Part shown: piece after piece, positions 1 through 64,000 of the stretch
Layout of the letters: each line of letters begins with the position of its first letter
Position numbering within the stretch: position 1 is the first letter of the stretch
DNA from: Anoxynatronum buryatiense
Lineage (GTDB): Bacteria > Bacillota > Clostridia > Peptostreptococcales > Tindalliaceae
Direction of reading: 5' to 3'
Assembly (NCBI RefSeq): GCF_900182905.1
Contig: NZ_FXUF01000001.1
Span: 62,001-126,000 of the forward strand
DNA: 64,000 nt
Translations under genes and position numbers: made by a program
Notes under the pieces: model-generated
Told to the model about the DNA's origin: nothing
The model's database searches: none
What the model saw: only the letters and a program-made list of their open reading frames with translations

Positions 1-480
1 TTTGCAGCATTAGAGGCGGCCAGAGGAATTGCCGATGGTCTGAGTCTTGATACAGTGCATCATCAGGCAGCAGGTTTTATTCGAAAAAGTCGTTTCATTT
101 TTGCACCCAAAACCCTTGACCACTTAAAAAAAGGAGGGCGTATTGGTGCTGCTTCTGCCTTCTTAGGCTCTATGCTTCGTATCGTGCCTCTATTAACTGT
201 TGAGAATGGAAAGACAGCTGTGCTTCATAAAGTCCGCACGCAGAAAAAAGCCTTGCAGGCAATGACCCATTTATTGCTGGATGATTTTTCCAAATTTGGA
301 AAAGGGAATGTGGCGGTTCACCATATTAATGATGAAACTGCCGGTACTGAACTGGCTTCAGTTCTTGAAAAAGAAATCAATCAAGAAGTTCCCGTTGTTC
401 CCATTGGCCCAGTGATTGGTCTCCATGTTGGACCAGGCACAGTGGGCATCGCCTACCATACATTAAAAGACCGGCTGTAG
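1..480 (+). CDS. DegV family protein, 3' end (partial)
   Basis: Frame 1 is open from the first base of the window, so the start lies outside. The visible 159 residues are the C-terminal part of a DegV (EDD-fold) fatty-acid-binding protein; family members hand fatty acids to the FakA kinase. Diagnostic stretches are RFIFAPKTLDHLKKGGRIG in the first third and the closing GPVIGLHVGPGTVGIAY, which line the lipid pocket in the family. The stop codon sits inside a hairpin that probably terminates transcription. Nothing can be said about its promoter or upstream neighbours. Family assignment is firm; the bound lipid is not known. Confidence 0.93.
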   Translation, partial: FAALEAARGIADGLSLDTVHHQAAGFIRKSRFIFAPKTLDHLKKGGRIGAASAFLGSMLRIVPLLTVENGKTAVLHKVRTQKKALQAMTHLLLDDFSKFGKGNVAVHHINDETAGTELASVLEKEINQEVPVVPIGPVIGLHVGPGTVGIAYHTLKDRL

Positions 481-495
481 AGGCCGGCCTTTTCT
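469..495 (+). terminator. Hairpin overlapping the degV stop codon
   Basis: CCGGC at 471-475 pairs with GCCGG at 483-487 around a 7-base loop and is followed by TTTTCTTTT. The stem is short, but position and T tract fit an intrinsic terminator for degV. Confidence 0.55.
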
Positions 496-530
496 TTTCA
501 AGAAAGGTCTGTGCAGATATCTTTCACATT

Positions 531-1061
531 TTATTCTCCAACTCCATAGCGATTAACAAAAACACGATTTTCAGGCAAGTCATCCTCTGAATAAGGCTGC
601 TTGGTTTCTGCAGGGTATCCCATGGCGATAAAACTTGCCACGTGAAGGTGCTGGGGGATTTTTAGCATTTCATGAATAACAGCTTCTGTTGATCGCACTT
701 CATCGCACGATCGGTTACGCACCTGAATCCAACAGGAACCCAGCCCAAGTATCTCTGCTTCCAATTGAATCAATGTGGCGGCAATGGCGGCATCTTCCAC
801 CCACACATTGCTTTTAGCCGGGTCTGCCAGAATGACGATGGCAAGTGGCGCTTCTTTGACAAAAGCGGCTCCCATTTCCCTGGATTGGGATAGCTTTTTC
901 AGTAGTTCGGGTTCTGTCACAACGACAAACTCCCAGGGCTGTGACTTCTTTGACGAGGGTGCCAACAGTGCCGCTTTCATGATTTGCTCTATCTTTTCAG
1001 GCTCCACTGCTCTTTTTTCATATTTTCGTATACTGCGCCTTTTCATCAGTAAGTCAAGCAT
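531..1061 (-). CDS. Nitroreductase family protein
   Basis: A 176-residue FMN-dependent nitroreductase-like oxidoreductase of the small type. The N-terminal RRSIRKYEKRAVEPEKI and the APSSKKSQPWEFVVV stretch (residues about 8-50) are the usual FMN phosphate- and ring-contacting segments, and AIAATLIQLEAEILGLGSCW around residue 90-110 is the dimer-interface helix of the family. Family members use NAD(P)H to reduce nitro compounds, quinones or flavins; the true substrate cannot be read. It stands alone, convergent with degV. The start follows a purine-rich stretch; nothing about regulation is evident. Confidence 0.9.
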   Translation of the reverse strand: MLDLLMKRRSIRKYEKRAVEPEKIEQIMKAALLAPSSKKSQPWEFVVVTEPELLKKLSQSREMGAAFVKEAPLAIVILADPAKSNVWVEDAAIAATLIQLEAEILGLGSCWIQVRNRSCDEVRSTEAVIHEMLKIPQHLHVASFIAMGYPAETKQPYSEDDLPENRVFVNRYGVGE

Positions 1062-1234
1062 GTTTTGTTTTCCCCCTTATTCATCTTCTGTGGAATTTGA
1101 ATTATGCTCTAATCTTATAGCATCTGTGACAAGACCACAAGAGCGTTCTATGATATTGAAATCATCCCAATAGTCTGTTATTATTCTCTTTTTTGCTGCT
1201 GATCATGATTTGTTGCACACATCGAATCAGTTTC

Positions 1235-1264
1235 TTGATTAATGGAGCTGATTGATGGTATGAT
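1235..1264 (+). promoter_or_regulatory. Possible sigma-A promoter for the flavo-diiron gene
   Basis: TTGATT (1235-1240), an 18-base spacer and TATGAT (1259-1264) lie 75 bases before the ATG of the downstream gene. The rest of the 277-base gap 1062-1338 shows AT-rich DNA without other recognisable sites. Confidence 0.45.
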
Positions 1265-1338
1265 TCTATCAGAAACTGCTGTGCCGCCATCATGATATAT
1301 TCAATATTATTATCAAATTAATATGAAGGAGTGTTACT

Positions 1339-2577
1339 ATGCTCACCACCGTCAGTATAACCGAACATGTCCATTATGTGGGTGTCAACGATCGAGAAAC
1401 TTATCTTTTTGAAAATCTATGGCCTCTGGACCAAGGAGTTTCGTATAATTCTTACCTTATCAACGACGAACAGACAGCTGTGTTTGACACTGTCAAAAAT
1501 ACTAAAATGAACGATTTTATCGAAAAAATAAGTTCGATTCTGAAAGATCGTCCGCTTGATTATCTGGTGATTAATCACATGGAACCCGATCACTCCGGAT
1601 CAATCAAAGCATTACAAGACAGATACCCACAGCTGAAACTCGTTGGCAACGCCAAAACTTTTGAAATACTTGAGAACTTTTATGGTCCAATGGAAAACTA
1701 CCATATTGTGAAAGATGGTGATACTCTTTCTCTCGGCAGCCATGAACTGGTATTTTATATGACACCCATGGTCCATTGGCCTGAAACCATGATGACTTAC
1801 GAGAAGAAAACTGGGATTCTTTTTTCCATGGATGCTTTTGGAGGTTTCGGTTCATTGGATGGCGGTGTTTTTGACGATGAAGTGAATCTGGAATTTTATA
1901 TGGATGAGATCCGCCGCTATTATTCCAACATCGTTGGCAAGTATGGTGCCATGGTTCAAAAGGCACTGACCAAACTTAAAAATGCCGGTATTCCCATTAA
2001 CATCATTGCCCCCACCCATGGTCCTGTCTGGCGTACCGCCCCCGGTTGCATCATTGATTACTATGATCGCTGGTCAAAGGCCGAAACCGAAGAAGGGGTT
2101 GTTATTGTTTATGGTTCCATGTATGGCAATACGCAAAAAATGGCCGATCTAATTGCCCGTCGCCTTGCAGACAAGGGAATTAAAAATATTCGCATATATG
2201 ACGCCTCCAAAACGCACGTCTCATACCTAATCAGTGATATCTGGCGGTTTAAAGGTGTTATTTTCGGAAGCTGCGCCTATAATACAGGTCTCTTCCCCTC
2301 AATGGAAAGCCTGGTGAGCAAACTTGAAAATTATCAGTTGAAAGATCGCTACCTGGGTATTTTTGGTACTGCATCCTGGAGTGGTGGCGGAGTCTCCAAT
2401 CTGAATAAGTTTGCTGAGAAGATCAAATGGCAGCAAGTCGGAGAATCTGTGGAAGCAAAATCCTCACCTAAAGAACCGGATTTTGAAAAGTGCATCGCCA
2501 TGGCTGATGAAATGGCAGACTTGTTGATCCAGGAACGTCAGCCCGGTGTCAACCCCTTTTGCAGCATCATTTATTAA
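1339..2577 (+). CDS. fprA: FprA-family A-type flavoprotein (flavo-diiron oxidase)
   Basis: A 412-residue flavo-diiron protein. The N-terminal metallo-beta-lactamase-like domain carries the diiron ligand set: HMEPDH at residues 80-85 (H80, E82, D84, H85), H146 in MVHWPE, D165 in FSMDAFG and a later H in PTHGPVW near residue 230. The C-terminal flavodoxin domain starts near residue 253 with the FMN phosphate loop YGSMYGNTQKMA. Such proteins reduce O2 to water or NO to N2O in the cytoplasm of anaerobes, taking electrons from rubredoxin or a partner reductase. No rubredoxin domain is fused and none is encoded nearby. An AAGGAG site precedes the ATG and a strong terminator follows, so it is probably monocistronic. 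O2 versus NO preference cannot be decided. Confidence 0.95.
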   Translation: MLTTVSITEHVHYVGVNDRETYLFENLWPLDQGVSYNSYLINDEQTAVFDTVKNTKMNDFIEKISSILKDRPLDYLVINHMEPDHSGSIKALQDRYPQLKLVGNAKTFEILENFYGPMENYHIVKDGDTLSLGSHELVFYMTPMVHWPETMMTYEKKTGILFSMDAFGGFGSLDGGVFDDEVNLEFYMDEIRRYYSNIVGKYGAMVQKALTKLKNAGIPINIIAPTHGPVWRTAPGCIIDYYDRWSKAETEEGVVIVYGSMYGNTQKMADLIARRLADKGIKNIRIYDASKTHVSYLISDIWRFKGVIFGSCAYNTGLFPSMESLVSKLENYQLKDRYLGIFGTASWSGGGVSNLNKFAEKIKWQQVGESVEAKSSPKEPDFEKCIAMADEMADLLIQERQPGVNPFCSIIY

Positions 2578-2621
2578 GGATGCCAATTACCTGAATGACT
2601 TGTAATCACGAATTTCGCAGC

Positions 2622-2650
2622 CCTCCTGTAACCCAGGAGGTTTTTTTTTA
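2622..2650 (+). terminator. Intrinsic terminator after fprA
   Basis: CCTCCTG (2622-2628) and CAGGAGG (2634-2640) form a perfect 7-bp stem with a 5-base loop, followed by ten T residues. Confidence 0.9.
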
Positions 2651-2719
2651 TTTTTTATTCGCTGAAATCCTTTAAATCAGGAGCTTTCACAAAAATACTC
2701 TCTTTCGCAAAAATAATGA

Positions 2720-2748
2720 TTGCACTTCTCTTTTTTACCGATTATAAT
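2720..2748 (+). promoter_or_regulatory. sigma-A promoter for folC
   Basis: TTGCAC (2720-2725), a 17-base spacer and a perfect TATAAT (2743-2748), 37 bases before the folC ATG. Confidence 0.75.
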
Positions 2749-2784
2749 TGATCTGCTATCATCATATTTTAAGGGGGTACACCC

Positions 2785-4107
2785 ATGAGTTTTGCTTCTG
2801 CCATCCATTATGTGGAGACCTCACATGCCTTTGGAACACGGCTACATTTACACACCATTCATCATCTGCTTCATCTTTTGGGAAACCCCCACAAGCAACT
2901 GCACATTTTACATGTGGCAGGCACCAACGGGAAAGGTTCAACCTCTTCTTTTTTGGCCAATATGCTGACTGCTGAAGGATATCGTACCGGTCTCTTCACA
3001 TCTCCCCACATGCACTGCTATACCGAGCGAATCCGAATTAATGGGGTCAATATTCCAGAAGAGGAACTGGCACGTATTATACTGCAAATTGAGTCTCTCA
3101 TAACCCCCATGGTTCAAAACGGCAAATGTCAGCATCCCGCCATGTTTGATCTGATGACACTTGCGGCCTTTGTCTATTTCGGAAATGCAGGCCTCGATTA
3201 CGTTGTTTTAGAGGTGGGGCTGGGCGGACTTGAGGACGCCACAAATGTGATAGAATCTCCCCTGGCTGCCGTCATTACCCCCATCGACATCGATCATGTT
3301 GATCTTTTAGGCAACAGCCTTTCAGGTATTGCTGCACATAAAGCGGGCATTATCAAGCATGGCCGGCCAGTTATCTATCATCACCAGTTGCCCGAAGCAG
3401 AAACAACCATACGTTCAGTTGCCGCTTCTTTGAGCGCCCCCCTGTTCTGCCTGGAATCGAGTCATATTCTTCCGATAAACTCTGATTTACTTGAACAGCA
3501 CTTTCATTTAAATCATCCCCAGTATGGTTTACAAGACCTGCATATTAGAATGCTGGGCGACCATCAAATGAGTAATGCCGCACTGGCAGCCCTGACCCTT
3601 CTGGTGCTTCGTGACCACGGAAATCTTACCATCAGCAATGAAGCCATCTTACGGGGTCTTTTGAACACGCACTGGTCTGGCCGCCTTGAAGTATTGCATC
3701 AATCACCACTGGTGATCATTGATGGTGCCCACAACCTTCAAGGAGCTGAAATCCTGCAGCACTTCCTCAACACACATCTGTCTGACCGAAAAATTAACTT
3801 CCTGGTTGGTATGCTCAACAACAAGGACATTCAAGGCGTTCTAAACACTTTGCTTCCCTTGGGCCACAAACTTTTCTTCACCCGAGCTGCGAACTCAAAA
3901 GCAGTCGATCCATTGCTCCTGGCTGAAAATGTTCAGTTTTTCGGCAAAGAAGTCTATGTAGTGGACTCACTTCCCGAAGCTGTGGAAGCTGCCTATCTTG
4001 AGACCTCTATGGATGAAGTGCTTGTGATTACCGGTTCGCTATACCTTGTAGGTGATGCCAAAGCCGCTTTGCTCCAATTCCTGGATCGGCAAAAGGAAGC
4101 CAGCTAA
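2785..4107 (+). CDS. folC: Bifunctional dihydrofolate / folylpolyglutamate synthase
   Basis: A 440-residue Mur-ligase-fold enzyme that ligates glutamate to dihydropteroate or to tetrahydrofolates at the expense of ATP. The P-loop HVAGTNGKGST is at residues 43-53, followed by the folate-binding loop in TGLFTSPHMHCYTERIRING, and the lysine region of the central domain. VIIDGAHNLQGAE near residue 312 begins the C-terminal glutamate-ligase domain. Length is normal for FolC. GGGGG lies seven bases before the ATG. It has its own promoter and is separated from the convergent SRAP gene by a bidirectional terminator. Whether it makes dihydrofolate, polyglutamates or both cannot be told from sequence. 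Confidence 0.95.
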   Translation: MSFASAIHYVETSHAFGTRLHLHTIHHLLHLLGNPHKQLHILHVAGTNGKGSTSSFLANMLTAEGYRTGLFTSPHMHCYTERIRINGVNIPEEELARIILQIESLITPMVQNGKCQHPAMFDLMTLAAFVYFGNAGLDYVVLEVGLGGLEDATNVIESPLAAVITPIDIDHVDLLGNSLSGIAAHKAGIIKHGRPVIYHHQLPEAETTIRSVAASLSAPLFCLESSHILPINSDLLEQHFHLNHPQYGLQDLHIRMLGDHQMSNAALAALTLLVLRDHGNLTISNEAILRGLLNTHWSGRLEVLHQSPLVIIDGAHNLQGAEILQHFLNTHLSDRKINFLVGMLNNKDIQGVLNTLLPLGHKLFFTRAANSKAVDPLLLAENVQFFGKEVYVVDSLPEAVEAAYLETSMDEVLVITGSLYLVGDAKAALLQFLDRQKEAS

Positions 4108-4127
4108 TCATCCTAAGAAATGCAGAA

Positions 4128-4174
4128 AATCCGGACAATCGTCTTCCAACAGAAGCGTTGTTCGGATTTTTTGT
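4128..4174. terminator. Bidirectional terminator between folC and the SRAP gene
   Basis: AATCCGGACAA (4128-4138) pairs with TTGTTCGGATT (4158-4168) with one G-T wobble; T-rich DNA follows on the plus strand and A-rich DNA precedes it, so it can serve both converging genes. Confidence 0.8.
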
Positions 4175-4184
4175 ATGATTTTCA

Positions 4185-4760
4185 TTACGCTAATTCTTTG
4201 ATGAGTTCCGGTCGATCTCGGTGATTCGCCAGTAGCTGTCGCGCCATTCTATCATTTGCCATCCAATTCTTAATCTCACTCTTTCTCAGAATCAGTGGCA
4301 TGCGGTCATGAACGCCTTTCATGGATACGTTGGCTTTAGTAGTAAGGATCACAAATCGGCTCTCATCTCCGTATTCCCTGTAAAGACCTGCCATGTAAAG
4401 TACTGGTTCTTCAGGTAAACGGAAAAGGTATTTTTGTTTTTCGGGTTTTTTCCATTCATAAAAACCGGTGCCGGGAACCACACACCGGTACTGCTTCACA
4501 CTCCCTGAAAACATGGTTTTCACCGCTGCTGTCTCTGACCTGGCATTGATAATAACGCCACTTCCTTTAAAATGAGGAAATCCCCAAGTCATTGGCCAGG
4601 GTCGAATACTGCGATCTCGAACCATTATCACCGGCACCATATCAGTGGGAAAAATTTCGCCTGTTTTGGTCTTTTTCAGCTGCCCATCTTCCAAGTGGCT
4701 GATGATCCAGTCGATCTCTTTCAACTCCTGGTCTGTCATCAACCGAAAGCGTCCGCACAT
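4185..4760 (-). CDS. SOS response-associated peptidase (SRAP; YedK/HMCES-like)
   Basis: A 191-residue SRAP-domain protein that shields abasic sites in single-stranded DNA by forming a thiazolidine crosslink through Cys2. I placed the start at 4760 because it yields MCGRF, leaving the essential Cys2 at the processed N terminus, and because AGGGGGCGTT lies just before it; a longer frame with six extra residues would bury the cysteine. The other active-site parts are visible: NARSET (Asn), CVVPGTGFYEW (Glu) and VHDRMPLIL (His). No SOS box is seen upstream. It lies 81 bases beyond the M56 gene in the same direction and could be read through from it. Confidence 0.93.
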   Translation of the reverse strand: MCGRFRLMTDQELKEIDWIISHLEDGQLKKTKTGEIFPTDMVPVIMVRDRSIRPWPMTWGFPHFKGSGVIINARSETAAVKTMFSGSVKQYRCVVPGTGFYEWKKPEKQKYLFRLPEEPVLYMAGLYREYGDESRFVILTTKANVSMKGVHDRMPLILRKSEIKNWMANDRMARQLLANHRDRPELIKELA

Positions 4761-4841
4761 GGTAACGCCCCCTAACATTTCTGTACTGTTTTGAATACTC
4801 TTTTAGTATATGTGTTTTTCAGCCTTGTATCCACTGGTGAT

Positions 4842-6914
4842 TTAGAAAGATTCAACCAGTTCAGAATATAACTCCTGCGAAAGCACACTATATCTTCCTT
4901 CTTGACCCATTTGTAATACCGCTGTTCCATCCTCCAGTAAATAAGCGTAAAAATCATGACTTTCGTTTTCGTTCGAGAATTTTTGGCGAATCAGATAGCA
5001 TTCTTCCAGAGTAGCAACATCAACACCCTCCCATGCAGCAGACTTCACTATAAAATCCATGAAAATTGCATGCGCAAGCTGTTCATTTTCGAGAGAATAA
5101 GTAATCGTTTCCTCCCCATTTTTTACAATCTTCGCGATACTGTATTGAACATAAGCATCGTCTGTCCCAAAAAGATCGATTAGTTCCTGCAGTTTTTCGG
5201 GACTCTCTGCATAAAGCCGCACGTCGTAATCAACCATTTCATCTGCCCATTTCCTGTCATAATGGTGCTTCATACCTTCGCCTGAAACAGATTCCACCGT
5301 GACGTAAAAGTCTTCTAAATTGTCAATCAGTGCAAAGAGCAGCCCCGCGTTTAAATCAAACTCACGAGCCTTGTAGGTGACAGCTTCATCTCTATCAAGA
5401 ATCCATTCCAGGCCGCGTTCATTTCCAGTAGTGTGCAGCACAAAGTGATTATGTCGCAATCCTTCCGGGAGACGCAGCAGGCCAAGCAATTTGCTCACAG
5501 CTGAGTTGTCTCCCACATATAGAGTGCGTGCTTTCCATAACGCTTCGGCAGAGCCGATCTCCGAAGCTTGCGTGACACTTTCCAAGTGTTGTTCAAAAAA
5601 GAGCTTCACTTCATTGGGTTTTATAACTGGATAGGAAAAGCTGGGTTTTATGCCGTTATCTACCCACACCGCAGTATAATTGGCATTGAAATTAAAGCTA
5701 ATATCCACTACTGTGCCCTCTTGCAAGAAACCTTCACATGTAAAATGGACTTGATTGCTTTTGTCACGATTAACCTCTCTGCTCACGCTTATTTCCTTCC
5801 TGCCGACACGAAGCTCCCTTAAAAAAGGTATGATTTCTTCTGCCTTTACCGCAGAAAAACTCATGTCTTCATTGCCATCAGTTAAGGTACCGAAAGCAAC
5901 TTGATTGAGGGGTTCTAACGAGATTCCATCATTACCTCCGACAGCGTCGGCGAGCGCGATACTGCGAACACCACCAAAGGTACCGGCAACTGCAGCCGTA
6001 CCAACGATAAGAACAATAACAAGCGATACCATAAGCGTTTTAGGCTGTTTTGCAATGCGCTTGATGCGTTCTGTCATTTCTCTTTTGCCGCCAGTCATCA
6101 TCGTAGCACAGCAAAAGAGATCGGAAGGCTTTGATGGTGCAGTCATCATATCGATCAGCGTTCTCCCATATTCAATACGTCTACTATCACCGATTCTGCG
6201 GAGTGTTCCCTGGTCACAGGCAAGTTCGCTGTCTCTGCGGGATAATACAGCGGCCACCCACACCAATGGATTAAACCAGTAAATGCACAGGCACAAAACA
6301 CGCACGAATGACCAAATATGGTCTCTCTGGCGATAATGCGTCAGTTCGTGAGCAATCACATAAGTTGCTTTATGTTCATCCAACAAACTTTCAGGCGTGA
6401 GATAAACAGCAGGCTTCAAAAATCCAAACAGGCAGGGAGAAGGCAATCCTTCGGCCGTATAAACAGCCAATGGAATATCTTTCATCTGAATCTGTTTTCT
6501 GCTTTGTCTGAGTTTCAGGCTTAGTCGCTTATTTGAAACCACAAAAAACAAACTGCAGAGAAAAACGCCACCAAGCCATACAACTTGTACAATCACTTTT
6601 AACCCGACCGCTTCTGTTTTGATATCAGCAGCCGGATCAATGTTTTGGATTATTTGTAAATCGTTCGGCATTGTTGTTCCGGGGTTTGCTGGTGTGCTGG
6701 GTTGCGTGCTTGTCAATTGATATCCCTGAGTATTTGGTACCGCATTCATAATACTGACAGGACTTTCAAACAAAGAGAACGGCAGTAACAACCTGATGGC
6801 AACAAGCGCCCATAATACATACTGCAGCTGTGAAGAAATTTTATTCCGCAACAGATATCGCAATGCCATCAAAATGAGGATTAAAGCCGAAGATGTGATG
6901 ATAGTTTCAATCAT
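4842..6914 (-). CDS. BlaR1/MecR1-like M56 family membrane peptidase, non-beta-lactam sensor
   Basis: A 690-residue membrane protein. Transmembrane helices lie near residues 5-22, 32-50 and 105-126, then the M56 zinc protease region with HELTH at 189-193 and the downstream ligand in DSELACD (about 229-234), a helix near 205-225 and a further one near 294-315. Members of this group cleave or trigger cleavage of the BlaI-type repressor encoded next door. The 370-residue outer part does not contain the penicillin-binding SxxK/SxN/KTG set of true BlaR1, so the signal is not obviously a beta-lactam. The start overlaps the repressor stop (ATGA), indicating translational coupling. No beta-lactamase or transporter is linked, so the regulon is unknown. 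Confidence 0.88.
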   Translation of the reverse strand: MIETIITSSALILILMALRYLLRNKISSQLQYVLWALVAIRLLLPFSLFESPVSIMNAVPNTQGYQLTSTQPSTPANPGTTMPNDLQIIQNIDPAADIKTEAVGLKVIVQVVWLGGVFLCSLFFVVSNKRLSLKLRQSRKQIQMKDIPLAVYTAEGLPSPCLFGFLKPAVYLTPESLLDEHKATYVIAHELTHYRQRDHIWSFVRVLCLCIYWFNPLVWVAAVLSRRDSELACDQGTLRRIGDSRRIEYGRTLIDMMTAPSKPSDLFCCATMMTGGKREMTERIKRIAKQPKTLMVSLVIVLIVGTAAVAGTFGGVRSIALADAVGGNDGISLEPLNQVAFGTLTDGNEDMSFSAVKAEEIIPFLRELRVGRKEISVSREVNRDKSNQVHFTCEGFLQEGTVVDISFNFNANYTAVWVDNGIKPSFSYPVIKPNEVKLFFEQHLESVTQASEIGSAEALWKARTLYVGDNSAVSKLLGLLRLPEGLRHNHFVLHTTGNERGLEWILDRDEAVTYKAREFDLNAGLLFALIDNLEDFYVTVESVSGEGMKHHYDRKWADEMVDYDVRLYAESPEKLQELIDLFGTDDAYVQYSIAKIVKNGEETITYSLENEQLAHAIFMDFIVKSAAWEGVDVATLEECYLIRQKFSNENESHDFYAYLLEDGTAVLQMGQEGRYSVLSQELYSELVESF

Positions 6915-7294
6915 TTCGGCACCTCCGCTTCCTCCAAAATGGCATGCAACTCATCAATTTCTTTTTTTGTAAGTTGTTTTTTGCGCACCAATGTGCTCAT
7001 CATCAAGCTGGCCGAACCTTCAAATGCACGATCGAGCAAAGAGCGTGTTTCCGCCATGGCAACATCATCCCGTGCTACATTAGGATAATAGTGTTTTGCG
7101 CGACCCACCACTTCATAGCGAAGAACACCTTTTTCAGTCATGCGTTCCAGCATCGTTTGTACTGTGCTGCGGCTCCAGCCCGGATTTTCCTTCAATTCAT
7201 GGCAAAGCTGCACATAAGTGCGGGGGGCAATTTCCCAGAGTTTCTCCATGATATACCACTCACTTCTTCCAAGCGTACTATTGTTGTTTGCCAT
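6911..7294 (-). CDS. BlaI/MecI/CopY family transcriptional repressor
   Basis: A 127-residue winged-helix repressor. The N-terminal domain reads MANNNSTLGRSEWYIMEKLW, then a recognition region WSRSTVQTMLERMTEKGVL (about residues 40-60), and a short helical dimerisation tail. I start at 7294, after AAAGGAGGATTGTG; upstream in-frame codons would lie on the operator and promoter. It should bind the two GACAAGTGTC dyads in its own promoter and be inactivated by the M56 peptidase that follows with a 4-base overlap. The pair therefore forms an autoregulated sensor-repressor unit. Confidence 0.92.
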   Translation of the reverse strand: MANNNSTLGRSEWYIMEKLWEIAPRTYVQLCHELKENPGWSRSTVQTMLERMTEKGVLRYEVVGRAKHYYPNVARDDVAMAETRSLLDRAFEGSASLMMSTLVRKKQLTKKEIDELHAILEEAEVPK

Positions 7295-7310
7295 CACAAT
7301 CCTCCTTTGA

Positions 7311-7363
7311 ACGACAAGTGTCAACCACGATCTCATCATAGCATCATGCACGACAAGTGTCAA
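7311..7363 (-). promoter_or_regulatory. Promoter with two BlaI-type operators
   Basis: On the minus strand TTGACA (7358-7363), a 17-base spacer and TATGAT (7335-7340). The 14-base string ACGACAAGTGTCAA occurs twice, at 7311-7324 and 7350-7363; each contains the dyad GACA-AG-TGTC, of the nACAnnTGTn type bound by BlaI/MecI/CopY proteins. One operator covers the -35 box, the other lies just downstream of the expected start point, 39 bases away. Confidence 0.88.
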
Positions 7364-7447
7364 GTAACGCTGACAAAGTGAGAAATCTGATTGCCTCGTT
7401 CTATCAAGACCTTCAAAGCTTTATAATACAAGGGTTCCCCTTATTTA

Positions 7448-8812
7448 TCACTGGTTATCCATAAACAAACGATTAAGGATTATATCTTTTATCTGACCAT
7501 CATCAAAATTTACCTTCCCGGACAAATGCACCACCTTATTTCCCTGTTGGAGGATGAGTTCATCTCGATCTTCTGTTAATGCCAGATGATCCATCCGCCA
7601 GGATGACTTCATTGCCTCATCTGAGAGAATGGTTTTTGTCAAATAATAGTTGCCTCTAAATTTGACACCCCTCGTCAATTCTTCTGTTATGCCATCAAAA
7701 ATCATCTGAGCAAACAATGGATGTATGGTGTTGTAATAGCGGACACGTACTCCCTGCCTCTCTTTTTCAAAGTCCCAGACCTCCAGGTAATCATAGTGCA
7801 ATGGTGTGAGAGGACTCATACCGCGGTTAAACTCTCTGATTGCCAGACTCCCCTGCTGTGATGTTTCGATCAATTCCATCATGGTAACTAACGGATAGCC
7901 CTCTGGAACAGGGTCAATTCGATTGCTATCATCAAAGGGTCGATTGCTCAGCAGCGAGCTGACAATGGCCATTGAAAAGAAAGCAGCCAAGACCACCAAG
8001 GTGATATAGGCAATACCACTATTCTTATCGGTTGATTTGTTCTTAATGACGTATCGAAGGCCCAGTCCAATGATCGTCCCCAAAACTGGCCCTATGATGG
8101 GGATCACACTGCTGGGCTTAAAATATGCATCTACCAAAAATGCCACCATGATTAGAGATACTATCGTCATTGCAATGCCATTAAATGCCATAATACGCTT
8201 TTGGGCATTTTTCAGGGTGGGCTTATCCAAAGGCAAACCTCTTTTGATATTTTTTCTGGCCTTGAATACCCTTGTCACGCTATAGACAGTGGAAGTCAGT
8301 ACAGCCCCAAAAAGGATGGGGAATAATACTGTTACCGCAACACCTGCAAAGCTCAATAAATGATGATGTCTGACGGGAAAATGCATCGCCAATGCCACTA
8401 TGCCAACAATCAAAATCAGTGAGGTATTTAGTATCTCACCTTTAAAAAGTGTGGTCTCTACAATTTTCTGCTCCAGCACTTCATCAGTTTGAATCGGAAC
8501 AGAATCATCATCTTCAGAATAGAAATATTGCAGGTAGTCCTGTGAAGTGATGAAAGTCCATCCCGATGCTTGACACAAGCTTCTGTACTCTTCTGATTCT
8601 TTTGTGTTTGCCGGCGTCAGCGGGTCTTCATCTTTAAACACATCAACATAAAATTTTAATCTCCGAGGCTCTATCGCCCTGAACTTGGCCATCACTCGCC
8701 CAACCCGTTCCAACATCCATCCTTTCGCAGCCATTTCTTCCAGATAGATGCCTATGGCTTTATAGTCCAAGGAAAAGAATCCCCAAAAAACTCTCTTCGT
8801 TTTATGTTTCAC
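7448..8812 (-). CDS. DUF2812 domain-containing membrane protein
   Basis: A 454-residue protein with an N-terminal DUF2812 region (about residues 1-120; typical words are LEEMAAKGWMLE and KFYVDVFKDED) and at least four hydrophobic segments between residues 125 and 285 (near 127-145, 152-172, 206-225 and 232-290). The C-terminal 170 residues look soluble. Function is unknown; DUF2812 proteins are regularly encoded directly after a PadR repressor, as here with only 4 bases between the two genes, which suggests a response to a membrane-active or toxic compound. That role is inference. Confidence 0.85.
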   Translation of the reverse strand: MKHKTKRVFWGFFSLDYKAIGIYLEEMAAKGWMLERVGRVMAKFRAIEPRRLKFYVDVFKDEDPLTPANTKESEEYRSLCQASGWTFITSQDYLQYFYSEDDDSVPIQTDEVLEQKIVETTLFKGEILNTSLILIVGIVALAMHFPVRHHHLLSFAGVAVTVLFPILFGAVLTSTVYSVTRVFKARKNIKRGLPLDKPTLKNAQKRIMAFNGIAMTIVSLIMVAFLVDAYFKPSSVIPIIGPVLGTIIGLGLRYVIKNKSTDKNSGIAYITLVVLAAFFSMAIVSSLLSNRPFDDSNRIDPVPEGYPLVTMMELIETSQQGSLAIREFNRGMSPLTPLHYDYLEVWDFEKERQGVRVRYYNTIHPLFAQMIFDGITEELTRGVKFRGNYYLTKTILSDEAMKSSWRMDHLALTEDRDELILQQGNKVVHLSGKVNFDDGQIKDIILNRLFMDNQ

Positions 8813-8816
8813 CAGA

Positions 8817-9134
8817 TCACCGCCCCCTCTCTAGATGATGCCTGCCGTCTGAAACCAATTGCACCAATCTATGGTATTCATCCTTCAAAATATCTAATCC
8901 CTTATCTGTTATTGTATATACCTTTCTTCTATTCTCCTCAGAAACCTGTGCAATTATCTTCTCTTCTTCAAATCTGGATAGAAGATTATATAGCGTCCCA
9001 GCTCCAATTTTGACCCTTCCATCAGTTCGCCTATCTACTTCCTGCATAATGCTATAGCCGTGCTGAGGCTCTATCAAAGTCAGAAGTATATAGTACATCG
9101 GCTCTGTCAAGGTTTTAAACTGTTCCCTTGCCAT
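8817..9134 (-). CDS. PadR family transcriptional regulator
   Basis: A 105-residue winged-helix regulator of the short PadR type: MAREQFKTLTEPMYYILLTL, then QHGYSIMQEVDRRTDGRVKI, GAGTLYNLLSRFEEE (recognition helix) and a short C-terminal dimer helix. The start at 9134 follows GGAGGTGATTTG; a longer reading would run through the promoter. It is expected to repress its own operon, including the DUF2812 gene that follows it, through the dyad at 9163-9183. Confidence 0.92.
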   Translation of the reverse strand: MAREQFKTLTEPMYYILLTLIEPQHGYSIMQEVDRRTDGRVKIGAGTLYNLLSRFEEEKIIAQVSEENRRKVYTITDKGLDILKDEYHRLVQLVSDGRHHLERGR

Positions 9135-9162
9135 CAAATCACCTCCGTCGCATTTATATCGA

Positions 9163-9212
9163 TGATAGATATATCTACTATCAATATACTTTACTTTTTC
9201 TTCTTTTGTCAA
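9163..9212 (-). promoter_or_regulatory. PadR promoter and operator
   Basis: On the minus strand TTGACA (9207-9212), an 18-base spacer and TATATT (9183-9188). Directly downstream is a nested dyad: TAGATATATCTA is a perfect 12-base palindrome (9166-9177), and TGATAG (9163-9168) is mirrored by CTATCA (9178-9183). This is where a PadR dimer would block initiation. Confidence 0.75.
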
Positions 9213-9463
9213 TAATTTATTAATCGCGATGATCCAAAATGAGCTACACTGTGGTGGCACTGACATTGATTTAATCTAAAAATCAGTTGCCATAAATCCG
9301 AGAGATGATCTTAAAATAAACCAAGGAACCTGAATACCGGGCTCCTTTTTTTGATGACAAAATGTTCATGATTCATTACTGTTTCTGATATATCCAACTA
9401 TCATTACAAAATGTCGTGTAACATTTGCAAAAATTATTATAAGTTGCTACCTTTCATAATATC
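9213..9463. other. Gene-free AT-rich stretch
   Basis: Only a weak hairpin with GGAACC/GGGCTCC arms followed by six T residues (about 9322-9352) is visible, in a position to end plus-strand transcription; otherwise nothing recognisable. Confidence 0.4.
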
Positions 9464-9865
9464 TTACAAAACAGTTCTCATCACCTGCTCATGTTTAATC
9501 ATATGGGTTGTCATGAACTGGATCATTCGCGGCCAGTCATCTTCGTTAAAAGCATCGATGTCTCTGAGAAAATAAGCGATACGACTGCCTTTTCCCTTGT
9601 CGAGTCGCTGCCACTGTCATCCAGCTTGTTTTCAATGATCATCAAGCTTCCCTGTTCATCGAAAACCAGAAGGTCACACCGTTCCTTCGTATCATCAAAA
9701 CCGCTGAACTCCTTTTGAATGATCAACAGCCTTTCATCCAAAATATCAGTGTTTTTACTAATCCATTCCTGAAGATATTTCTTTCCTGGTAGCCCAATTC
9801 TTGAAAAGTTCTTTTGTTGATGGAAATGGCTTTGATAAGTTGCTTTCCTCTCTATTATAGATTAG
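9464..9865 (-). pseudogene. Decayed PD-(D/E)XK nuclease-like gene (DUF4268-type)
   Basis: On the minus strand one frame from about 9865 down to 9590 reads GLPGKKYLQEWISKNTDIL, LLIIQKEFSGFDDTKERCDL and MIIENKLDDSG, matching the conserved region of a PD-(D/E)XK family in which CDLL...D and ENK carry the active-site residues. It has no plausible start. Right after the SGSD stretch the similarity jumps to another frame, reading GSRIAYFLRDIDAFNEDDW and ending at 9464 with MRTVL, which looks like the C-terminal end of the same family. So the middle of the gene was deleted with a frame change. A nuclease of this type would be about 300 residues when intact. Confidence 0.65.
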
Positions 9866-9913
9866 GTTTGGAAACAGCTTAACCACTGAAGTGTCAGCTG
9901 TATCGCCACGTCT

Positions 9914-9966
9914 CAAAAAAGGCCTGAAGTGTACAAAACGATGCACACTGCAGGCCTTTTCTTTTT
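9914..9966. terminator. Strong hairpin with T tract
   Basis: AAAAGGCCTGAAGTGT pairs with ACACTGCAGGCCTTTT (ending at 9960) with one A-G mismatch and a 12-base loop, followed by TTTTCTTTTTG. It is a convincing terminator on the plus strand and, with its A-rich left arm, possibly on the minus strand too. Confidence 0.8.
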
Positions 9967-10018
9967 GTTTTTTCCTTCAGTCAGCTACTAATACAATTGA
10001 TATGATAAGGAAATCATC

Positions 10019-10062
10019 ATCATGCTGATATTTTGGTTGGCATCATGTCTAATCAGCATGAT
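10019..10062. repeat. 11-bp perfect inverted repeat
   Basis: ATCATGCTGAT (10019-10029) and ATCAGCATGAT (10052-10062) enclose 22 bases, just downstream of the membrane-protein gene. There is no T tract; role unknown, perhaps mRNA 3'-end protection. Confidence 0.5.
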
Positions 10063-10097
10063 CAGGCCATTAATTAACCTGCGAGAAATAACCGTGA

Positions 10098-10604
10098 CTA
10101 CTGGGCGTTCTCTGCCTGACGTTTGGGCGCTTCTTTTTCGTTGGTTTGAATGAATAGAATGATATGCGGGAGCAGTAAATGAACTGCCAGTGTCACCAAT
10201 GGTAGAAGCAACATGTATGGCTTGCCTTGTTCTGGTACAAACACAACATTTGACAGAATCACATTGGATAGAAAATTAACCGTTTGGTAGAATAAGCCCG
10301 GTGTGGAAACCGGATTTCGAAAGACCAACATACCGACAAAGCCATTAATCAGTGCAAAGATCATGCTGCCATGCACAATGTCTTTCTTCCTGAACTTTTT
10401 TAGCATCACCCACACAAAGATGATATGTGCGGCAAGTAAGATGGCTGTATCAATCAGGTTGGAGAAAAACCAGGAACTACTTGTTATGCTCAACAAGCTG
10501 CCAGTAAAACCCACCATCAGCTGAGACAGAATTGTGAACAAAGGTGTGAACCATGAAAATACCAGCAGAATAACTGCGACAAGGATGTTGTTTTTACTAT
10601 ACAT
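10098..10604 (-). CDS. Small four-helix membrane protein, unknown
   Basis: A 168-residue hydrophobic protein with predicted membrane segments near residues 7-27, 48-68, 82-98 and 132-152, a basic KKFRKKD loop between the second and third, and a polar tail. GGAGGAAGACACTC precedes the ATG. I do not recognise a family. It stands alone between a terminator-like inverted repeat and the mobile-element debris to its right. Confidence 0.65.
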   Translation of the reverse strand: MYSKNNILVAVILLVFSWFTPLFTILSQLMVGFTGSLLSITSSSWFFSNLIDTAILLAAHIIFVWVMLKKFRKKDIVHGSMIFALINGFVGMLVFRNPVSTPGLFYQTVNFLSNVILSNVVFVPEQGKPYMLLLPLVTLAVHLLLPHIILFIQTNEKEAPKRQAENAQ

Positions 10605-10886
10605 GAGTGTCTTCCTCCAATTGTCCAGTATTGTGTGGTAAAAATGCCCTTAAACGTCACAAAGGTATCACATTTAAGAAAAGCCGTCAAACGAAAGAAC
10701 TGATTATGTACCTGCGCAACCAAGGCGAATAACTGGCAAATTGATTGATTCTTTTCTGCGTCACCAGGCTTTCGCGGCATAAATCGTTCGTGTTTATGCT
10801 GCTTCACATAGATTGGTAACACCGCCGAGGAAGTTACACACTATTTTGGAATTGACTCGAACGAGTGAATGATTGAACACAAATTA
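10605..10886. other. Non-coding debris with a short orphan coding remnant
   Basis: No complete gene. On the plus strand about 35 codons ending at the stop at 10730-10732 read CPVLCGKNALKRHKG and then FKKSRQTKELIMYL, which looks like a real protein tail (zinc-ribbon flavour), without a start. The last 30 bases contain CGAACGAGTGAATG, related to the CGAACGAG/GAATGAACGAG motifs beside the integrase at 44.47 kb. Confidence 0.35.
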
Positions 10887-10966
10887 AACAAAACCCCAAA
10901 TGCGGGGCTTTACTCGTGGAATGAACTCAATTTGCAACTATTTCAAATAAAGGGTTAGCAGAATGG
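10887..10966 (+). repeat. Diverged copy of the integrase-proximal repeat (left copy)
   Basis: About 80 bases, including the hairpin ACCCCAAATGCGGGGCTTT and CGTGGAATGAACTCAATTTG, match 44530-44610 in the same orientation with roughly 11 differences and one indel by eye. The right copy lies directly after the integrase gene. Confidence 0.8.
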
Positions 10967-10977
10967 ATTTGCAAAAA

Positions 10978-11088
10978 ATCGAGTAGGGGGTAGCTGATTA
11001 ATTCAGCTACCGACCTCTCACACCACCGTGCGTACCGTTCGGTACACGGCGGTTCACGAAGCATCAATTTTAACGGATAGATAATAAC
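10978..11088 (-). mobile_element. Group II intron 3' remnant (domains V and VI)
   Basis: On the minus strand the DNA reads GAACCGCCGTGTACC, GAACGGTACGCACGGTGG and TGTGAGAGG (11055-11013): a domain V hairpin of the type common in bacterial group II introns. It is followed by a domain VI helix GTAGCTGAATTAATCAGCTAC and the intron end CTACTCGAT at 10978. Upstream the intron is cut off by the IS at 11089; neither the reverse transcriptase gene nor domain I is found on the other side of the IS. Confidence 0.75.
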
Positions 11089-12712
11089 TAGGGTCTGTTG
11101 AAAAAACCCCATATTTACACTGCTATATAACGCCCTGTCAACCAAGACGGTCTGTATAGAAGTTTTTTCAGCCAAAAACAAGGGCGTTTTGTAAATAGGG
11201 TCAAAAGAACCCGGAGCTTCTTCTCCAAGTTCATGGTATAGAAGCCCATTTCGATCATTGTTTCGGATGTTTCCTTAAGTTTCGTCATGATTCTATCCAA
11301 ACCGTAACAGCGTTTTCCGACTTCAAAGGCTCCTTCGACAGCATTGCGAATGGATTCGTCAAGTCTTTCCTGTGCCCGTTGGGCTTTTGCCAGTGTTTTG
11401 TTTTTTCGGCCAAGGGCAGGTCCGCTGATCCGAATGCCTTTTTCTTTGCAGTAGGCGATGTTTTTCCGGTTGCGGTAGATTTTATCTGCGATGACGGCTT
11501 CTGGATAACAGCCGTAGCGCTGGAGGTATCGCTCCACTGCCAGGATCAGGTCGGTGCTTTCATTAAAGTTGTCCCAACTGATTCGCTCGGTGTAGGCGTA
11601 GCCGTCTACCAGGCTGATGGAGACTTTGGCGCCAAATTCAGTGGGTTGGTTGACTTTCCCTCTGACGATGGGGCGAACATGAGGTTGATGAAGGCTGACG
11701 ATCCGATCGTCGATGCTGTGAGTGCCTTGTTCATACATGGTTTGCTGCTGCTCATACAGTGTTCGTAGGTTTCCAGCATTTCTTTTTGTTTGCCGGTGAG
11801 GGGCTGGTTTCTTTCGTCTAGCAGTAGTGTGTCGATGGCTGTCAGGTTCCGCTTCACGTAACCCAGTTGCTGCCTTATCCCTCGACGGATTTTCATTTTA
11901 CCGGGTCGTCTTGATTTGGCGATGTTCAGATAGTTCTTTCTGGCTTTGTTGCGGTAGGTGCGGGGCTTGTCCTGAACTTTCTTCAAGGGTTTGTGGAGCC
12001 AGTCGATGAACTTTTCCAATTTCTCCCGGGCTTCGTTTAGCAGGCTCAGGTCGGTTGGGTACTTGATGTTAGCGGGTGTGCAAGTGGCGTCCAGGATCAG
12101 GTTGCCTTTATTGGCAGGAGGTTCTTCTGTATGTTCATCCAGTGTTGTGCTTGTCCCTGTTGGTGGGTCATCCTGGTCATCATCAGTTCGGGTGTGTGTG
12201 CCAGGGTGGAGGGTTTCTTCATTGATGCGCCTGATCATGTCGGCGGGGATGCGCTTGCGGAAGTGGTGCATCATGGAGGTATCAAAGGGTGGTTCTGTCT
12301 GAAACTCATTTAGTCCAATGAAGTACTGCAAATACAGGTTCTCTATGATCAGTTGCCTGGTTTCCTCATCGGAAGTGCCCATTCTTGTTTGGATCACCAA
12401 GGAACCAAAGGCCATGCGAGCGGGTATCGCTGGGGCCCCGTCGGGCTTGAAATTTTTGGCGTATTCCTGTTCGACATAATCCCAGGGTATCTGGTCTGCC
12501 AGTTTTACCCATCGATTGTTAGGATTAAGGCCTCTGCCCAGCGGCGATAAAAAAGCATAAACGCTATGTTGTTCATCGGGTTTTCGATACATTTTCACCT
12601 CCCAAGTGCACGGTTTTTGGGTTGGATTAGTTAAAACCTATGCACTTATTATATCACAAAAGAGGCTTTGAGTCAGTAATATCAACGGGTTTAATGTTAT
12701 TCAGCAGACCCT
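11089..12712 (-). mobile_element. IS element (IS5/IS1182-like, DDE transposase)
   Basis: The ends are inverted: GGGTCTGTTGAA at 11091-11102 and, on the other strand, GGGTCTGCTGAA ending at 12710, each flanked by TA, which could be the target duplication or part of the end. The 1.6-kb body holds a DUF772-type transposase in two frames. The ends and gene type resemble IS5/IS1182-group elements; the exact family is uncertain. Confidence 0.85.
11115..12598 (-). pseudogene. Transposase split by a frameshift
   Basis: The first part (from ATG at 12598 to about 11775) has the N-terminal DUF772 region (IPWDYVEQEYA, QLIIENLYLQYFIGL, MMHHFRKRI). The second part, in the -1 frame from about 11775 to 11115, has the catalytic half (TLYEQQQTMYEQGTH, FGAKVSISLVDGYAY, AVIADKIYRNRKNI, EGAFEVGKRCYGL). 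The family sequence would continue ETY-RTLYEQ across the join, so one base appears to be missing near 11775. I see no classical heptamer for programmed slippage, so inactivation is the simpler reading; programmed frameshifting remains possible because both halves are otherwise intact. Confidence 0.75.
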
Positions 12713-12760
12713 ATTTTATTACATCTACGTCTTCACGCTATTTCGACAATGGCTTTTATG

Positions 12761-12790
12761 TTGACATCAAACATATGTTCCGTGTATGAT
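12761..12790 (+). promoter_or_regulatory. SOS-controlled promoter (DinR/LexA box)
   Basis: TTGACA (12761-12766), an 18-base spacer and TATGAT (12785-12790). The spacer holds CAAACATATGTTCC (12768-12781), which matches 12 of 14 positions of the Gram-positive box CGAACATATGTTCG and contains the palindrome AACATATGTT. Confidence 0.85.
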
Positions 12791-12809
12791 GAAGGTGGAG
12801 GCGAAACAA

Positions 12810-14078
12810 ATGTACTGTGTTTTTCATGTGGATGTTAACAGTGCTTATTTATCTTGGGAAGCAGTGTATCGATTGCAACAGGGAGATTCTGTTGATCTGC
12901 GCACTATTTCCTCAGTGGTGGGCGGCAACGAAGCCGACCGCCATGGAATTGTATTGGCCAAATCCATTCCCGCCAAAAAATACGGGATTCATACAGGGGA
13001 AACGCTTCATAGCGCCCGACAAAAGTGTCCAGGCCTGATGGTGGTGCCTCCCCGCTATGGATTATACATGCAGTGCAGTGAAGCCATGGTGGCCATCATG
13101 AGCCAGTATGCTCCCCTGATTCAAAGGTATTCTATCGACGAAGCTTTTTTGCATTACCAGTTTCCTCCAGGTATGACACCGGGACCTGAGGCAGAAGCCG
13201 CCGCCGTGAAAACCGCCACTCGACTGAAAGCCCAAATTAGGCAGGAATTGGGCTTTACGGTGAATGTGGGTATTGGACCCAATAAGCTACTGGCTAAAAT
13301 GGCTTCAGAGCTGCGAAAACCTGACCAGGTGCATACCCTTTTTCTTCATGAAATGCCCGAAAAAATGTGGCCTCTTCCAGTTCAGGAATTGTTTTTTGTG
13401 GGCCGGGCCACCGCTCGAAAACTGCGGGGATACAACATTTTCACCATTGGCCAGCTGGCAGCAACTGATCCCAAGCTGATTCATTGCTGGTTGAAAAAAC
13501 CAGGACTGCTTATCTGGCAATATGCCAATGGACTGGATCATTCCCGGGTGACAGATGAACCCGTACCCGTCAAAAGCATCGGCAATTCCAGCACCCTGGC
13601 TTTTGATGTGACTGACAGAGCCACAGCCCACCAGATTCTCCTGTCTCTTTGCGAAACCACCGCCATGCGTCTTCGAAAAATCCGCCGCTGTGCACAGGTA
13701 GTCTCGGTGACCCTTCGTTCCGATAAGCTCATTACCTGCCATCACCAACGCCGTCTGGAGGTACCCACCGATGTCACATCTCTCATTTGGCAGGAAGCCT
13801 GCCGTCTTTTTGATGATATTTGGCAAAAGGAGCCTCTTCGGCACATGGGAATGCACCTGTCAGATCTTTGCAGCAACGATTATTACCAGTTGTCCCTCTT
13901 CCATCAGCATCTGGAAAAACATCATCAGCTGGACAAGACCATTGATGCGCTCCGCTCCCGCTTTGGCACCCGGGCTGTTTTTCGGGGCTGCTTCTCTCAC
14001 TCTCCCATTCAGCCTCTCATGGGTGGAGTGCTGCAAGACCAAGAGGTGGAATACCCCATGATGGCCAGCTATTTGTAG
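12810..14078 (+). CDS. Y-family DNA polymerase (DinB/UmuC-like)
   Basis: A 422-residue translesion polymerase. The catalytic acidic residues are in HVDVNSAYLSW (D8) and YSIDEAF (D110, E111). The palm-finger core covers about residues 1-200, the helix-hairpin-helix LPVQELFFVGRATARKLRG lies near 193-211 and the little-finger domain follows. It copies past damaged bases during the SOS response. I start at 12810 rather than at the ATG at 12786, because that upstream ATG overlaps the -10 box; GGTGGAGG precedes 12810. The protein is longer than Pol IV of E. coli and more like the Gram-positive UvrX/DinB branch. A small gene follows and is probably co-transcribed. Its SOS box implies LexA control. 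Confidence 0.93.
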   Translation: MYCVFHVDVNSAYLSWEAVYRLQQGDSVDLRTISSVVGGNEADRHGIVLAKSIPAKKYGIHTGETLHSARQKCPGLMVVPPRYGLYMQCSEAMVAIMSQYAPLIQRYSIDEAFLHYQFPPGMTPGPEAEAAAVKTATRLKAQIRQELGFTVNVGIGPNKLLAKMASELRKPDQVHTLFLHEMPEKMWPLPVQELFFVGRATARKLRGYNIFTIGQLAATDPKLIHCWLKKPGLLIWQYANGLDHSRVTDEPVPVKSIGNSSTLAFDVTDRATAHQILLSLCETTAMRLRKIRRCAQVVSVTLRSDKLITCHHQRRLEVPTDVTSLIWQEACRLFDDIWQKEPLRHMGMHLSDLCSNDYYQLSLFHQHLEKHHQLDKTIDALRSRFGTRAVFRGCFSHSPIQPLMGGVLQDQEVEYPMMASYL

Positions 14079-14224
14079 TAACTGGTTATATGTGGCTGCT
14101 CACTTGCTTGCTGGGCGGTCTCCTGGTCTCTCATCTTTTACATCGGCCTCTATTGCGCGGCAAAAGGGAGAAAGATCTAATTTTTCTATTGAATTTTCAT
14201 TTACTCGCTGGGAGGCGAATTGTC

Positions 14225-14497
14225 ATGAAAGTATGGATGCATCCCATTGAAGTCATTGCTTTTTTTGATTCTCAGGGACTTCCCCGTCCGCTGCGGTATC
14301 GCTGGCAAGCGAAAGACCAGCCTCACCACGAACCTGTAATTGTTAAAGTGGACCGTATTCTTCAGCAGCATGAAGAAAAGCCGGCAGGAAACCGCATGCT
14401 GGTTTACCGTTGTCAGAGCGTGATGCATGATCTTGAGAGGGTTTATGAACTGAAGTACGAACTGAGTACCTGTAAATGGTTTTTGTTTAAGATGTAA
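14225..14497 (+). CDS. Small conserved protein downstream of the SOS polymerase
   Basis: A 90-residue basic protein starting MKVWMHPIEVIAFFDSQGLP and ending STCKWFLFKM. GGGAGGCGAATTGTC precedes the ATG at 14225, so the longer frame from 14090 is not needed. The pattern (a sheet-forming RPLRYRW..., VIVKVDRILQQHEEK, ERVYELKYELSTCKW) resembles small accessory proteins such as YolD that sit beside Y-family polymerases, but I cannot assign the family. Position about 145 bases after the polymerase stop, in the same direction and before a hairpin, suggests one SOS transcript. Confidence 0.7.
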   Translation: MKVWMHPIEVIAFFDSQGLPRPLRYRWQAKDQPHHEPVIVKVDRILQQHEEKPAGNRMLVYRCQSVMHDLERVYELKYELSTCKWFLFKM

Positions 14498-14507
14498 AAC
14501 CCGCCGA

Positions 14508-14561
14508 CAGCAAAGCAAAAGATCCTGGAGAATCGATTCCCCGGGATCTTTTGCTTTGCTG
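14508..14561 (+). terminator. 18-bp perfect hairpin after the SOS operon
   Basis: CAGCAAAGCAAAAGATCC (14508-14525) and its exact complement GGATCTTTTGCTTTGCTG (14544-14561) enclose 18 bases. No T tract follows, but the 3' arm is itself T-rich. The remaining gap 14562-14730 holds no gene that I can support. Confidence 0.7.
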
Positions 14562-14730
14562 GAGCTATTACCATGACTCAAACCTGGCATCTTTTCCTTG
14601 CCAACATGTACAGCAAACAAAATGATTCGCTGCTCATCGCTTTTAAACTCAAATCCTCCCAAACAATCCACTCCAAGAGACTCATCTTATGTCTTTTGAA
14701 CATTCTCACGCTTCCCTTGCTGGTTAAGCA

Positions 14731-14772
14731 AAAGTTCAGTTAAAGTTCAGAAAGCTGACAATGAATGTTCAG
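14731..14772 (+). promoter_or_regulatory. Phased direct repeats upstream of the VTC operon
   Basis: AAAGTTCAG occurs at 14731-14739 and 14742-14750, and GTTCAG again at 14767-14772: starts of GTTCAG are 11 and 22 bases apart, with a degenerate TGACAA at the missing step. Direct repeats on one helix face at 11-base spacing are the usual site type for OmpR/PhoB-family response regulators. No such regulator is in the window. Confidence 0.6.
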
Positions 14773-14819
14773 TTTTATGCAATATCATACGTGCATACAG
14801 ATATGAGGGGAGTGAGAAC

Positions 14820-15488
14820 ATGAACGGCAGACATGAGTTGAAGTATCATATCAACGCATCGGATTACGCACAGTTGCGAATGAGGCTGCAGACCGTAGCA
14901 AGACTGGACGAAAACGTCGGGGATGATGATGGCTATATCATTCGCAGCCTCTACTTTGATAATTATTCGGACAAGGCTGTGGTGGAAAAGTTATCGGGTT
15001 TGAGCCGTAGGGAAAAATTCCGGTTGCGATATTACAACGATGACACATCACTGATTCGCCTGGAAAAAAAGAGCAAGGAAAACCGGCTGACTTATAAGGA
15101 GAGCACCGTCATCAAGGCAGCGCAATGTGCAGCATTGTTGGCAGGGGAATACGATTGCCTTAAAACCCCGGACGAGCCATTGTTTATGGAACTGTATACA
15201 AAAATCCGTTATCAGAACCTTCGACCAAAAAGCATTGTGGAATACCACCGGGAAGCTTACACATACCACGCGGGAAATGTGCGAGTTACCTTTGATAGCA
15301 ACATCAGAACAGCAAACTGGGTGGCGGGCTTTCTGAATCGGCATATGACCACTATTCCGGCGGCAAAAACGATCATCTTAGAGATCAAATATGATGGCTT
15401 TCTTCCGGATATCATCAGCGACATTCTTCAAATCGGCTGGCGCAATCAAACTGAATTTTCAAAGTATGTCGTCGGAAGACTTGTATAA
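14820..15488 (+). CDS. VTC-domain polyphosphate polymerase-like protein
   Basis: A 222-residue protein consisting of one VTC tunnel-fold domain, related to the catalytic domain of yeast Vtc4, which makes polyphosphate from ATP. Visible features are RHELKYHI near the start, SLYFDNY (about residues 43-49), basic strand residues in RREKFRLRYYND and IRLEKKSKENR, ESTVIK, IVEYHREAYTY and the closing ILEIKYDGFLP. These arginines, lysines and glutamates line the triphosphate tunnel in the family. It is the first gene of a three-gene operon with DUF4956 and CotH, a recurrent bacterial combination. GAGGGGAGTGAGAAC precedes the ATG. Enzyme activity is inferred from the fold. Confidence 0.88.
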   Translation: MNGRHELKYHINASDYAQLRMRLQTVARLDENVGDDDGYIIRSLYFDNYSDKAVVEKLSGLSRREKFRLRYYNDDTSLIRLEKKSKENRLTYKESTVIKAAQCAALLAGEYDCLKTPDEPLFMELYTKIRYQNLRPKSIVEYHREAYTYHAGNVRVTFDSNIRTANWVAGFLNRHMTTIPAAKTIILEIKYDGFLPDIISDILQIGWRNQTEFSKYVVGRLV

Positions 15489-15545
15489 ACAAACACAACG
15501 ACATTCCATGTATTTTAACAACTCAAACCACAGGAGGAATCAACC

Positions 15546-16214
15546 ATGTTGGAACAAATTTTCAATTTCAGCTATTTGGATAGAGCCGCGACTTTTTCAA
15601 TCCCCGATATACTGGCGGCGCTGTTCATATCCTTTGCCATCGGGCTGTTCATCTTCTTTGTCTATACAAGAACTTTCAAAGGCGTTATGTACTCATCGTC
15701 CTTTGGCGTTTCACTGATCGCCATGAACATGCTTATATGCCTTGTCATTTTAACGGTCTCTTCGAATCTGCTGATCAGTCTCGGCATGATTGGGGCACTG
15801 TCCATCGTCCGCTTTAGAACAGTAGTAAAAGAACCCCTCGACCTGGTGTACTTATTTTGGTCGATCACAGAAGGCATCGTTGTTGGTGCGGGACTCATTC
15901 CCATGGCAGTCATCAGTTCTGTCGTCATTGGCCTTATGCTCTTTATTTTTGTCCATCGAAAAACGAACGACATGCCGTATGTGGTTGTCATCAGCTGCTC
16001 TGACGAAAAGGCAGAAGAACAGTCAATTCATCTGCTGCACAGTCACACCAAAAAAACCGTTGTCAAGGCGAAGAGCGTCTCCATCACAGGTGTAGAGTTA
16101 ACCGTCGAAGTGCGGCTAAAGGAATCATCGTCGCAATTTGTCAACGCACTTTTAGCAATCGAAGGTGTTCACAATGCGACTCTTGTTTCCTATAACGGCG
16201 AATACTACATGTAA
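15546..16214 (+). CDS. DUF4956 membrane protein
   Basis: A 222-residue protein with membrane segments near residues 22-44, 53-75, 78-98 and 104-128, then a cytosolic domain of about 85 residues with a ferredoxin-like pattern (YVVVISCSDEKAEE, VELTVEVRLKE, GVHNATLVSYNGEYYM). The hallmark of the family, MIGALSIVRFRTVVKEPLDLVYLFW, is split over residues 83-107. DUF4956 proteins are found beside VTC-domain and CotH genes; a role in membrane anchoring of the polymerase or transport of its product is plausible but unproven. AGGAGGAATCAACC precedes the ATG, 57 bases after the VTC gene. Confidence 0.88.
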   Translation: MLEQIFNFSYLDRAATFSIPDILAALFISFAIGLFIFFVYTRTFKGVMYSSSFGVSLIAMNMLICLVILTVSSNLLISLGMIGALSIVRFRTVVKEPLDLVYLFWSITEGIVVGAGLIPMAVISSVVIGLMLFIFVHRKTNDMPYVVVISCSDEKAEEQSIHLLHSHTKKTVVKAKSVSITGVELTVEVRLKESSSQFVNALLAIEGVHNATLVSYNGEYYM

Positions 16215-16243
16215 GGAGAATTTACCGGGAAGGATGTTTCAAC

Positions 16244-18217
16244 ATGATATCCAGTAAATATATTGCTGTCATTACCACAGCAGCCATGCTTTTCAGTTTA
16301 GTATTGTGTGGGTTTATCGTCTACGCGGCCAACTCATTTGATACGATCCGCATCCCCCAATATCAGCAAGAACTGTTCGGCGAAGAGGTTGTCACCATCG
16401 ACATTCAGGTAAGTGAGGAAGACTGGCAAGACCTGCTTGGCAACGCCCAAGCCAAGGAGTGGATTTCCGCTGATCTGGTCATCAACGGACAAAGGTTCAG
16501 CACCATCGGTATACGGACGAAGGGTAACTCAAGCTTATCCATGGGCAGCAGGATGGGTGATTCATATGACGGCAATTACAGCCTGCAGTTCAAAGCCAAT
16601 AAATATGTCAAAGGACAGACGTTTTACGGACTGGATGTCTTTTGTGTCAATAACATGATAGGTGATGCAACCTATATGAAGGATTATATCGCTTATGATC
16701 TTATGAGCTATATTGGTGTGGCCACACCGCTGAACAATTATGCCAGCGTCACAGTCAACGGCGAGGATTACGGTTTCGGGATCATGCTGGAACGGTACGA
16801 ACAGTCCTTCCTTGAAAGGGTTTACAACACCGCTTCCGGACAATTGTACAATGTGAAAATTGGGATGGGAATGCGGGGAGATTTTGAAGATTTGCGGCAA
16901 AGTGCCGTCAACAGTTTTCCTGGCAGACGCACAGACGTCAATCACACAGATTTTCCTGCTGTGCCGGATGGCACCGCAGAACAAGGCGAAGGCACGACTG
17001 AAGTGCCCAATATTCCCAGAGGCGAGCGGCCCCAAGGCGGCGGCTTCGGCGGCATGGGGAGCATGGGCGGCGGTTCCCTGGTATATACTGACGATGATCC
17101 CGGCAGTTACAGCTCGGTATTGGACAACGCTGTTTTTAACAACAACTCCGACAGCGACAAGCAGCGTGTCATCACGGCTTTGAAAAACTTAAACGCCGGA
17201 ACCGATTTGGAAGAATACATTGACGTCGATGCGACGCTGCGCTATTTCGCGGCGCATACGGTGGTTGTGAACCTGGACAGTTACACGTCAAACATGGCAC
17301 AGAACTACTATCTCTATGAGCGCGACGGGGTATTAGCCATCCTGCCCTGGGACTATAACCTGGCTTTCGGAGGCATGTCCTTTGGAGGCACGTCAGGCGC
17401 AACGGATGTTGTGAATTTCCCCATTGACACGCCGGTCAGCGGTGTGTCAATGGAAGACAGGCCATTATTGAACAAGCTGTTGGAAGTCGATGAGTACATG
17501 GACAGCTACCATGAATACCTGCGGCAGATTGTTGAAGGGTACTTCGAGAGCGGCCTGTATGAAAGCAGGATACGCGAGCTGGACACAAAGATCAATGACT
17601 ATGTGAAAAATGATGTTTCTGCTTCTTACACATATGAGCAGTATGAAGCCTCGTTGCCACATTTCATCGAGCTTGGACGTTTGCGCGCCGAAAGTATCAA
17701 AGGCCAACTGGACGGGACGATCCCAACCACATCAAGCGGCCAAAGCGCCGACACATCGTCGTTGATCGACGCTTCCAGTATCACCCTTTCAGCCCTCGGC
17801 TCAATGGGTGGTCAGCAAGGCGGTGAGGCCAGGCAGCCCGGAGGCATGGGCGGTATGGATATGATTGAGACAGAACTCATGCAGCCGGCAATGCAAGTAC
17901 TAATGGAGGCAGGCGGCGAAGTCACCAGTGAAGTGAGAGACGAACTTTTGGAACTGGGCCTAACCGATGAACAGATAGAAATCCTCACTCATATGCAAGG
18001 CAGATTACCAGGTGGTGGAAATGAAAGAGGTTTGCCAAATGCTATGCCTGAGAGAGACGCAAATGCCCCCGGAGGAATGGGCCGGCCAGACATGAACAAT
18101 ACAATTGGTGTAGTGATGTCCACCGACTCACATACAAGTTATACCGCATTGATTGTTGTTCTGTTGATGATACTGGCTGGTGCTACTGCTTTTGTTGCAA
18201 AATCAAAAGCCAGATAA
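16244..18217 (+). CDS. CotH kinase family surface protein
   Basis: A 657-residue exported protein. A signal or anchor helix lies at residues 6-28, a second membrane helix at about 632-650. The CotH-kinase domain spans roughly residues 50-480: FSTIGIRTKGNSS, YSLQFKANKYVKGQ, LDVFCVNNM, MLERYEQSFLERVY and ILPWDYNLAFGG, the last carrying the metal-binding Asp of these atypical kinases. Two glycine/methionine-rich stretches (GGGFGGMGSMGGG near 264, and GGMGGMD plus GGMGRPDMN after 550) interrupt or follow the domain. CotH of Bacillus phosphorylates spore-coat proteins; here the VTC/DUF4956 context points to another surface substrate. Last gene of the operon, followed by a terminator. Confidence 0.88.
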   Translation: MISSKYIAVITTAAMLFSLVLCGFIVYAANSFDTIRIPQYQQELFGEEVVTIDIQVSEEDWQDLLGNAQAKEWISADLVINGQRFSTIGIRTKGNSSLSMGSRMGDSYDGNYSLQFKANKYVKGQTFYGLDVFCVNNMIGDATYMKDYIAYDLMSYIGVATPLNNYASVTVNGEDYGFGIMLERYEQSFLERVYNTASGQLYNVKIGMGMRGDFEDLRQSAVNSFPGRRTDVNHTDFPAVPDGTAEQGEGTTEVPNIPRGERPQGGGFGGMGSMGGGSLVYTDDDPGSYSSVLDNAVFNNNSDSDKQRVITALKNLNAGTDLEEYIDVDATLRYFAAHTVVVNLDSYTSNMAQNYYLYERDGVLAILPWDYNLAFGGMSFGGTSGATDVVNFPIDTPVSGVSMEDRPLLNKLLEVDEYMDSYHEYLRQIVEGYFESGLYESRIRELDTKINDYVKNDVSASYTYEQYEASLPHFIELGRLRAESIKGQLDGTIPTTSSGQSADTSSLIDASSITLSALGSMGGQQGGEARQPGGMGGMDMIETELMQPAMQVLMEAGGEVTSEVRDELLELGLTDEQIEILTHMQGRLPGGGNERGLPNAMPERDANAPGGMGRPDMNNTIGVVMSTDSHTSYTALIVVLLMILAGATAFVAKSKAR

Positions 18218-18255
18218 TGAATATGCTCAAGTAATCCGCACCTAAAATAATGAGC

Positions 18256-18293
18256 TGGCCAAGAGCATCACAGTGCTTGGCAACCGGGATTAA
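18256..18293 (+). repeat. Module-flanking repeat, left copy
   Basis: TGGCCAAGAGCATCACAGTGCT matches 21 of 22 bases of 20994-21015, same orientation; the similarity trails on loosely. GCCAAGAGCA can fold on TGCTTGGC. Confidence 0.65.
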
Positions 18294-18316
18294 CGTCATC
18301 GTTTATCGGGCAATAA

Positions 18317-18354
18317 AAATGGGGGGGATAGATTTTGTTCTATCCTCCCCCATT
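18317..18354. terminator. Terminator downstream of cotH
   Basis: AAATGGGGG-GGATAG pairs with CTATCC-TCCCCCATTT around ATTTTGTT, with a one-base bulge; it lies between cotH and the convergent small gene and can serve either strand. Confidence 0.75.
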
Positions 18355-18399
18355 TGCAGTATCAGGTGTGTTAGATTAATGAGGTTATAACCCGTTTGT

Positions 18400-18573
18400 C
18401 TATTTTCCACCAAACAACGCCCCGATTTCATCGCCTCTAATTTCTTTAACTTTTTTTGACATCACAACTGCCGTAGTTTCTTTGTCTTTGGCTTTTTCAA
18501 GAGAAGAAACAACCGACCTGCCCATACGCTTGTCTTTGATATTGATATTTTTTAAGATGCTTTTGGTCGCCAT
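18400..18573 (-). CDS. Small basic protein, unknown
   Basis: A 57-residue protein beginning MATKSILKNINIKDKRMG and ending DEIGALFGGK. The ATG at 18573 follows AGGTGTC with proper spacing; a GTG nine bases upstream is less likely. Lysine-rich, no cysteine, no membrane helix. I recall similar tiny proteins in other Clostridia but can name no function. It lies inside the interval bounded by the 22-base repeats together with the ATPase/TOPRIM pair. Confidence 0.65.
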   Translation of the reverse strand: MATKSILKNINIKDKRMGRSVVSSLEKAKDKETTAVVMSKKVKEIRGDEIGALFGGK

Positions 18574-18694
18574 ACTTGACACCTGCTTTATTCATTGACA
18601 TTTCATATTCATACCTATGGTGTTGCCAATATACGCTCTGCGGTTAACTGTAAGCACATCATAGCAAAGATCACCGGTTATTTCAATGACAAAC

Positions 18695-18718
18695 CCAATA
18701 TGGGTGCGTCCATATTGG
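18695..18718. repeat. 9-bp hairpin
   Basis: CCAATATGG and CCATATTGG enclose GTGCGT, about 60 bases downstream of the TOPRIM gene. Without a T tract on either side; could stabilise or end the minus-strand transcript. Confidence 0.45.
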
Positions 18719-18775
18719 CGAACCCTCACGGGTCAAGCGCTGGGGTCAAAGATCCCTTTCGGTAGTCCAGTTTGA

Positions 18776-19453
18776 TCATCCAAAGAATAAATGAAAATTG
18801 CTGTATCGTTTAAGAGAATTTCCGTTGAGCTTGATAAACTCCCAGGTTTCTTTATAATCACCTTTAACAGCAAAGGATTTATCTCGAATGAAGTCAATAA
18901 ATGTCTCTTCGGTCTTATAATAGGAATCCGAAAACGCTGCAGCATATTCCATTTTCAACTCATCCGCCAGATTTATCTCATTGTGCAACACGTGTTCAAG
19001 GTTACACGAAAAATAGTACATATTGTACGGAATGCCCGATATTTGGGGACACAGCGATAATCGATTAATGACTTGCTGCTTTCTACTATTTCTTTCAGTA
19101 ACACGACTGGCTGCCTTTGCTGCGATAAATGATTCCGAATATACAAAGCCCTCGACCTCTTCCACTTTAATTTGAGCACTTTCAATATAGGCGCCGTCCA
19201 TGTCAATGAGGTGTACGATCTGAATAATATCACCCTTATTAATGCCAATTTCTCTTTTCAGAAATCTGTTAACATGCTCATTAACCTTCTTAACGGCATT
19301 AGCGCCATGAGTATATTGGTCACTCGTTACATCGCCCCCGGTTATATAAAACTTTATCAAGTTGGAAGAAACCAATTTACCAATGATGCCACCCAAAGAT
19401 GTTTTGTCTGCGATGCCTTCCACAATAAACAGAATGACCTTTTTAATTTTCAT
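18776..19453 (-). CDS. TOPRIM-like protein, partner of the AAA ATPase (candidate defence nuclease)
   Basis: A 225-residue protein. VILFIVEGIADK at residues 6-17 places Glu12 at the end of a first strand, and IVHLIDMDGAYI at 79-90 gives Asp84 and Asp86: the E...DxD layout of a TOPRIM fold as in OLD-family, RloB/AbiLii-like or DUF4435 (AriB) proteins. The rest is not recognisable. The start is the ATG at 19453 after GGGAGGGTGATTG, overlapping the ATPase gene by 11 bases, so translation is coupled. By analogy with PARIS, RloAB and AbiL the ATPase would sense or hold the nuclease until a phage trigger appears. Metal-dependent nucleic-acid cleavage is inference. Confidence 0.7.
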   Translation of the reverse strand: MKIKKVILFIVEGIADKTSLGGIIGKLVSSNLIKFYITGGDVTSDQYTHGANAVKKVNEHVNRFLKREIGINKGDIIQIVHLIDMDGAYIESAQIKVEEVEGFVYSESFIAAKAASRVTERNSRKQQVINRLSLCPQISGIPYNMYYFSCNLEHVLHNEINLADELKMEYAAAFSDSYYKTEETFIDFIRDKSFAVKGDYKETWEFIKLNGNSLKRYSNFHLFFG

Positions 19454-20834
19454 CAATCACCCTCCCGGCCATCCTGAAGGCACGACTGATATCAAAGCTG
19501 TTGGTCTCTTTATAAATCTCCTCCTTTTGGCCGCCCAGATTGATACTCCGATAATACAGGTTTCTCAGGTTATTGTTGCTCTTCACATTGGCAAATCGCA
19601 GATAGCGATTTTTTGTGTTCGTTGTTGTGAATATGATTGAACGAGTATCCAGCATTTCCAGCGGCCTCAAATTATGAGAAGTAAAGATCAATTGACCCTT
19701 TCCATTTTCACTGATAATCTGAAGAATTTCACCCAGCAAATACTCAAAAATGCCGGCGTCCAATTCATCAACCACCATGCAGACTGAAGGGTGATTAAAC
19801 ATGGTGATCAATGTACTCAATATGGAGATGATTTTCTTAATCCCATCGGATTCATACTTTAATGGCACACGAATAGCATCCCTTATGGAGATCAGTTCAA
19901 TCCGAATGCCTTCATTGCCATCTTCTTTCAGTTGTTTGCCGTGATTTTTCAGTCCGATAGTAAGACCTGGCACAATGGTTTCAAGGACAATGTTCATCTG
20001 TTCAAGCACCTTCACCACAACATTATATACTTCTTCCGGCACCACTGATGGCTTCAAAAGACCAATTGCCAAATCCCCCTGTGTGATTTTTTTCTCCTCC
20101 AGCAACCTGAAACTAAAGGGAATCAACACATTCATGTTAATCATTCCCGCATGATGATTTTTAATAATGAACAGATTCACATTGGCATAGTGCTTTAAGG
20201 CAACCATTATGTCTGTGTAGCGTTTAAAGCCCTGGCTTTTCTTAATGATCTCTTCCAACTCACTGCCAAAAATAAAAGAAGTGCTGTTTTTAGCCGACAT
20301 TTTTTTCGCAACACCCAAATCAATTTGAACATCTTCATTCTTCGATGCCAGTAAACGATAGTTTTTTGTCGGCTTAAATGCATACTCTTTGTCTTTCACA
20401 TGATAGTCAATAATGCCTGCCTTGCTTTTCCAGGCATTATCAACAAACTCTTTGTAAGCCAAATACTCCCGAACCACTTTGGCTTTGCCTTCATCTCTTC
20501 TTTCAATCTCAACTTCGTAGAAAATCTGATAATGGTCATCATCCATACTCAAATCAAAACCCAGTTTAATCGTGGCCGTTTCTTCATTTTCAAAGATATA
20601 GTCGCCGGCGTTCTTCGGCAGCTCTTTCCCACTGATCAGGTGTTTGACGAGCCACATCGCATCCACAAATGCTGTTTTACCTGAACCATTTTGACCATAG
20701 ATGCCAATTATATCGGCACTCATCCGTTTATGTGGCGATGCTTTGTCATTTGAAATCTCAATTTTTCCATATTCAACATTTTTTATATTAACAAGTTCTG
20801 CTTCTCTTATGCGAATCATCACATCTTGCATCAT
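19443..20834 (-). CDS. AAA family ATPase (RloA/AbiL-like), candidate defence protein
   Basis: A 463-residue ABC/SMC-like AAA ATPase. The Walker A is GQNGSGKT at residues 47-54; the Walker B region VCMVVDELDAGIFEYLL and the following LIFTSHNLRPLEML lie near 330-380, as in the AAA_15/AAA_21 group. The 200 residues between hold a lid/coiled region. I chose the ATG at 20834, after GTGGAGGTGTAT, above an upstream GTG. It is the first gene of a coupled pair with the TOPRIM-like protein. A promoter TTCACA-17-TATGCT is possible about 45 bases upstream. Ranked as phage-defence type because ATPase plus TOPRIM pairs are a common abortive-infection layout; no direct proof. Confidence 0.82.
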   Translation of the reverse strand: MMQDVMIRIREAELVNIKNVEYGKIEISNDKASPHKRMSADIIGIYGQNGSGKTAFVDAMWLVKHLISGKELPKNAGDYIFENEETATIKLGFDLSMDDDHYQIFYEVEIERRDEGKAKVVREYLAYKEFVDNAWKSKAGIIDYHVKDKEYAFKPTKNYRLLASKNEDVQIDLGVAKKMSAKNSTSFIFGSELEEIIKKSQGFKRYTDIMVALKHYANVNLFIIKNHHAGMINMNVLIPFSFRLLEEKKITQGDLAIGLLKPSVVPEEVYNVVVKVLEQMNIVLETIVPGLTIGLKNHGKQLKEDGNEGIRIELISIRDAIRVPLKYESDGIKKIISILSTLITMFNHPSVCMVVDELDAGIFEYLLGEILQIISENGKGQLIFTSHNLRPLEMLDTRSIIFTTTNTKNRYLRFANVKSNNNLRNLYYRSINLGGQKEEIYKETNSFDISRAFRMAGRVIDEN

Positions 20835-20993
20835 ATACACCTCCACTTACAACAAAGCATATCACAAAACACGTAATTTGTGAATTTATTTTTCGGTTTC
20901 GATATTTTTTGTATCTATTCGTGTTAATGTTATTCTATTTTGCTTTGTTTAGGTGCTTACGCTAATCAATCATGTTGATGCAACGTCATTAAT

Positions 20994-21034
20994 TGGCCAA
21001 GAGCATTACAGTGCTGGCGGGTAATCGAGATTAG
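20994..21034 (+). repeat. Module-flanking repeat, right copy
   Basis: TGGCCAAGAGCATTACAGTGCT, 21 of 22 bases identical to 18256-18277, located 160 bases upstream of the ATPase gene start. The two copies bracket the 2.7-kb ATPase/TOPRIM/small-protein module in direct orientation. Confidence 0.65.
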
Positions 21035-21050
21035 ATGTTGGGGCACAAAA

Positions 21051-21113
21051 ACCCAGCGACGAAGTCAATGGTCAAGAGAGGACTCCTCCTCCTGATGAAC
21101 ATCGCCGCTGGGT
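21051..21113. terminator. Long-loop hairpin
   Basis: ACCCAGCG (21051-21058) pairs with CGCTGGGT (21106-21113); the loop contains GAGAGGA/TCCTCCTC, able to pair as well. It may end transcription from the AbiE remnant. Confidence 0.4.
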
Positions 21114-21176
21114 TATATCCCTTGCATTTTAATAAACAAATCCAACCATCATCATTTGTTGAAGCAGTGTCACGTT

Positions 21177-21788
21177 CTACTCAAGGGCATGAATTTCATC
21201 TTCTAAGTCTTTAAGCCCCTGAAGCAGCGTTTCAAATTCAGGTATTTCTCCGAACAACATAGCTTCCATTTTTGCATAGTCATCCTTCAATTGCTTCATA
21301 TGCTCCTCGCGTGGCAGCAGCTTGATTTCTTTTGGCGTGGCATGTTCATACTGAGCCCATGCGCAAGCGTAGAATTTTTGCTTAAACTGGACAACTCTCA
21401 ATAACAACGCTAAATCATTAATGGCCTCACTCTTCACAGGTGTCTGGGCCATCATGTAAAGATCATAATAGTGTCGTGAATACCGGGCTGGCATCTTCGT
21501 TTTGCTGCGGTTGGCTTCCTGATGCAAAATGGTCGCTTTTTCCCAAAATGTCCTTGCAGCACTCACCATGCGAATTTCAGTGTGTGTTTTTTCGAAAAGA
21601 TCCGGTTTATAAGATGCTGCATAGGGTTCAACCGTCTTGGTGACAACCGGTGTCCATGCCGCTAAAGGGCCAATTTCAAGCCTGATTTCTTGTCTCAACG
21701 CTTCATCCTTGAACAATGGGGGATAAATAAACCGAATGGTCTGCTTGTCGGCCTCATCAATGGCTAACTTAAAAGGTTCTTTCCGATG
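21177..21788 (-). pseudogene. AbiEii-type toxin, N-terminally truncated
   Basis: The open frame runs from about 21788 to 21177 and reads FKLAIDEADKQTIRFIYPP, LEIGPLAAWTPV, RTFWEKATILHQEANR and ARYSRHYYDLYMM: the second half of an AbiEii-like nucleotidyltransferase toxin. The first half, with the catalytic GG-S and DxD motifs, is absent; the frame begins inside the last codons of the antitoxin gene with no start codon or ribosome site. So a deletion fused the end of abiEi to the middle of abiEii. If translated at all it would lack the active site. Confidence 0.75.
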
Positions 21789-22386
21789 TCATATTTTTAA
21801 TCTCCTCATAAACCCAGGAGCGTGTTCTTTGGGCTTCTTTCAATAACTTTTTCTTTTCTGCCTGGTTAAACTTGCGCATCATTTTCGCTCTTATTTCATT
21901 GTTCATTTCTTCTTTGCCAATGGCTTTAATGGCTTCGATGAGCAGGGCACTTTTAGGGGAAATTTCGCTAATCTCCCGGTTGGTTCGCCTTTTAAACTTG
22001 ATCACAAACTGGTCGTGACGAATAGTTTTATGGGGACCGTCGGTCACATACTCATACACCGCCGGCACCTGGGTGGAAAGCCCCATCTGGTTCAAGGCAG
22101 CCTCCCCGGAGGGCACAATACGCCATCCATAGGCCCGGGCAATGGCTTCTGCCACTTCCCGTGGCGATAGCGCCACTTCTTGCTGCAAAAACTCATTATA
22201 GTCGGGTTTTTGATAAATGCCCCTGTGCACCCGGATCAGTTTCCCTTCTGCCGCTAACCGGGAAAAGGCTTTTTTAACCGCATCGTAACTTCCCAAATCT
22301 GCAAAGTCTGACAAAACAAAGGCTTTGCCCTTCGGGGAAGCGTCTATTCTCTGGATCATACTTTCCATTACCTTGTTACTGGTCAT
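21769..22386 (-). CDS. AbiEi antitoxin-like protein (DUF6088 type)
   Basis: A 205-residue protein. The N-terminal winged helix (GKAFVLSDFADLGSYDAVKKAFSRL is residues 20-44 in two pieces; then LIRVHRGIYQKP) is the DNA-binding domain of AbiEi-like antitoxins; the C-terminal part (SGEAALNQMGLSTQVP, KFKRRTNREI, LLIEAIKAIG) is the domain that in intact systems silences the toxin and supports repression. The start at 22386 follows AAAGGTGGT; earlier start codons sit on the ribosome site. Directly upstream is a 32-base palindrome that it should bind. Its toxin partner is truncated, so today it may act only as an autorepressor. Confidence 0.85.
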   Translation of the reverse strand: MTSNKVMESMIQRIDASPKGKAFVLSDFADLGSYDAVKKAFSRLAAEGKLIRVHRGIYQKPDYNEFLQQEVALSPREVAEAIARAYGWRIVPSGEAALNQMGLSTQVPAVYEYVTDGPHKTIRHDQFVIKFKRRTNREISEISPKSALLIEAIKAIGKEEMNNEIRAKMMRKFNQAEKKKLLKEAQRTRSWVYEEIKNMTSERTF

Positions 22387-22401
22387 GCTCATCACCACCT
22401 T

Positions 22402-22433
22402 TCGTCACTAATATTATACAATATTGGTGACGA
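22402..22433 (-). promoter_or_regulatory. Palindromic operator with embedded -10 box
   Basis: TCGTCACTAATATT (22402-22415) and AATATTGGTGACGA (22420-22433) are complementary at 13 of 14 positions, with ATAC between. A minus-strand TATAAT lies inside (22413-22418). This is the expected AbiEi autoregulatory site. Confidence 0.8.
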
Positions 22434-22854
22434 GAATGGTAGGGGGGACCAAAAAACAAAACGACCCGCCTTGGTACGCATTGTGAAGAGGCGTGGCAGG
22501 TACTGTTGACCATACTATACTGTTCTGGCATTGCGATTTCAAGTAGTGCATAAGATGTGATTAATCGGATGATTAAGTGGTATGTTATTAATAGGATGCG
22601 TTTCGCTTTTCAAGTAACAAGTAGCATGATCCTTTACCTACGGTTTAGGACGAGCAAAGGCCTCGGCCACTGGGCCAGTAACCAGTGGTCATTTTTATGA
22701 ATTCCTTCGAGAAAGTTACAGTACCAAAGTTACAGTACCTCCGTCCCAACTGCCCTGATTTATGTTTACATGGTTTAAGCGGTTTATACATTATCGCGAT
22801 ACCATCACCTTAGTCATCACCACTTATCATTTCAGTCATTTTTCAATCCAAGAC
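22434..22854. other. Gene-free 420-base stretch
   Basis: No supportable gene. It contains a 7-bp inverted repeat CCACTGG/CCAGTGG (22667-22688) and a tandem duplication of AAAGTTACAGTACC at about 22702-22730. It marks a break between the AbiE remnant and the next cluster. Confidence 0.5.
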
Positions 22855-23160
22855 TCAATAACCCTGGTCAAATAGCGATATCAATGCTTCAGGATAGCCC
22901 TTATTCTTGCCATACTCTTTTAGTTTTTCATAAGTACCTCCAAGAATATACGACCTTTCATCCGGCAATGAGTCAATACTGCTCCCATTTTTCAGTAAGT
23001 GCTTTCTTAATTCCTTAAAATCGTGTTCTACTAGTTTAACTGACTTATCATACACGTTGTACAAATCTTCCAGTATCGTCCTCTCTTCTTGATTAGATGT
23101 GCCACGGTAATAATTGTATGCTGCCGGTGGTGCCCCACCAAGTTTTAAGAATCCAAACAT
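22855..23160 (-). CDS. Hypothetical protein, 101 residues
   Basis: Begins MFGFLKLGGAPPAAYNYYRG and is largely helical and charged afterwards. GAGGAGGACTCAA gives a strong ribosome site. No family recognised. It is followed 80 bases upstream-wise by a lipoprotein gene in the same direction; the two could form a small operon. Confidence 0.6.
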   Translation of the reverse strand: MFGFLKLGGAPPAAYNYYRGTSNQEERTILEDLYNVYDKSVKLVEHDFKELRKHLLKNGSSIDSLPDERSYILGGTYEKLKEYGKNKGYPEALISLFDQGY

Positions 23161-23240
23161 TTGAGTCCTCCTCGATAAATGATTTGTGAAAATTAAACGT
23201 GAGTTCTGTGTATGGTTTTACTTTCCGGAACAAATAAATA

Positions 23241-23855
23241 CTACCATGGAAATGCCACTTGCTCTTTTGTCATCTGATTTTTGATAAAATAAGCTTCCAT
23301 ATCTCTTATATACAACTCAAAAGACCTCACCGAATCACCTAACTTATTGGATGCTTCTCTTATTTGATTATGGTCTTGCCTTTCTACACCCCTAATGTAC
23401 TCCAAATGGGCATCATATATTTCATCCATAGCACTCAAATATTGGCGGTGATAATCTACAATAGCCGCTGGCGACTTGATATTTAAGTCTCTTTTTAACT
23501 TGAGTAACTGATCAACATCATCGTCTGTTGATGCCAATTGAAGGTATTCAATAAAGCTATAATGAGCTGAGTAGAGGTTGCCGAAGTAGTTTATTAAATC
23601 CAATTCTAGCTGGGCTTTCTCAAGCTCATCAAGCAATACTTTCAATTTAGATTCTGACATCTCCAGCAACTGTTTTGCTTCTTCATCGCCAGGCTTAATT
23701 AACAAAGCCTCTTCAAAATGAATAATCGCCATTATAAAGTTCTCTGCTTCATACGCTCCTTTGCCTTCATCAAGTTTGTTTTTAAACTCATTTGAACACC
23801 CGCCACCTACCAAGACAAAACACAGAACCAACATTATGAGTAATCTCTTTCCCAT
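23241..23855 (-). CDS. Lipoprotein with TPR-like helical repeats, unknown
   Basis: A 204-residue protein starting MGKRLLIMLVLCFVLVGGGC: a lipoprotein signal peptide with lipobox VGGGC, so it is anchored to the outer face of the membrane. The mature part contains a TPR-like helix pair (GAYEAENFIMAIIHFEEALLI split about residues 35-55) and long charged helices. The start at 23855 follows GAAGGATGTGTGTTT; a 12-residue longer frame has no such site. Function unknown. Confidence 0.75.
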   Translation of the reverse strand: MGKRLLIMLVLCFVLVGGGCSNEFKNKLDEGKGAYEAENFIMAIIHFEEALLIKPGDEEAKQLLEMSESKLKVLLDELEKAQLELDLINYFGNLYSAHYSFIEYLQLASTDDDVDQLLKLKRDLNIKSPAAIVDYHRQYLSAMDEIYDAHLEYIRGVERQDHNQIREASNKLGDSVRSFELYIRDMEAYFIKNQMTKEQVAFPW

Positions 23856-24087
23856 AAACACACATCCTTCGCAGTTAATAGTAAATTCCATTCAATAGTG
23901 AAGTTTTAATGTTGGTTGCATACACCCAGCTTTTTGAGGCAAAATCTATTGGTGTCAGCCATCCAATAACTCTCGCAAGGGCGTATGAATCAAGGTCACA
24001 GCACCTTCTTTCTAATCACAAGGTTTTTATTCTTTGCGTGACTATAGTTTGTAACCAAACAGCAACGCGTATTCTTTGTTATAGTGA

Positions 24088-24939
24088 TCAAAAATCCAGT
24101 ATTTGCTTCCATTTTTCACATATTAATTTAAAACTAATGCCTGCATTTGCCGAACTAGAACTTGGCAAAGATACATATTTTATTTTTCTACTTCTTTCAA
24201 AAAATCTATCATACAGCTTTTCAGACTCTAATCCATTAAACACAATTGTTTTTAAATGCTTATGCCCTGCAATAAAGCTCCCAATATCGTTAGGTTCTTG
24301 AACTTCCATATCTCTATCCAAACTTCCTTTTCTTATGGCTGTATGGGCAACATCCCAAACTCCAATATTCGTTTTGAGGAGAAGCATCTTTTTATCCTGA
24401 TATGTCTCTGGCAGATCATTTTTTGTAATAGCAGCTATTATTTTCCAAAATCTATTCCTGGGGTTTTTATAATACTCACCATACTCTAACGATTTATCTC
24501 CAGGCATAGTGCCTAGTATCAGTGTGATTATATTTTGATCCTCAATAGGAGCGAATGAGGTTTTGATGTTTATCTGTGAAGAGTTGGATCTGACTGTACC
24601 ACTTGCCTTCGTTTCTAATGATTTGGATATTTCCGATTTGGTCTCAAGAACAAATGTTTCGATAGGTGTTACGCCGCTCCAGGTTATTCTGATTGGTGAT
24701 TCAAGTTCATCTACCCTAAAGCTGATGCTGTTTCGGTGTGCGACATCTGAGCCTTTGAACTTGTATGACTTCTGGAAAGGTTTCGCTTCATGGTCAATGT
24801 TTACAATCAAGGTGTTGTTCGTAGATACTTTCCTAGTGTCGATCTTATAGCTCTTCGATGTTTCCAGTCTTGTCGATGGTCTGATGGTTCGATTCCTTAC
24901 TACTTCAACAGTATCAAAGTGTGCAGATTTTTGTGCCAT
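24088..24939 (-). CDS. UDG-superfamily DNA glycosylase (deoxyinosine glycosylase-like) with extra N-terminal domain
   Basis: A 283-residue protein. The C-terminal half, from about residue 136, has the glycosylase pattern LILGTMPGDKSLEYGEYY, NPRNRFWKII and LLLKTNIGVWDV, closing with SLPSSSSANAG, which is the layout of DNA-deoxyinosine (hypoxanthine/uracil/xanthine) glycosylases that start base-excision repair. The N-terminal 135 residues have no domain I recognise. The ATG at 24939 is chosen because AAAGGAG lies nine bases ahead; a TTG eight codons earlier lacks one. It follows the GIY-YIG gene by about 33 bases and is probably co-transcribed. Stand-alone enzymes are about 160 residues, so the extension is unusual. 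Confidence 0.8.
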   Translation of the reverse strand: MAQKSAHFDTVEVVRNRTIRPSTRLETSKSYKIDTRKVSTNNTLIVNIDHEAKPFQKSYKFKGSDVAHRNSISFRVDELESPIRITWSGVTPIETFVLETKSEISKSLETKASGTVRSNSSQINIKTSFAPIEDQNIITLILGTMPGDKSLEYGEYYKNPRNRFWKIIAAITKNDLPETYQDKKMLLLKTNIGVWDVAHTAIRKGSLDRDMEVQEPNDIGSFIAGHKHLKTIVFNGLESEKLYDRFFERSRKIKYVSLPSSSSANAGISFKLICEKWKQILDF

Positions 24940-24972
24940 CTCAGCCAACTCCTTTGCTTTCAAAGCACCGAT

Positions 24973-25881
24973 TCATATTTGCGAAGATTGCTCGCTCTCA
25001 TCTTCACCCTCAAGCTCTTTCAATGTCTTGCCGTTCTCAGTGGCCCACATGGTTAAACCATTGGCACTGCTATAGGTAACAAAGCCCGCAGCTGCCGAAG
25101 GGCTGCCAAAAAGAGTGTCTTCCAGCAGCATGCCCTCGCTGCTCACTCGCTCTGCATGCTGTTTTCTTAATCGGCTGATGGTCTCCGGACAACTCTTTGT
25201 GGGTACAGCTGACACCGTGGAACCCTTAAACACCACAAACCCTTCATTGGTACGGCGGCCAATGGCATTGGCTTTGGTGGTTGACAGGTAGAGTTTTGGT
25301 TCTTTGTCGATGGTTGGAGGGTCTATGACGGGAGTGGGCGAACTGCCAACCAAAGGCTCAAAGACTTTGTGCCCAAAAGTGCCCATGATGATTTTGGCGT
25401 AATCAACAAACTCCTCCATTTCACTTTCTTTTTCTTCGGTGATATTGCCAAGGGTAGGGTCATTACCATTTTTAACCAGGTAGCGCTTGGCCTCTGTGGC
25501 CAACTTGCAGAAACGATTCTCCAGGTAACTGATCTCCGTTGGCCCGAAGGAATTATTGGAGGTGGTGAAGACTACCGCCTCTGTCCAGTAATCCTTCTCA
25601 GGGTTGCGTTTATGCTCCTGCAAACGGTACAAAATGCCTTCCCCGTTTTTTCTGGCCCCTGCCTGGCCAATGTACACCACATTATCACCAGTCTGGTCGG
25701 AGATGCCAAAGAGAAAATAGACACCGCTCTGCTTAAGGTCGTGCCGTTCTTTACAATTGTCGATTTCGGTACGGGGTATTTTGTAGGCCACCCCTGTCCA
25801 ATTGGCCAGGGTGCATTTAATACGGCCATTGGCGGTGCCGTCCATTAAGTATAGGTTGATGCTTTTTCCTCTTGTGGGCAT
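24973..25881 (-). CDS. GIY-YIG nuclease with DUF4357 domain
   Basis: A 302-residue protein. The GIY-YIG core is at residues about 51-140: SGVYFLFGI, VVYIGQAG, the arginine in LYRLQEHKR and the catalytic-type Glu in FGPTEISYLENRF. A proline-rich linker follows, then a C-terminal DUF4357 domain (FVVFKGSTVS, SPSAAAGFVTYSSANGL, WATENGKTL). Such proteins are stand-alone putative DNA endonucleases often found in defence or restriction neighbourhoods; substrate unknown. AAGGAGGCCTGAAA precedes the ATG. The DUF4357 domain probably binds DNA. Confidence 0.88.
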   Translation of the reverse strand: MPTRGKSINLYLMDGTANGRIKCTLANWTGVAYKIPRTEIDNCKERHDLKQSGVYFLFGISDQTGDNVVYIGQAGARKNGEGILYRLQEHKRNPEKDYWTEAVVFTTSNNSFGPTEISYLENRFCKLATEAKRYLVKNGNDPTLGNITEEKESEMEEFVDYAKIIMGTFGHKVFEPLVGSSPTPVIDPPTIDKEPKLYLSTTKANAIGRRTNEGFVVFKGSTVSAVPTKSCPETISRLRKQHAERVSSEGMLLEDTLFGSPSAAAGFVTYSSANGLTMWATENGKTLKELEGEDESEQSSQI

Positions 25882-26021
25882 TTTCAGGCCTCCTTATTTC
25901 ACCCTACAGATCTTGTTTGTTGTTTTTCCATTAATAGGTGTCGTCTGAGCTGGTCAGTCAGCACCATCAGCATATTCACATTATTACGTTATCTAATAAC
26001 TGGAAAGAGGCTCTTATTCAA

Positions 26022-26843
26022 TTAATAGTTTAGTGCTTTCTCTATCCTTCTGTTTATTTCATTTCTAATACCATCAATTTGACTAAAAGTATGCTGATGT
26101 TTTGAAATATAATAAGCCCATTCATCCGATCTATCAATCCTGGAAAGCTTCTTAAAGATAACATCAATGTTATTAGTGAAATCTCTTTGTGATACCTTGC
26201 TGATTATTTCTAACATTTCATTCCGAGAAGATTTAATAACCAATCTGTACTCAGTCTCAAGTTCCAAATCAAAACATTTCTTCACTGCATCAATAAACAT
26301 ATCAAGGTACTCAATTGGAACGTCCTCTATTTCCGCAGCTTCAGTGTACTCATCAGCTTGTATTTGAACAGTAATCTTGATATCATCATATAGATTTTTC
26401 ATTATGTAGCTTTGCATGAAGTGATGAAATCCATTGACTTCATCGCAATAATATAAGCTTTGTTTTATTTGCATAAGTTTTCGTTTTGTCCGTGAATCGA
26501 CCATATCCCAGCCAGGATCCTTCTCAATATCAAATAAAGATTCTCGTAGTTTTGTTAGTCTTGAAACAACTAAGCTGGATTCAATCTTTCTGTATATTGG
26601 CAAGTGATTAAGAAACATCTCATCTTTCCGCTCTTCATCCCTCTTCTTTTGATCAAATCTCATAACCTCATACACACCAATAACACCAATAATAGCGCCA
26701 AAATAACTGGCAAAAAAACCAATCCAATCATTATTCCTATAAAAACTAAATGGTAGGTTAATCTCCATCAAACCCGCTACAACAATTGGTATTGCAATAA
26801 ATATGACTAGTATTAACTTATACCTCAATGAAATTTTTTTCAT
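26022..26843 (-). CDS. Membrane-anchored protein with helical cytosolic domain, unknown
   Basis: A 273-residue protein with two N-terminal membrane helices (about 9-27 and 39-59) and then a long, charged, mostly helical domain without recognised motifs. It lies 47 bases after the PIN-like gene in the same direction, with GGGGTGATGCA before its ATG, so it may be the last member of the restriction/helicase transcription unit. No catalytic signature is visible; it could be a membrane sensor or effector, but that is speculation from topology. Confidence 0.6.
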   Translation of the reverse strand: MKKISLRYKLILVIFIAIPIVVAGLMEINLPFSFYRNNDWIGFFASYFGAIIGVIGVYEVMRFDQKKRDEERKDEMFLNHLPIYRKIESSLVVSRLTKLRESLFDIEKDPGWDMVDSRTKRKLMQIKQSLYYCDEVNGFHHFMQSYIMKNLYDDIKITVQIQADEYTEAAEIEDVPIEYLDMFIDAVKKCFDLELETEYRLVIKSSRNEMLEIISKVSQRDFTNNIDVIFKKLSRIDRSDEWAYYISKHQHTFSQIDGIRNEINRRIEKALNY

Positions 26844-26890
26844 TGCATCACCCCATTGTGCACCAGTCTCATCGGAATATTATCCATGAT

Positions 26891-28798
26891 TCAATTTTCC
26901 GACTGGATTGTAGCGTCAACCTGATCGATTCTTTTGTCAATGTCATCCAGTTCCTTCTTTTTCAGTATTTCTTGTATGAACATACTTCCAATAGCAGCGA
27001 TTAAGGCGAATATAACCTTAGCTACGGTATTATCGAAAATGTTTTGGAATATGGTAAATAGAGCGATCACAACCACGGCGCCCCACTTTCTTTTTTTGTA
27101 TTTTTTCTCAATACGCGTTCTTTCATCATCCTTAAATTTCTCAATGTTGTTAAGCACCTTAGAATAATGCTTCTCAACTTCATTCTTAGATTGTCTCTCC
27201 TGATCCAGTTTTTCGTTATATTTTTTCTCCTCTTCTTGCCTCACCGCTTCCTTTTCCTTTGCGATCTTTGCTTCCTCATACCTCATTACTTCTTCGATGC
27301 TAATTGATGAGACCGAATCATCCAGCTCTTTTTTAAGCAGATATCTCCGCGAACGCATTTCTGAACGATACATCATATAATCAATTTCTTTGATCTCACC
27401 CGCTTTATGTGCTTCATTTAGCTGCTTGATGTACGCATCCCATGTCTCATTTTTTGGTGCAACAGCCGAATAGCATCTTTCCATAATAATTGATAATGGC
27501 AGCTTCGGCTCTTTAATGCCGTTCATGAGCAATAGTTTGGTTGCCAGCGTGGTATAGTGTATGGTCGTCGGAATAGTGTAATCATCTTCATTGAGAAACG
27601 AAGTAGAAATATAAACCAGTTTCCTGTTCTTGGTAACGAATACCGCTTCACTTTCGAACAGATTACTGGGTTGCTTGTTATTTCTTAGAAGCTGGGTCAT
27701 GTTAATTGCTTTTGCGTCATGTTCTCCTCTTTCGACATTTAGATCAGTATTGTTAAACCCTTCATTAATTTGATCTGCCAGCCTTTTTTCATCGATGAAT
27801 CGCGCATGATCAGCTCTCTCGTAAAATTCCTCAGGGTATATTTCAATTCCAATCTCCTTAATTGATGCCTTAATGTTTTTAATGGCTTCAAAAATCTCGG
27901 TTTTGCTGTTCTTTTTCGATAAGAAGTGGTCCACAGTCAGTCTCATATCGCCATAAGACGGGTCTTTGTACTGCATTATGTTTTCGCAAGCAATCAAGTT
28001 GTTTCTAGCTTCTGATACGGAATGTTCATAACAATAGACTTTAGCATCGAGTGATTTGAGGGTATCGCATAGTTCACGCACAAGGTCTCTCCTAAGGTCG
28101 CCAGCATAACCAAGTGCATAAATCAACAATGGGCTGTCGAGCACGACCTTAAGTCCTTCTAACTTTTTGTCTTTATTATTCGTATAGTGAATATACTTAT
28201 ACGCAACAACGCCTTTAAGCAGTGTTTTTAACTGCTCGATTGCCTCATTGAAAGGCTCCTGTTTTTCGTACTGTTCAACAAAATAAAGACTAAACAGCAC
28301 ATCTTCCTTACTATTATCTTTCACACCATTTAGTGCTGCCAGATCCTCAGAAATCAACACATCAATATTCTTCTCTAAGTACTTCAACATTTTGTCATTG
28401 ACGCCCATGGGACTTATCTCTTCACCCATACTCTCTTTTGCGAAAATGATAACGTCTTTGCAGATCTTATCCAGGGCGTTCGTAAACTCTTCGCCTCGCT
28501 TCAAAACCTCTTGATCTTTATAGCCCTTCACCGGTTCGTAGTAGACAATCCCTTCGGCCTCAGCCTTATAAACCAGACCTTTTGCTTCCAAGCGATTCAG
28601 AATATCTTCGTAATTAGCTGCCGTAAGACTCATGTCGTACTTTGATGTGACACAGCTTTTCAAAACCTCTGTTGTGATTTTATCTGGCACTTTGTCAAAA
28701 AGACAGTATTCAACAAATGGCAACAGCGAATCAATAAAATCTAAATTCTTTTCAACGTTCTCCGCCAGCATGTAATACAACATCAATTCACTACTCAT
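26891..28798 (-). CDS. PIN-like nuclease candidate with coiled coil and C-terminal membrane hairpin
   Basis: A 635-residue protein. After a helical N-terminal region, residues about 215-420 look PIN-like: KVVLDSPLLIYALG (Asp221), CYEHSVSEA (Glu258/Glu263), ERGEHDAKAI and AVFVTKNRKLVYIS, giving the spaced acidic residues and the T-x-N/D motif of the fold. A charged coiled coil (about 500-570) follows, then two membrane helices near 577-612 and a polar tail. PIN domains cut RNA with Mg2+ or Mn2+. The gene lies 76 bases after res and shares its direction, so it probably belongs to the same unit. A membrane-tethered nuclease beside restriction genes suggests an effector. PIN assignment is by eye. 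Confidence 0.6.
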   Translation of the reverse strand: MSSELMLYYMLAENVEKNLDFIDSLLPFVEYCLFDKVPDKITTEVLKSCVTSKYDMSLTAANYEDILNRLEAKGLVYKAEAEGIVYYEPVKGYKDQEVLKRGEEFTNALDKICKDVIIFAKESMGEEISPMGVNDKMLKYLEKNIDVLISEDLAALNGVKDNSKEDVLFSLYFVEQYEKQEPFNEAIEQLKTLLKGVVAYKYIHYTNNKDKKLEGLKVVLDSPLLIYALGYAGDLRRDLVRELCDTLKSLDAKVYCYEHSVSEARNNLIACENIMQYKDPSYGDMRLTVDHFLSKKNSKTEIFEAIKNIKASIKEIGIEIYPEEFYERADHARFIDEKRLADQINEGFNNTDLNVERGEHDAKAINMTQLLRNNKQPSNLFESEAVFVTKNRKLVYISTSFLNEDDYTIPTTIHYTTLATKLLLMNGIKEPKLPLSIIMERCYSAVAPKNETWDAYIKQLNEAHKAGEIKEIDYMMYRSEMRSRRYLLKKELDDSVSSISIEEVMRYEEAKIAKEKEAVRQEEEKKYNEKLDQERQSKNEVEKHYSKVLNNIEKFKDDERTRIEKKYKKRKWGAVVVIALFTIFQNIFDNTVAKVIFALIAAIGSMFIQEILKKKELDDIDKRIDQVDATIQSEN

Positions 28799-28874
28799 GT
28801 GGACACCTCACCTTTGTAGTTTCTGTATAGCCTTCATTATAAAAGAACATAAAATCTGTATATGTCCTCAAGCA

Positions 28875-31838
28875 CTACACATCCTCAATAAAAGCCTCAA
28901 AATTATCTGCAGCCGTAAAGGCCACGTCATGGTTTATTGCCTCGAAATGCTTACGTCCACATTCTATTTTAGATCGTTCCATGGGGCGCAGTTTTTCTTC
29001 CAAAATGCTCCCTTTGGTTTCAACGACAAAGTAGAGTTTATCTGTGCCATCTTTTTCAATGAGCAGCGCCCAGTCCGGGTTGTATGATCCCAGTGGTGTG
29101 GGGATCTTAAACCAGTTTGGCAGCTTGGCGTACAGCTTCACACGGTTGTTGTTCTCAAAACTTGTGGCAAAGCTTTCTTCTACGTCACTGTCATAGACCA
29201 CATACTGGAACACTGACTTTTGGCTTGCCAGCATGTTCTTTTTCAGGTAGCCTGTCAGCTCTTCTTCTTCAAATAGCTCCTGGGCATAATAGGCGTCTTC
29301 CCCGATTTTGGTGTATTTGATGCCGTCCACAATCATGGAGCGCATTTTGGCGGTGATGATCTGGGCTGCTTGCTCCATGTACTGCTGTGGATTCTTTTTG
29401 AAAAGATGCAGGGTTTTGCTATCCACCAACAGTTTTACGATGGTTTTTCGGGTGAGGTTTGTGGCGTTTTGCAGGTAGGCAATAATGTCCGGCAGAGCTG
29501 TGTCTATCTCTTTGACGCTCACTGAACTGCGGTCTACTTCATAATCTTGCACACCACCCACATTGATTTCAAGCCGTGCTTTGGTATAAACCAATTTTGG
29601 GCTTGTGATTGACAATTCTTTTTGCATGGCACGGCAGCCTTCTTCAATCAATTCATCGGTATCAAAGTCAACAGAATAGGTGGTTTTGTATTTCACCTTG
29701 TCCCACAATGTTTTAAACTCCGGATCAAGGAACACCTGCTTGTTCAACTCCACTTTTCGCTTGTCGCTGTTGTTTTTAATGTTCAGGCTGCCACAAATCT
29801 TCTTGCTCAGGGCCATCACAGCCTCCTTCACAGGTACATAGGCTTCTGGCAAGCTGATGTCTTTTTCTTTAATGGCTTTTTTCAGGGCATCCTGCACTTT
29901 ACCGTTGCTGTCGATGTAGCCTTGTGCCTGGAAATATTTTACAATTTCTTCTGAGGCTTCTTGGCCTATATAACCCTTGGCTTTCAGTGCTTTGTCCATG
30001 GTAATGTTGGCAAAAGTATGTTTTTCAATGACCCCAAAACGAATGCCCTCTTCTGCTTCGTATTCCTTCTGCAGTGCTTCTGCAAACTGTTCATAGCTTT
30101 CATTGGCCATGACCGTCAGGGTATTGATGGAAAAACCATGTTTTCGCTGGCCCTGCTGGTCAACGCAAAGACGAAGCCCTCGACCAATCTCCTGCCGTTT
30201 TTTCACTTCACTTTTGGTGTCGTTCAAGGTACAAATCTGAAACACGTTGGGGTTATCCCACCCTTCACGCAAGGTGGAGTGGGAAAATATGAACCTGAGT
30301 TTTGTGTGAAAGGACAACAACGCTTCTTTTTTCTTCATGATCAGGTTATATGCGGTTTCATCGTCCTGGGTTTTCCCCGTGGTGTCTTTCACCCGGCCTT
30401 TTTTGTCAGCAGAAAAATACCCGTCATGTACCTCTTCTGCAGGGGTTTCCACGTCAATCTTTTCGACCAGGGTGGCGTATTTGGGTTGAAGGATCAGTTC
30501 TTTGTAGTGCTTTTCAAAGAGCTGGGCATAGATCCCTTTCTGTGGGTTCCCCTGTTCATCGTAATACCGGTAGTTGGCCACTTTGTCGATGAAGAACAGG
30601 CTGAGCACCTTGATGCCCTGCTTGTTAAGCAACAGCTCTTTGTCCAAATGCTCTTCGATGGTTTTACGGATCTGCTGCTCTTTCAGAAACAGCGCATCCA
30701 CATGGCCCACCGGCTTGTCCAACCGCAGCACCGTTTCCTGGGAGGTAAAATCAAGGAATTCATTGCCTGGCTCGCAATTGATTTCATTGACCACATAGTT
30801 TTCGTAGATCTCCCGACCTCCAGCCTTTTCCTGCAAATCATCTCCAGCGCCCACTGTGACTACTTTTCGCTTGACAGCGCCTTTGTTGTCTTGCACGTCC
30901 ATTTCAATTTTCGCTTTTATAGGCGACTTTTTATTATCCACTGACACCAGTTTAAGGTAAGCCTGGTTGTGCTGTTCCCTGGCTTCAAGGCCTGCTACTT
31001 CAATCTGCTTCACCAGCTCTAGTTCAAAACTGTCAATGGCGTCCAGCTTATAAACCAAGTGATGCTTATCCACATGGGTGGCTGAATAGCGCAGGGTGCA
31101 CAGTGGGTTTAATGATTTGATGGCTTCCTTGGCCTTGGGTGTGGTGTCCACCGACTGGGGCTCGTCAATGATAACAAAAGGGTTGGTCTCCTGAATTAAT
31201 TCAATGGGTCGCATGCCGTTCATCCGGTCATTCTCCCGATGGATGATGTTGGCCTTGTTCACCTTATCCGGGTCACTGAAGCTTTTTCGGAAGGCGTCGA
31301 TGTTAATGACCATGATTTCAATGTTGTCGCTGACAGCAAAACTTCTCACCTGTTCCAGCTTACTGCTGTCATAGATATAATAATTGTAGACCACGTTGTC
31401 ATAAAGTTCTCGAAAGTGATCATAAGTTATCTGAAGGGATTTATACACCCCTTCTTTAATGGCCAGGCTTGGCACTACGATGATGAACTTTGAAAACCCA
31501 TAGTTTTTATTTAGTTCCATCATCGTGCGCAGGTATACATAGGTTTTGCCGGTGCCTGTCTCCATTTCAACATCAAAATTATAATCAATGGCAGGAAGCC
31601 TTAATGATTGGGGTAAGCCGTTGCGCAGTTGCACCTCCTGCAGGTTTTTCAGTATCTCTTCCTCGTCTAACTCCAGACGGTTCCCCACACCATTCTGGGT
31701 ATCAAGCAGCCCCACCTGTTGTGTTTGGGTTGTGACCGTGAACACAGTGTGGTTGGGTGTCTGCCCGCGGAACAAGTCCACCACAGAAGCGACGGCTTGT
31801 TTTTGAAAATCCAGTTTTGAGTCAAATTGAAGTTTCAT
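28875..31838 (-). CDS. res: Type III restriction-modification enzyme, Res subunit
   Basis: A 987-residue SF2 helicase-nuclease. The N-terminal motor has METGTGKTYVYL (Walker A, about residues 92-103), FVIIDEPQ (motif II) and LRYSATH (motif III); the second motor lobe has FSHSTLREGWDNPNVF and QEIGRGLRL (motif VI). Near the C terminus YNPDWALLIE...YFVVETKG is a PD-(D/E)XK nuclease site. With Mod it would translocate along DNA and cut unmodified sites some 25 bases from the recognition sequence. Motif II reads DEPQ where many Res proteins have DEPH. GGAGGTGACGGAGG precedes the ATG, 13 bases after mod. Confidence 0.92.
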   Translation of the reverse strand: MKLQFDSKLDFQKQAVASVVDLFRGQTPNHTVFTVTTQTQQVGLLDTQNGVGNRLELDEEEILKNLQEVQLRNGLPQSLRLPAIDYNFDVEMETGTGKTYVYLRTMMELNKNYGFSKFIIVVPSLAIKEGVYKSLQITYDHFRELYDNVVYNYYIYDSSKLEQVRSFAVSDNIEIMVINIDAFRKSFSDPDKVNKANIIHRENDRMNGMRPIELIQETNPFVIIDEPQSVDTTPKAKEAIKSLNPLCTLRYSATHVDKHHLVYKLDAIDSFELELVKQIEVAGLEAREQHNQAYLKLVSVDNKKSPIKAKIEMDVQDNKGAVKRKVVTVGAGDDLQEKAGGREIYENYVVNEINCEPGNEFLDFTSQETVLRLDKPVGHVDALFLKEQQIRKTIEEHLDKELLLNKQGIKVLSLFFIDKVANYRYYDEQGNPQKGIYAQLFEKHYKELILQPKYATLVEKIDVETPAEEVHDGYFSADKKGRVKDTTGKTQDDETAYNLIMKKKEALLSFHTKLRFIFSHSTLREGWDNPNVFQICTLNDTKSEVKKRQEIGRGLRLCVDQQGQRKHGFSINTLTVMANESYEQFAEALQKEYEAEEGIRFGVIEKHTFANITMDKALKAKGYIGQEASEEIVKYFQAQGYIDSNGKVQDALKKAIKEKDISLPEAYVPVKEAVMALSKKICGSLNIKNNSDKRKVELNKQVFLDPEFKTLWDKVKYKTTYSVDFDTDELIEEGCRAMQKELSITSPKLVYTKARLEINVGGVQDYEVDRSSVSVKEIDTALPDIIAYLQNATNLTRKTIVKLLVDSKTLHLFKKNPQQYMEQAAQIITAKMRSMIVDGIKYTKIGEDAYYAQELFEEEELTGYLKKNMLASQKSVFQYVVYDSDVEESFATSFENNNRVKLYAKLPNWFKIPTPLGSYNPDWALLIEKDGTDKLYFVVETKGSILEEKLRPMERSKIECGRKHFEAINHDVAFTAADNFEAFIEDV

Positions 31839-31851
31839 CCTCCGTCACCTC

Positions 31852-33810
31852 CTATATTGAAATAAATTCCTCAATCCCGCCAAGGTTAAAGATTTCTTTC
31901 ACATTGGTTTTTTCGCTGTCTGAGGCAAAGCCATTGTCACGGCATACCACCCGGGCACTTTCAGGTTCCAGTTTTTTCACCAAATTAAGAATACCTTCAG
32001 CCACTTTGGTTGTGATCTGATTTCCCAGGCAAATCATCAACATGCCAAAGCCAATGGCATAGACTTTCTGACCTGCTACTTCATATTCTTCCACTGGATA
32101 GGTTAAATCAAGACCATATTTCAGCATGATCTCATACACTACATCCAGCTCATTGCGCCCTGCCACAAAGTTTTCCAGGTGATCTTCCAGGCTGGTTTGC
32201 AGGTCATCAGGGTCTGGGTTCCACCTGCGGATGTTTGAGTTGTCCAGTTTTAGCACCTTGAAGCCAATGTCCAGGTTTTCAGCAGCGTCACCATGTTCCT
32301 CTTTAATTTTTTTGCCAGCACGTCGAATACGTTCTTTACCGATTTCAGCAATATTCTTGTATCCTGCTTTGAAGGCTTCACTTTTTTCGTCGCAGGGTTC
32401 CGGCAGCTGTACCATGATAAATTTGCGATTTCCCTCGTCTTCAGCATTAAATTGCATAACTGAGTGGGCGGTTGTAGCAGAGCCAGAGAAGAAGTCCAAA
32501 ACAATCCCCTCAGAAGTTCCTGTGAACTCAATTAAAGACTTAATGATTTCTTCATCCTTAGGATTATCAAAAACCTTACCACCCATTAACGACATAAGCC
32601 TTTTTGTTGATGCGCGGCCATCTTTATAAAAGACACTGTATGGAGCTGATGTTTCCCTATCTTTTAAATATGATTTTGTACAGGGCACACTATTTTCATC
32701 TGCACCAAAATGCACTCTATCGTCATCAATTAACTCTTTCATCCTTGCATATGAACTAAACATCCAACCACGAGAAGGAATTTTAACTGGTTTTCCTGTA
32801 TTAGGATGTAGTACTTCGTACTTTGGCCCCCCACCTCCCGGCCAAGATATGTTGTCTGGGAAATATATTCCACGCTTATCAACGGATGAATAATGTGAAT
32901 GATTTTTTGCAGGATGATTTGGTGGAAGAGATTTAAACCACATTTTCAGCTCGTTCTGTATTGCATTATAGTCATGATTATATTTATTCTTGAGTTTATT
33001 GTAGACAGAGTAAATTTCATCTAGCCCTAGCTTTTTCTCCCGCCACAAAGTTGAGCTCTCAGTCAAACAACTTTTCGATTTCGAATAGCAAAGCATGTAC
33101 TCGTGCGATATTGAAACTAATTTTGAGTCATTTTTTCTGCCAGCTGCCCAGACAAATTGGCATATGAAATTCATTTCACCAAATATTTCTGCTAGTACTT
33201 TTTTCAAATTATCAACTTCATGATCATCAATACTAATAAAAATAACTCCATCATCACTCAATAAATTTCGCGCCAGCCTCAACCTGGGGTACAACATGTT
33301 CAACCAATCAGTGTGATAACGTCCGCTGGTTTCTGCATTGGTGCTCAGGTTCTTGCCTTCTCCATCTACCTGACCAGTGATTTCTTTATAGTTCTTGATG
33401 TTGTCTTTGAAATCATCCTTGTACACAAAATCGCCGCCTGTGTTATAAGGGGGATCAATGTAGATCATTTTCACTTTGCCATGGTAGCTCTTCTGAAGCA
33501 GCTTCAGCACTTCCAGGTTGTCGCCTTCTATATACAGGTTTTGGGTGGTGTCCCACTGCTCACTTTCATCTTTGCAGGGCCGCAGGGTGCCGGTGGAAGG
33601 GGTTTGGGAAATGCGCAGGGCTCTGCTCTTACCATTCCAGGTAAAATTGTAGCGTTCTGGCTTGTCTTCTGCATATTCTCCCAACAGCTGCTGCAGTTTT
33701 TCAATATCAACCTTCCCTTCCGTGGCCACTTCCGGGAACAGCTCCATCAGTTTATTGATGTTCTCCTGGGTGATGTTAGGGGTTTTTCCGTTTAGCTTGG
33801 TTTCATTCAT
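31852..33810 (-). CDS. mod: Type III DNA methyltransferase, Mod subunit
   Basis: A 652-residue beta-class N6-adenine methyltransferase. The catalytic motif IV is MIYIDPPYNTGG (about residues 115-126) and the S-adenosylmethionine motif I is IVLDFFSGSATTAHS near 430. Between them lies the target-recognition region (about 215-420), which at DNA level (roughly 32560-33260) is visibly more AT-rich than the flanks, as if exchanged. Mod alone methylates; with Res it forms the restriction complex. The start overlaps the DUF4391 stop by eight bases, GGGAGGAAAGAACC before it. Length is typical. The recognised sequence cannot be predicted. Confidence 0.93.
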   Translation of the reverse strand: MNETKLNGKTPNITQENINKLMELFPEVATEGKVDIEKLQQLLGEYAEDKPERYNFTWNGKSRALRISQTPSTGTLRPCKDESEQWDTTQNLYIEGDNLEVLKLLQKSYHGKVKMIYIDPPYNTGGDFVYKDDFKDNIKNYKEITGQVDGEGKNLSTNAETSGRYHTDWLNMLYPRLRLARNLLSDDGVIFISIDDHEVDNLKKVLAEIFGEMNFICQFVWAAGRKNDSKLVSISHEYMLCYSKSKSCLTESSTLWREKKLGLDEIYSVYNKLKNKYNHDYNAIQNELKMWFKSLPPNHPAKNHSHYSSVDKRGIYFPDNISWPGGGGPKYEVLHPNTGKPVKIPSRGWMFSSYARMKELIDDDRVHFGADENSVPCTKSYLKDRETSAPYSVFYKDGRASTKRLMSLMGGKVFDNPKDEEIIKSLIEFTGTSEGIVLDFFSGSATTAHSVMQFNAEDEGNRKFIMVQLPEPCDEKSEAFKAGYKNIAEIGKERIRRAGKKIKEEHGDAAENLDIGFKVLKLDNSNIRRWNPDPDDLQTSLEDHLENFVAGRNELDVVYEIMLKYGLDLTYPVEEYEVAGQKVYAIGFGMLMICLGNQITTKVAEGILNLVKKLEPESARVVCRDNGFASDSEKTNVKEIFNLGGIEEFISI

Positions 33811-34531
33811 GGTTCTTTCCTCCCGTCAATTGTTGGCGCTGTTGTTCCAGCTTTTTCATCTGTATGTTCAGTTCCATTTTCCGATTAAACTGGGTTTCCC
33901 GCTTCAGCTTTCCTTTCAGACTCGTCATTTCTTCGTCCAGCCGTTGAATGGTTAGGCTTAAATCCCTGGCTTCTTCCGGTGTGAGGTCTGCAGGGTGATT
34001 CAGTATTTCCTCCACTTTGAACTGATATACCGCCGAGACAAAATCATCGTACAGTGCATACAGGTTACGAAAGCGCATGTTTGTAATGTTCAGCCTCTCA
34101 AAGAGAGAGCTGTTTTCCATTACCCAGTCTGTTGCCACCACTTCTTCGATAGTGTTTTTGGTGGGGTCGTTCTGGTTGGTGCGCTGGTGGGCCGCATAGA
34201 GCTTGATCTTCTCTTCCCAGGTTGCAAACAGCAGCATGGGGTACGGGATGGTTCTCATGAGAATCTCCGCCAGTCGGTCCAGGCTACGGTCTTCCCGCAC
34301 TGCCATTTGAATCACAAGGAGTTCTTCGTATTCCCGTAGTGGGTCTTTGTAGGCTTTGACATTGATGGTGGCCGGCTTGAGGCTGTAGAGGCATGTGATC
34401 CGGGAGATGTTCATTTTGATCAAGTCTTTTTCCTTGTTGGTAAGTTGGGCTTGACTGTAGAACAAATCCTTGGCGATGATTTGATTGATCTCACAACTTG
34501 ATGGGATTTGAAGTTTGTGGTGATAGGCCAT
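33803..34531 (-). CDS. DUF4391 domain-containing protein
   Basis: A 242-residue protein. Recognised by MNISRITCLYSLKPATINV near the start, EYEELLVIQMAVRE, YPMLLFATWEEKIKLYAAH and the C-terminal coiled coil rich in EEMTSLKGKLKRE-type heptads. Family function is not known; members are consistently encoded with large helicases and methyltransferases. Here it is wedged between the SNF2-like helicase (11 bases) and mod (8-base overlap), so the four genes are surely one operon and the protein is probably a structural or adaptor part of the complex. The start is the ATG after AGGAGGTAATTTG. Confidence 0.85.
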   Translation of the reverse strand: MAYHHKLQIPSSCEINQIIAKDLFYSQAQLTNKEKDLIKMNISRITCLYSLKPATINVKAYKDPLREYEELLVIQMAVREDRSLDRLAEILMRTIPYPMLLFATWEEKIKLYAAHQRTNQNDPTKNTIEEVVATDWVMENSSLFERLNITNMRFRNLYALYDDFVSAVYQFKVEEILNHPADLTPEEARDLSLTIQRLDEEMTSLKGKLKRETQFNRKMELNIQMKKLEQQRQQLTGGKNHE

Positions 34532-34542
34532 CAAATTACCTC

Positions 34543-37500
34543 CTACCTCAATACCAAGAAGGTGATTAGTTCAAAATCGTCGATGCCTTCTGCTTTATGT
34601 TTCGTCAGGGTGGTGCCACCTTTTTTCAGGAGGCTGGCCGTCCCCATTTCTTCTTTTTTACCCGTCAGGTTTTCGATGGCGGCTTCCAGCAGATCAGAAT
34701 AATCTTTCATGTTGAGTCCATCATCGGTTTCCTGGTTAAAGGCATCCACCAGTTCCCTAAAGACTTCTTTCTTGCCAGAACATAGTTTTTTGTAGTAGTC
34801 CAAGATCTTCTTGGCATGGGTGTAGGTGATGTGCACCCCTTCCTCTGACACATAGGCCATGTAATAGGGGTAGAGGGGGTTTTGTTCTTTTAACTGCTGG
34901 GCCTCTTTCACCTGGCGCAGGGTAAAGATAACGCCGGGTTTCAGCTCTTCACGCAGCGCGTCAGGGATTTCTGCCACAGCGTACATGCCATTGGGGGCTT
35001 GTTCCAACAGCTTTCTGTTTTCTTTCATGTATTCCATCAGGTCAATTTTGAAATCGTTGAAGGTCAGGTCGGTGATGGAGATGGCGCCGGAGATGTCCTC
35101 CAGGTCTACCACTTCAGATTGCAGACGTTTTAGCTGATTACGACGGTACTCCAGGTCTTTCATTTCTTTGCTGGCGTCGGTTTCAATCAGGTTTTCTTCC
35201 CCGGTGGCGGAGACATCCATTAACACCATACGGCCCTGGACTCGTTGCTGCAAATTGATATATTCGTCCAGATCCCGGGTGGCCCAGAAGTTGACCAGTT
35301 GGATGACTTCGTTGATGGAGCCAATACGGTCAATCCGACCGAAGCGCTGGATGATGCGCACCGGGTTCCAGTGAATGTCGTAATTTACCAGGTAATCACA
35401 ATCCTGCAGGTTTTGGCCTTCTGAAATACAGTCTGTTGCAATGATGACATCAATCTCTTTGTCCATTTCCGGGTAGATTTTCTCACATTCCTTTGACCGG
35501 GGCGAGAACAGGGTAAGCACTGTGTTCAGGTCGGTAATGCGGATGGTTTTACGCTGTTCCCTGGTTAAGGGCAGGGTGGACTGATTGGTGCCGCTACCTG
35601 TGACCAAGGCTGCGTACAGGCCTCTGTCTTCAAGAAACTGGGTCAGGTTGGCATAGAGGTATTCCGCTGTGTCTGAAAAGGCGGTGAACACAATGATCTT
35701 TAGGTTTCCCGGGTTAATGGGGTGGTTCACTTTATGCTGCATCAGGTCTTTTAATTGAGCCAGTTTGGCGTCCCTTTCCGGAGTTACTTCAACGGCTTCC
35801 AGGTAAATGGTTTCCAACTTGTCCCTGTCTGCCAGCAGGTCTTGTTTCCATTTGAGCAGGTCCATGTCCTGCAGCAATACTTTAATGTTGTTGCCAAAGA
35901 GAAGGTTGTCCAGGTCCGGATCATCCAGGTCAATGTCTTCAATGTTGTTTTCTACATCATAATCCCATTGTTTTCGTTCAATAAGTTCCAGGGCAGCGTT
36001 GATTTTGCCTAATATTTTATCCACCGTTAGTGCAAAAGAGTGGATGGAGCTTTCCATGCGCTTTAAGATCCCTATACGCATCAAGCCTACCAGGCTTTTT
36101 TCCCGGTCCACCTGTCGGAAGATGCTGTTATGGGCGCCTACTTTCACGTCATACTTTTCTTCATAGGCGCTTCTTCGTTCCGGCAGCACGTACCCCAAGG
36201 GAGAATACACGCAAAGGGTTAGCTTTTTAATCAATTTGTTGATGTATTCAATTTCGGGGAAATCGCCCTTTAGGTCGATTTCCGGGTACAGGTTTTCCGG
36301 AGTTAATCGGGTGGGGAATTTGCCTATTTCATCCAGATTATAGTATTTTTCAATGTGTTTTCGTGACCGTGCAATGGTAACGGTGTCCAATAACTTGAAG
36401 TAGTCCAGGTGCATCATGTTGACAAACGTTTCGGTTTTTCGCTCTTCGTCGGGTAATTCCGACCAACGGTTGTAGACTGTCTGTGCTTGTCTTAAGATAA
36501 GCTCCAGGTTGTTTAAACCCACTTTTGCCAGGGCATGATTATCGCCTTCGGTGATGAAGGAAATTTGATTTTTGATGTCATTCATCTTGTTGTTGACAGG
36601 TGTGGCGGATAGCATCAAGACTTTCGTTTTAACACCGGAACGGATGATTTCGTTCATCAATCGTTCGTAACGGGTGGTACGGCCTTTGACTGGCGGGTTG
36701 TTTCTAAAATTATGGCTTTCATCGATGACCACCAAATCATAGTTTCCCCAGTTGACGGTTGCCAAGTCGATGTCACCGGTTTTGCCGCTGGTGCGACTTA
36801 AATCAGTGTGGTTAATGACGTCAAAATTGAACCGGTCTTTTTCAAAGATATTCCTTTTATCGTTTTTTGTGTAGATGATCCAGTTATCCCGAAGCTTCTT
36901 AGGCACCAGCACCAGCACACGATCATTGCGCAGTTCATAGTATTTCATTACTGCCAGGGCTGTGAAGGTTTTACCCAGACCAACGCTGTCTGCAATGATG
37001 CAGCCATTGTATTTTTCAATTTTATCGATGGCACCCATGGCGCCGTCTTTTTGGAATTTATAGAGTTTGTTCCAGATCAAGGTGTCCTTTATCCCGGTAC
37101 GGCTTTTCACGATATTGTCTTCTGTCAGTTCGTCCAGGTAGTCGGTGAAGATGTTGTAGAGGGTAACGAAGTAGATGAATTCGGGGACGTTCTCACTGTA
37201 AAGCATTTGCATTTGTTCTAACACTTGTTTTTTCACGTCCTCCACTGCTGTTTCATCTTCCCATAGGTCATTGAAGGCTTGCAGAAAAGCCAGGGTGTAT
37301 TCTTTGCCGTATAGACACATGTTACTGTCCAAACGGTTTGAAGGAGTGATCCCCAACCCGTCTGATGTGAAGTCAACCGTACCGTTGATGGAAAGATTTT
37401 CTTCTGGATTCTCCACATAAATGAGGCGGGGTTGTGCCGGGTTGGGGCTTTTCAGAGAACGAATTTCCGCTTTTCGTTCCAGCCAGTTGGCACATTCTTT

Positions 37501-37806
37501 AGCAATGGCAGCTTGGCGCATTTCATTGCGCAATTTGATTTCAAACTCATTTCCGGAAACTATCTTTTCGGTGTTGCGGTGTATGTAAAATTCCCTGATT
37601 AATTCATGGTCTTTTTTGACAAAAGTGGGTTCGGTGAAAACAAAGCGCAGTCGGTCAATTTTTTCCAGTTCTTTTCGTAGTTCAGCGTAGGCATAAATGG
37701 TAAAGTAGGCAGATACCACAGACAACCGGCTTCCTTTTCTAAGTTCAGAGCGAAGTTCATCCACCACTTTGTTCACTTTGTTGTCTAAGACCTTTGGGCT
37801 CCTCAT
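34543..37806 (-). CDS. SNF2-type helicase with degenerate PLD-like N-terminal domain
   Basis: A 1087-residue protein. Residues about 1-190 resemble the phospholipase-D-like domain found in front of some helicases (LSVVSAYFTIYAYAELRKEL, then NLSINGTVDFTSDGL), but the HxK pair is not intact, so nuclease activity is doubtful. The motor has IADSVGLGKTFTAL (Walker A, near 275), LVLVPKKLRDNW, LVVIDESHNFRN (motif II), MLSATPVNN (motif III), and in the second lobe IIATDCISEGQNLQDCDYLV with IIQRFGRIDRIGS (motifs V, VI). It is the first gene of the helicase-DUF4391-Mod-Res operon. The start at 37806 follows AAGGGG with eight bases spacing; a GTG nine bases earlier overlaps that site. Confidence 0.88.
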   Translation of the reverse strand: MRSPKVLDNKVNKVVDELRSELRKGSRLSVVSAYFTIYAYAELRKELEKIDRLRFVFTEPTFVKKDHELIREFYIHRNTEKIVSGNEFEIKLRNEMRQAAIAKECANWLERKAEIRSLKSPNPAQPRLIYVENPEENLSINGTVDFTSDGLGITPSNRLDSNMCLYGKEYTLAFLQAFNDLWEDETAVEDVKKQVLEQMQMLYSENVPEFIYFVTLYNIFTDYLDELTEDNIVKSRTGIKDTLIWNKLYKFQKDGAMGAIDKIEKYNGCIIADSVGLGKTFTALAVMKYYELRNDRVLVLVPKKLRDNWIIYTKNDKRNIFEKDRFNFDVINHTDLSRTSGKTGDIDLATVNWGNYDLVVIDESHNFRNNPPVKGRTTRYERLMNEIIRSGVKTKVLMLSATPVNNKMNDIKNQISFITEGDNHALAKVGLNNLELILRQAQTVYNRWSELPDEERKTETFVNMMHLDYFKLLDTVTIARSRKHIEKYYNLDEIGKFPTRLTPENLYPEIDLKGDFPEIEYINKLIKKLTLCVYSPLGYVLPERRSAYEEKYDVKVGAHNSIFRQVDREKSLVGLMRIGILKRMESSIHSFALTVDKILGKINAALELIERKQWDYDVENNIEDIDLDDPDLDNLLFGNNIKVLLQDMDLLKWKQDLLADRDKLETIYLEAVEVTPERDAKLAQLKDLMQHKVNHPINPGNLKIIVFTAFSDTAEYLYANLTQFLEDRGLYAALVTGSGTNQSTLPLTREQRKTIRITDLNTVLTLFSPRSKECEKIYPEMDKEIDVIIATDCISEGQNLQDCDYLVNYDIHWNPVRIIQRFGRIDRIGSINEVIQLVNFWATRDLDEYINLQQRVQGRMVLMDVSATGEENLIETDASKEMKDLEYRRNQLKRLQSEVVDLEDISGAISITDLTFNDFKIDLMEYMKENRKLLEQAPNGMYAVAEIPDALREELKPGVIFTLRQVKEAQQLKEQNPLYPYYMAYVSEEGVHITYTHAKKILDYYKKLCSGKKEVFRELVDAFNQETDDGLNMKDYSDLLEAAIENLTGKKEEMGTASLLKKGGTTLTKHKAEGIDDFELITFLVLR

Positions 37807-38163
37807 GTGTTTCACCCCTTGTATTTGATGAGATGCTTTCCTGTAAACAATATGTCTTTTAGATCATTTTGCTCCTAACAACTCAACGAGTATCGACAAT
37901 TTGGGTAGATCGCCAACAATGTCTATTGGGTAGCCTATTTTTTTGTCTGCCACTTTCTTCAAAAAAACTCTCCAGCTACTATTTTAGCATAATAAACGTT
38001 CAAATTTGTCTATTTCTAGGATTTCATTCGATTTTTTTAAATTGCCTGATTGATGATATTATTTAAAATTCGATTGTGGGTCCGGCTTTTGAGAACACTG
38101 TGAAAGATTGTCTCCGGGGTCTTGCCCAGCAATCGTCTTGTACTGTCACAGCAACCCAGTAGA
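37807..38163. other. Intergenic region upstream of the helicase operon
   Basis: About 360 AT-rich bases between the replication operon and the helicase operon. It must hold the helicase-operon promoter, but I see no convincing -35/-10 pair and no gene. Confidence 0.4.
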
Positions 38164-38202
38164 AATCCCGGCAACGAGTGAACCACACTCTCTGCCGGGA
38201 TT
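38164..38202 (-). terminator. Terminator of the element replication operon
   Basis: AATCCCGGCA (38164-38173) pairs with TGCCGGGATT (38193-38202), with an inner GAGTG/CACTC stem; on the minus strand the hairpin is followed by TTTCT. It separates the replication genes from the helicase operon. Confidence 0.75.
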
Positions 38203-38222
38203 GTTGATGAGTTTATTAAGAT

Positions 38223-38489
38223 TCAACAAGTGCTGCTGCCTTCCGCTGCTCCCTGGGGGTTGTTGTTGCGATCCAGGCTAATCAGGTTTTCTCTGCTGAG
38301 ATGCATGATGAGCAGGGCGGTTTCATATTCGGCGTCGGCGCCGGTTTTGCCGCTGGTGGCAGGTGATCTCAGGTGTTGGCTGATGGCTGTGACGCCGTAC
38401 CCTGACTGCCACATATGAATGGCTTTTTGAATGTCTTCCGGCTGCCAGTCGAAGTTCAGGTCTTCCAGTATAATGACGGGTTTGCTCAT
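38223..38489 (-). CDS. Small phage-type protein, unknown
   Basis: An 88-residue protein reading LEDLNFDWQPEDIQKAIHMW and then a helix-turn-helix-like GYGVTAISQHLRSPATSG and ALLIMHLSRENLI. AAGGAGGCCCACC before the ATG at 38489 fixes the start. Proteins of this type occur in the replication regions of Gram-positive phages; possibly a DNA-binding regulator. It follows the helicase-loader gene, across a low-complexity stretch with a roughly 21-base repeated unit around 38517-38565. Confidence 0.65.
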   Translation of the reverse strand: MSKPVIILEDLNFDWQPEDIQKAIHMWQSGYGVTAISQHLRSPATSGKTGADAEYETALLIMHLSRENLISLDRNNNPQGAAEGSSTC

Positions 38490-38618
38490 GGTGGGCCTCC
38501 TTTTGTGTCGGTTCATGTGGTTGCTGCTCTTGGTGTTGTGGCTGTTGCTGCTCTTGGTGTTACTGCCCTCGGCGCTGCTGCTGTGGCTGTTGTGGCTGTT
38601 ATCAAAGAGACTGAGGAA

Positions 38619-39446
38619 TCAGGTTTCGCTGGTGATCAGCTGGATCAGCTGGTCTCGCTTGCTGCGGGCCACGGCGGCTCTCTGGGAAGGGCCTTTGACA
38701 GTGATGGGCTGGCACATTTCCATGAGACGGTCATAGGTGCGCACCACTTGGTCGTAGCCGGTGAGTTTTTGCTGCAGCTGCTGCAGGCTCAGGTTGGTGG
38801 TGATGAGCAGGGGCTTGCCGCTTCTGTACCGGTTGTCGATGATCTGGTAAAGCATTGCTGTGGCCCAGTCGGTTTTCTGCTCAGACCCCAGGTCGTCAAG
38901 CACCAGCAGGCTGGCATTTTCAAGGGTGCGGATGATATCAATCTCTGCCTCTCTGTCTTGCCGGTTAAAGGTTTCTCTAATTCTTGCCAGCAAACCCATG
39001 GCACTGACGGCAATCACGACTTCACGGTGGCGGCTGATTAGCTCGTTGGCCACTGCAAATGCGGCGAATGATTTTCCCACGCCTGGGTTCCCTAGAAGCA
39101 TGAGGCCGATGTTGCAGGTTTTCATTTCTGGCCAGGCTTCCACATATCGCAGAATGGTTTTTTTCAGCTTGGGGCAACCGACGTCGTCGTTCCAGGCAGC
39201 GAGGGTACTGTTGCGAAAACGGGCATCCATCAGGCTGTATTTTTTCAGTTTTTCGATGCGTCGAATGATTTCACGGCGTTGTTCGTCACGCTTTCGCAGC
39301 GCCTGGGCTTCTGCCTGGCACCGGCACACGCAGGGAACCTTTCGGCTGATGCCAAGAATGGTGATGGTGGTGGTGCGTTTGGTGCCGCAGGTGTCACAAG
39401 TGTCGTGGGTATCGTGAAAGTCGTGGGCGTTGGCAGTCTTACCCAT
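38619..39446 (-). CDS. DnaC/DnaI-like helicase loader ATPase
   Basis: A 275-residue protein from the chosen start MGKTANAHDF. A zinc-finger-like CDTCGTKR...CVCRC lies near residues 16-43, then the AAA core: LMLLGNPGVGKSFAAFAVAN (Walker A, about 115-134), ASLLVLDDLGSEQKTDW (Walker B) and PLLITTNLSLQQL (sensor 1). It would load the host replicative helicase at the element origin. The open frame extends 126 codons further up, overlapping the preceding gene; that part is a threonine/proline-rich translation of the other gene's repeats and is unlikely to be used. No strong ribosome site is seen at 39446, so translation may be coupled and the exact start is uncertain. Confidence 0.82.
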   Translation of the reverse strand: MGKTANAHDFHDTHDTCDTCGTKRTTTITILGISRKVPCVCRCQAEAQALRKRDEQRREIIRRIEKLKKYSLMDARFRNSTLAAWNDDVGCPKLKKTILRYVEAWPEMKTCNIGLMLLGNPGVGKSFAAFAVANELISRHREVVIAVSAMGLLARIRETFNRQDREAEIDIIRTLENASLLVLDDLGSEQKTDWATAMLYQIIDNRYRSGKPLLITTNLSLQQLQQKLTGYDQVVRTYDRLMEMCQPITVKGPSQRAAVARSKRDQLIQLITSET

Positions 39447-39483
39447 TTTTCGGGCGTGATGGATGTTCTCATTAACACTGGTT

Positions 39484-40929
39484 TTACAGGTCCAGGTGGT
39501 CAAGGTCGATGCCAATGCCGGTGTATTCTCCATGGGTGTCGGTGACTGGTTCGTTGCTGGTGCTGGGCTGTTTTTGGCCGGCGGGGCTGACACGGGAGGT
39601 AACCGGTTGAGGGTTCTTTCCAGTACGGTTGTGATGCTCTCGGGGATGGTTGTTGTGAGGGTCGTTGTTGTGGGAATGGTTTTTTTGGGGATGGTTGCTG
39701 TGGGCAGAGACGTTGTGGGATGCCTGTATGTGTGGTGCTTTCGGGTCATTTTCTTGCCCTCCTCGATTAAGATAATTCCCCTCCAGGGTTTTGGCCATGC
39801 CTTCGTTGCTGATGAGCCAGTCAAAAGTAGCTTTCCATTGGCGGTTGTTCATCCCTTTAAGAAAATCTGAGGCTTCTGCCATCTGAAACAAGTGCTGAAA
39901 GTGTGCTGTCGTCTGGCCATACTCATTCCATCTGGCTGCCATGGCTTGCCGGCGTTTCTGCGTAATCTTGATGATGCTCGCAAACGACGGGCAGGCGGCA
40001 TGATAGAGGTCGACAATTTGCTGATAAGGCACTGAGGTGTTGGCTGAGGCTGCCTTTTCATTTTTCGTGTGATGGGTCGCCTGAATATCGTGGAATCCTT
40101 TGATGTGAGTGGAGACATCAGTGGAGATATCATTGGAGATATTATTGAAGATATCCTTCTTTTCATTCTTGTTTTCTTTCTTTCTTGTTTGTGGGCGGCT
40201 GTGTGGTTTCCGGCTTGCCATTGGCTGGTCTTCAACATCTGGCGATTCAGTGTTTCCAGTGGATTTGCTGCGTCGTTCCGGCGACGCTTCCCTGGTCTTT
40301 GGCAAGTCTGCAAGGTCCTCTTTCAGCTCTTCATCTGGTCTGGCGCTGTCGGGGATCTTCATTGGCTGTGTTTCCTGCCACACTGTCTCGCTGCCTGGCT
40401 GGCCACCTTCTTGTGTGAGTGACTGGTTAATGATCTGCGGGTTTGTCTGACTATTTATCTGACGATGTGGCTGGGTGATGATCTGTGGGTTTGCCTGGCT
40501 GAGTGACTGGTTAATGATCTGTGGGTTTGCCTGGTTATTTGCCTGACGATGTGGCTGGGTGTCTTTTTCCTGGTCACTATCCCACGCCTTGTCCCACTGC
40601 TGCCATTTATCATAGTTGCTGATCTCAATGATGGTGTAATGGGCTGTGGCCTGACGTGCTATCATGGTGTCTGTTTCCAGTTGTTTGATGAAGGTTCTCA
40701 CTTTTTTCTCGCCCCAGCCCCACCGCTTGGCCAACTGGTTGGCACTGGTGACTGTTTGGCCCCGCTGGCACTGGATGAGATGACTGCCATGGAGGAACTT
40801 TTTAGTGGTGTGATTGGCCAGCATTACCAGATCCAGCCAGGCCTGGCCTTTTGAAAAAGGTTTATCATCCCACAACCAGTGGTTCTGCAGCTGGCGATAT
40901 ATTTTGACATATCCCCTGTTTGTACCCAT
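39484..40929 (-). CDS. DnaD-like replication initiation protein of the element
   Basis: A 481-residue protein. The N terminus (MGTNRGYVKIYRQLQNHWLW, then SANQLAKRWGWGEKKVRTFI) is the winged helix seen in phage and conjugative-element replisome organisers; a weak DnaD-like region lies around residues 290-370 (YQQIVDLYHAACPSFASI, FDWLISNEG). Between and after are low-complexity stretches: repeated NPQIINQSL units (about 140-175) and a His/Asn-rich tail. GGGAGGTTAGTTTGC before the ATG at 40929 fixes the start. It is followed by the helicase loader, the usual order in replication modules of Gram-positive temperate elements. Confidence 0.8.
   Translation of the reverse strand: MGTNRGYVKIYRQLQNHWLWDDKPFSKGQAWLDLVMLANHTTKKFLHGSHLIQCQRGQTVTSANQLAKRWGWGEKKVRTFIKQLETDTMIARQATAHYTIIEISNYDKWQQWDKAWDSDQEKDTQPHRQANNQANPQIINQSLSQANPQIITQPHRQINSQTNPQIINQSLTQEGGQPGSETVWQETQPMKIPDSARPDEELKEDLADLPKTREASPERRSKSTGNTESPDVEDQPMASRKPHSRPQTRKKENKNEKKDIFNNISNDISTDVSTHIKGFHDIQATHHTKNEKAASANTSVPYQQIVDLYHAACPSFASIIKITQKRRQAMAARWNEYGQTTAHFQHLFQMAEASDFLKGMNNRQWKATFDWLISNEGMAKTLEGNYLNRGGQENDPKAPHIQASHNVSAHSNHPQKNHSHNNDPHNNHPREHHNRTGKNPQPVTSRVSPAGQKQPSTSNEPVTDTHGEYTGIGIDLDHLDL
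40417..40560 (+). repeat. 84-base tandem repeat inside the DnaD-like gene
   Basis: A unit beginning GAGTGACTGGTTAATGATCT starts at 40417 and again at 40501 (period 84, 28 codons), about 1.7 copies with a shorter NPQII-coding sub-repeat inside each. Confidence 0.75.
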
Positions 40930-41101
40930 GCAAACTAACCTCCCAAGAGACTGGAGCTTCACAACTGACCTTAATGCTGTGCCTATGATTCATTGGCGCC
41001 GTTTTCTTGTGCACCAGTTTCCATCACCTACATCTCACAGGTGTCAGTCCCCCGGCTTGTAAGCTCTCAAGTATTCCATGCTCCCTCTATTCCCTCCATT
41101 T

Positions 41102-41350
41102 TTAGCCTTTTGCTTTTCTGGCACCGGTGGTCTTCTGCACGTTAATGGTCTTAATGGTGATGGTCGATGCTTCCACTTCCTGATCATCTGTGATCATGCG
41201 CTGGATGTATTCTTCCAGATCGGTGCTTCTCACCCGCCATTGGGCTCTGATGCGGGCCGCCGGCAGCTCTTTTGCATGAATGAGGGAATAAACGGTGTCG
41301 GTGCTTACTTGCAAGCGGTCTGCTGATTGTTTAACGGTGTAAAGTGTCAT
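41102..41350 (-). CDS. Excisionase-like MerR-type helix-turn-helix protein
   Basis: An 82-residue protein: LYTVKQSADRLQVSTDTVYS (helix-turn-helix of the excisionase/HTH_17 family), LIHAKELPAARI, QWRVRSTDLEEYI. Proteins of this size and type bend attachment-site DNA and turn the integrase towards excision. GGGAGGCTTTCAC precedes the ATG. It is transcribed with the replication genes, divergent from repressor and integrase, as expected for an excision gene switched on at induction. Confidence 0.85.
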   Translation of the reverse strand: MTLYTVKQSADRLQVSTDTVYSLIHAKELPAARIRAQWRVRSTDLEEYIQRMITDDQEVEASTITIKTINVQKTTGARKAKG

Positions 41351-41463
41351 GTGAAAGCCTCCCTAATGGTTATGGTTGGTGATGATGCTTGGTGATGTTG
41401 ATTGGTGATGATGCTTGTCTCACGGGTCTCTTTCGGATGAGCCCCGCTGCCAGACACACCTCC

Positions 41464-41661
41464 TTAAGCGTTTTCATGGGGTTCCACGTTTCCTTGGAGC
41501 CCCAGGGAAACAATGATCCGTTCCCGGTGCTGCTGGGCAATCCGGTTGCCTCTGATAATGTCTGATAGATAGGGCCCTGAAATGCCCAGCTGTTTTGCCA
41601 AGGCGCTCTGGGTCATGCGTTTGTCAATGAGCGCTTCTTTCACAGCTTTTTCAAAGTTCAT
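41464..41661 (-). CDS. Cro-like XRE regulator
   Basis: A 65-residue helix-turn-helix protein (MTQSALAKQLGISGPYLSDI is the DNA-binding part). AGGAGGACAAATC precedes the ATG. It is the first gene leftwards from the divergent control region, opposite a larger XRE repressor, the layout of a Cro/CI switch. Confidence 0.85.
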   Translation of the reverse strand: MNFEKAVKEALIDKRMTQSALAKQLGISGPYLSDIIRGNRIAQQHRERIIVSLGLQGNVEPHENA

Positions 41662-41748
41662 GATTTGTCCTCCTGTCTTTGGTCGATGATGTTTTCTTAG
41701 TGCTTTTCAAAATGTATCGCGTTGTCCCTTAGCGATTACATCTCTTGT

Positions 41749-41821
41749 AATAGCGATGAAGTCTGTTTGAATAGCGATGAAGTCTGTTTGAATAGCGACG
41801 AAGCCTGTTTGAATAGCGACT
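41749..41821 (+). repeat. 21-base iterons in the control region
   Basis: AATAGCGATGAAGTCTGTTTG at 41749-41769 is repeated exactly at 41770-41790, with two changes at 41791-41811, and partly (AATAGCGACT) at 41812-41821. Period 21, two helical turns. Confidence 0.9.
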
Positions 41822-41871
41822 GCGCTTCGCATTTTAGCCTATGGTGTTAGTTTCTTAACTTAGTTAATCTG

Positions 41872-41908
41872 TTGACATTTATTAGTTTTTATGCTAATCT
41901 ATTAGCAT
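41872..41908 (+). promoter_or_regulatory. Repressor promoter with palindromic operator
   Basis: TTGACA (41872-41877), 17 bases, TAATCT (41895-41900). The perfect dyad ATGCTAAT-CT-ATTAGCAT (41891-41908) covers the -10 box. The leader to the repressor gene is about 180 bases and contains CGACCCCC (41944-41951) mirrored by GGGGGTCG near 42063. Confidence 0.75.
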
Positions 41909-42085
41909 AGAATCCTACATTATAAAAAAACATAGAACACGAACGACCCCCATATTATATTCGGCATCCGTCTTGCGCTGAAACTTTATAAAAAACACTA
42001 TACTTAATTAAAAGCTAATTGTCAATAGCGAATGCGCTAATTTATAAGTGCCACATTCTATCGGGGGTCGGAATGGAGGTCAAAA

Positions 42086-42391
42086 ATGGAAATACTTAAT
42101 AGGATTCAAGCGCTATTAAGGGAAAAAGGTATGACAATCGCTGAACTGGAAAGAAAAGCCAATATCGGGAATGGAGTGATTCGCAGGTGGAACAATTCTG
42201 TGCCCACCGCCGATAAACTGCAACGTGTTGCTGAAGTGCTGGGTACCACCATCGATTACTTGTTTAACGGCGAAAACGAAGCGGATTCAAAAGCCCTCTT
42301 TATTGGACGGGAGGCTTCTGAACTCACCGATGAACAACGTGAAATCATCACCAGCATGATTCGGCAGATGAAAGCCAAAAATCAAAACTGA
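42086..42391 (+). CDS. XRE family repressor (CI-like)
   Basis: A 101-residue protein with the helix-turn-helix MTIAELERKANIGNGVIRRW (about residues 15-35) and PTADKLQRVAEVLGTTIDYL, then a short C-terminal helix ELTDEQREIITSMIRQM. GGAGGTCAAAA precedes the ATG. It would hold the leftward replication and excision operon silent by binding the dyads upstream. It is coupled (13 bases) to the ImmA-like gene, the pair being the known CI/ImmA arrangement in which ImmA cleaves the repressor. Confidence 0.9.
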   Translation: MEILNRIQALLREKGMTIAELERKANIGNGVIRRWNNSVPTADKLQRVAEVLGTTIDYLFNGENEADSKALFIGREASELTDEQREIITSMIRQMKAKNQN

Positions 42392-42404
42392 AAGGCGTGG
42401 ATCA

Positions 42405-43025
42405 ATGAGTAACCGACACAATCACACACACCGCCAGTTGGATGATGAACAACACGATTTGAATGCCGGAGATGGCCGCAGCCATGATCACAGATTGGCT
42501 CTAACCGGTAAAGTGACTGATTTTTTAGCAGACCCCGCCCACAGGCATCTTCTCAGTGCCCAGCCATTGAACCTGGAGAGCCTCTGTGCCCATGTGAAAG
42601 TGCATGCCTGCTCTTACAGCACTGCCAATCCTGAACTAATAGCCATTTCGACGGCTGGTTTTACTGTTTGTGAGCAGGGAGAATGCTATCTGTTTTACAA
42701 CACCTCCCAGCCCTTCGACCAGATTCAACTATCTTTGGCAACGCAACTGTGCCATTATCTCCTGTGTCATCCCTTGAGTCATCCCCACTTTTTTCAAGTG
42801 GCCCATGTCTTAGAGCAACAATCTGAGCAACACCCAGCGCAACACCCAGATCAACAATCAGATCAGTACCCAGATCAACAATCAAAGCAGTACCCAAAGA
42901 ATGCAGCCTTTCAGCCCCTTGCAGATGATGCCGCCTATTTCGCCCGTCATCTCATCAACTTCCATCGTCAACCATGCGTTGAAAAGTGCTCCAGTGCACT
43001 CTCATCGCAATTAGATAGCTTCTAA
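42405..43025 (+). CDS. ImmA/IrrE-like pseudo-protease with inserted Gln-rich repeats
   Basis: A 206-residue protein. After a His-rich start, residues about 55-125 follow the ImmA/IrrE pattern: AISTAGFTVCEQGECYLFYN, then LSLATQLCHYLLCH. The last piece lines up position by position with the AHELGHYLLGH active site of ImmA, but His and Glu of HExxH are replaced by Thr and Gln (TQLCH), so zinc-protease activity should be lost. The closing DDAAYFARHLINF matches the family's EANxFAxxLLMP helix. Between them sits a repeated Q-S-x-Q-Y-P-x-Q stretch. AAAGGCGTGG precedes the ATG. It may bind the repressor without cutting it. Confidence 0.65.
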   Translation: MSNRHNHTHRQLDDEQHDLNAGDGRSHDHRLALTGKVTDFLADPAHRHLLSAQPLNLESLCAHVKVHACSYSTANPELIAISTAGFTVCEQGECYLFYNTSQPFDQIQLSLATQLCHYLLCHPLSHPHFFQVAHVLEQQSEQHPAQHPDQQSDQYPDQQSKQYPKNAAFQPLADDAAYFARHLINFHRQPCVEKCSSALSSQLDSF

Positions 43026-43282
43026 ATCTTCAACCGCTTCTTCAACTTCTTCAGCTTCTTCAACTTATTCAGTTTGCATCGTATTATCCAGCTTCAATCG
43101 TTTCCACAAGCTTGAACATTCCCCCAGTGTATTCACCTGCAGCCTGTTTCACGTCCCTTTCCATCAAGCCTTGTGTTGTTGGCAGTTGAATCAGTGTCAA
43201 ATGGTATCTTTAAATGATTGCTCTAAATGGCATCTTTTTGGGGCATCTTAACAGGGCATCTTTAAAGGAGGAGGCACATCTC

Positions 43283-44410
43283 ATGCGCGGATCCGTTATT
43301 AAAAAAGGCGACAAGTGGTATATCTCTGTTTACCTGGGAATGAAAAACGGCAAGAAGCACCGCAAATGGTACTCTGGCTATGATTCCAGAGAAGCGGCCG
43401 AAATTGATCTGCCCAACATTCTGCTTGATATTCAAAAAGGCATTGTGGTGGATGCTTCCACCATGAAGGCTTCTGAGTTTTTTGACCAGTGGCTGGCAGA
43501 TCACGTGGTTCCCAACACCTCTCCCAGCACCGTTGACAAGTACCGCGCTGCCGTCAAAGCCGCGAATGTGGTTTTTGGCCATGAACGAATCCAGAAAATA
43601 ACGCCTCAGCACATGCAGCGATTTGTGAATACCCTGGTGAAAGAGGGTAAAGCCCGCCACACTGTTATCTCCTACTACACGGCCATCAAGTCTGCCATGG
43701 TAAAAGCCGTCAAGTGGCGCATCATTCTCCATAACCCCTGCATTGATATCACCCTGCCCAAAGAAAAGAAGAAAGCCATGAAAACACTGACTGCCGAAGA
43801 AGTTTCCCATCTGCTGAAGTCTGTAGAAGGCACCCCCATGCATCTGGTTATTTTTCTGGCAGCCAGCTGCGGCCTTCGCCGTGGCGAAATTCTGGGGCTC
43901 ACCTGGCGTCATGTTGATCTGGTAAACCGGGTGATCCATGTGACAGATGCCTGGACACAGTCCACTCAGGGCGTCCAAATGGCCAGTTTAAAGACAGACT
44001 CCTCCCATCGTTCCGTTGACTTCAATGACTCTGTCAAGCAAGTGCTGGAGCGTCAAAAGGCGGTTCAGGAAGATTTCATCAGGCAGCGGGAAGGTAACGT
44101 TATTCGGCTGAGCGATGGCCGCCGTCATGAAATGGATGATCAGCAGGTATGCACCTGGCAAGACAACGAGCCCATGCGCCCCGACTATGTATCAAAAACG
44201 TTCAAAAAACTGCTGAAAGAGGCAGACATTCGGCCTGTCCGCTTTCACGACCTGCGCCACACCCACGCCACCCTGCTGATGAAAGCAGGCGTCTCCCCTA
44301 AGGTGGTGCAGGAACGCCTTGGTCACAGCGACATAAAAGTCACCCTGGGATTGTATTCCCATGTGATTCCTTCCATGCAACGGGAGGCCGCAGAAATCTT
44401 GCACTTTTAG
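43283..44410 (+). CDS. int: Tyrosine recombinase / integrase
   Basis: A 375-residue phage-type integrase: N-terminal AP2-like arm-binding part (IKKGDKWYISVYLGMKNGKK), SAM-like core-binding domain (about 65-150) and catalytic domain with Arg in CGLRRGEILGLTW, HDLRHTHATLLMKAG (His-x-x-Arg), LGHSDIKVTL (His) and the nucleophile Tyr in YSHV. All catalytic residues are present. AAAGGAGGAGGC before the ATG at 43283 sets the start, shorter than the full open frame. It points to the element's right end beside tRNA-Thr. Confidence 0.95.
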   Translation: MRGSVIKKGDKWYISVYLGMKNGKKHRKWYSGYDSREAAEIDLPNILLDIQKGIVVDASTMKASEFFDQWLADHVVPNTSPSTVDKYRAAVKAANVVFGHERIQKITPQHMQRFVNTLVKEGKARHTVISYYTAIKSAMVKAVKWRIILHNPCIDITLPKEKKKAMKTLTAEEVSHLLKSVEGTPMHLVIFLAASCGLRRGEILGLTWRHVDLVNRVIHVTDAWTQSTQGVQMASLKTDSSHRSVDFNDSVKQVLERQKAVQEDFIRQREGNVIRLSDGRRHEMDDQQVCTWQDNEPMRPDYVSKTFKKLLKEADIRPVRFHDLRHTHATLLMKAGVSPKVVQERLGHSDIKVTLGLYSHVIPSMQREAAEILHF

Positions 44411-44454
44411 CAGAACGCCTGTTAGTAGAACGCCTGAATGATAATCAGTGAATA

Positions 44455-44520
44455 CATGACCGAATGATCAAATGAACGAGCGAATGAACGAGCGAACGAG
44501 TTCACGAACGAATGAATGAA
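44455..44520 (+). repeat. GAAYGAACGAGCGAA-type short repeats beside int
   Basis: Irregular tandem copies of GAATGAACGAGC / GCGAACGAG / CGAACGAATGAATG just after the integrase. They could be arm-type integrase sites; related motifs stand before the left repeat at 10858. Confidence 0.5.
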
Positions 44521-44529
44521 TGGACATTA

Positions 44530-44610
44530 AGCAAAGCCCCAAACGCGGGGCTTTTTTCGTGGAATGAATTCAATTTGTAACCATTTTAAATTAAGGGGTT
44601 AGAAGAATGG
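44530..44610 (+). repeat. Integrase-proximal repeat, right copy, with terminator
   Basis: Contains the intrinsic terminator AAAGCCCC-AAACGC-GGGGCTTTTTT (44533-44556) that ends int transcription, then CGTGGAATGAATTCAATTTG. The same 80 bases recur, diverged, at 10887-10966. Confidence 0.8.
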
Positions 44611-44621
44611 GTTAGAAGAAT

Positions 44622-44651
44622 CAAAAAACGCCAGTCCTCAGACTGGCGTAA
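44622..44651 (-). terminator. Terminator of tRNA-Thr
   Basis: ACGCCAGT-CCTCAG-ACTGGCGT is a perfect 8-bp hairpin, followed on the minus strand by six T residues; 14 bases downstream of the tRNA 3' end. Confidence 0.85.
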
Positions 44652-44664
44652 GCATTGGAATTAC

Positions 44665-44740
<76 letters not shown>

Positions 44741-44825
44741 GTGTTGCCGTTTTTGACCACGAAATTGATTATACCTGATAGGGCGATGAATGTAAAGACT
44801 TTATTTCAACTTTTTGGCGGTTTTT

Positions 44826-45422
44826 TTATAAGTTGATCTGACCATTATCCAACGAGACAACTCGAATCAATGCATGGACATCAACACCCAACTCACGCAG
44901 CTTTTCGGCACCTGGCTGAAAGCTCTTTTCAATCACAACACCTGCTCCAACCATTTGCGCACCTGCCAGATCAATGATCTCTTTCATACCTTTAATAGCT
45001 TCTCCATTGGCCAAAAAGTCATCTAGCACTAACACTTTTTCATCAGCCTGCAGGTATCTTCGGGCAACACGAATCTGATAAGTTTGGCCTTTAGTGTAAG
45101 AGTAGACTGAGCCTTCCCATGTATCGGGATCTAAATTTTTAGAAAGTGTTTTTTTTGCAAAAACAACCGGCACCTTAAAATACTGGGCAGCTATGGCAGC
45201 TATGGCAATACCAGATACTTCTGCAGTCAGAATTTTATCGATTTTAAGTTGTCCGAAGTGAGCATAAAATGCCCTGCCAATGGTGTTCAAAAGAGAAACG
45301 TCCAGTTGGTGGTTTAAAAAACTGTCTACTTTAAGAATATCATTGCCAATCACCCGGCCCTGATCCAGGATTGCATGACGCAGTATTTCTATATCGTTAT
45401 TGTTTAAAGAAGTTGAACTCAA
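44826..45422 (-). CDS. xpt: Xanthine phosphoribosyltransferase
   Basis: A 198-residue enzyme that converts xanthine and PRPP to XMP in purine salvage. The PRPP motif is VLVLDDFLANGEA (about residues 126-138); the hood region LKVDSFLNHQLDV and ILTAEVSGIAIA are typical of Xpt. Length is normal. The best start is a TTG at 45422 after AGAGG with seven bases spacing; the GTG two codons earlier touches the ribosome site. No purine riboswitch can be recognised in the 250-base leader. It is the first core gene outside the integrated element, just beyond tRNA-Thr. Confidence 0.92.
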   Translation of the reverse strand: MSSTSLNNNDIEILRHAILDQGRVIGNDILKVDSFLNHQLDVSLLNTIGRAFYAHFGQLKIDKILTAEVSGIAIAAIAAQYFKVPVVFAKKTLSKNLDPDTWEGSVYSYTKGQTYQIRVARRYLQADEKVLVLDDFLANGEAIKGMKEIIDLAGAQMVGAGVVIEKSFQPGAEKLRELGVDVHALIRVVSLDNGQINL

Positions 45423-45675
45423 GAACACACCTCTTTTCCTGTGGATCTATATTGACAGAAGAAAGCCTTGAAAGGATTCTTTATATGTTAATCTATAATG
45501 GAAGCATGGTCAAGGGTAACTTCATGGAACAGAACAATTGCTTGACTATTTAAATGGTTCAAGTAGGACTATAGGCCCTATTTTAACTCGGTTTTCAAAT
45601 AAATGCTCCTATTTGGTAGACATAACTTCACTGAAGACGGATAATGAATATGATTTGAATAAAGGAGTTGGTGCG

Positions 45676-46659
45676 ATGAAATCAACAAAAAAAATGCTTA
45701 GTATGATTCCATTACTTTTCCTGACAATTTTCACAATAGTCCCTGTATATGGTAATTCTCCTACAGCTGATGCCTCTATTGCTGTAAGAATGACTATCAA
45801 TGAACAACAGGCATACATAAACAATCAGGTTTTTTCTTTGGAAGCGCCTCCCATGATTCGAAATGGTCGTGCACTGGTACCACTTCGCTTTTTCTCTGAA
45901 GCTTTGGGGGCCCACGTTGAATGGATTGCTTCACAAAAGCAGGTTATTGTCACCAACGACTCTCAGCAGATTATTCTGAAAAACGACAGTCAGACAGCTC
46001 TTGTCAATGGCCGCAATGTTCAGTTGAGTACGCCGACAGTCATTGTGAATGGCCGCATCTTTGTTCCATTACGCTTTGTCAGTGAAGTGCTTGGTTTTTC
46101 TGTTTCATGGGATGCCGTGGCACGAACAGTGACCATCACCGGTCATTTTTCTGATACACAGGAACTGGCTTCTGTCATGTCTCAACTTGAAAGTCGAGAT
46201 CATGAACATCTCAATCAGGGGACCCACGAACAAGATAATATGGCAACTGTCAGATCTCCTTTTTCTCACGATGAACGCAGCATTGAACTTGAAGTATTGC
46301 GCTTAATAAATGATAAACGTCAACAGGAAAATCTTCAGCCGCTCAGTAAAAATGACCATTTGATGTATGTTGCAACACAAAAATCCAAAGATTTGGTGGA
46401 TAACAATTACTTCTCTCACACTTCGCCTGTTTATGGTGAAATGCGAGACATGCTGGATTCTTTCAATGTCAACTATCGTCGTGCCGGTGAAAACATTGCT
46501 GCAGGACAACGCACAGCGGAGCAAGTTGTCAGTGACTGGATGAATTCTCCCGGGCATCGACAAAACATTTTAAATCCAGAGTTTACTCAGATTGGTATCG
46601 GAGCTGTCAATGGCGGGCCTTATGGCGGCATTACCTGGACACAGCTTTTCACTGATTAG
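45676..46659 (+). CDS. Secreted CAP-domain protein with copper-amine-oxidase-like N-terminal domain
   Basis: A 327-residue exported protein. Signal peptide about residues 1-26 (MLSMIPLLFLTIFTIVPVYG). Two copies of the copper amine oxidase N-terminal-like motif follow (GRALVPLRFFSEALGAHVEW and GRIFVPLRFVSEVLGFSVSW), a putative wall-binding module. The C-terminal CAP/SCP domain, about 200-327, has the HTSPVYGEM, GENIAAG and HRQNILNP motifs of the YkwD group. The start at 45676 follows AAAGGAG; the longer frame lacks both site and signal peptide. Function of bacterial CAP proteins is not settled; likely extracellular and wall-associated. Confidence 0.9.
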   Translation: MKSTKKMLSMIPLLFLTIFTIVPVYGNSPTADASIAVRMTINEQQAYINNQVFSLEAPPMIRNGRALVPLRFFSEALGAHVEWIASQKQVIVTNDSQQIILKNDSQTALVNGRNVQLSTPTVIVNGRIFVPLRFVSEVLGFSVSWDAVARTVTITGHFSDTQELASVMSQLESRDHEHLNQGTHEQDNMATVRSPFSHDERSIELEVLRLINDKRQQENLQPLSKNDHLMYVATQKSKDLVDNNYFSHTSPVYGEMRDMLDSFNVNYRRAGENIAAGQRTAEQVVSDWMNSPGHRQNILNPEFTQIGIGAVNGGPYGGITWTQLFTD

Positions 46660-46680
46660 CCTTTTGAGTACATTAAATCA

Positions 46681-46716
46681 ACGAGGGCCAGTGCTTAATA
46701 GCACTGGCCCTCGTTT
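46681..46716. terminator. Bidirectional terminator
   Basis: ACGAGGGCCAGTGCT and AGCACTGGCCCTCGT form a perfect 15-bp stem with a TAAT loop, followed by TTGTTATT. It lies between the CAP gene and the convergent sugar operon. Confidence 0.9.
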
Positions 46717-46732
46717 GTTATTCCCATGGTAC

Positions 46733-47842
46733 CTATGACATCAACAGGGATACTTCGGTCGCAGGATCAAAAAAATGCACCCGATCAACTCTTGGTTTTA
46801 TGGTAACCCAGTCACCCACATCTGCTTTCACCGAGGGATCTACTCTGGCAACCAGCGTATTCTCTTTCAGTTTAAGAAAAAGATAGGTTTCAGAGCCTAA
46901 TAATTCTGTCACTTCGACCAGCGCACGATTGGTCGAATTTTCCTCCGATTCCCCTGTTTCCACTTCAATATGTTCAGGACGAATCCCCATAACCACTTTT
47001 TTCCCTTCTGCTCCACTTTTCTTCAACTTTTCTTCCCGGTCTCCGCTGACAGCTACGCTTCCTCCGTCATAAATGACTTTTAACAAACTATCATTGCGCT
47101 CCAAATCACCCTCGATGAAATTCATCTGTGGCGACCCTATAAAGCTGCCTACAAACTTATTGGCCGGTTTTTCATAGAGATTGGTGGGTGTATCCACCTG
47201 CATCACATGACCGTCTTTCAAAACAACGATGCGGGTTCCCATGGTCATTGCTTCAGTCTGGTCATGGGTGACATAAATAAACGTCGTTTTAAGTCGGTGA
47301 TGAAGTTTGCTGATTTCTGCTCTTGTCTGTACTCGCAGTTTGGCGTCCAGATTTGAAAGTGGTTCATCCATCAGAAAGACCTTAGGGTCACGAACAATGG
47401 CTCTGCCCAGGGCGATTCGCTGGCGTTGTCCACCTGACAATTCTTTTGGTTTGTTCTTTAACAGATGCTGCAATCCCAAAATATCAGCTGCATTTTGGAC
47501 GCGCTGGTCAATTTCCTTTTTTGGCATGTTGCGCAGCTTTAAACCAAAAGCCATATTTTCATAATTGGTCATATGTGGATAAAGGGCATAGTTTTGAAAA
47601 ACCATGGCTATGTCTCTGTCTTTCGGAGAAACATCATTGACCAGGCGGTCCTCGATGTATATTTCACCGCTGGTTATCTCTTCAAGACCAGCAATCATGC
47701 GTAACGCTGTTGACTTTCCACACCCGGAGGGACCTACAAATACAATGAACTCATTGTCCTGAATATCCAAATTCATGTCATGCACGGCATGAAAGCCATT
47801 GGGATAAACTTTATTCACATTGACCAGCTTTAATCCTGCCAT
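46733..47842 (-). CDS. ABC transporter ATPase, UgpC/MsmX/MalK type
   Basis: A 369-residue ATPase of the carbohydrate CUT1 class. Walker A GPSGCGKST (about 38-46), Q-loop VFQNYALYPH, signature LSGGQRQR, Walker B VFLMDEPLSNLD, switch VTHDQTEA, then the C-terminal regulatory OB-fold region (IEGDLERND, VVMGIRPEHIEVE). It should energise the two permeases of the operon and, like MsmX, perhaps other sugar importers. It is the last gene of the eight-gene operon. The start is the ATG at 47842 after GAAAGAGGTGATGG. Confidence 0.93.
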   Translation of the reverse strand: MAGLKLVNVNKVYPNGFHAVHDMNLDIQDNEFIVFVGPSGCGKSTALRMIAGLEEITSGEIYIEDRLVNDVSPKDRDIAMVFQNYALYPHMTNYENMAFGLKLRNMPKKEIDQRVQNAADILGLQHLLKNKPKELSGGQRQRIALGRAIVRDPKVFLMDEPLSNLDAKLRVQTRAEISKLHHRLKTTFIYVTHDQTEAMTMGTRIVVLKDGHVMQVDTPTNLYEKPANKFVGSFIGSPQMNFIEGDLERNDSLLKVIYDGGSVAVSGDREEKLKKSGAEGKKVVMGIRPEHIEVETGESEENSTNRALVEVTELLGSETYLFLKLKENTLVARVDPSVKADVGDWVTIKPRVDRVHFFDPATEVSLLMS

Positions 47843-47899
47843 TGATCCATCACCTCTTTCCAAATTTGTCCTTGCAAAATGGGGTTTATGCATGCTATG

Positions 47900-50254
47900 T
47901 TATTCTCTTTTTCGTTGTAGTTGAATGGATTCTTCAGGGAGCAGTAAAAATTTCTCATCTCCATAATAAAACTCAAATCCATCACCTTCCAGCAACTTCA
48001 CTGTCGTCTCTTGTACTGAAACATTTACTTTAAAACAGTTACCCCTGAATTTAATGCGGAAACTGTATCCTGTCAAACCAACTGGGATCTGAGGTGAAAA
48101 ACGAAGCCCTTCCTCTGAAATGCGCATGCCTGCAAACCCATTTACCAGACTGAGCCAGGTGCCTGCCATGCTGGCCGTGTGAATTCCATGGTGGGCATTG
48201 CCCTGCAGGTTATCCAGATCTAGTCGGGCCGTTTCCAAAAAATGGCTTGAAGCTTTTTCGGTGTCGCCTGTTTCAGCTCCTATGATGCTGAAGATACATC
48301 GTGAAAGAGAAGAGTCATGGGTCGTCACTTGCTCATAATATGCTAAATCTCTTTTCTTTTCTTCATGGGAAAACTGATCATGAAGTAAATAGAGGGCCAG
48401 AACTACATCCGCCTGCTTACACACCTGATGACGGTAAATGTCCAGGGGATGGTAGTGCAATAGTAATGGATAATGATTCTCCGGTGTTGTGTCAAAGGGC
48501 CAAACCGGTTTATCCAAAAAACTGTCGTCTTGCGGATGAATACCTCGTTCTTCATCTTTTGGCAAATACATGGCGTCGGCTGCCATCTGCCATTGTTCGA
48601 TTTCTTCTGCTCCCAAATCAATCTTGCGACTTATGCGGCTAAAATCTTCATCATCTTCCCGCGCTATTCTCTTTGCCAAGGCAGCTGCATAATTCAGATG
48701 ACTCTTCGCCATGGCATTGGTATAAAAATTATTATTTACAAGTGCCGTATACTCATCCGGTCCTGTCACAGTGAAAATACAAAAGCGTTGGGGACTTCCA
48801 CCGCTGAATGCGCCAATGTAAAGCCAGATACGCGCTGTTTCAAAAATAATTTCAGCGCCGAAGTTGAGAATGAATTCCCAGTCTCCGGTTGCCATTTCGT
48901 ATTGACGTATGGCATGAACAATATCTGCATTTATATGATACTGAGCAGTCCCGGCTGGATAATAGGAAGAACATTCTATTCCTGTAATGGTACGCCAGGG
49001 AAATAATGCACCTTTTTTCCGAAAAAGGGTGTGTGCCCGCCGGCGCGCCTGGTCAAGGGTATTGAACCTGTACTCCAGTAGTTTGCGGGCAATCCAGGGC
49101 TGGGTGTAAATAAAAAAAGGAACGATATAAATTTCAGAATCCCAAAAATAATGCCCTTGATAACCTTCTCCCGTCAGCCCCTTTGCTGCGATATTGGTAC
49201 TGCCGTCTCTTCCTGCTGACTGAAATAAATGAAACAGGTTAAACCGAAGACCCTGCTGTAATTCATCGTTTCCCGCAATATCTATATCGCAATGCATCCA
49301 GAAATCATCCATCACCTGACGTTGTACCATGTGATAGTGTGCCCATCCTTGTTGCTTGACTGTCTCGAGAATGGTATCAGCCATTTCCCAGAGTTGATCA
49401 GGCGGAACACGGTCACTTCTGAGGTAAAGCAACGACTTCGTGAGACTGATACGTTCTCCCATTTTTGCTGCAAATGTATAACGATGCACCAGCATCTGAC
49501 CATGCGCATGATTCATTCTGTTGATACAGTGGCCCGATTCAATCAGGTTATGAATACAACTGAGCACTTGCAGCTTTGAGTGGGTGGTGACCTGTAACAG
49601 TTTGGAAGCATCTTCCTTTTGCTCCAGTTTTTCCAGTTTTAAAGTTTGTCCTGTGAGAGATGTTCCAATTCGAGGATCGTTTTCAGCTGTCTGATTATGG
49701 ACATGTCCATCAAGCATGGAGATGACCTGAACTGTTCCGTTGAAGTTAACAGGGGTCACTGCGTAGCGTATCAGCACCAAGCTGTCTTCGGCAAAGGAAA
49801 CCATTCGTTCAACTTCTATATCAACAATCTTACCCCGTGGCGATACCCAACGTGTATATCGCCTTAAAATCCCCTGCTGAAGATCAAGCTCCCGTCGATA
49901 CTTTTCAATGGTACCTGTAAATAAGCTGAAGACTTCATCTTCTATTTGGAGTTGAATCAACTTTCCATTTGGCACGTTTAGCATAGTTTCTGTGTGTGTC
50001 GCATATCCATAGGCCGTTTCATCATAGTGAATGGGTACTTTTTCAAAAAATCCATTCAGATAGGTGCCTTCCATTGATGTTCCCGCCGGACCGTCGTATC
50101 CTTCTTCAAAGCTGCCTCGAATACCGAGGTTGCCATTTCCCAAAGAAAAGACAGTTTCACTCAGAAAATTAGTTTGGGGGTCAAAGTCAGTTTCGATTAT
50201 TTTCCAGGGATCCACCTTATAGAATATCTTTTTTTGTTGTCTATTTCTGCTCAT
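47900..50254 (-). CDS. Glycoside hydrolase family 65 disaccharide phosphorylase
   Basis: A 784-residue inverting phosphorylase. The N-terminal beta-sandwich begins with ETDFDPQTNFLSETVFSLGN and RGSFEEGY; the (alpha/alpha)6 barrel holds HYFWDSEIYIVPFF near residue 371 and the general acid Glu in TGPDEYTALVNNNFYTN near 497; RISEEGLRFSPQIP is the C-terminal sheet. GH65 enzymes split maltose, trehalose, kojibiose, nigerose or trehalose-6-phosphate into beta-glucose-1-phosphate and the acceptor sugar; the substrate cannot be told. No beta-phosphoglucomutase gene is in the operon. GGAGGGGACACGTT precedes the ATG at 50254. Confidence 0.92.
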   Translation of the reverse strand: MSRNRQQKKIFYKVDPWKIIETDFDPQTNFLSETVFSLGNGNLGIRGSFEEGYDGPAGTSMEGTYLNGFFEKVPIHYDETAYGYATHTETMLNVPNGKLIQLQIEDEVFSLFTGTIEKYRRELDLQQGILRRYTRWVSPRGKIVDIEVERMVSFAEDSLVLIRYAVTPVNFNGTVQVISMLDGHVHNQTAENDPRIGTSLTGQTLKLEKLEQKEDASKLLQVTTHSKLQVLSCIHNLIESGHCINRMNHAHGQMLVHRYTFAAKMGERISLTKSLLYLRSDRVPPDQLWEMADTILETVKQQGWAHYHMVQRQVMDDFWMHCDIDIAGNDELQQGLRFNLFHLFQSAGRDGSTNIAAKGLTGEGYQGHYFWDSEIYIVPFFIYTQPWIARKLLEYRFNTLDQARRRAHTLFRKKGALFPWRTITGIECSSYYPAGTAQYHINADIVHAIRQYEMATGDWEFILNFGAEIIFETARIWLYIGAFSGGSPQRFCIFTVTGPDEYTALVNNNFYTNAMAKSHLNYAAALAKRIAREDDEDFSRISRKIDLGAEEIEQWQMAADAMYLPKDEERGIHPQDDSFLDKPVWPFDTTPENHYPLLLHYHPLDIYRHQVCKQADVVLALYLLHDQFSHEEKKRDLAYYEQVTTHDSSLSRCIFSIIGAETGDTEKASSHFLETARLDLDNLQGNAHHGIHTASMAGTWLSLVNGFAGMRISEEGLRFSPQIPVGLTGYSFRIKFRGNCFKVNVSVQETTVKLLEGDGFEFYYGDEKFLLLPEESIQLQRKRE

Positions 50255-50306
50255 AACGTGTCCCCTCCAACGCACCTCATTCACTTCACTTAACGGAAGT
50301 ATGTAG

Positions 50307-50335
50307 CGGACTGCCCGGTTTTGCCGGGCAGTCCG
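50307..50335. repeat. 12-bp hairpin between solute-binding and phosphorylase genes
   Basis: CGGACTGCCCGG pairs perfectly with CCGGGCAGTCCG around TTTTG, without a T tract. Placed directly after the binding-protein gene, where such stems often protect that mRNA segment and set differential expression. Confidence 0.65.
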
Positions 50336-50344
50336 GATGGTTGC

Positions 50345-51712
50345 TTATTGAATATCGAATCCGGTGATGTCCTGTAAATCCAATTCCAGTTCTTCAAAGG
50401 CAGTCGCTGCATCTATGGACCCTGTCAAGACGGAATGCACCGATCTGAAAAAAGCAGTTGAAACCGCATTGTAGTTGGGTGCTGTCGCCGTTGAAGGTCT
50501 TGCAACTGCATTGATGAACACATCATACAGACTGCCGAAGAAAGGACTGGCCTCCAGCACTTCTGCATCTTCATAGAGAGACATAATGGTTGGGTTCAAT
50601 GAACCTTCCACTGCGCGCATTTTTTGTGCGTCATAACCAGCCATGAATAGTGCCACTTCGGCAGCTATTTCAGGATTGTTGCTGTAACGACTCACTGCCA
50701 ATTGCCATCCACCAAGGGTGGCCGCACCTTCACCGCTTTTACCGGCAGGCAATGGTGATACATCAAAGAGACCTTTGATGGCACTGTCATCAGCATGCCC
50801 TAAACTGTAGGCATAAGGCCAGTTGCGCATGAAAGCTGCATTTCCGCCCTGCCATACGGCTCTGGAATCTTCTTCTCCCATGCCGGTAACACCACTGGGT
50901 GATATGGTACCCACCCACCCGGCAGCCTGGTCAATGATTTCAATGGCGTTGGCATTGTTGATGGTAATCATGCCCTCGGGTGAAATAATGGTACCGCCAT
51001 CATTGGAAGCAATCCATTCCAGTGCATCGCAGGTAAGCCCCTCATAAGCATTTCCCTGCCATACGAAGCCCACAAAATCAGGATTGCCCTCAGCACGTTC
51101 GCCCTCTTGAATTACCGATGCCTGTTCCTCCAGTTCATCCCAGGTAGCTGGCGGCTCAAAGTTATATTTTTCCAGAAGATCGGTGCGGTAATACAGCAAC
51201 CCAGCGTCTGTAAACCATGGAATTGCCACCAACCTGCCATCTACTGTATTGTTTTCCACAATTGCCGGGAAATGCTCGTCAACAACATCTGCTGCACCAA
51301 AATCATAGAGGTCAACAAAATGCTCTGCCAAATCCCCGGGCCAAATCACGTCGATCTGGTATACATCCACCTCAGCACTTTGTGCTTCAAAAAACTGCAG
51401 GTAGAGACCCAGGCGATCCTGAGCCAGGTCAGGTGTATCAAGGACATTCACCAAAACATTGGGATTTTGGTCCATATACATTTCAGCAGCCTTTTGCGTT
51501 AGCTCCAGTTCCTGTCCGACAGCGCCGGCGGCCACCGTAATCACTACCTGGTCACCAGATTCAGCCGGTTCAGCAGGCTCTGCGGGTTCTGCAGGCTCTG
51601 CAGGTTCAGCCGGTTCAGCAGGCTCTGCGGGGCTTCCGCAACCCGCTAACAAGCTACCCACCAATACCATTACCAACAACAATGTCCACCAGTGCTTTTT
51701 CTTGATTTTCAT
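50345..51712 (-). CDS. Sugar ABC transporter solute-binding lipoprotein
   Basis: A 455-residue extracellular binding protein of the CUT1 family. Lipoprotein signal LLLVMVLVGSLLAGC at about residues 11-25; then a linker of about eight PAE triplets before the folded domain. The binding fold shows VYQIDVIWPGDLAEHFVDL, VAIPWFTDAGLLYYRTDLLE and LGGWQLAVSRYS, similar to trehalose/maltose-binding proteins. It captures the sugar for the permeases encoded upstream. AGGGGGAACATTC precedes the ATG. Substrate suggestion rests on the GH65 and GT4 neighbours. Confidence 0.92.
   Translation of the reverse strand: MKIKKKHWWTLLLVMVLVGSLLAGCGSPAEPAEPAEPAEPAEPAEPAEPAESGDQVVITVAAGAVGQELELTQKAAEMYMDQNPNVLVNVLDTPDLAQDRLGLYLQFFEAQSAEVDVYQIDVIWPGDLAEHFVDLYDFGAADVVDEHFPAIVENNTVDGRLVAIPWFTDAGLLYYRTDLLEKYNFEPPATWDELEEQASVIQEGERAEGNPDFVGFVWQGNAYEGLTCDALEWIASNDGGTIISPEGMITINNANAIEIIDQAAGWVGTISPSGVTGMGEEDSRAVWQGGNAAFMRNWPYAYSLGHADDSAIKGLFDVSPLPAGKSGEGAATLGGWQLAVSRYSNNPEIAAEVALFMAGYDAQKMRAVEGSLNPTIMSLYEDAEVLEASPFFGSLYDVFINAVARPSTATAPNYNAVSTAFFRSVHSVLTGSIDAATAFEELELDLQDITGFDIQ
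51561..51632 (+). repeat. Duplicated linker repeats in the binding-protein gene
   Basis: Nine-base units coding Pro-Ala-Glu; a 27-base block starting TTCAGCCGGTTCAGC is present exactly at 51561-51587 and 51606-51632, 45 bases apart. Confidence 0.85.
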
Positions 51713-51850
51713 GAATGTTCCCCCTTCATCTTTGGTTGATCATCATGGAACCATTATTTTGATGCTTTTGATACTTTTGATGCTTATGGTATGGTAATAA
51801 TTTTGGGCATCAACTCCCTTCCAGTAAATCACCTGCCGGGTTTGTTTGTT

Positions 51851-52723
51851 TTATCCTTTCACGGCTCCGGCAGTCAACCCTGCCACGATCCGTTTCTGGA
51901 ATATCAACACCAACACAACAATGGGCACCGTCACCACCACAGCTGCTGCCATAATTTCACCAAAGGGTTCTTGTCGGGCGACAGCTCCCGTAAAGTAAGC
52001 AATGGCAACCGGTACTGTACGGGCACCTGGATTAATGGAGGTAAATGTCAGCGCAAAAAGATATTCATTCCATGCGGCAATAAAGGCCAGCAACCCCGTT
52101 GTCACCAATGCCGGAGCGGTCAGTGGCAGCATTATTTTGTAAAACGTTTGAAAAGGCGTTGCACCATCTACCTGTGCCGATTCAAGCAAGGCCAAGGGCA
52201 ATCCTTTGAAGAAAGCCGTCAGCACCCACGTGGTAAAGGGCAGTGTGAATATCATGTATGACAGGATCATGCTGGTGATCGTTGGCAGTTTTAAGGTTGT
52301 GATCACTGCATATAACCCCGCAAGTACTGTTACCTGAGGAAACATGGTCATGGCTAAAATCATATACAGGGTTGGTTTTTTGCCGCGAAACCGGAGTTTT
52401 CCCAGGGCAAAGGCGGCGAATGAACCGGCTACCAATGCCAGTAAGGTAGTGCTGGTGGCTACAATGCTGCTGTTGATCAGCCCCCGAACAAACTGTTGAT
52501 TTTCAAATATCACCCGATAATTTCTCAGTGTTGGCGCGAAATCACCGGTAGATGGATCCCGGGGAACAAGTGTGGCAGGTGCCATTTGCAGTTGTGCCTC
52601 CGATTTCAGAGAGGAATTGATGGCCCAGTAAAATGGAAACAGCAGATAGATAAATATAATCATCAGAATGAGATAAAACCCAGCTTTTAATAGAAGATGA
52701 CTGAAATGTTTAGGCGGTTTCAT
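51851..52723 (-). CDS. Sugar ABC permease, MalG type
   Basis: A 290-residue inner-membrane permease with six predicted helices. The coupling loop LALLESAQVDGATPFQTFYK is the EAA-like motif that contacts the ATPase. The start at 52723 follows GGGGGTGGACATGG and overlaps the upstream permease by 14 bases, indicating coupled translation; the longer frame is an overlap artefact. Partner of the MalF-type permease. Confidence 0.92.
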   Translation of the reverse strand: MKPPKHFSHLLLKAGFYLILMIIFIYLLFPFYWAINSSLKSEAQLQMAPATLVPRDPSTGDFAPTLRNYRVIFENQQFVRGLINSSIVATSTTLLALVAGSFAAFALGKLRFRGKKPTLYMILAMTMFPQVTVLAGLYAVITTLKLPTITSMILSYMIFTLPFTTWVLTAFFKGLPLALLESAQVDGATPFQTFYKIMLPLTAPALVTTGLLAFIAAWNEYLFALTFTSINPGARTVPVAIAYFTGAVARQEPFGEIMAAAVVVTVPIVVLVLIFQKRIVAGLTAGAVKG

Positions 52724-53798
52724 CCATGTCCACCCCCAGCATTTTAATATAGGCAATGGCAAAACCAAAGATGATGATAAAAATGACCACACCAATGGCT
52801 GAGGCCAGCCCCATGTTTCGATTTCCTATTAGCTGAAAATAGTTGTATGTTGCCATGGAATACTGGCTTTGTCCCAACAATACCTGAAAAACGTCAAATA
52901 CCCGTAATGCATCCAACGTTCTGAAAATTAGCGCCACTGCCATGGCAGGTTTCAGTAGCGGAAAGGTAATGCTGAAAAACTGTTTGACTGGCCCCGCACC
53001 ATCGATGGCAGCGGCTTCGTATAGTTCATCCGGTATCGTTTGCAGTCCTGCCAGCAACAGCAAGGCCATGAAGGGGGTCGTTTTCCATACATCCACTGCA
53101 ACCATGGCCCATAACTGAAGCTGACCACTGGCCAGAAAAGCCACTCTCCCGTCTGCCAATCCCAGGGTATAGAGCATGGTGTTGAAGAGTCCGGTTCGAT
53201 TGGGAGCCAGCATCCATTCCCACATACGGGCAGAGACAACTGTGATCACCGCCCAGGGGATGAGCATCGCAGTTCGTGTCACGCCCTTTCCTTTGAAATT
53301 GCTATTCACCACCAAAGCAACTCCAAGCCCCAGCGCCAGTTCCAGAAATACGGAGGTAACAGTGAAAATTAAGGTGTTGGTGATGGCATCAATGAAATCA
53401 ACATCAGTAGCTCCCAGCACATATCGATTTCCCATAAAAGAGAACTGTTTGTATTCCCGGTAGCGCACCGGTTCCCGTGGCAATACCGAAATGGGCCGTT
53501 CATAAACGGTTTTTCCTGTTTCCTCATCAATAACAGGTTGGTTGGTGTCTTCATCAATCACCGGCGGCAATTGACTTATCGTGACACTCAATAGTCGCTG
53601 ATAATTGTCGAATCCTATGAATTCTGTTTCCTGTCCGCTGGCAAATTGACGATTGGTAAAGCTGGTATAAAACACCTGACCCAGCGGATAAACCGCAATC
53701 ACCAGCAAAATGATCAGCGCCGGTAACAGTAACCGATAAGCAGTACGCTCTTCTCTTTTTGCCAACTCAGATCGGCCGCTTCGTTTATCGTTACTCAT
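52710..53798 (-). CDS. Sugar ABC permease, MalF type
   Basis: A 362-residue permease. First helix at about 22-43; a 100-residue external loop with an Asp/Glu/Thr-rich segment (VIDEDTNQPVIDEETG) separates it from the remaining five helices, as in MalF-like proteins. The EAA loop is IPDELYEAAAIDGAGP. The ATG follows AAAGGGGGGG. It forms the membrane channel with the next gene. Confidence 0.92.
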   Translation of the reverse strand: MSNDKRSGRSELAKREERTAYRLLLPALIILLVIAVYPLGQVFYTSFTNRQFASGQETEFIGFDNYQRLLSVTISQLPPVIDEDTNQPVIDEETGKTVYERPISVLPREPVRYREYKQFSFMGNRYVLGATDVDFIDAITNTLIFTVTSVFLELALGLGVALVVNSNFKGKGVTRTAMLIPWAVITVVSARMWEWMLAPNRTGLFNTMLYTLGLADGRVAFLASGQLQLWAMVAVDVWKTTPFMALLLLAGLQTIPDELYEAAAIDGAGPVKQFFSITFPLLKPAMAVALIFRTLDALRVFDVFQVLLGQSQYSMATYNYFQLIGNRNMGLASAIGVVIFIIIFGFAIAYIKMLGVDMDETA

Positions 53799-53814
53799 AA
53801 TCCCCCCCCTTTCG

Positions 53815-55314
53815 CTACTCCTGTTCTAATTTAATTCCCGCAGCACGAGCACGTATAGATTCAAATTCATGCTTGTTCTGAGACTCGTGTTTCATAAAAT
53901 AATCAGGCACATTGATTTGACGGGCTTTTTCTTGCGTATTTTTCTTCCATTGCTGTATTTCCTTAACGTAGGCATCAGCAGCTGCATTCCAGGTAAATGT
54001 GCTGCGAACTCTTTCCAATCCTTTTTGGTGGTAAGTATTCCACAAAACATGATCTTTCATTAACGAGAAAATACCTTCAGCGATGGCATCTGACTGCTGA
54101 GGATCCACCAGCAATCCAAAAGACTCATTTCCCTTCTTCAAGATATCCTGACCCCCACCGTTGGCTGTCACCACCACGGGCACACCACATGCCATGGCTT
54201 CGATAGTGGCCAAACCAAAAGGTTCATAGAGAGAGGTTAGCGCGAACACCCCGTGCCGCCTGGCTGTTTCCCGGTATGCAGCAGCCAGTTGCTGCTGTCC
54301 GGATAAGTTCACAAAACCAATCTTGCCAGCCAGCTGGTAGGTCTGTATTAAATTTAATATGGATGCCAGTTGCTGTTGTTCCTCGTTTTTGAGTCGATGC
54401 ATATCCGCTTGAGGATCATCAATGCCCCGAACAGCCAGAATCAGATTGCAGCATTCCTGCAGGTGAGAATGTTCACCGTAAGCCTTCACTAATCCTGTCA
54501 CGTTTTTTTTAGGGTCCAGTCGACTGGATGCGATGACCCATGGCAAATGCTGTCTTTCTTTTGCCACATCACGGCGAAGTACTTGCTGTATGATTTCTGT
54601 CACTGCTTGATCATGTGCCTGGGGTTTATCATTGAAAATATCCTGATTCACACCCGGAGGAACAACAACAAACGGCAGCTTTTTCTGCTGGCTAAACAAA
54701 TCTCGATATAATGTGTGAAAATACTGTTGCTCTTTCTCTTGCTGCGTACTCACAAATCTGATCATGGCTTGGCTTATGGCAGTTCTTTCCGCTGCCAACC
54801 GGATGGTAAATTGATATTGTTGGTCAAGCGTCTCATAAGACACTCCGGTTCCCATCAGCTTTTCCAGTTTTTGTGCTCCAAGGGAGTGGGCTGTAAACGT
54901 ATACGGAACACCTGTAAGTTGTTGGAAAATGGCTCCTGAAATGCCCCCGTCGCCATAATGGGTGGTAACTGCATCTGGCAAGTAACCCGCCTGATGATAC
55001 CATTGACGAATACCTTCCACAAACTCATGGAGAAAAGGCCACAATTGTTCCTTTGGCAAAAATGCTTTTCCGCCAAAACTGATGCGCACGATGCGCACAT
55101 TGGTTCCTGCGTAAACTTCTTCAGGCTGTTGAAATTCCGGCCAGTCTTCATCTTCTATCCTTCGGGTGAAAATAATGGTTTCATGACCCAGTCGATCAAA
55201 GGCGAAAGCGAGTTCTTTCACATATACCAATTGACCACCAAAGTCTGGGTGCTGTGTCCAATAGCTGTCGTGTTGATCAAAGTTTCCCTGTGGGTTGAAA
55301 CAAGCGATGTGCAT
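53815..55314 (-). CDS. GT4 glycosyltransferase, sucrose-phosphate-synthase-like
   Basis: A 499-residue GT-B enzyme. PDFGGQLVYVKELAFAF (about 24-40) is the glycine-rich donor/acceptor loop, THYGDGGISGAIF and PYTFTAHSLGAQKLEKL are typical of bacterial sucrose-phosphate or sucrose synthases, IASSRLDPKKN carries the nucleotide-sugar lysine/arginine and FGLATIEAMACGVPVV the conserved Glu. It could make sucrose(-phosphate) from a nucleotide glucose and fructose(-6-phosphate), or run backwards and cleave sucrose; the adjacent PfkB kinase fits either. AAAGGAGAACCTCC sets the start at 55314. No sucrose-phosphatase domain is fused. Confidence 0.85.
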   Translation of the reverse strand: MHIACFNPQGNFDQHDSYWTQHPDFGGQLVYVKELAFAFDRLGHETIIFTRRIEDEDWPEFQQPEEVYAGTNVRIVRISFGGKAFLPKEQLWPFLHEFVEGIRQWYHQAGYLPDAVTTHYGDGGISGAIFQQLTGVPYTFTAHSLGAQKLEKLMGTGVSYETLDQQYQFTIRLAAERTAISQAMIRFVSTQQEKEQQYFHTLYRDLFSQQKKLPFVVVPPGVNQDIFNDKPQAHDQAVTEIIQQVLRRDVAKERQHLPWVIASSRLDPKKNVTGLVKAYGEHSHLQECCNLILAVRGIDDPQADMHRLKNEEQQQLASILNLIQTYQLAGKIGFVNLSGQQQLAAAYRETARRHGVFALTSLYEPFGLATIEAMACGVPVVVTANGGGQDILKKGNESFGLLVDPQQSDAIAEGIFSLMKDHVLWNTYHQKGLERVRSTFTWNAAADAYVKEIQQWKKNTQEKARQINVPDYFMKHESQNKHEFESIRARAAGIKLEQE

Positions 55315-56290
55315 GGAGGTTCTCCTTTCCAGTATCTGTTGCCCATTTTTCAAGACTTTCTGGATCTGGCATCTGGCAAATTGCCCCAATGGAACCCAGT
55401 TTCCAGGCAGCGCAATAGCTGCCCTGGTATAATGCATCTTTTACCGTTAATCCGCGGAGGAGCCCAGACATAAACCCCGACCAGAATGCATCTCCTGCCC
55501 CGGTGGTATCCACCACTTCCCTGGCATAAGCAGGTAGTTGCAACACCTCATCACTATTAAAGGCTGCTAAACCACGAGCTCCCAAGGTCATGATGACGAA
55601 TAGATCTGGGTGTTGACGCAAACGTCTTTTTACATCTTGCCAACTGCCCGTTCCCCATAAATACTCAGCATCACTTTCCGAAGGCTTGATGACATCCACC
55701 AGAGGTAGAATCTGTCGATTGATAAACTCTACGCCATCGTGTCCAGGTTCCCAGAGCACCGGTCGATAGTTGGGATCAAAAGTGATGAGCTTGTGTTGTG
55801 ATTTAGCCCGTTTGATTAACGTCATTGTTGTTTCGCGTATTTCTTGATGAGAAAGAGCCCAGGCAGTGAAATGAAAAATGCGGCACTGGTCTACCATTAA
55901 CTCATGCTTTGGCTTTAATATCACATCAAGATCTGCGCGGCGCATTGGCATAAACGCAGGATTCTCTCGACTTTTAGTGACAAATACCATTGAAGTGGGC
56001 CAGGAACTCACATGAACACCCTGAAGTGCCACTCGTTGTTCTTGTAAAAACCCGGTTAAATACCTGCCAAAATCATCGTCACCAACACTGGCAATTAATG
56101 CGGCAGCATGGCTCATTCCGGCAAGATTTACTGCCAGGTTTCCAGGTGAACCCCCAAAAGATTTCTGAAAATGGACTGCTTCTTTCAGAGAAGCAACATA
56201 ATCGGTGGAAATCATATCAATGAGCAGTTCCCCCATTGCCACCACGTCATATTCAGTTTTTTGCAGTTGAAGGGTATCATCAAAACGCAT
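55277..56290 (-). CDS. PfkB family carbohydrate kinase (fructokinase-like)
   Basis: A 337-residue ribokinase-fold kinase. GGSPGNLAVNLAGM (about 47-60) is the substrate-binding signature, TFDPNYRPVLW is typical of fructokinases, and VDTTGAGDAFWSGFMSGLL carries the anion hole and catalytic Asp. It probably phosphorylates fructose to fructose-6-phosphate for or from the GT4 enzyme. Its 3' end overlaps that gene's start by 38 bases. I start at 56290 (AGGAG with seven bases spacing); an ATG six bases earlier overlaps the LacI stop. Confidence 0.9.
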   Translation of the reverse strand: MRFDDTLQLQKTEYDVVAMGELLIDMISTDYVASLKEAVHFQKSFGGSPGNLAVNLAGMSHAAALIASVGDDDFGRYLTGFLQEQRVALQGVHVSSWPTSMVFVTKSRENPAFMPMRRADLDVILKPKHELMVDQCRIFHFTAWALSHQEIRETTMTLIKRAKSQHKLITFDPNYRPVLWEPGHDGVEFINRQILPLVDVIKPSESDAEYLWGTGSWQDVKRRLRQHPDLFVIMTLGARGLAAFNSDEVLQLPAYAREVVDTTGAGDAFWSGFMSGLLRGLTVKDALYQGSYCAAWKLGSIGAICQMPDPESLEKWATDTGKENLHAHRLFQPTGKL

Positions 56291-56292
56291 CT

Positions 56293-57312
56293 TCATTCTC
56301 CTGACACTTTGGAAGTAAGCGTACTCTCACGGCAAATCAGCTGGTAAGGAAGAATCAGATTGCGATTTTTCACTTTTTCGCCGTTGATTTCCCGAATCAG
56401 TATTTTAGTGGCTGTTCGCCCCATTTCAGTAATGGGTTGTCGAACCGTTGTAATGGACGGATGATAGTAAGAAGCCATGGGAATATCGTCAAACCCTGCC
56501 ACTTCCACCTGATGAGGCACTTGAATACCTTCATCCTGAAGTGCTTTGATGGCACCAATGGCCATTAGATCACTGGTTGCAAAAATGGCTGTCACAGCGG
56601 GTTCTTCTCTTAAAAAGCGACGGACGGTTCTGTAGGTGTTTTCAATTTTAAAGTTCGAGCGCATTACCAGGCTTGCATTCAGTTCTATTCCGTAAGCTTG
56701 CATGGCATCCCGGTATCCGTGAAAGCGCTCATAACCAGAAGTCTTATCTGTTAAAGGTGCTCGAATAATCGCAACCCGACGATGCCCTCGTTTCAGGAAA
56801 AAAGTGGTTATATCATGGGCCGCCTGATAGTTATCAATGTCGATACTTGACACATTCAAGTCTTCACATTTTCTGTTTATAAACGTCACCGGCAATTGAC
56901 TGGACCGAAAAAATTCCCGATGTTCATGGGTGACTTTTGCAGTCATGAAGATAATTCCATCCACATATTTTTCGCGAAGCATTTTTAAGTAACTCATCTC
57001 TTTTTCAAAATTATGAAAGGTGTTACAAAGAACCATATTATAATTTTTGTCTCTCACAACTTCTTCAATCCCCTTAACCAGTTCTGCAAAAAAGGGATTG
57101 GTAATGTCAGGAATCACGACGCCCACCAAGCCGGTTTTCTGATGGGCCAAGCCTCTCGCAACAGGGTTGGGAATAAATCCCAGTTCTTCGATAACCTGCA
57201 TCACCCGATCGTACTTCTCCTGCTTCACTGGTTTAGAGTCATTCATTACCCTTGAAACAGTTGCTTTCGAAACGCCTGCACGCCTGGCTACTTCATCAAT
57301 GGTTATTTTCAT
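56293..57312 (-). CDS. LacI family transcriptional repressor
   Basis: A 339-residue repressor: helix-turn-helix MKITIDEVARRAGVSKATVS and RVMNDSK at the N terminus, hinge NPVARGLAHQKTG, then the periplasmic-binding-like sensor domain (VGVVIPDITNPFFAELVKGI). First gene of the sugar operon; it should bind the two GGAAAGCGGTTTCC sites in the promoter and release them on binding a sugar or sugar phosphate made from the imported substrate. The ATG at 57312 is preferred to one three codons earlier because of spacing to AAAGGG. Confidence 0.93.
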   Translation of the reverse strand: MKITIDEVARRAGVSKATVSRVMNDSKPVKQEKYDRVMQVIEELGFIPNPVARGLAHQKTGLVGVVIPDITNPFFAELVKGIEEVVRDKNYNMVLCNTFHNFEKEMSYLKMLREKYVDGIIFMTAKVTHEHREFFRSSQLPVTFINRKCEDLNVSSIDIDNYQAAHDITTFFLKRGHRRVAIIRAPLTDKTSGYERFHGYRDAMQAYGIELNASLVMRSNFKIENTYRTVRRFLREEPAVTAIFATSDLMAIGAIKALQDEGIQVPHQVEVAGFDDIPMASYYHPSITTVRQPITEMGRTATKILIREINGEKVKNRNLILPYQLICRESTLTSKVSGE

Positions 57313-57339
57313 TGGCTCCATTCCCTTTGTCGTTATTTG

Positions 57340-57389
57340 GGAAAGCGGTTTCCTGCTTTTATTATAGGAAACCGCTTTCCTGTTGTCAA
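57340..57389 (-). promoter_or_regulatory. Sugar-operon promoter with two LacI-type operators
   Basis: Minus strand: TTGACA (57384-57389), exactly 17 bases, TATAAT (57361-57366). The spacer holds GGAAAGCGGTTTCC (57367-57380 on the other strand) and a second, inverted copy lies at 57340-57353 just past the start point; centres are 27 bases apart. Confidence 0.92.
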
Positions 57390-57516
57390 TGCCTTATGCT
57401 TAAATAAACAAAATAGTAAGATAGTTTCTTCTTGTTTCAAATCAGTGCATTTAAGGTATATAATGATGGAAGCATCTGACGCTTGACACCATTTACCAAA
57501 AAGGAGTGTTCGTATA

Positions 57517-57930
57517 ATGAATCACCAAATTGACTGCCAATGGATGGAGAATATGGCCTTTGATGTCACTATTGACGGACATCATATGACTATTGATGCG
57601 AACCCTGAACTGGGTGGCGAAAACCGGGGCCCCCGGCCAAAACCTTTGCTTTTAGCAAGTCTTGCAGGCTGCACAGGCATTGATGTGGTTTCCATTTTGA
57701 ATAAAATGCGTGTCCCGCTGGAAGGCTTTCGTATCACTGTTTCGGGTTCTCAGACAGAAGAACACCCCAAGATTTATGACAAAATTAAAGTGGTTTATTA
57801 TTTTAAGGGCAATAATCTTCCCATGGACAAGTTGGAAAAAGCTGTTCACCTTTCTGAAGAGAAATACTGTGGTGTCAGTGCCATGCTGAAAAAGGCCGGC
57901 CTTATCGAGTATGAAATCATCATTGAATGA
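57517..57930 (+). CDS. OsmC family protein
   Basis: A 137-residue OsmC/Ohr-fold protein, a thiol-dependent peroxide-detoxifying or uncharacterised stress protein. The two family cysteines are in LASLAGCTGIDVV (about residue 47) and EEKYCGVSAML (about 115). NPELGGENRGPRPKPLLLAS is the usual segment before the first cysteine. AAAAGGAG precedes the ATG. It lies 41 bases before the aminotransferase and could be co-transcribed with the serine genes. Confidence 0.92.
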   Translation: MNHQIDCQWMENMAFDVTIDGHHMTIDANPELGGENRGPRPKPLLLASLAGCTGIDVVSILNKMRVPLEGFRITVSGSQTEEHPKIYDKIKVVYYFKGNNLPMDKLEKAVHLSEEKYCGVSAMLKKAGLIEYEIIIE

Positions 57931-57971
57931 TGCGCACCACCATTTCCAAACAACGATAAAGGAGGATTTTC

Positions 57972-59039
57972 ATGCACAAAAAACTCTTTATTCCCGGCCC
58001 GGTGGACGTACTTCCGGAAGTACTGGAAAGAATGGCCACCCCCATGATCGGTCATCGTTCAAAAGAAGCCAGTGCATTGCAACGCAGTATTTCCGAAAAA
58101 ATGATGAAGCTGATGTACACCCAAAATCAGATTATGCTCTCCACCACCAGTGGTACCGGTTTAATGGAAGGCGCAATACGTTCCTGCACCCGTAAGCGGG
58201 CGGCAGTTTTTTCTGTTGGCGCTTTTGGAAAACGTTGGTATGAACTGGCTACCGGGAACCAAGTGCCCGCTGATTTATTTGAGTCAGAACCAGGACATCC
58301 GACAACACCTGAAAGGGTGGATGCAGCCCTTGCAACAGGAAAGTATGACTTGGTGACGATTACCCATAATGAAACATCTACAGGCCTCATGAATGCTGCT
58401 GTTGATCTGGCAGAGGTGATTCGCCGTTACCCTGAAGTGGTTTTCGCCATGGACACCGTCAGTTCACTGGGAGGCACCAAGATTGAAGTGGATGCCCTGG
58501 GTGTCGATATTTGTATCACCTCCACTCAAAAGGCACTGGGCCTTCCTCCAGGACTGGCCATCTGTTCTTTCTCAGAGAAAGCTGTGGCAGCTGCCCGCCA
58601 GGTGGAGCATCGCGGCTATTATCTTGATCTCCTCTCTCTATATGATTATATTCAAAAGAAAGATCATCAATATCCATCAACGCCTTCTCTCTCCCACATG
58701 TATGCTCTTGATTATCAGCTTGACCGCATTTTTGAAGAGGGGCCAGAAAACCGCTTTTCCAGACATAAAGAAATGGCAGATCTTGTCCAGACGTGGGCAG
58801 AAGAAAACTTCGCGCTCTTCCCCCAAAAGCCATTTGCTTCCCACACGTTAACAACCATTCGCAACACCCGCGAAATTAATATTGGAGATCTGAACAAGCG
58901 ACTGGGGGAAAAGGGCTATGCCATTTCCAACGGTTATGGCAATTTGAAAGAAAAAACCTTCCGCATTGCCCATATGGCTGATCGTACAGTTGATGAAGTG
59001 AAGGAACTGCTGCAAGTCATTGAAAGCATATTACCTTAG
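57972..59039 (+). CDS. Class V aminotransferase (serine/phosphoserine-glyoxylate type)
   Basis: A 355-residue PLP enzyme. TTSGTGLMEGAIRSC binds the cofactor phosphate, Asp161 in FAMDTVSSLGG holds the pyridine nitrogen and Lys187 in ITSTQKALGLPPG forms the Schiff base. The family includes alanine-glyoxylate transaminases and the SerC used by several Clostridia and Thermotogae. The downstream serA strongly suggests that it makes phosphoserine from 3-phosphohydroxypyruvate. AAAGGAGGATTTC precedes the ATG. Confidence 0.9.
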   Translation: MHKKLFIPGPVDVLPEVLERMATPMIGHRSKEASALQRSISEKMMKLMYTQNQIMLSTTSGTGLMEGAIRSCTRKRAAVFSVGAFGKRWYELATGNQVPADLFESEPGHPTTPERVDAALATGKYDLVTITHNETSTGLMNAAVDLAEVIRRYPEVVFAMDTVSSLGGTKIEVDALGVDICITSTQKALGLPPGLAICSFSEKAVAAARQVEHRGYYLDLLSLYDYIQKKDHQYPSTPSLSHMYALDYQLDRIFEEGPENRFSRHKEMADLVQTWAEENFALFPQKPFASHTLTTIRNTREINIGDLNKRLGEKGYAISNGYGNLKEKTFRIAHMADRTVDEVKELLQVIESILP

Positions 59040-59140
59040 AACTGCTTTTGAAAACAAAGTAACTTCCAGTTGTTCAGATTTTATAGGTGTTTCAAACAGC
59101 TATCGTCACATCCCTATCAAACTAATCAGGAGGCGATTTG

Positions 59141-60073
59141 ATGAATAACATGAAAGACACCAAGATACTGGCTTCTGACGGCATCGTCAAGAGCGCACTG
59201 GAAAAGGTGCGTGCCATGGGTTGCGCAGTGGAAGAAGCTTCCTATAATCAGGAAGAACTGCCTGAGAAGCTGCGGGAATACAATGGACTCATTATTAGAT
59301 CGGCCACCAAAATCACCCGTCAATTACTGGAGAAAATGGGTTCTGGCGGAAAATTGCGGCTGATCGTACGAGCCGGTGTCGGTTTAGACAACATTGATCT
59401 GGAAGCTGCCAAAGAAATGGGCATCACAGTCAAAAATACACCTTATTCCAGTATTGAATCAGTGGCAGAGCTAACACTGGCTCATATGCTCAGCCTTTCT
59501 CGCCATCTTCAGAAATCGAATGTGACCATGCGGCGGGGGGAGTGGCACAAAAAGACATACAAAGGAGTTGAACTTTCTGGCAGCACTTTGGGAATTATCG
59601 GGTTCGGACGCATTGGCCGTGATCTTGCTCAGAAAGCACATGCGCTGGGTATGAAGGTGCAATACAACGATGTGATGGGCGAGGCAAAAGATTTATCTCA
59701 TTTCACTTTTGTTGATTTGGATACGCTCCTGTCCACTTCTGACTTCATTACCCTTCACGTACCCAAAATTCCTGGTGAACCTCCAGTTCTTGGCAAGCCG
59801 GCTTTTGATAAGATCAAGCGTGGGGCATATGTCATTAACTGCGCAAGGGGCGGTCTGATTGATGAAAATGCTTTGCTGGAGGCTCTAAACAATGGAGCGA
59901 TTTCAGGTGCCGGTCTTGATGTTTTTGAAAAGGAACCCCCTATAAATGAAGCACTGTTAACCCATGAAAACGTCTCTCTTTCTCCTCATATTGGAGCTTC
60001 TACCATAGAAGCCCAGGAGCGAATTGGTGACGAGTTGGTATCCATTTTTACCGAATTTTGCGAGGGGAGATAG
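59141..60073 (+). CDS. serA: D-3-phosphoglycerate dehydrogenase, short form
   Basis: A 310-residue NAD-dependent 2-hydroxyacid dehydrogenase that opens serine synthesis. LIVRAGVGLDNIDLEAAKE is the substrate-side motif, IIGFGRIGRDLAQKA the NAD fingerprint (about 145-158), INCARGGLIDENAL contains the catalytic-region Arg, and LSPHIGASTIEAQERIG the catalytic His. There is no ACT domain, so feedback by serine through that domain is absent. AGGAGGCGATTTG places the start at 59141. A second gene, DUF1015, begins 4 bases after its stop. Confidence 0.92.
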   Translation: MNNMKDTKILASDGIVKSALEKVRAMGCAVEEASYNQEELPEKLREYNGLIIRSATKITRQLLEKMGSGGKLRLIVRAGVGLDNIDLEAAKEMGITVKNTPYSSIESVAELTLAHMLSLSRHLQKSNVTMRRGEWHKKTYKGVELSGSTLGIIGFGRIGRDLAQKAHALGMKVQYNDVMGEAKDLSHFTFVDLDTLLSTSDFITLHVPKIPGEPPVLGKPAFDKIKRGAYVINCARGGLIDENALLEALNNGAISGAGLDVFEKEPPINEALLTHENVSLSPHIGASTIEAQERIGDELVSIFTEFCEGR

Positions 60074-60077
60074 ATCT

Positions 60078-61319
60078 ATGCTTATTCAGCCATTTCCTGC
60101 AATTCGCCCGGCAGCTGCCATTGCCCGGGAAGTATCCTGTTTGCCATATGATGTCATGAACAGAGCCGAAGCTCTCAAAATGGCCGATGGAAACCCCAAC
60201 TCTTTTCTTCATGTTATTCGTTCAGAAATAGATCTTGACCCCATGGTCGATGCTTATGACAGGGCAGTTTACCAGAAAGCCTCTGAGAATTTACAATACT
60301 TGATCAAAAAAGGCACATTAATTCAAGATGATCAGCCGGCCTTTTACCTCTATCGACAAACCATGGCCGGCCGCAGTCAATTGGGAATTGTGGCCTGCTT
60401 CTCCATTGATGACTATGTCAATGACCGTATTAAGAAACATGAACTCACCCGGCCCGAAAAAGAAAATGACCGCATCCATCATTTTGATGCTTGTGATGCT
60501 CATACAGAACCAGTATTTCTAACACATCGCAGTAATGCTTCTCTAACCGGCTTTTTACAGGAACTCACTGTGAAACAGGCGCCAGCGTACGATTTTATAA
60601 CCGAGGACGGCATCGGCCATGCTTTGTGGGTTGTTAGCGGTTCTTCAGATGTTGAACGAATTCAGACAATCTTTAACGAGGAAGTTCCGTCTCTCTACAT
60701 CGCCGACGGCCACCATCGCAGTGCTTCTTCTGCCAAAATAGGTTTGCAGCGCAGAGCACAGCAAAAAGACCTGGATGCCAATGATCCAAGTCAGTTTTTC
60801 ATGGCTGTCAGTTTTCCGCAGGAAGATCTTCTGATTATGGAATATAATCGGGTAGTTAAGGATCTTAATGACTTATCGCCGGAAGAACTGATCATCCGAC
60901 TTGAAGCTCATTTTGAATGTCAGCCGGTGAATGAGGCTTATCAGCCTCAGGAAAAACATTCTTTTGGCATGCTCATTGATGAACAGTGGTATGCATTGAA
61001 GGCCAAACCCCATACGTATGATTCTGAAGACGTCATTTCGCAGCTGGATGTCAGTATACTTCAAAACTGGCTTTTGCAACCTATTTTGGGCATCTCAGAC
61101 CCTCGTACCGACCAACGCATTGACTTTGTCGGCGGCATTCGCGGAATCGGAGAGCTTGAAAAGCGGGTTCAGACAGATATGGCATTGGCATTCTCCCTTT
61201 TTCCCACCACGATTGAGGATTTGCTTCAGGTGGCTGATGAGCAGAAAATTATGCCCCCCAAATCCACTTGGTTTGAACCCAAATTACGTAGTGGCCTGTT
61301 TGTTCACTCCCTGAAATAA
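60078..61319 (+). CDS. DUF1015 family protein of the serine operon
   Basis: A 413-residue protein starting MLIQPFPAIRPAAAIAREVS, with the family motif YIADGHHRSASS (about residues 211-222) and CSFSIDDY, DQRIDFVGG. DUF1015 proteins recur beside serA and serC-like genes in Clostridia and Thermotogae. No phosphoserine phosphatase is in this operon, so a role in that last step or in its control is attractive but not shown here. GAGGGGAGATAGATCT precedes the ATG; the longer frame overlaps serA. Confidence 0.88.
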   Translation: MLIQPFPAIRPAAAIAREVSCLPYDVMNRAEALKMADGNPNSFLHVIRSEIDLDPMVDAYDRAVYQKASENLQYLIKKGTLIQDDQPAFYLYRQTMAGRSQLGIVACFSIDDYVNDRIKKHELTRPEKENDRIHHFDACDAHTEPVFLTHRSNASLTGFLQELTVKQAPAYDFITEDGIGHALWVVSGSSDVERIQTIFNEEVPSLYIADGHHRSASSAKIGLQRRAQQKDLDANDPSQFFMAVSFPQEDLLIMEYNRVVKDLNDLSPEELIIRLEAHFECQPVNEAYQPQEKHSFGMLIDEQWYALKAKPHTYDSEDVISQLDVSILQNWLLQPILGISDPRTDQRIDFVGGIRGIGELEKRVQTDMALAFSLFPTTIEDLLQVADEQKIMPPKSTWFEPKLRSGLFVHSLK

Positions 61320-61370
61320 CCTGCCAAATTTCTTCGAATATCACTTTCAAAAGACGGTATCTTCTCCCTG

Positions 61371-61431
61371 TCACCAGCCAGCCCACTGCACAACCCAAAA
61401 ACGTGCAATGGTTGGCTGGTGATATTTTCTT
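61371..61431 (+). terminator. Terminator of the serine operon
   Basis: TCACCAGCCA (61371-61380) pairs with TGGCTGGTGA (61413-61422), inner CTGCAC/GTGCA arms, then TATTTTCTT. It overlaps the last codons of the convergent lipoprotein gene. Confidence 0.7.
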
Positions 61432-62957
61432 AATGAAGTATAATGATACAGCTTTATCTGAATTTCATAGACCACATAGCCCTCTGTTTCCAGCCTTTGT
61501 TGCTCTTCAGGCAGCTGTCCAAGATTTAGCATTGCAACTCCGTTATCTGAGAAGGGTTGACGTGGAAGATTTCCTGTCACATTGTTGCGCACGTGAACAA
61601 ACAAATCGTATGGTCCTTTTTGAAATCCGTCGATGACAAGCTGTATTTCGGGATCAACAATAACCTGCACATGATCCTCATGGAAACCACTAAAAAGCGT
61701 CAATATGTGATTATCTGCATATACGTGTACATTATCACGAATCAGCACAGCATCACTTAAATCCGTCCGACTCAGCTCCGTTTCGATGAAGTTCTGTATC
61801 AGAGATTTTTCAGCACCCTCCCACCAGCTCCATTTGGGAAAATCACCATATACCCATGCAAAGTCCTCTGCAAAGTTCTCGCTCAGCCGCGCTCCCCAAG
61901 GAACACGTTCATCCACCGGAACCGGGTACCCATAAAGATTGGCATACGCCTCTTTGATACTGTTCTTCTGATTCTCATAACCATCTCTTCCAAAAATAAG
62001 ATACCCAACTTCATGGCCTACTTCGTGGGCCAGTAACTTGAGAACATCTGATACATCTTCAAAAAGATTAAATACCAAAATCTGTCCGTTGGCATGCACT
62101 GCTCCGTATTCATCATTGGCACCATTAATGAAGAAAACTTCTTTTCCATCATAAACCATCTCAGGTGCAGGAAGTGCATCAAGAAAATCATGGATCACAG
62201 CTTCATCATATGCTGTAAAATGATCCATTACTTCCACGGCTGCTTTTTCAATTCCACCCTGAAGGTTTAAGTGCTCCAACTGAAAAAATGCATATGTGTA
62301 CTCGATTGGATAGTAACTTTCCCAAGCCGACTCTAAGTCACCTGACAAGCTGTCTTTTAACAAACGTCGCCGGGCATTGGTTGCAATGAACAAACTGTTT
62401 ATTGCATCAGTCTCTGCCGGAGAATAAAGGCGATAATGTGGATGTCTTTTTTTTACCGCACTGATGACATTCTGTTGATACCGTTGCAACTGGAGGGTTT
62501 CGAGATACAACTTCACTCTTCTCCCATGAGTATCTGGCAAACTGTGCAACTGTTGAAAGTAAGTCTGATCCGACTGAAACCAGGCACGATCAAATGCTTC
62601 CGGTTCCCTCATGTTCAAGCAAACAAACCCCATCTCAAAAAGGTTTGTTTGTTGATGGCGCTGTTTCTCAAGTTTTCTTACCAGTAAATCCTCTGTCTGT
62701 AAACCAAATGACGACATCCATCGCGCCTGTACTGGTGATGTTTGCTGCGTCCACCAGTCCCAAACCGCAGGAATACCGGCCAGCGTCTGATCATCAACCA
62801 TCTCTGTTTTTCCTGAGGGAGAAACGCAGCCAGCGACAATGAGTAAAATCAACAATAGTCCGATTCCAAATTGAAACTGTTTCGTGATTATCGGTTGCCT
62901 ATGCCGGGTTAAGGCCCTGCATAATTGCTGCTGGTGATGGAGCGGTTTTTTTTTCAC
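61371..62957 (-). CDS. Putative zinc metallopeptidase lipoprotein
   Basis: A 528-residue protein. The N terminus (KKKPLHHQQQLCRALTR) is followed by a hydrophobic segment ending in the lipobox IVAGC near residue 44, so it is a membrane lipoprotein. LAHEVGHEVGYLIFG near residue 320 is an HExxH zinc-binding site, with acidic candidates for the third ligand in KEAYANLYG or LSENFAEDFAWVYGD. I do not recognise the family. The start is a GTG at 62957 after AAAGGGG, better than the ATG seven codons earlier, which lacks a site. Proteolytic activity is inferred. Confidence 0.72.
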   Translation of the reverse strand: MKKKPLHHQQQLCRALTRHRQPIITKQFQFGIGLLLILLIVAGCVSPSGKTEMVDDQTLAGIPAVWDWWTQQTSPVQARWMSSFGLQTEDLLVRKLEKQRHQQTNLFEMGFVCLNMREPEAFDRAWFQSDQTYFQQLHSLPDTHGRRVKLYLETLQLQRYQQNVISAVKKRHPHYRLYSPAETDAINSLFIATNARRRLLKDSLSGDLESAWESYYPIEYTYAFFQLEHLNLQGGIEKAAVEVMDHFTAYDEAVIHDFLDALPAPEMVYDGKEVFFINGANDEYGAVHANGQILVFNLFEDVSDVLKLLAHEVGHEVGYLIFGRDGYENQKNSIKEAYANLYGYPVPVDERVPWGARLSENFAEDFAWVYGDFPKWSWWEGAEKSLIQNFIETELSRTDLSDAVLIRDNVHVYADNHILTLFSGFHEDHVQVIVDPEIQLVIDGFQKGPYDLFVHVRNNVTGNLPRQPFSDNGVAMLNLGQLPEEQQRLETEGYVVYEIQIKLYHYTSLRKYHQPTIARFWVVQWAGW

Positions 62958-63137
62958 GCCTATGACCCCTTTATACATTTTGACTATACCATTGTATTGT
63001 CTGCACCTTTTCGGATACTTTTCTATCCTATAGCATAGCACAGGAATCACAGGAATCACAGGAAACAAAAAATCTTGTGTGATGATGCGCAATAACAGAT
63101 CATCGCATCTGATGACAATATAAAAACAGTGATGCTT

Positions 63138-64000
63138 TTATCCGATCTGATTTAAATCAAATGGCGTTTCTTGATACACATAATAGTTCAGCCAGTTGGC
63201 AAAGAGTAGATTGGCATGTCCACGCCAGGTGACAAGCGGTGTTTTTGAAGGATCATCTTCCGGAAAATAATTCACCGGAACGTCAATGGAAAAGCCCGCT
63301 TTCACATCACGATCATATTCCGCCTTCAAGGTTAATGGATCATATTCTGAATGGCCTGTGACAAAAATGTTTTTCCCATCCCGCGTTGCCGCCATATATA
63401 CGCCTGCTTCCGGTGAAGTGGCCAGAATATCAAGCCCTGGCACTGCTTCCAGATCTTCTGCCCGCACTTCTGTGTGACGGGAATGCGGGGCCTGAAACAA
63501 GTCGTCAAATCCTCTCAGCAGTTTCACGTGGGGTTGATGTACCTGATGACTGAAGACCCCGAACAGTTTTGCTGAAAGTGGATATTTGGGCACTCCGTAA
63601 TAGTGATACAATGCTGCCTGTGCAGCCCAGCAGATAAACAGGGTGGAGAAGACATGCGTCTTCTTCCACTCCATAATCTGCTGAAGTTCTTCCCAATAGT
63701 TCACTTCTTCAAAGGGCATCTGTTCCACGGGAGCTCCGGTAATAATTAATCCGTCAAATTTCTCGTGACGCACTTCCTCAAATGTTTTATAGAAGGTGGT
63801 TAAATGATGTTGCGGTGTATTTTTTGAATCATGGGTTGCCGGGTGAAGCAGAACCACATCCACTTGAAGCGCTGTGTTTCCCAATAATCGAAGCAGCTGG
63901 GTTTCAGTGGCCGTTTTTGTGGGCATCAGGTTAAGAATGGCTATTTTAAGCGGGCGAATATCCTGATGATATGCCCTGCTCTCCTTCATGACGAAGATGT
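63138..64000 (-). CDS. metA: Homoserine O-acyltransferase MetA (5' end outside window)
   Basis: The frame is open through the right edge of the window ([16 protein letters not shown]), so the first 20 or so residues are missing. MetA activates homoserine with acetyl- or succinyl-CoA for methionine synthesis. [15 protein letters not shown] carries the catalytic Cys, [11 protein letters not shown] and [12 protein letters not shown] are conserved, and [12 protein letters not shown] holds the His/Glu pair. The residue after the cysteine region that separates acetyl- from succinyl-users was not judged. Any upstream riboswitch lies outside. Confidence 0.93.

Follow-up and report, generated by a model that had tools for sequence, protein, structure and literature searches.

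What can an ImmA-type protein do for its repressor once it has lost the site with which the family cuts? The question is raised by a gene at 42405-43025 on the plus strand of the window, by which we mean the whole stretch of 64,000 nucleotides of the Anoxynatronum buryatiense genome analysed here. The gene encodes 206 amino acids from an ATG start and, as the initial annotation had it, stands directly after an XRE/CI-type repressor gene (42086-42391, plus strand), with 13 bases between the repressor's end at 42391 and the start at 42405. The arrangement is that of the ImmR/ImmA pairs of ICEBs1 and TnSmu1, in which an integrated element carries an XRE repressor gene with an ImmA-fold gene behind it; unlike ImmA, for which an HExxH site is stated in the case of TnSmu1 (PMC10233336), the window protein has lost this site. 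Cleavage of the repressor by ImmA is described for ICEBs1 and proposed for TnSmu1 (PMC10233336), and for a pneumococcal prophage the disruption of immA is reported to lower induction (PMC12637031). We thus focus here on whether the protein belongs to the family, on what is left of its zinc site and on the roles that may be open to it.

Homology, predicted fold and the zinc site

The relation to ImmA is independent of HExxH, as the window protein, used alone as the query in whole-genome searches, matches HExxH-bearing ImmA proteins in three other genomes. Its best match (E 5e-6) is L002 in genome G020, which is the same protein as L026 and belongs to Peptostreptococcus sp. MV1; L122 (E 9e-6) and L123 (E 6.8e-4) follow, and all three matches are confined to window-protein residues 53-127. 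The Peptostreptococcus protein, our best-scoring homologue, likewise stands behind a repressor, one that is 51% identical to that of the window; unlike the window protein, it has HEIGH and EIEANVFA and lacks the Gln-rich insert described below. At E <= 0.01 the window protein was matched in 3 of 98 relative genomes (its own, G020 and, by the repeat-only match L003, G050), and at E <= 0.001 in 4 of 391 genomes of the class (its own, G020, G547 and G566). L003 was dropped as a homologue because the repeat region alone matched and its frame contains three stops. Pfam returned no family at E <= 10, and no curated family model (PF06114/COG2856) places the protein in the family; NCBIfam and PADLOC gave no match, and PHROGs gave one weak family without known function (E 0.006).

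The predicted structure has a mean pLDDT of 66.6, with residues 61-120 at 90-95 by blocks and residues 1-21, 123-171 and 191-206 below 50. VIA-align ranks ImmA/IrrE-fold structures at the top, namely IrrE (3dte, Z 10.2; 3dti, Z 10.1), CapP (7t5t, Z 9.4) and PprI (8sln, Z 9.4; 8slm, Z 8.8), followed by two Mycobacterium regulator chains (Z 7.6) and a remainder at 4.7 or lower that includes several metalloproteases. The likeness to 3dte, 8sln and 7t5t (Z 9.4-10.2) covers the fold of model residues 23-198. IrrE (PMC7907104) and CapP (PMC10233336), on the other hand, are described as active metalloproteases, and IrrE includes a further, GAF-like domain (PMC7907104). As the predictor was supplied with an alignment made up of ImmA proteins, the model is dependent on the homology call. 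Foldseek without re-alignment gave no row at E <= 0.001; its top rows are unrelated (SLX4, receptor complexes), and PprI 8sln stands at rank 8 with E 0.56. As judged from the motif-independent matches and the modelled fold, the gene encodes a diverged ImmA/IrrE homologue, in agreement with the initial annotation, which had called the protein ImmA-like.

The zinc site itself has changed. Residues 112-122 read ATQLCHYLLCH where the nearest relative has AHEIGHIVLGH, which confirms the earlier remark that this stretch replaces the AHELGHYLLGH of ImmA proteins. In an alignment with 24 HExxH-bearing relatives (23 of 36 non-redundant ORFs, the 36 being HExxH ORFs of 150-280 amino acids alone, plus L027), the H, E, G and H of the relatives are T, Q, C and H in the window protein, so that TQLCH (residues 113-117; 42741-42755, plus strand) takes the place of HExxH, a motif reported as essential to the protease activity of IrrE (PMC7907104). 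Neither HExxH nor EExxH is found in the protein. Further on, the initial annotation had matched DDAAYFARHL to a helix of the family; it is indeed within the tail's best match to the ExEAxxFA helix, ADDAAYFARHLI, but 873 of 20000 shuffles score equally well, and ADDAAYFARHL (residues 173-183; 42921-42953, plus strand; model helix 172-188) is thus a tentative remnant in a weak register. What that annotation overlooked is that in this register, to the extent that it holds, the near-invariant first Glu of ExEAxxFA is Ala173, and the later glutamate ligand has thus probably been lost. With T, Q and C in the first motif and a weak register in the second, H117 is the one ligand that has been kept for certain; the catalytic Glu has been lost. 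Since the first ligand, the catalytic Glu and probably the third ligand are lost, the neighbouring repressor would very probably be uncleavable by the family's chemistry; the protein may work at most by binding, if it has a function at all.

Between the two motifs lies the repetitive Gln-rich insert (about residues 137-164, within the low-confidence stretch 123-171), which had been noticed before and which we find to be encoded by a 12/24-bp tandem repeat at 42812-42896 (plus strand). Short tandem arrays crowd the whole module: there are 12 in 38200-44665 (1.86 per kb), genic and intergenic, as compared with 0.11, 0.15 and 0.41 per kb in the three remaining parts of the window. The insert thus reflects a habit of the module and is not peculiar to this gene. 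A frameshifted family tail was sought by eye in the other frames of 42880-43260, and none was seen. The protein is 3.9% Cys, 9.2% His, 10.7% Gln and 2.4% Lys, with 8 Cys and 19 His in its 206 residues, and its Cys, His and Gln shares are the highest of 34 window genes compared. The 36 relatives have 0-8 Cys, and one of them, L097, also has 8; Cys richness alone therefore means little, and we demoted it from a special sign to part of a low-probability reading.

Relatives at other repressor loci and the extent of decay

A profile built from four repressors gave 16 genome loci and, with the best 80 of 89 viral loci, a set of 96, in which some loci are the same contig in both sources (L026/L044, L027/L045, L028/L046). 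The order of repressor and then ImmA-type ORF is common to the window and its relatives. In the downstream stretch scanned, an HExxH ORF lies near the repressor at 63 of the 96 loci and an EExxH ORF at 6 (five in the first scan and a sixth, L071, on closer look), which makes 69 ImmA-type neighbour proteins; no such ORF was detected at 27 loci (L030, L031 and L072 are near contig ends), and a TQLCH-like site at none of the 96. The downstream-ORF profile was made from HExxH ORFs, which a very diverged dead ImmA could escape, and the ORFs near the repressor in 28 loci were therefore rescanned unfiltered; L071 alone stood out. The TQLCH variant is absent from the plasmids, phages, 98 relatives and 391 genomes of the class that were searched, and in viral_contigs it gave two pattern matches, none confirmed, the repressor alone giving five, again none confirmed. 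As far as searched, the window protein appears to be a singleton pseudoprotease.

Every homologue found has HExxH or EExxH, and the TQLCH variant is thus not conserved. The initial annotation had itself named a counter-case, namely that close homologues carry HExxH and that this copy is a one-off mutation. The first half stands, with EExxH in some of the proteins found, but the second does not: the first His, the catalytic Glu, the motif Gly and probably the later Glu differ from the relatives, within a frame that has stayed open.

The EExxH proteins (EELGH, EEMGH, EEVGH, EEIGH) stand behind CI-like repressors at L029, L040, L071, L081, L095, L107 and L009 and form a subfamily resembling MpaR of Listeria. 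That they are further dead proteases was considered and rejected, since the motif of MpaR is itself EELMH and the H54A variant of this protein fails (PMC6872733). MpaR, encoded in the Listeria monocin, resembles our case in being a metalloprotease gene behind a CI-like repressor; the partner is described as a cutting protease, and a prophage without one as depending on MpaR in trans (PMC6872733). It differs in its intact motif, and in that we found no such protease elsewhere in the genome of the window. PF06114 gave no match there, the same search being positive in 10 of 14 control genomes, a family model that need not match every ImmA variant and that leaves the window protein itself unmatched. 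An active ImmA in trans was likewise rejected after alignment A3, which recovered the window gene and, at E 0.12, one weak match within a frame of 1052 aa that we attribute to chance.

How far has the protein decayed? In the three catalytic columns all 26 relatives score 14.3 and the window protein 0.3. Across 26 conserved non-catalytic columns its mean of 1.02 lies within the relatives' range of -0.16 to 2.69; 18 of the 26 are positive (P54, G85, F86, Y98, N99, A112, L120 and H122 among them) and 8 negative, and by its overall non-catalytic score the protein ranks 25th of 27. As judged from these columns, the loss appears to be centred on the catalytic site. In a tree of the window protein and 26 relatives picked from the 63 HExxH ORFs, its terminal branch is the 7th longest of 27 without the site columns and the 4th with them, and the terminal branch of the repressor is 10th of 27. 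Pairwise scores had hinted at a strong relaxation of the whole protein, which we set aside since the window protein does not stand out in the tree: the local alignment scores of the window ImmA against L026, L042 and L043 are 70-101 and those of the three among themselves 199-275, despite repressors that are equally close, with other pairs among the seven compared as low as 40. The codon of the first ligand shares no position with either His codon, and all 206 codons are open; if point changes are neutral, the joint chance of the two is at most 6.5e-5, a figure that would be undone by one compound mutation, that ignores polarity selection and for which the codon was picked after inspection. 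The short tail was counted towards decay.

The inserted stretch and its control region

Genome G001, from the same genus, has xpt, tRNA-Thr and a PadR-type gene (named by resemblance) side by side. In the window the PadR-like counterpart is at 8817-9266 and the tRNA-Thr(GGT) gene at 44665-44740 (minus strand), so that about 35 kb (9267-44664) have been inserted, in one or more events. The tRNA bounds the inserted stretch on the integrase side; no exact 14-base match, as an att repeat would give, was found between 44381-45450 and 1-43200, nor was the left-hand copy of the tRNA end. The sequence that separates integrase from tRNA-Thr (about 44505-44625) recurs in diverged form at 10858-10981, perhaps as the relic of an older related element.

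Downstream of the ImmA-like gene is a tyrosine integrase (43214-44410, plus strand), the only PF14659 integrase of the genome. On the minus strand are a divergent Cro-like XRE regulator (41464-41661) and an HTH_17 excisionase-like protein (41102-41350), which like the repressor and the integrase are open frames, a DnaD-like replication initiator or helicase loader (39484-40962; recognised by PHROGs, with no Pfam match) and a DnaC-like helicase loader (38619-39824). The cargo (24973-37815) comprises a type III methylase and restriction enzyme, an HKD-Snf2 helicase and a PDC-S14 candidate. The order of integrase, repressor and replication genes fits that of phage-inducible islands, and no structural gene is present among the genes scanned. 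The genome has no match to PF04860, PF05133 or PF05065 (E <= 0.001), and no resident helper is thus evident by those families.

A leftward sigma-70-like promoter is predicted at 41997-42025 (minus strand, 11/12 matches), in a region where the scan found 4 promoter-like sites against 4.0 expected from shuffles. The palindrome TAGCGAATGCGCTA (42026-42039) abuts it, and another palindrome, whose arms are 9 bp long, is at 41890-41909; both are candidate operator-like sites. TAGCG occurs five times at an exact 21-bp spacing (41730, 41751, 41772, 41793 and 41814, within 41730-41835) and beyond this a sixth time at 42026, a series that is a candidate operator array or set of origin repeats. By eye, the inverted pair CGACCCCC and GGGGGTCG, at 41944-41951 and 42063-42070, flanks the leftward promoter-like site.

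Possible roles of the protein

Of the readings weighed here we narrowly favour one in which the pseudoprotease has been kept as a non-cutting partner of the neighbouring repressor. It would bind the repressor and change how the latter oligomerises or binds its operators, in the manner reported for Rir/Crh, and the protease-driven, damage-type induction of the island would have been lost, as we infer. We put the probability of this statement as a whole at slightly under one half (0.48). Rir is an ImmA-family partner at the repressor of a Streptococcus thermophilus prophage and is reported to inactivate the repressor Crh by interaction without cleavage (PMC7907104); it keeps a predicted HExxH, which the window protein does not. 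The non-proteolytic anti-repressor proposed in the initial annotation is possible on the same grounds. In favour of a retained partner are the motif-free homology, the fold, the position behind the repressor, the site-centred loss, the terminal branch ranked 7th without the site columns, a first-ligand codon far from His in an open frame and the Rir/Crh precedent, as well as the open frames of repressor, excisionase-like gene and integrase and the palindromes and promoter-like site of the control region. Against it are the singleton status, the low ImmA scores against L026, L042 and L043, the 8 negative columns of 26, the rank of 25th of 27 and the terminal branch ranked 4th with the site columns, together with the extreme composition, the repeat insert, the short tail, the null result of Foldseek and a model drawn from an ImmA alignment; the open frame, moreover, could serve just to avoid polarity on the integrase.

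A rival reading is that of a vestige, that is, of a former ImmA decaying in a domesticated defence island, the protein being inert, the repressor no longer inactivated in this way and the island locked in. We regard this as quite plausible, if less probable than retention: the protein is a singleton within our searches, with its site lost, its tail short, an insert of repeats and an extreme composition, no ImmA elsewhere in the genome (PF06114, alignment A3) could help it in trans, no portal or capsid family was matched, and the partner gene is often missing, with 27 of 96 loci having none detected, some of them near contig ends. However, 206 codons have stayed open despite a loss that looks old, 18 of the 26 conserved non-catalytic columns are still positive and the neighbouring genes of the module are open frames. 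It is the core non-catalytic positions, mostly kept, and the open frame that tip our weighing of decay and retention towards a retained, non-cutting partner. Improbable, on the other hand, is a rebuilt metal site (C116, H117, C121, H122 and perhaps C89 and C94) that cleaves or senses by other chemistry; the Cys and His shares and a C116 where 25 of 26 relatives have Gly speak for it, but the catalytic Glu is Gln, and Cys counts reach 8 among the 36 relatives too. Slightly lower still we place a Cys/His metal or redox sensor, formed by the CHYLLCH helix and a CEQGEC hairpin in a zinc-free, binding-only ImmA that would hold or release the repressor, so that a restriction-carrying island would answer to metal or redox state and not to DNA damage. 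Lower again comes a satellite switch, in which protease activity was abandoned and a helper phage protein removes the repressor, as in phage-inducible islands. The order of integrase, repressor, divergent regulators and replication genes and the lack of a structural gene among those scanned would suit it, but no resident portal or capsid is seen by the three families and no packaging or interference gene was recognised; the earlier suggestion of hijacking by a helper phage thus found no support. That the frame is a chance ORF or a sequencing error, as the silence of Pfam, NCBIfam and PADLOC might suggest, is scarcely credible given the independent ImmA matches, several separate codons that differ and a contig 616 kb long.

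What is new here is a protein homologous to a known family but lacking the site that defines the family, and no paper on a protease-dead ImmA was among the matches listed in our literature search. If the dead protein still controls its repressor, the essential job of an ImmA can be binding and not cutting, as Rir/Crh already hints, and nature would have supplied a protease-dead protein with which to test the point. Should the gene be a vestige, the locus would be a snapshot of a mobile island that is losing its induction switch and turning into a permanent carrier of defence genes. In both cases the metal site should be checked when ImmA neighbours are annotated.
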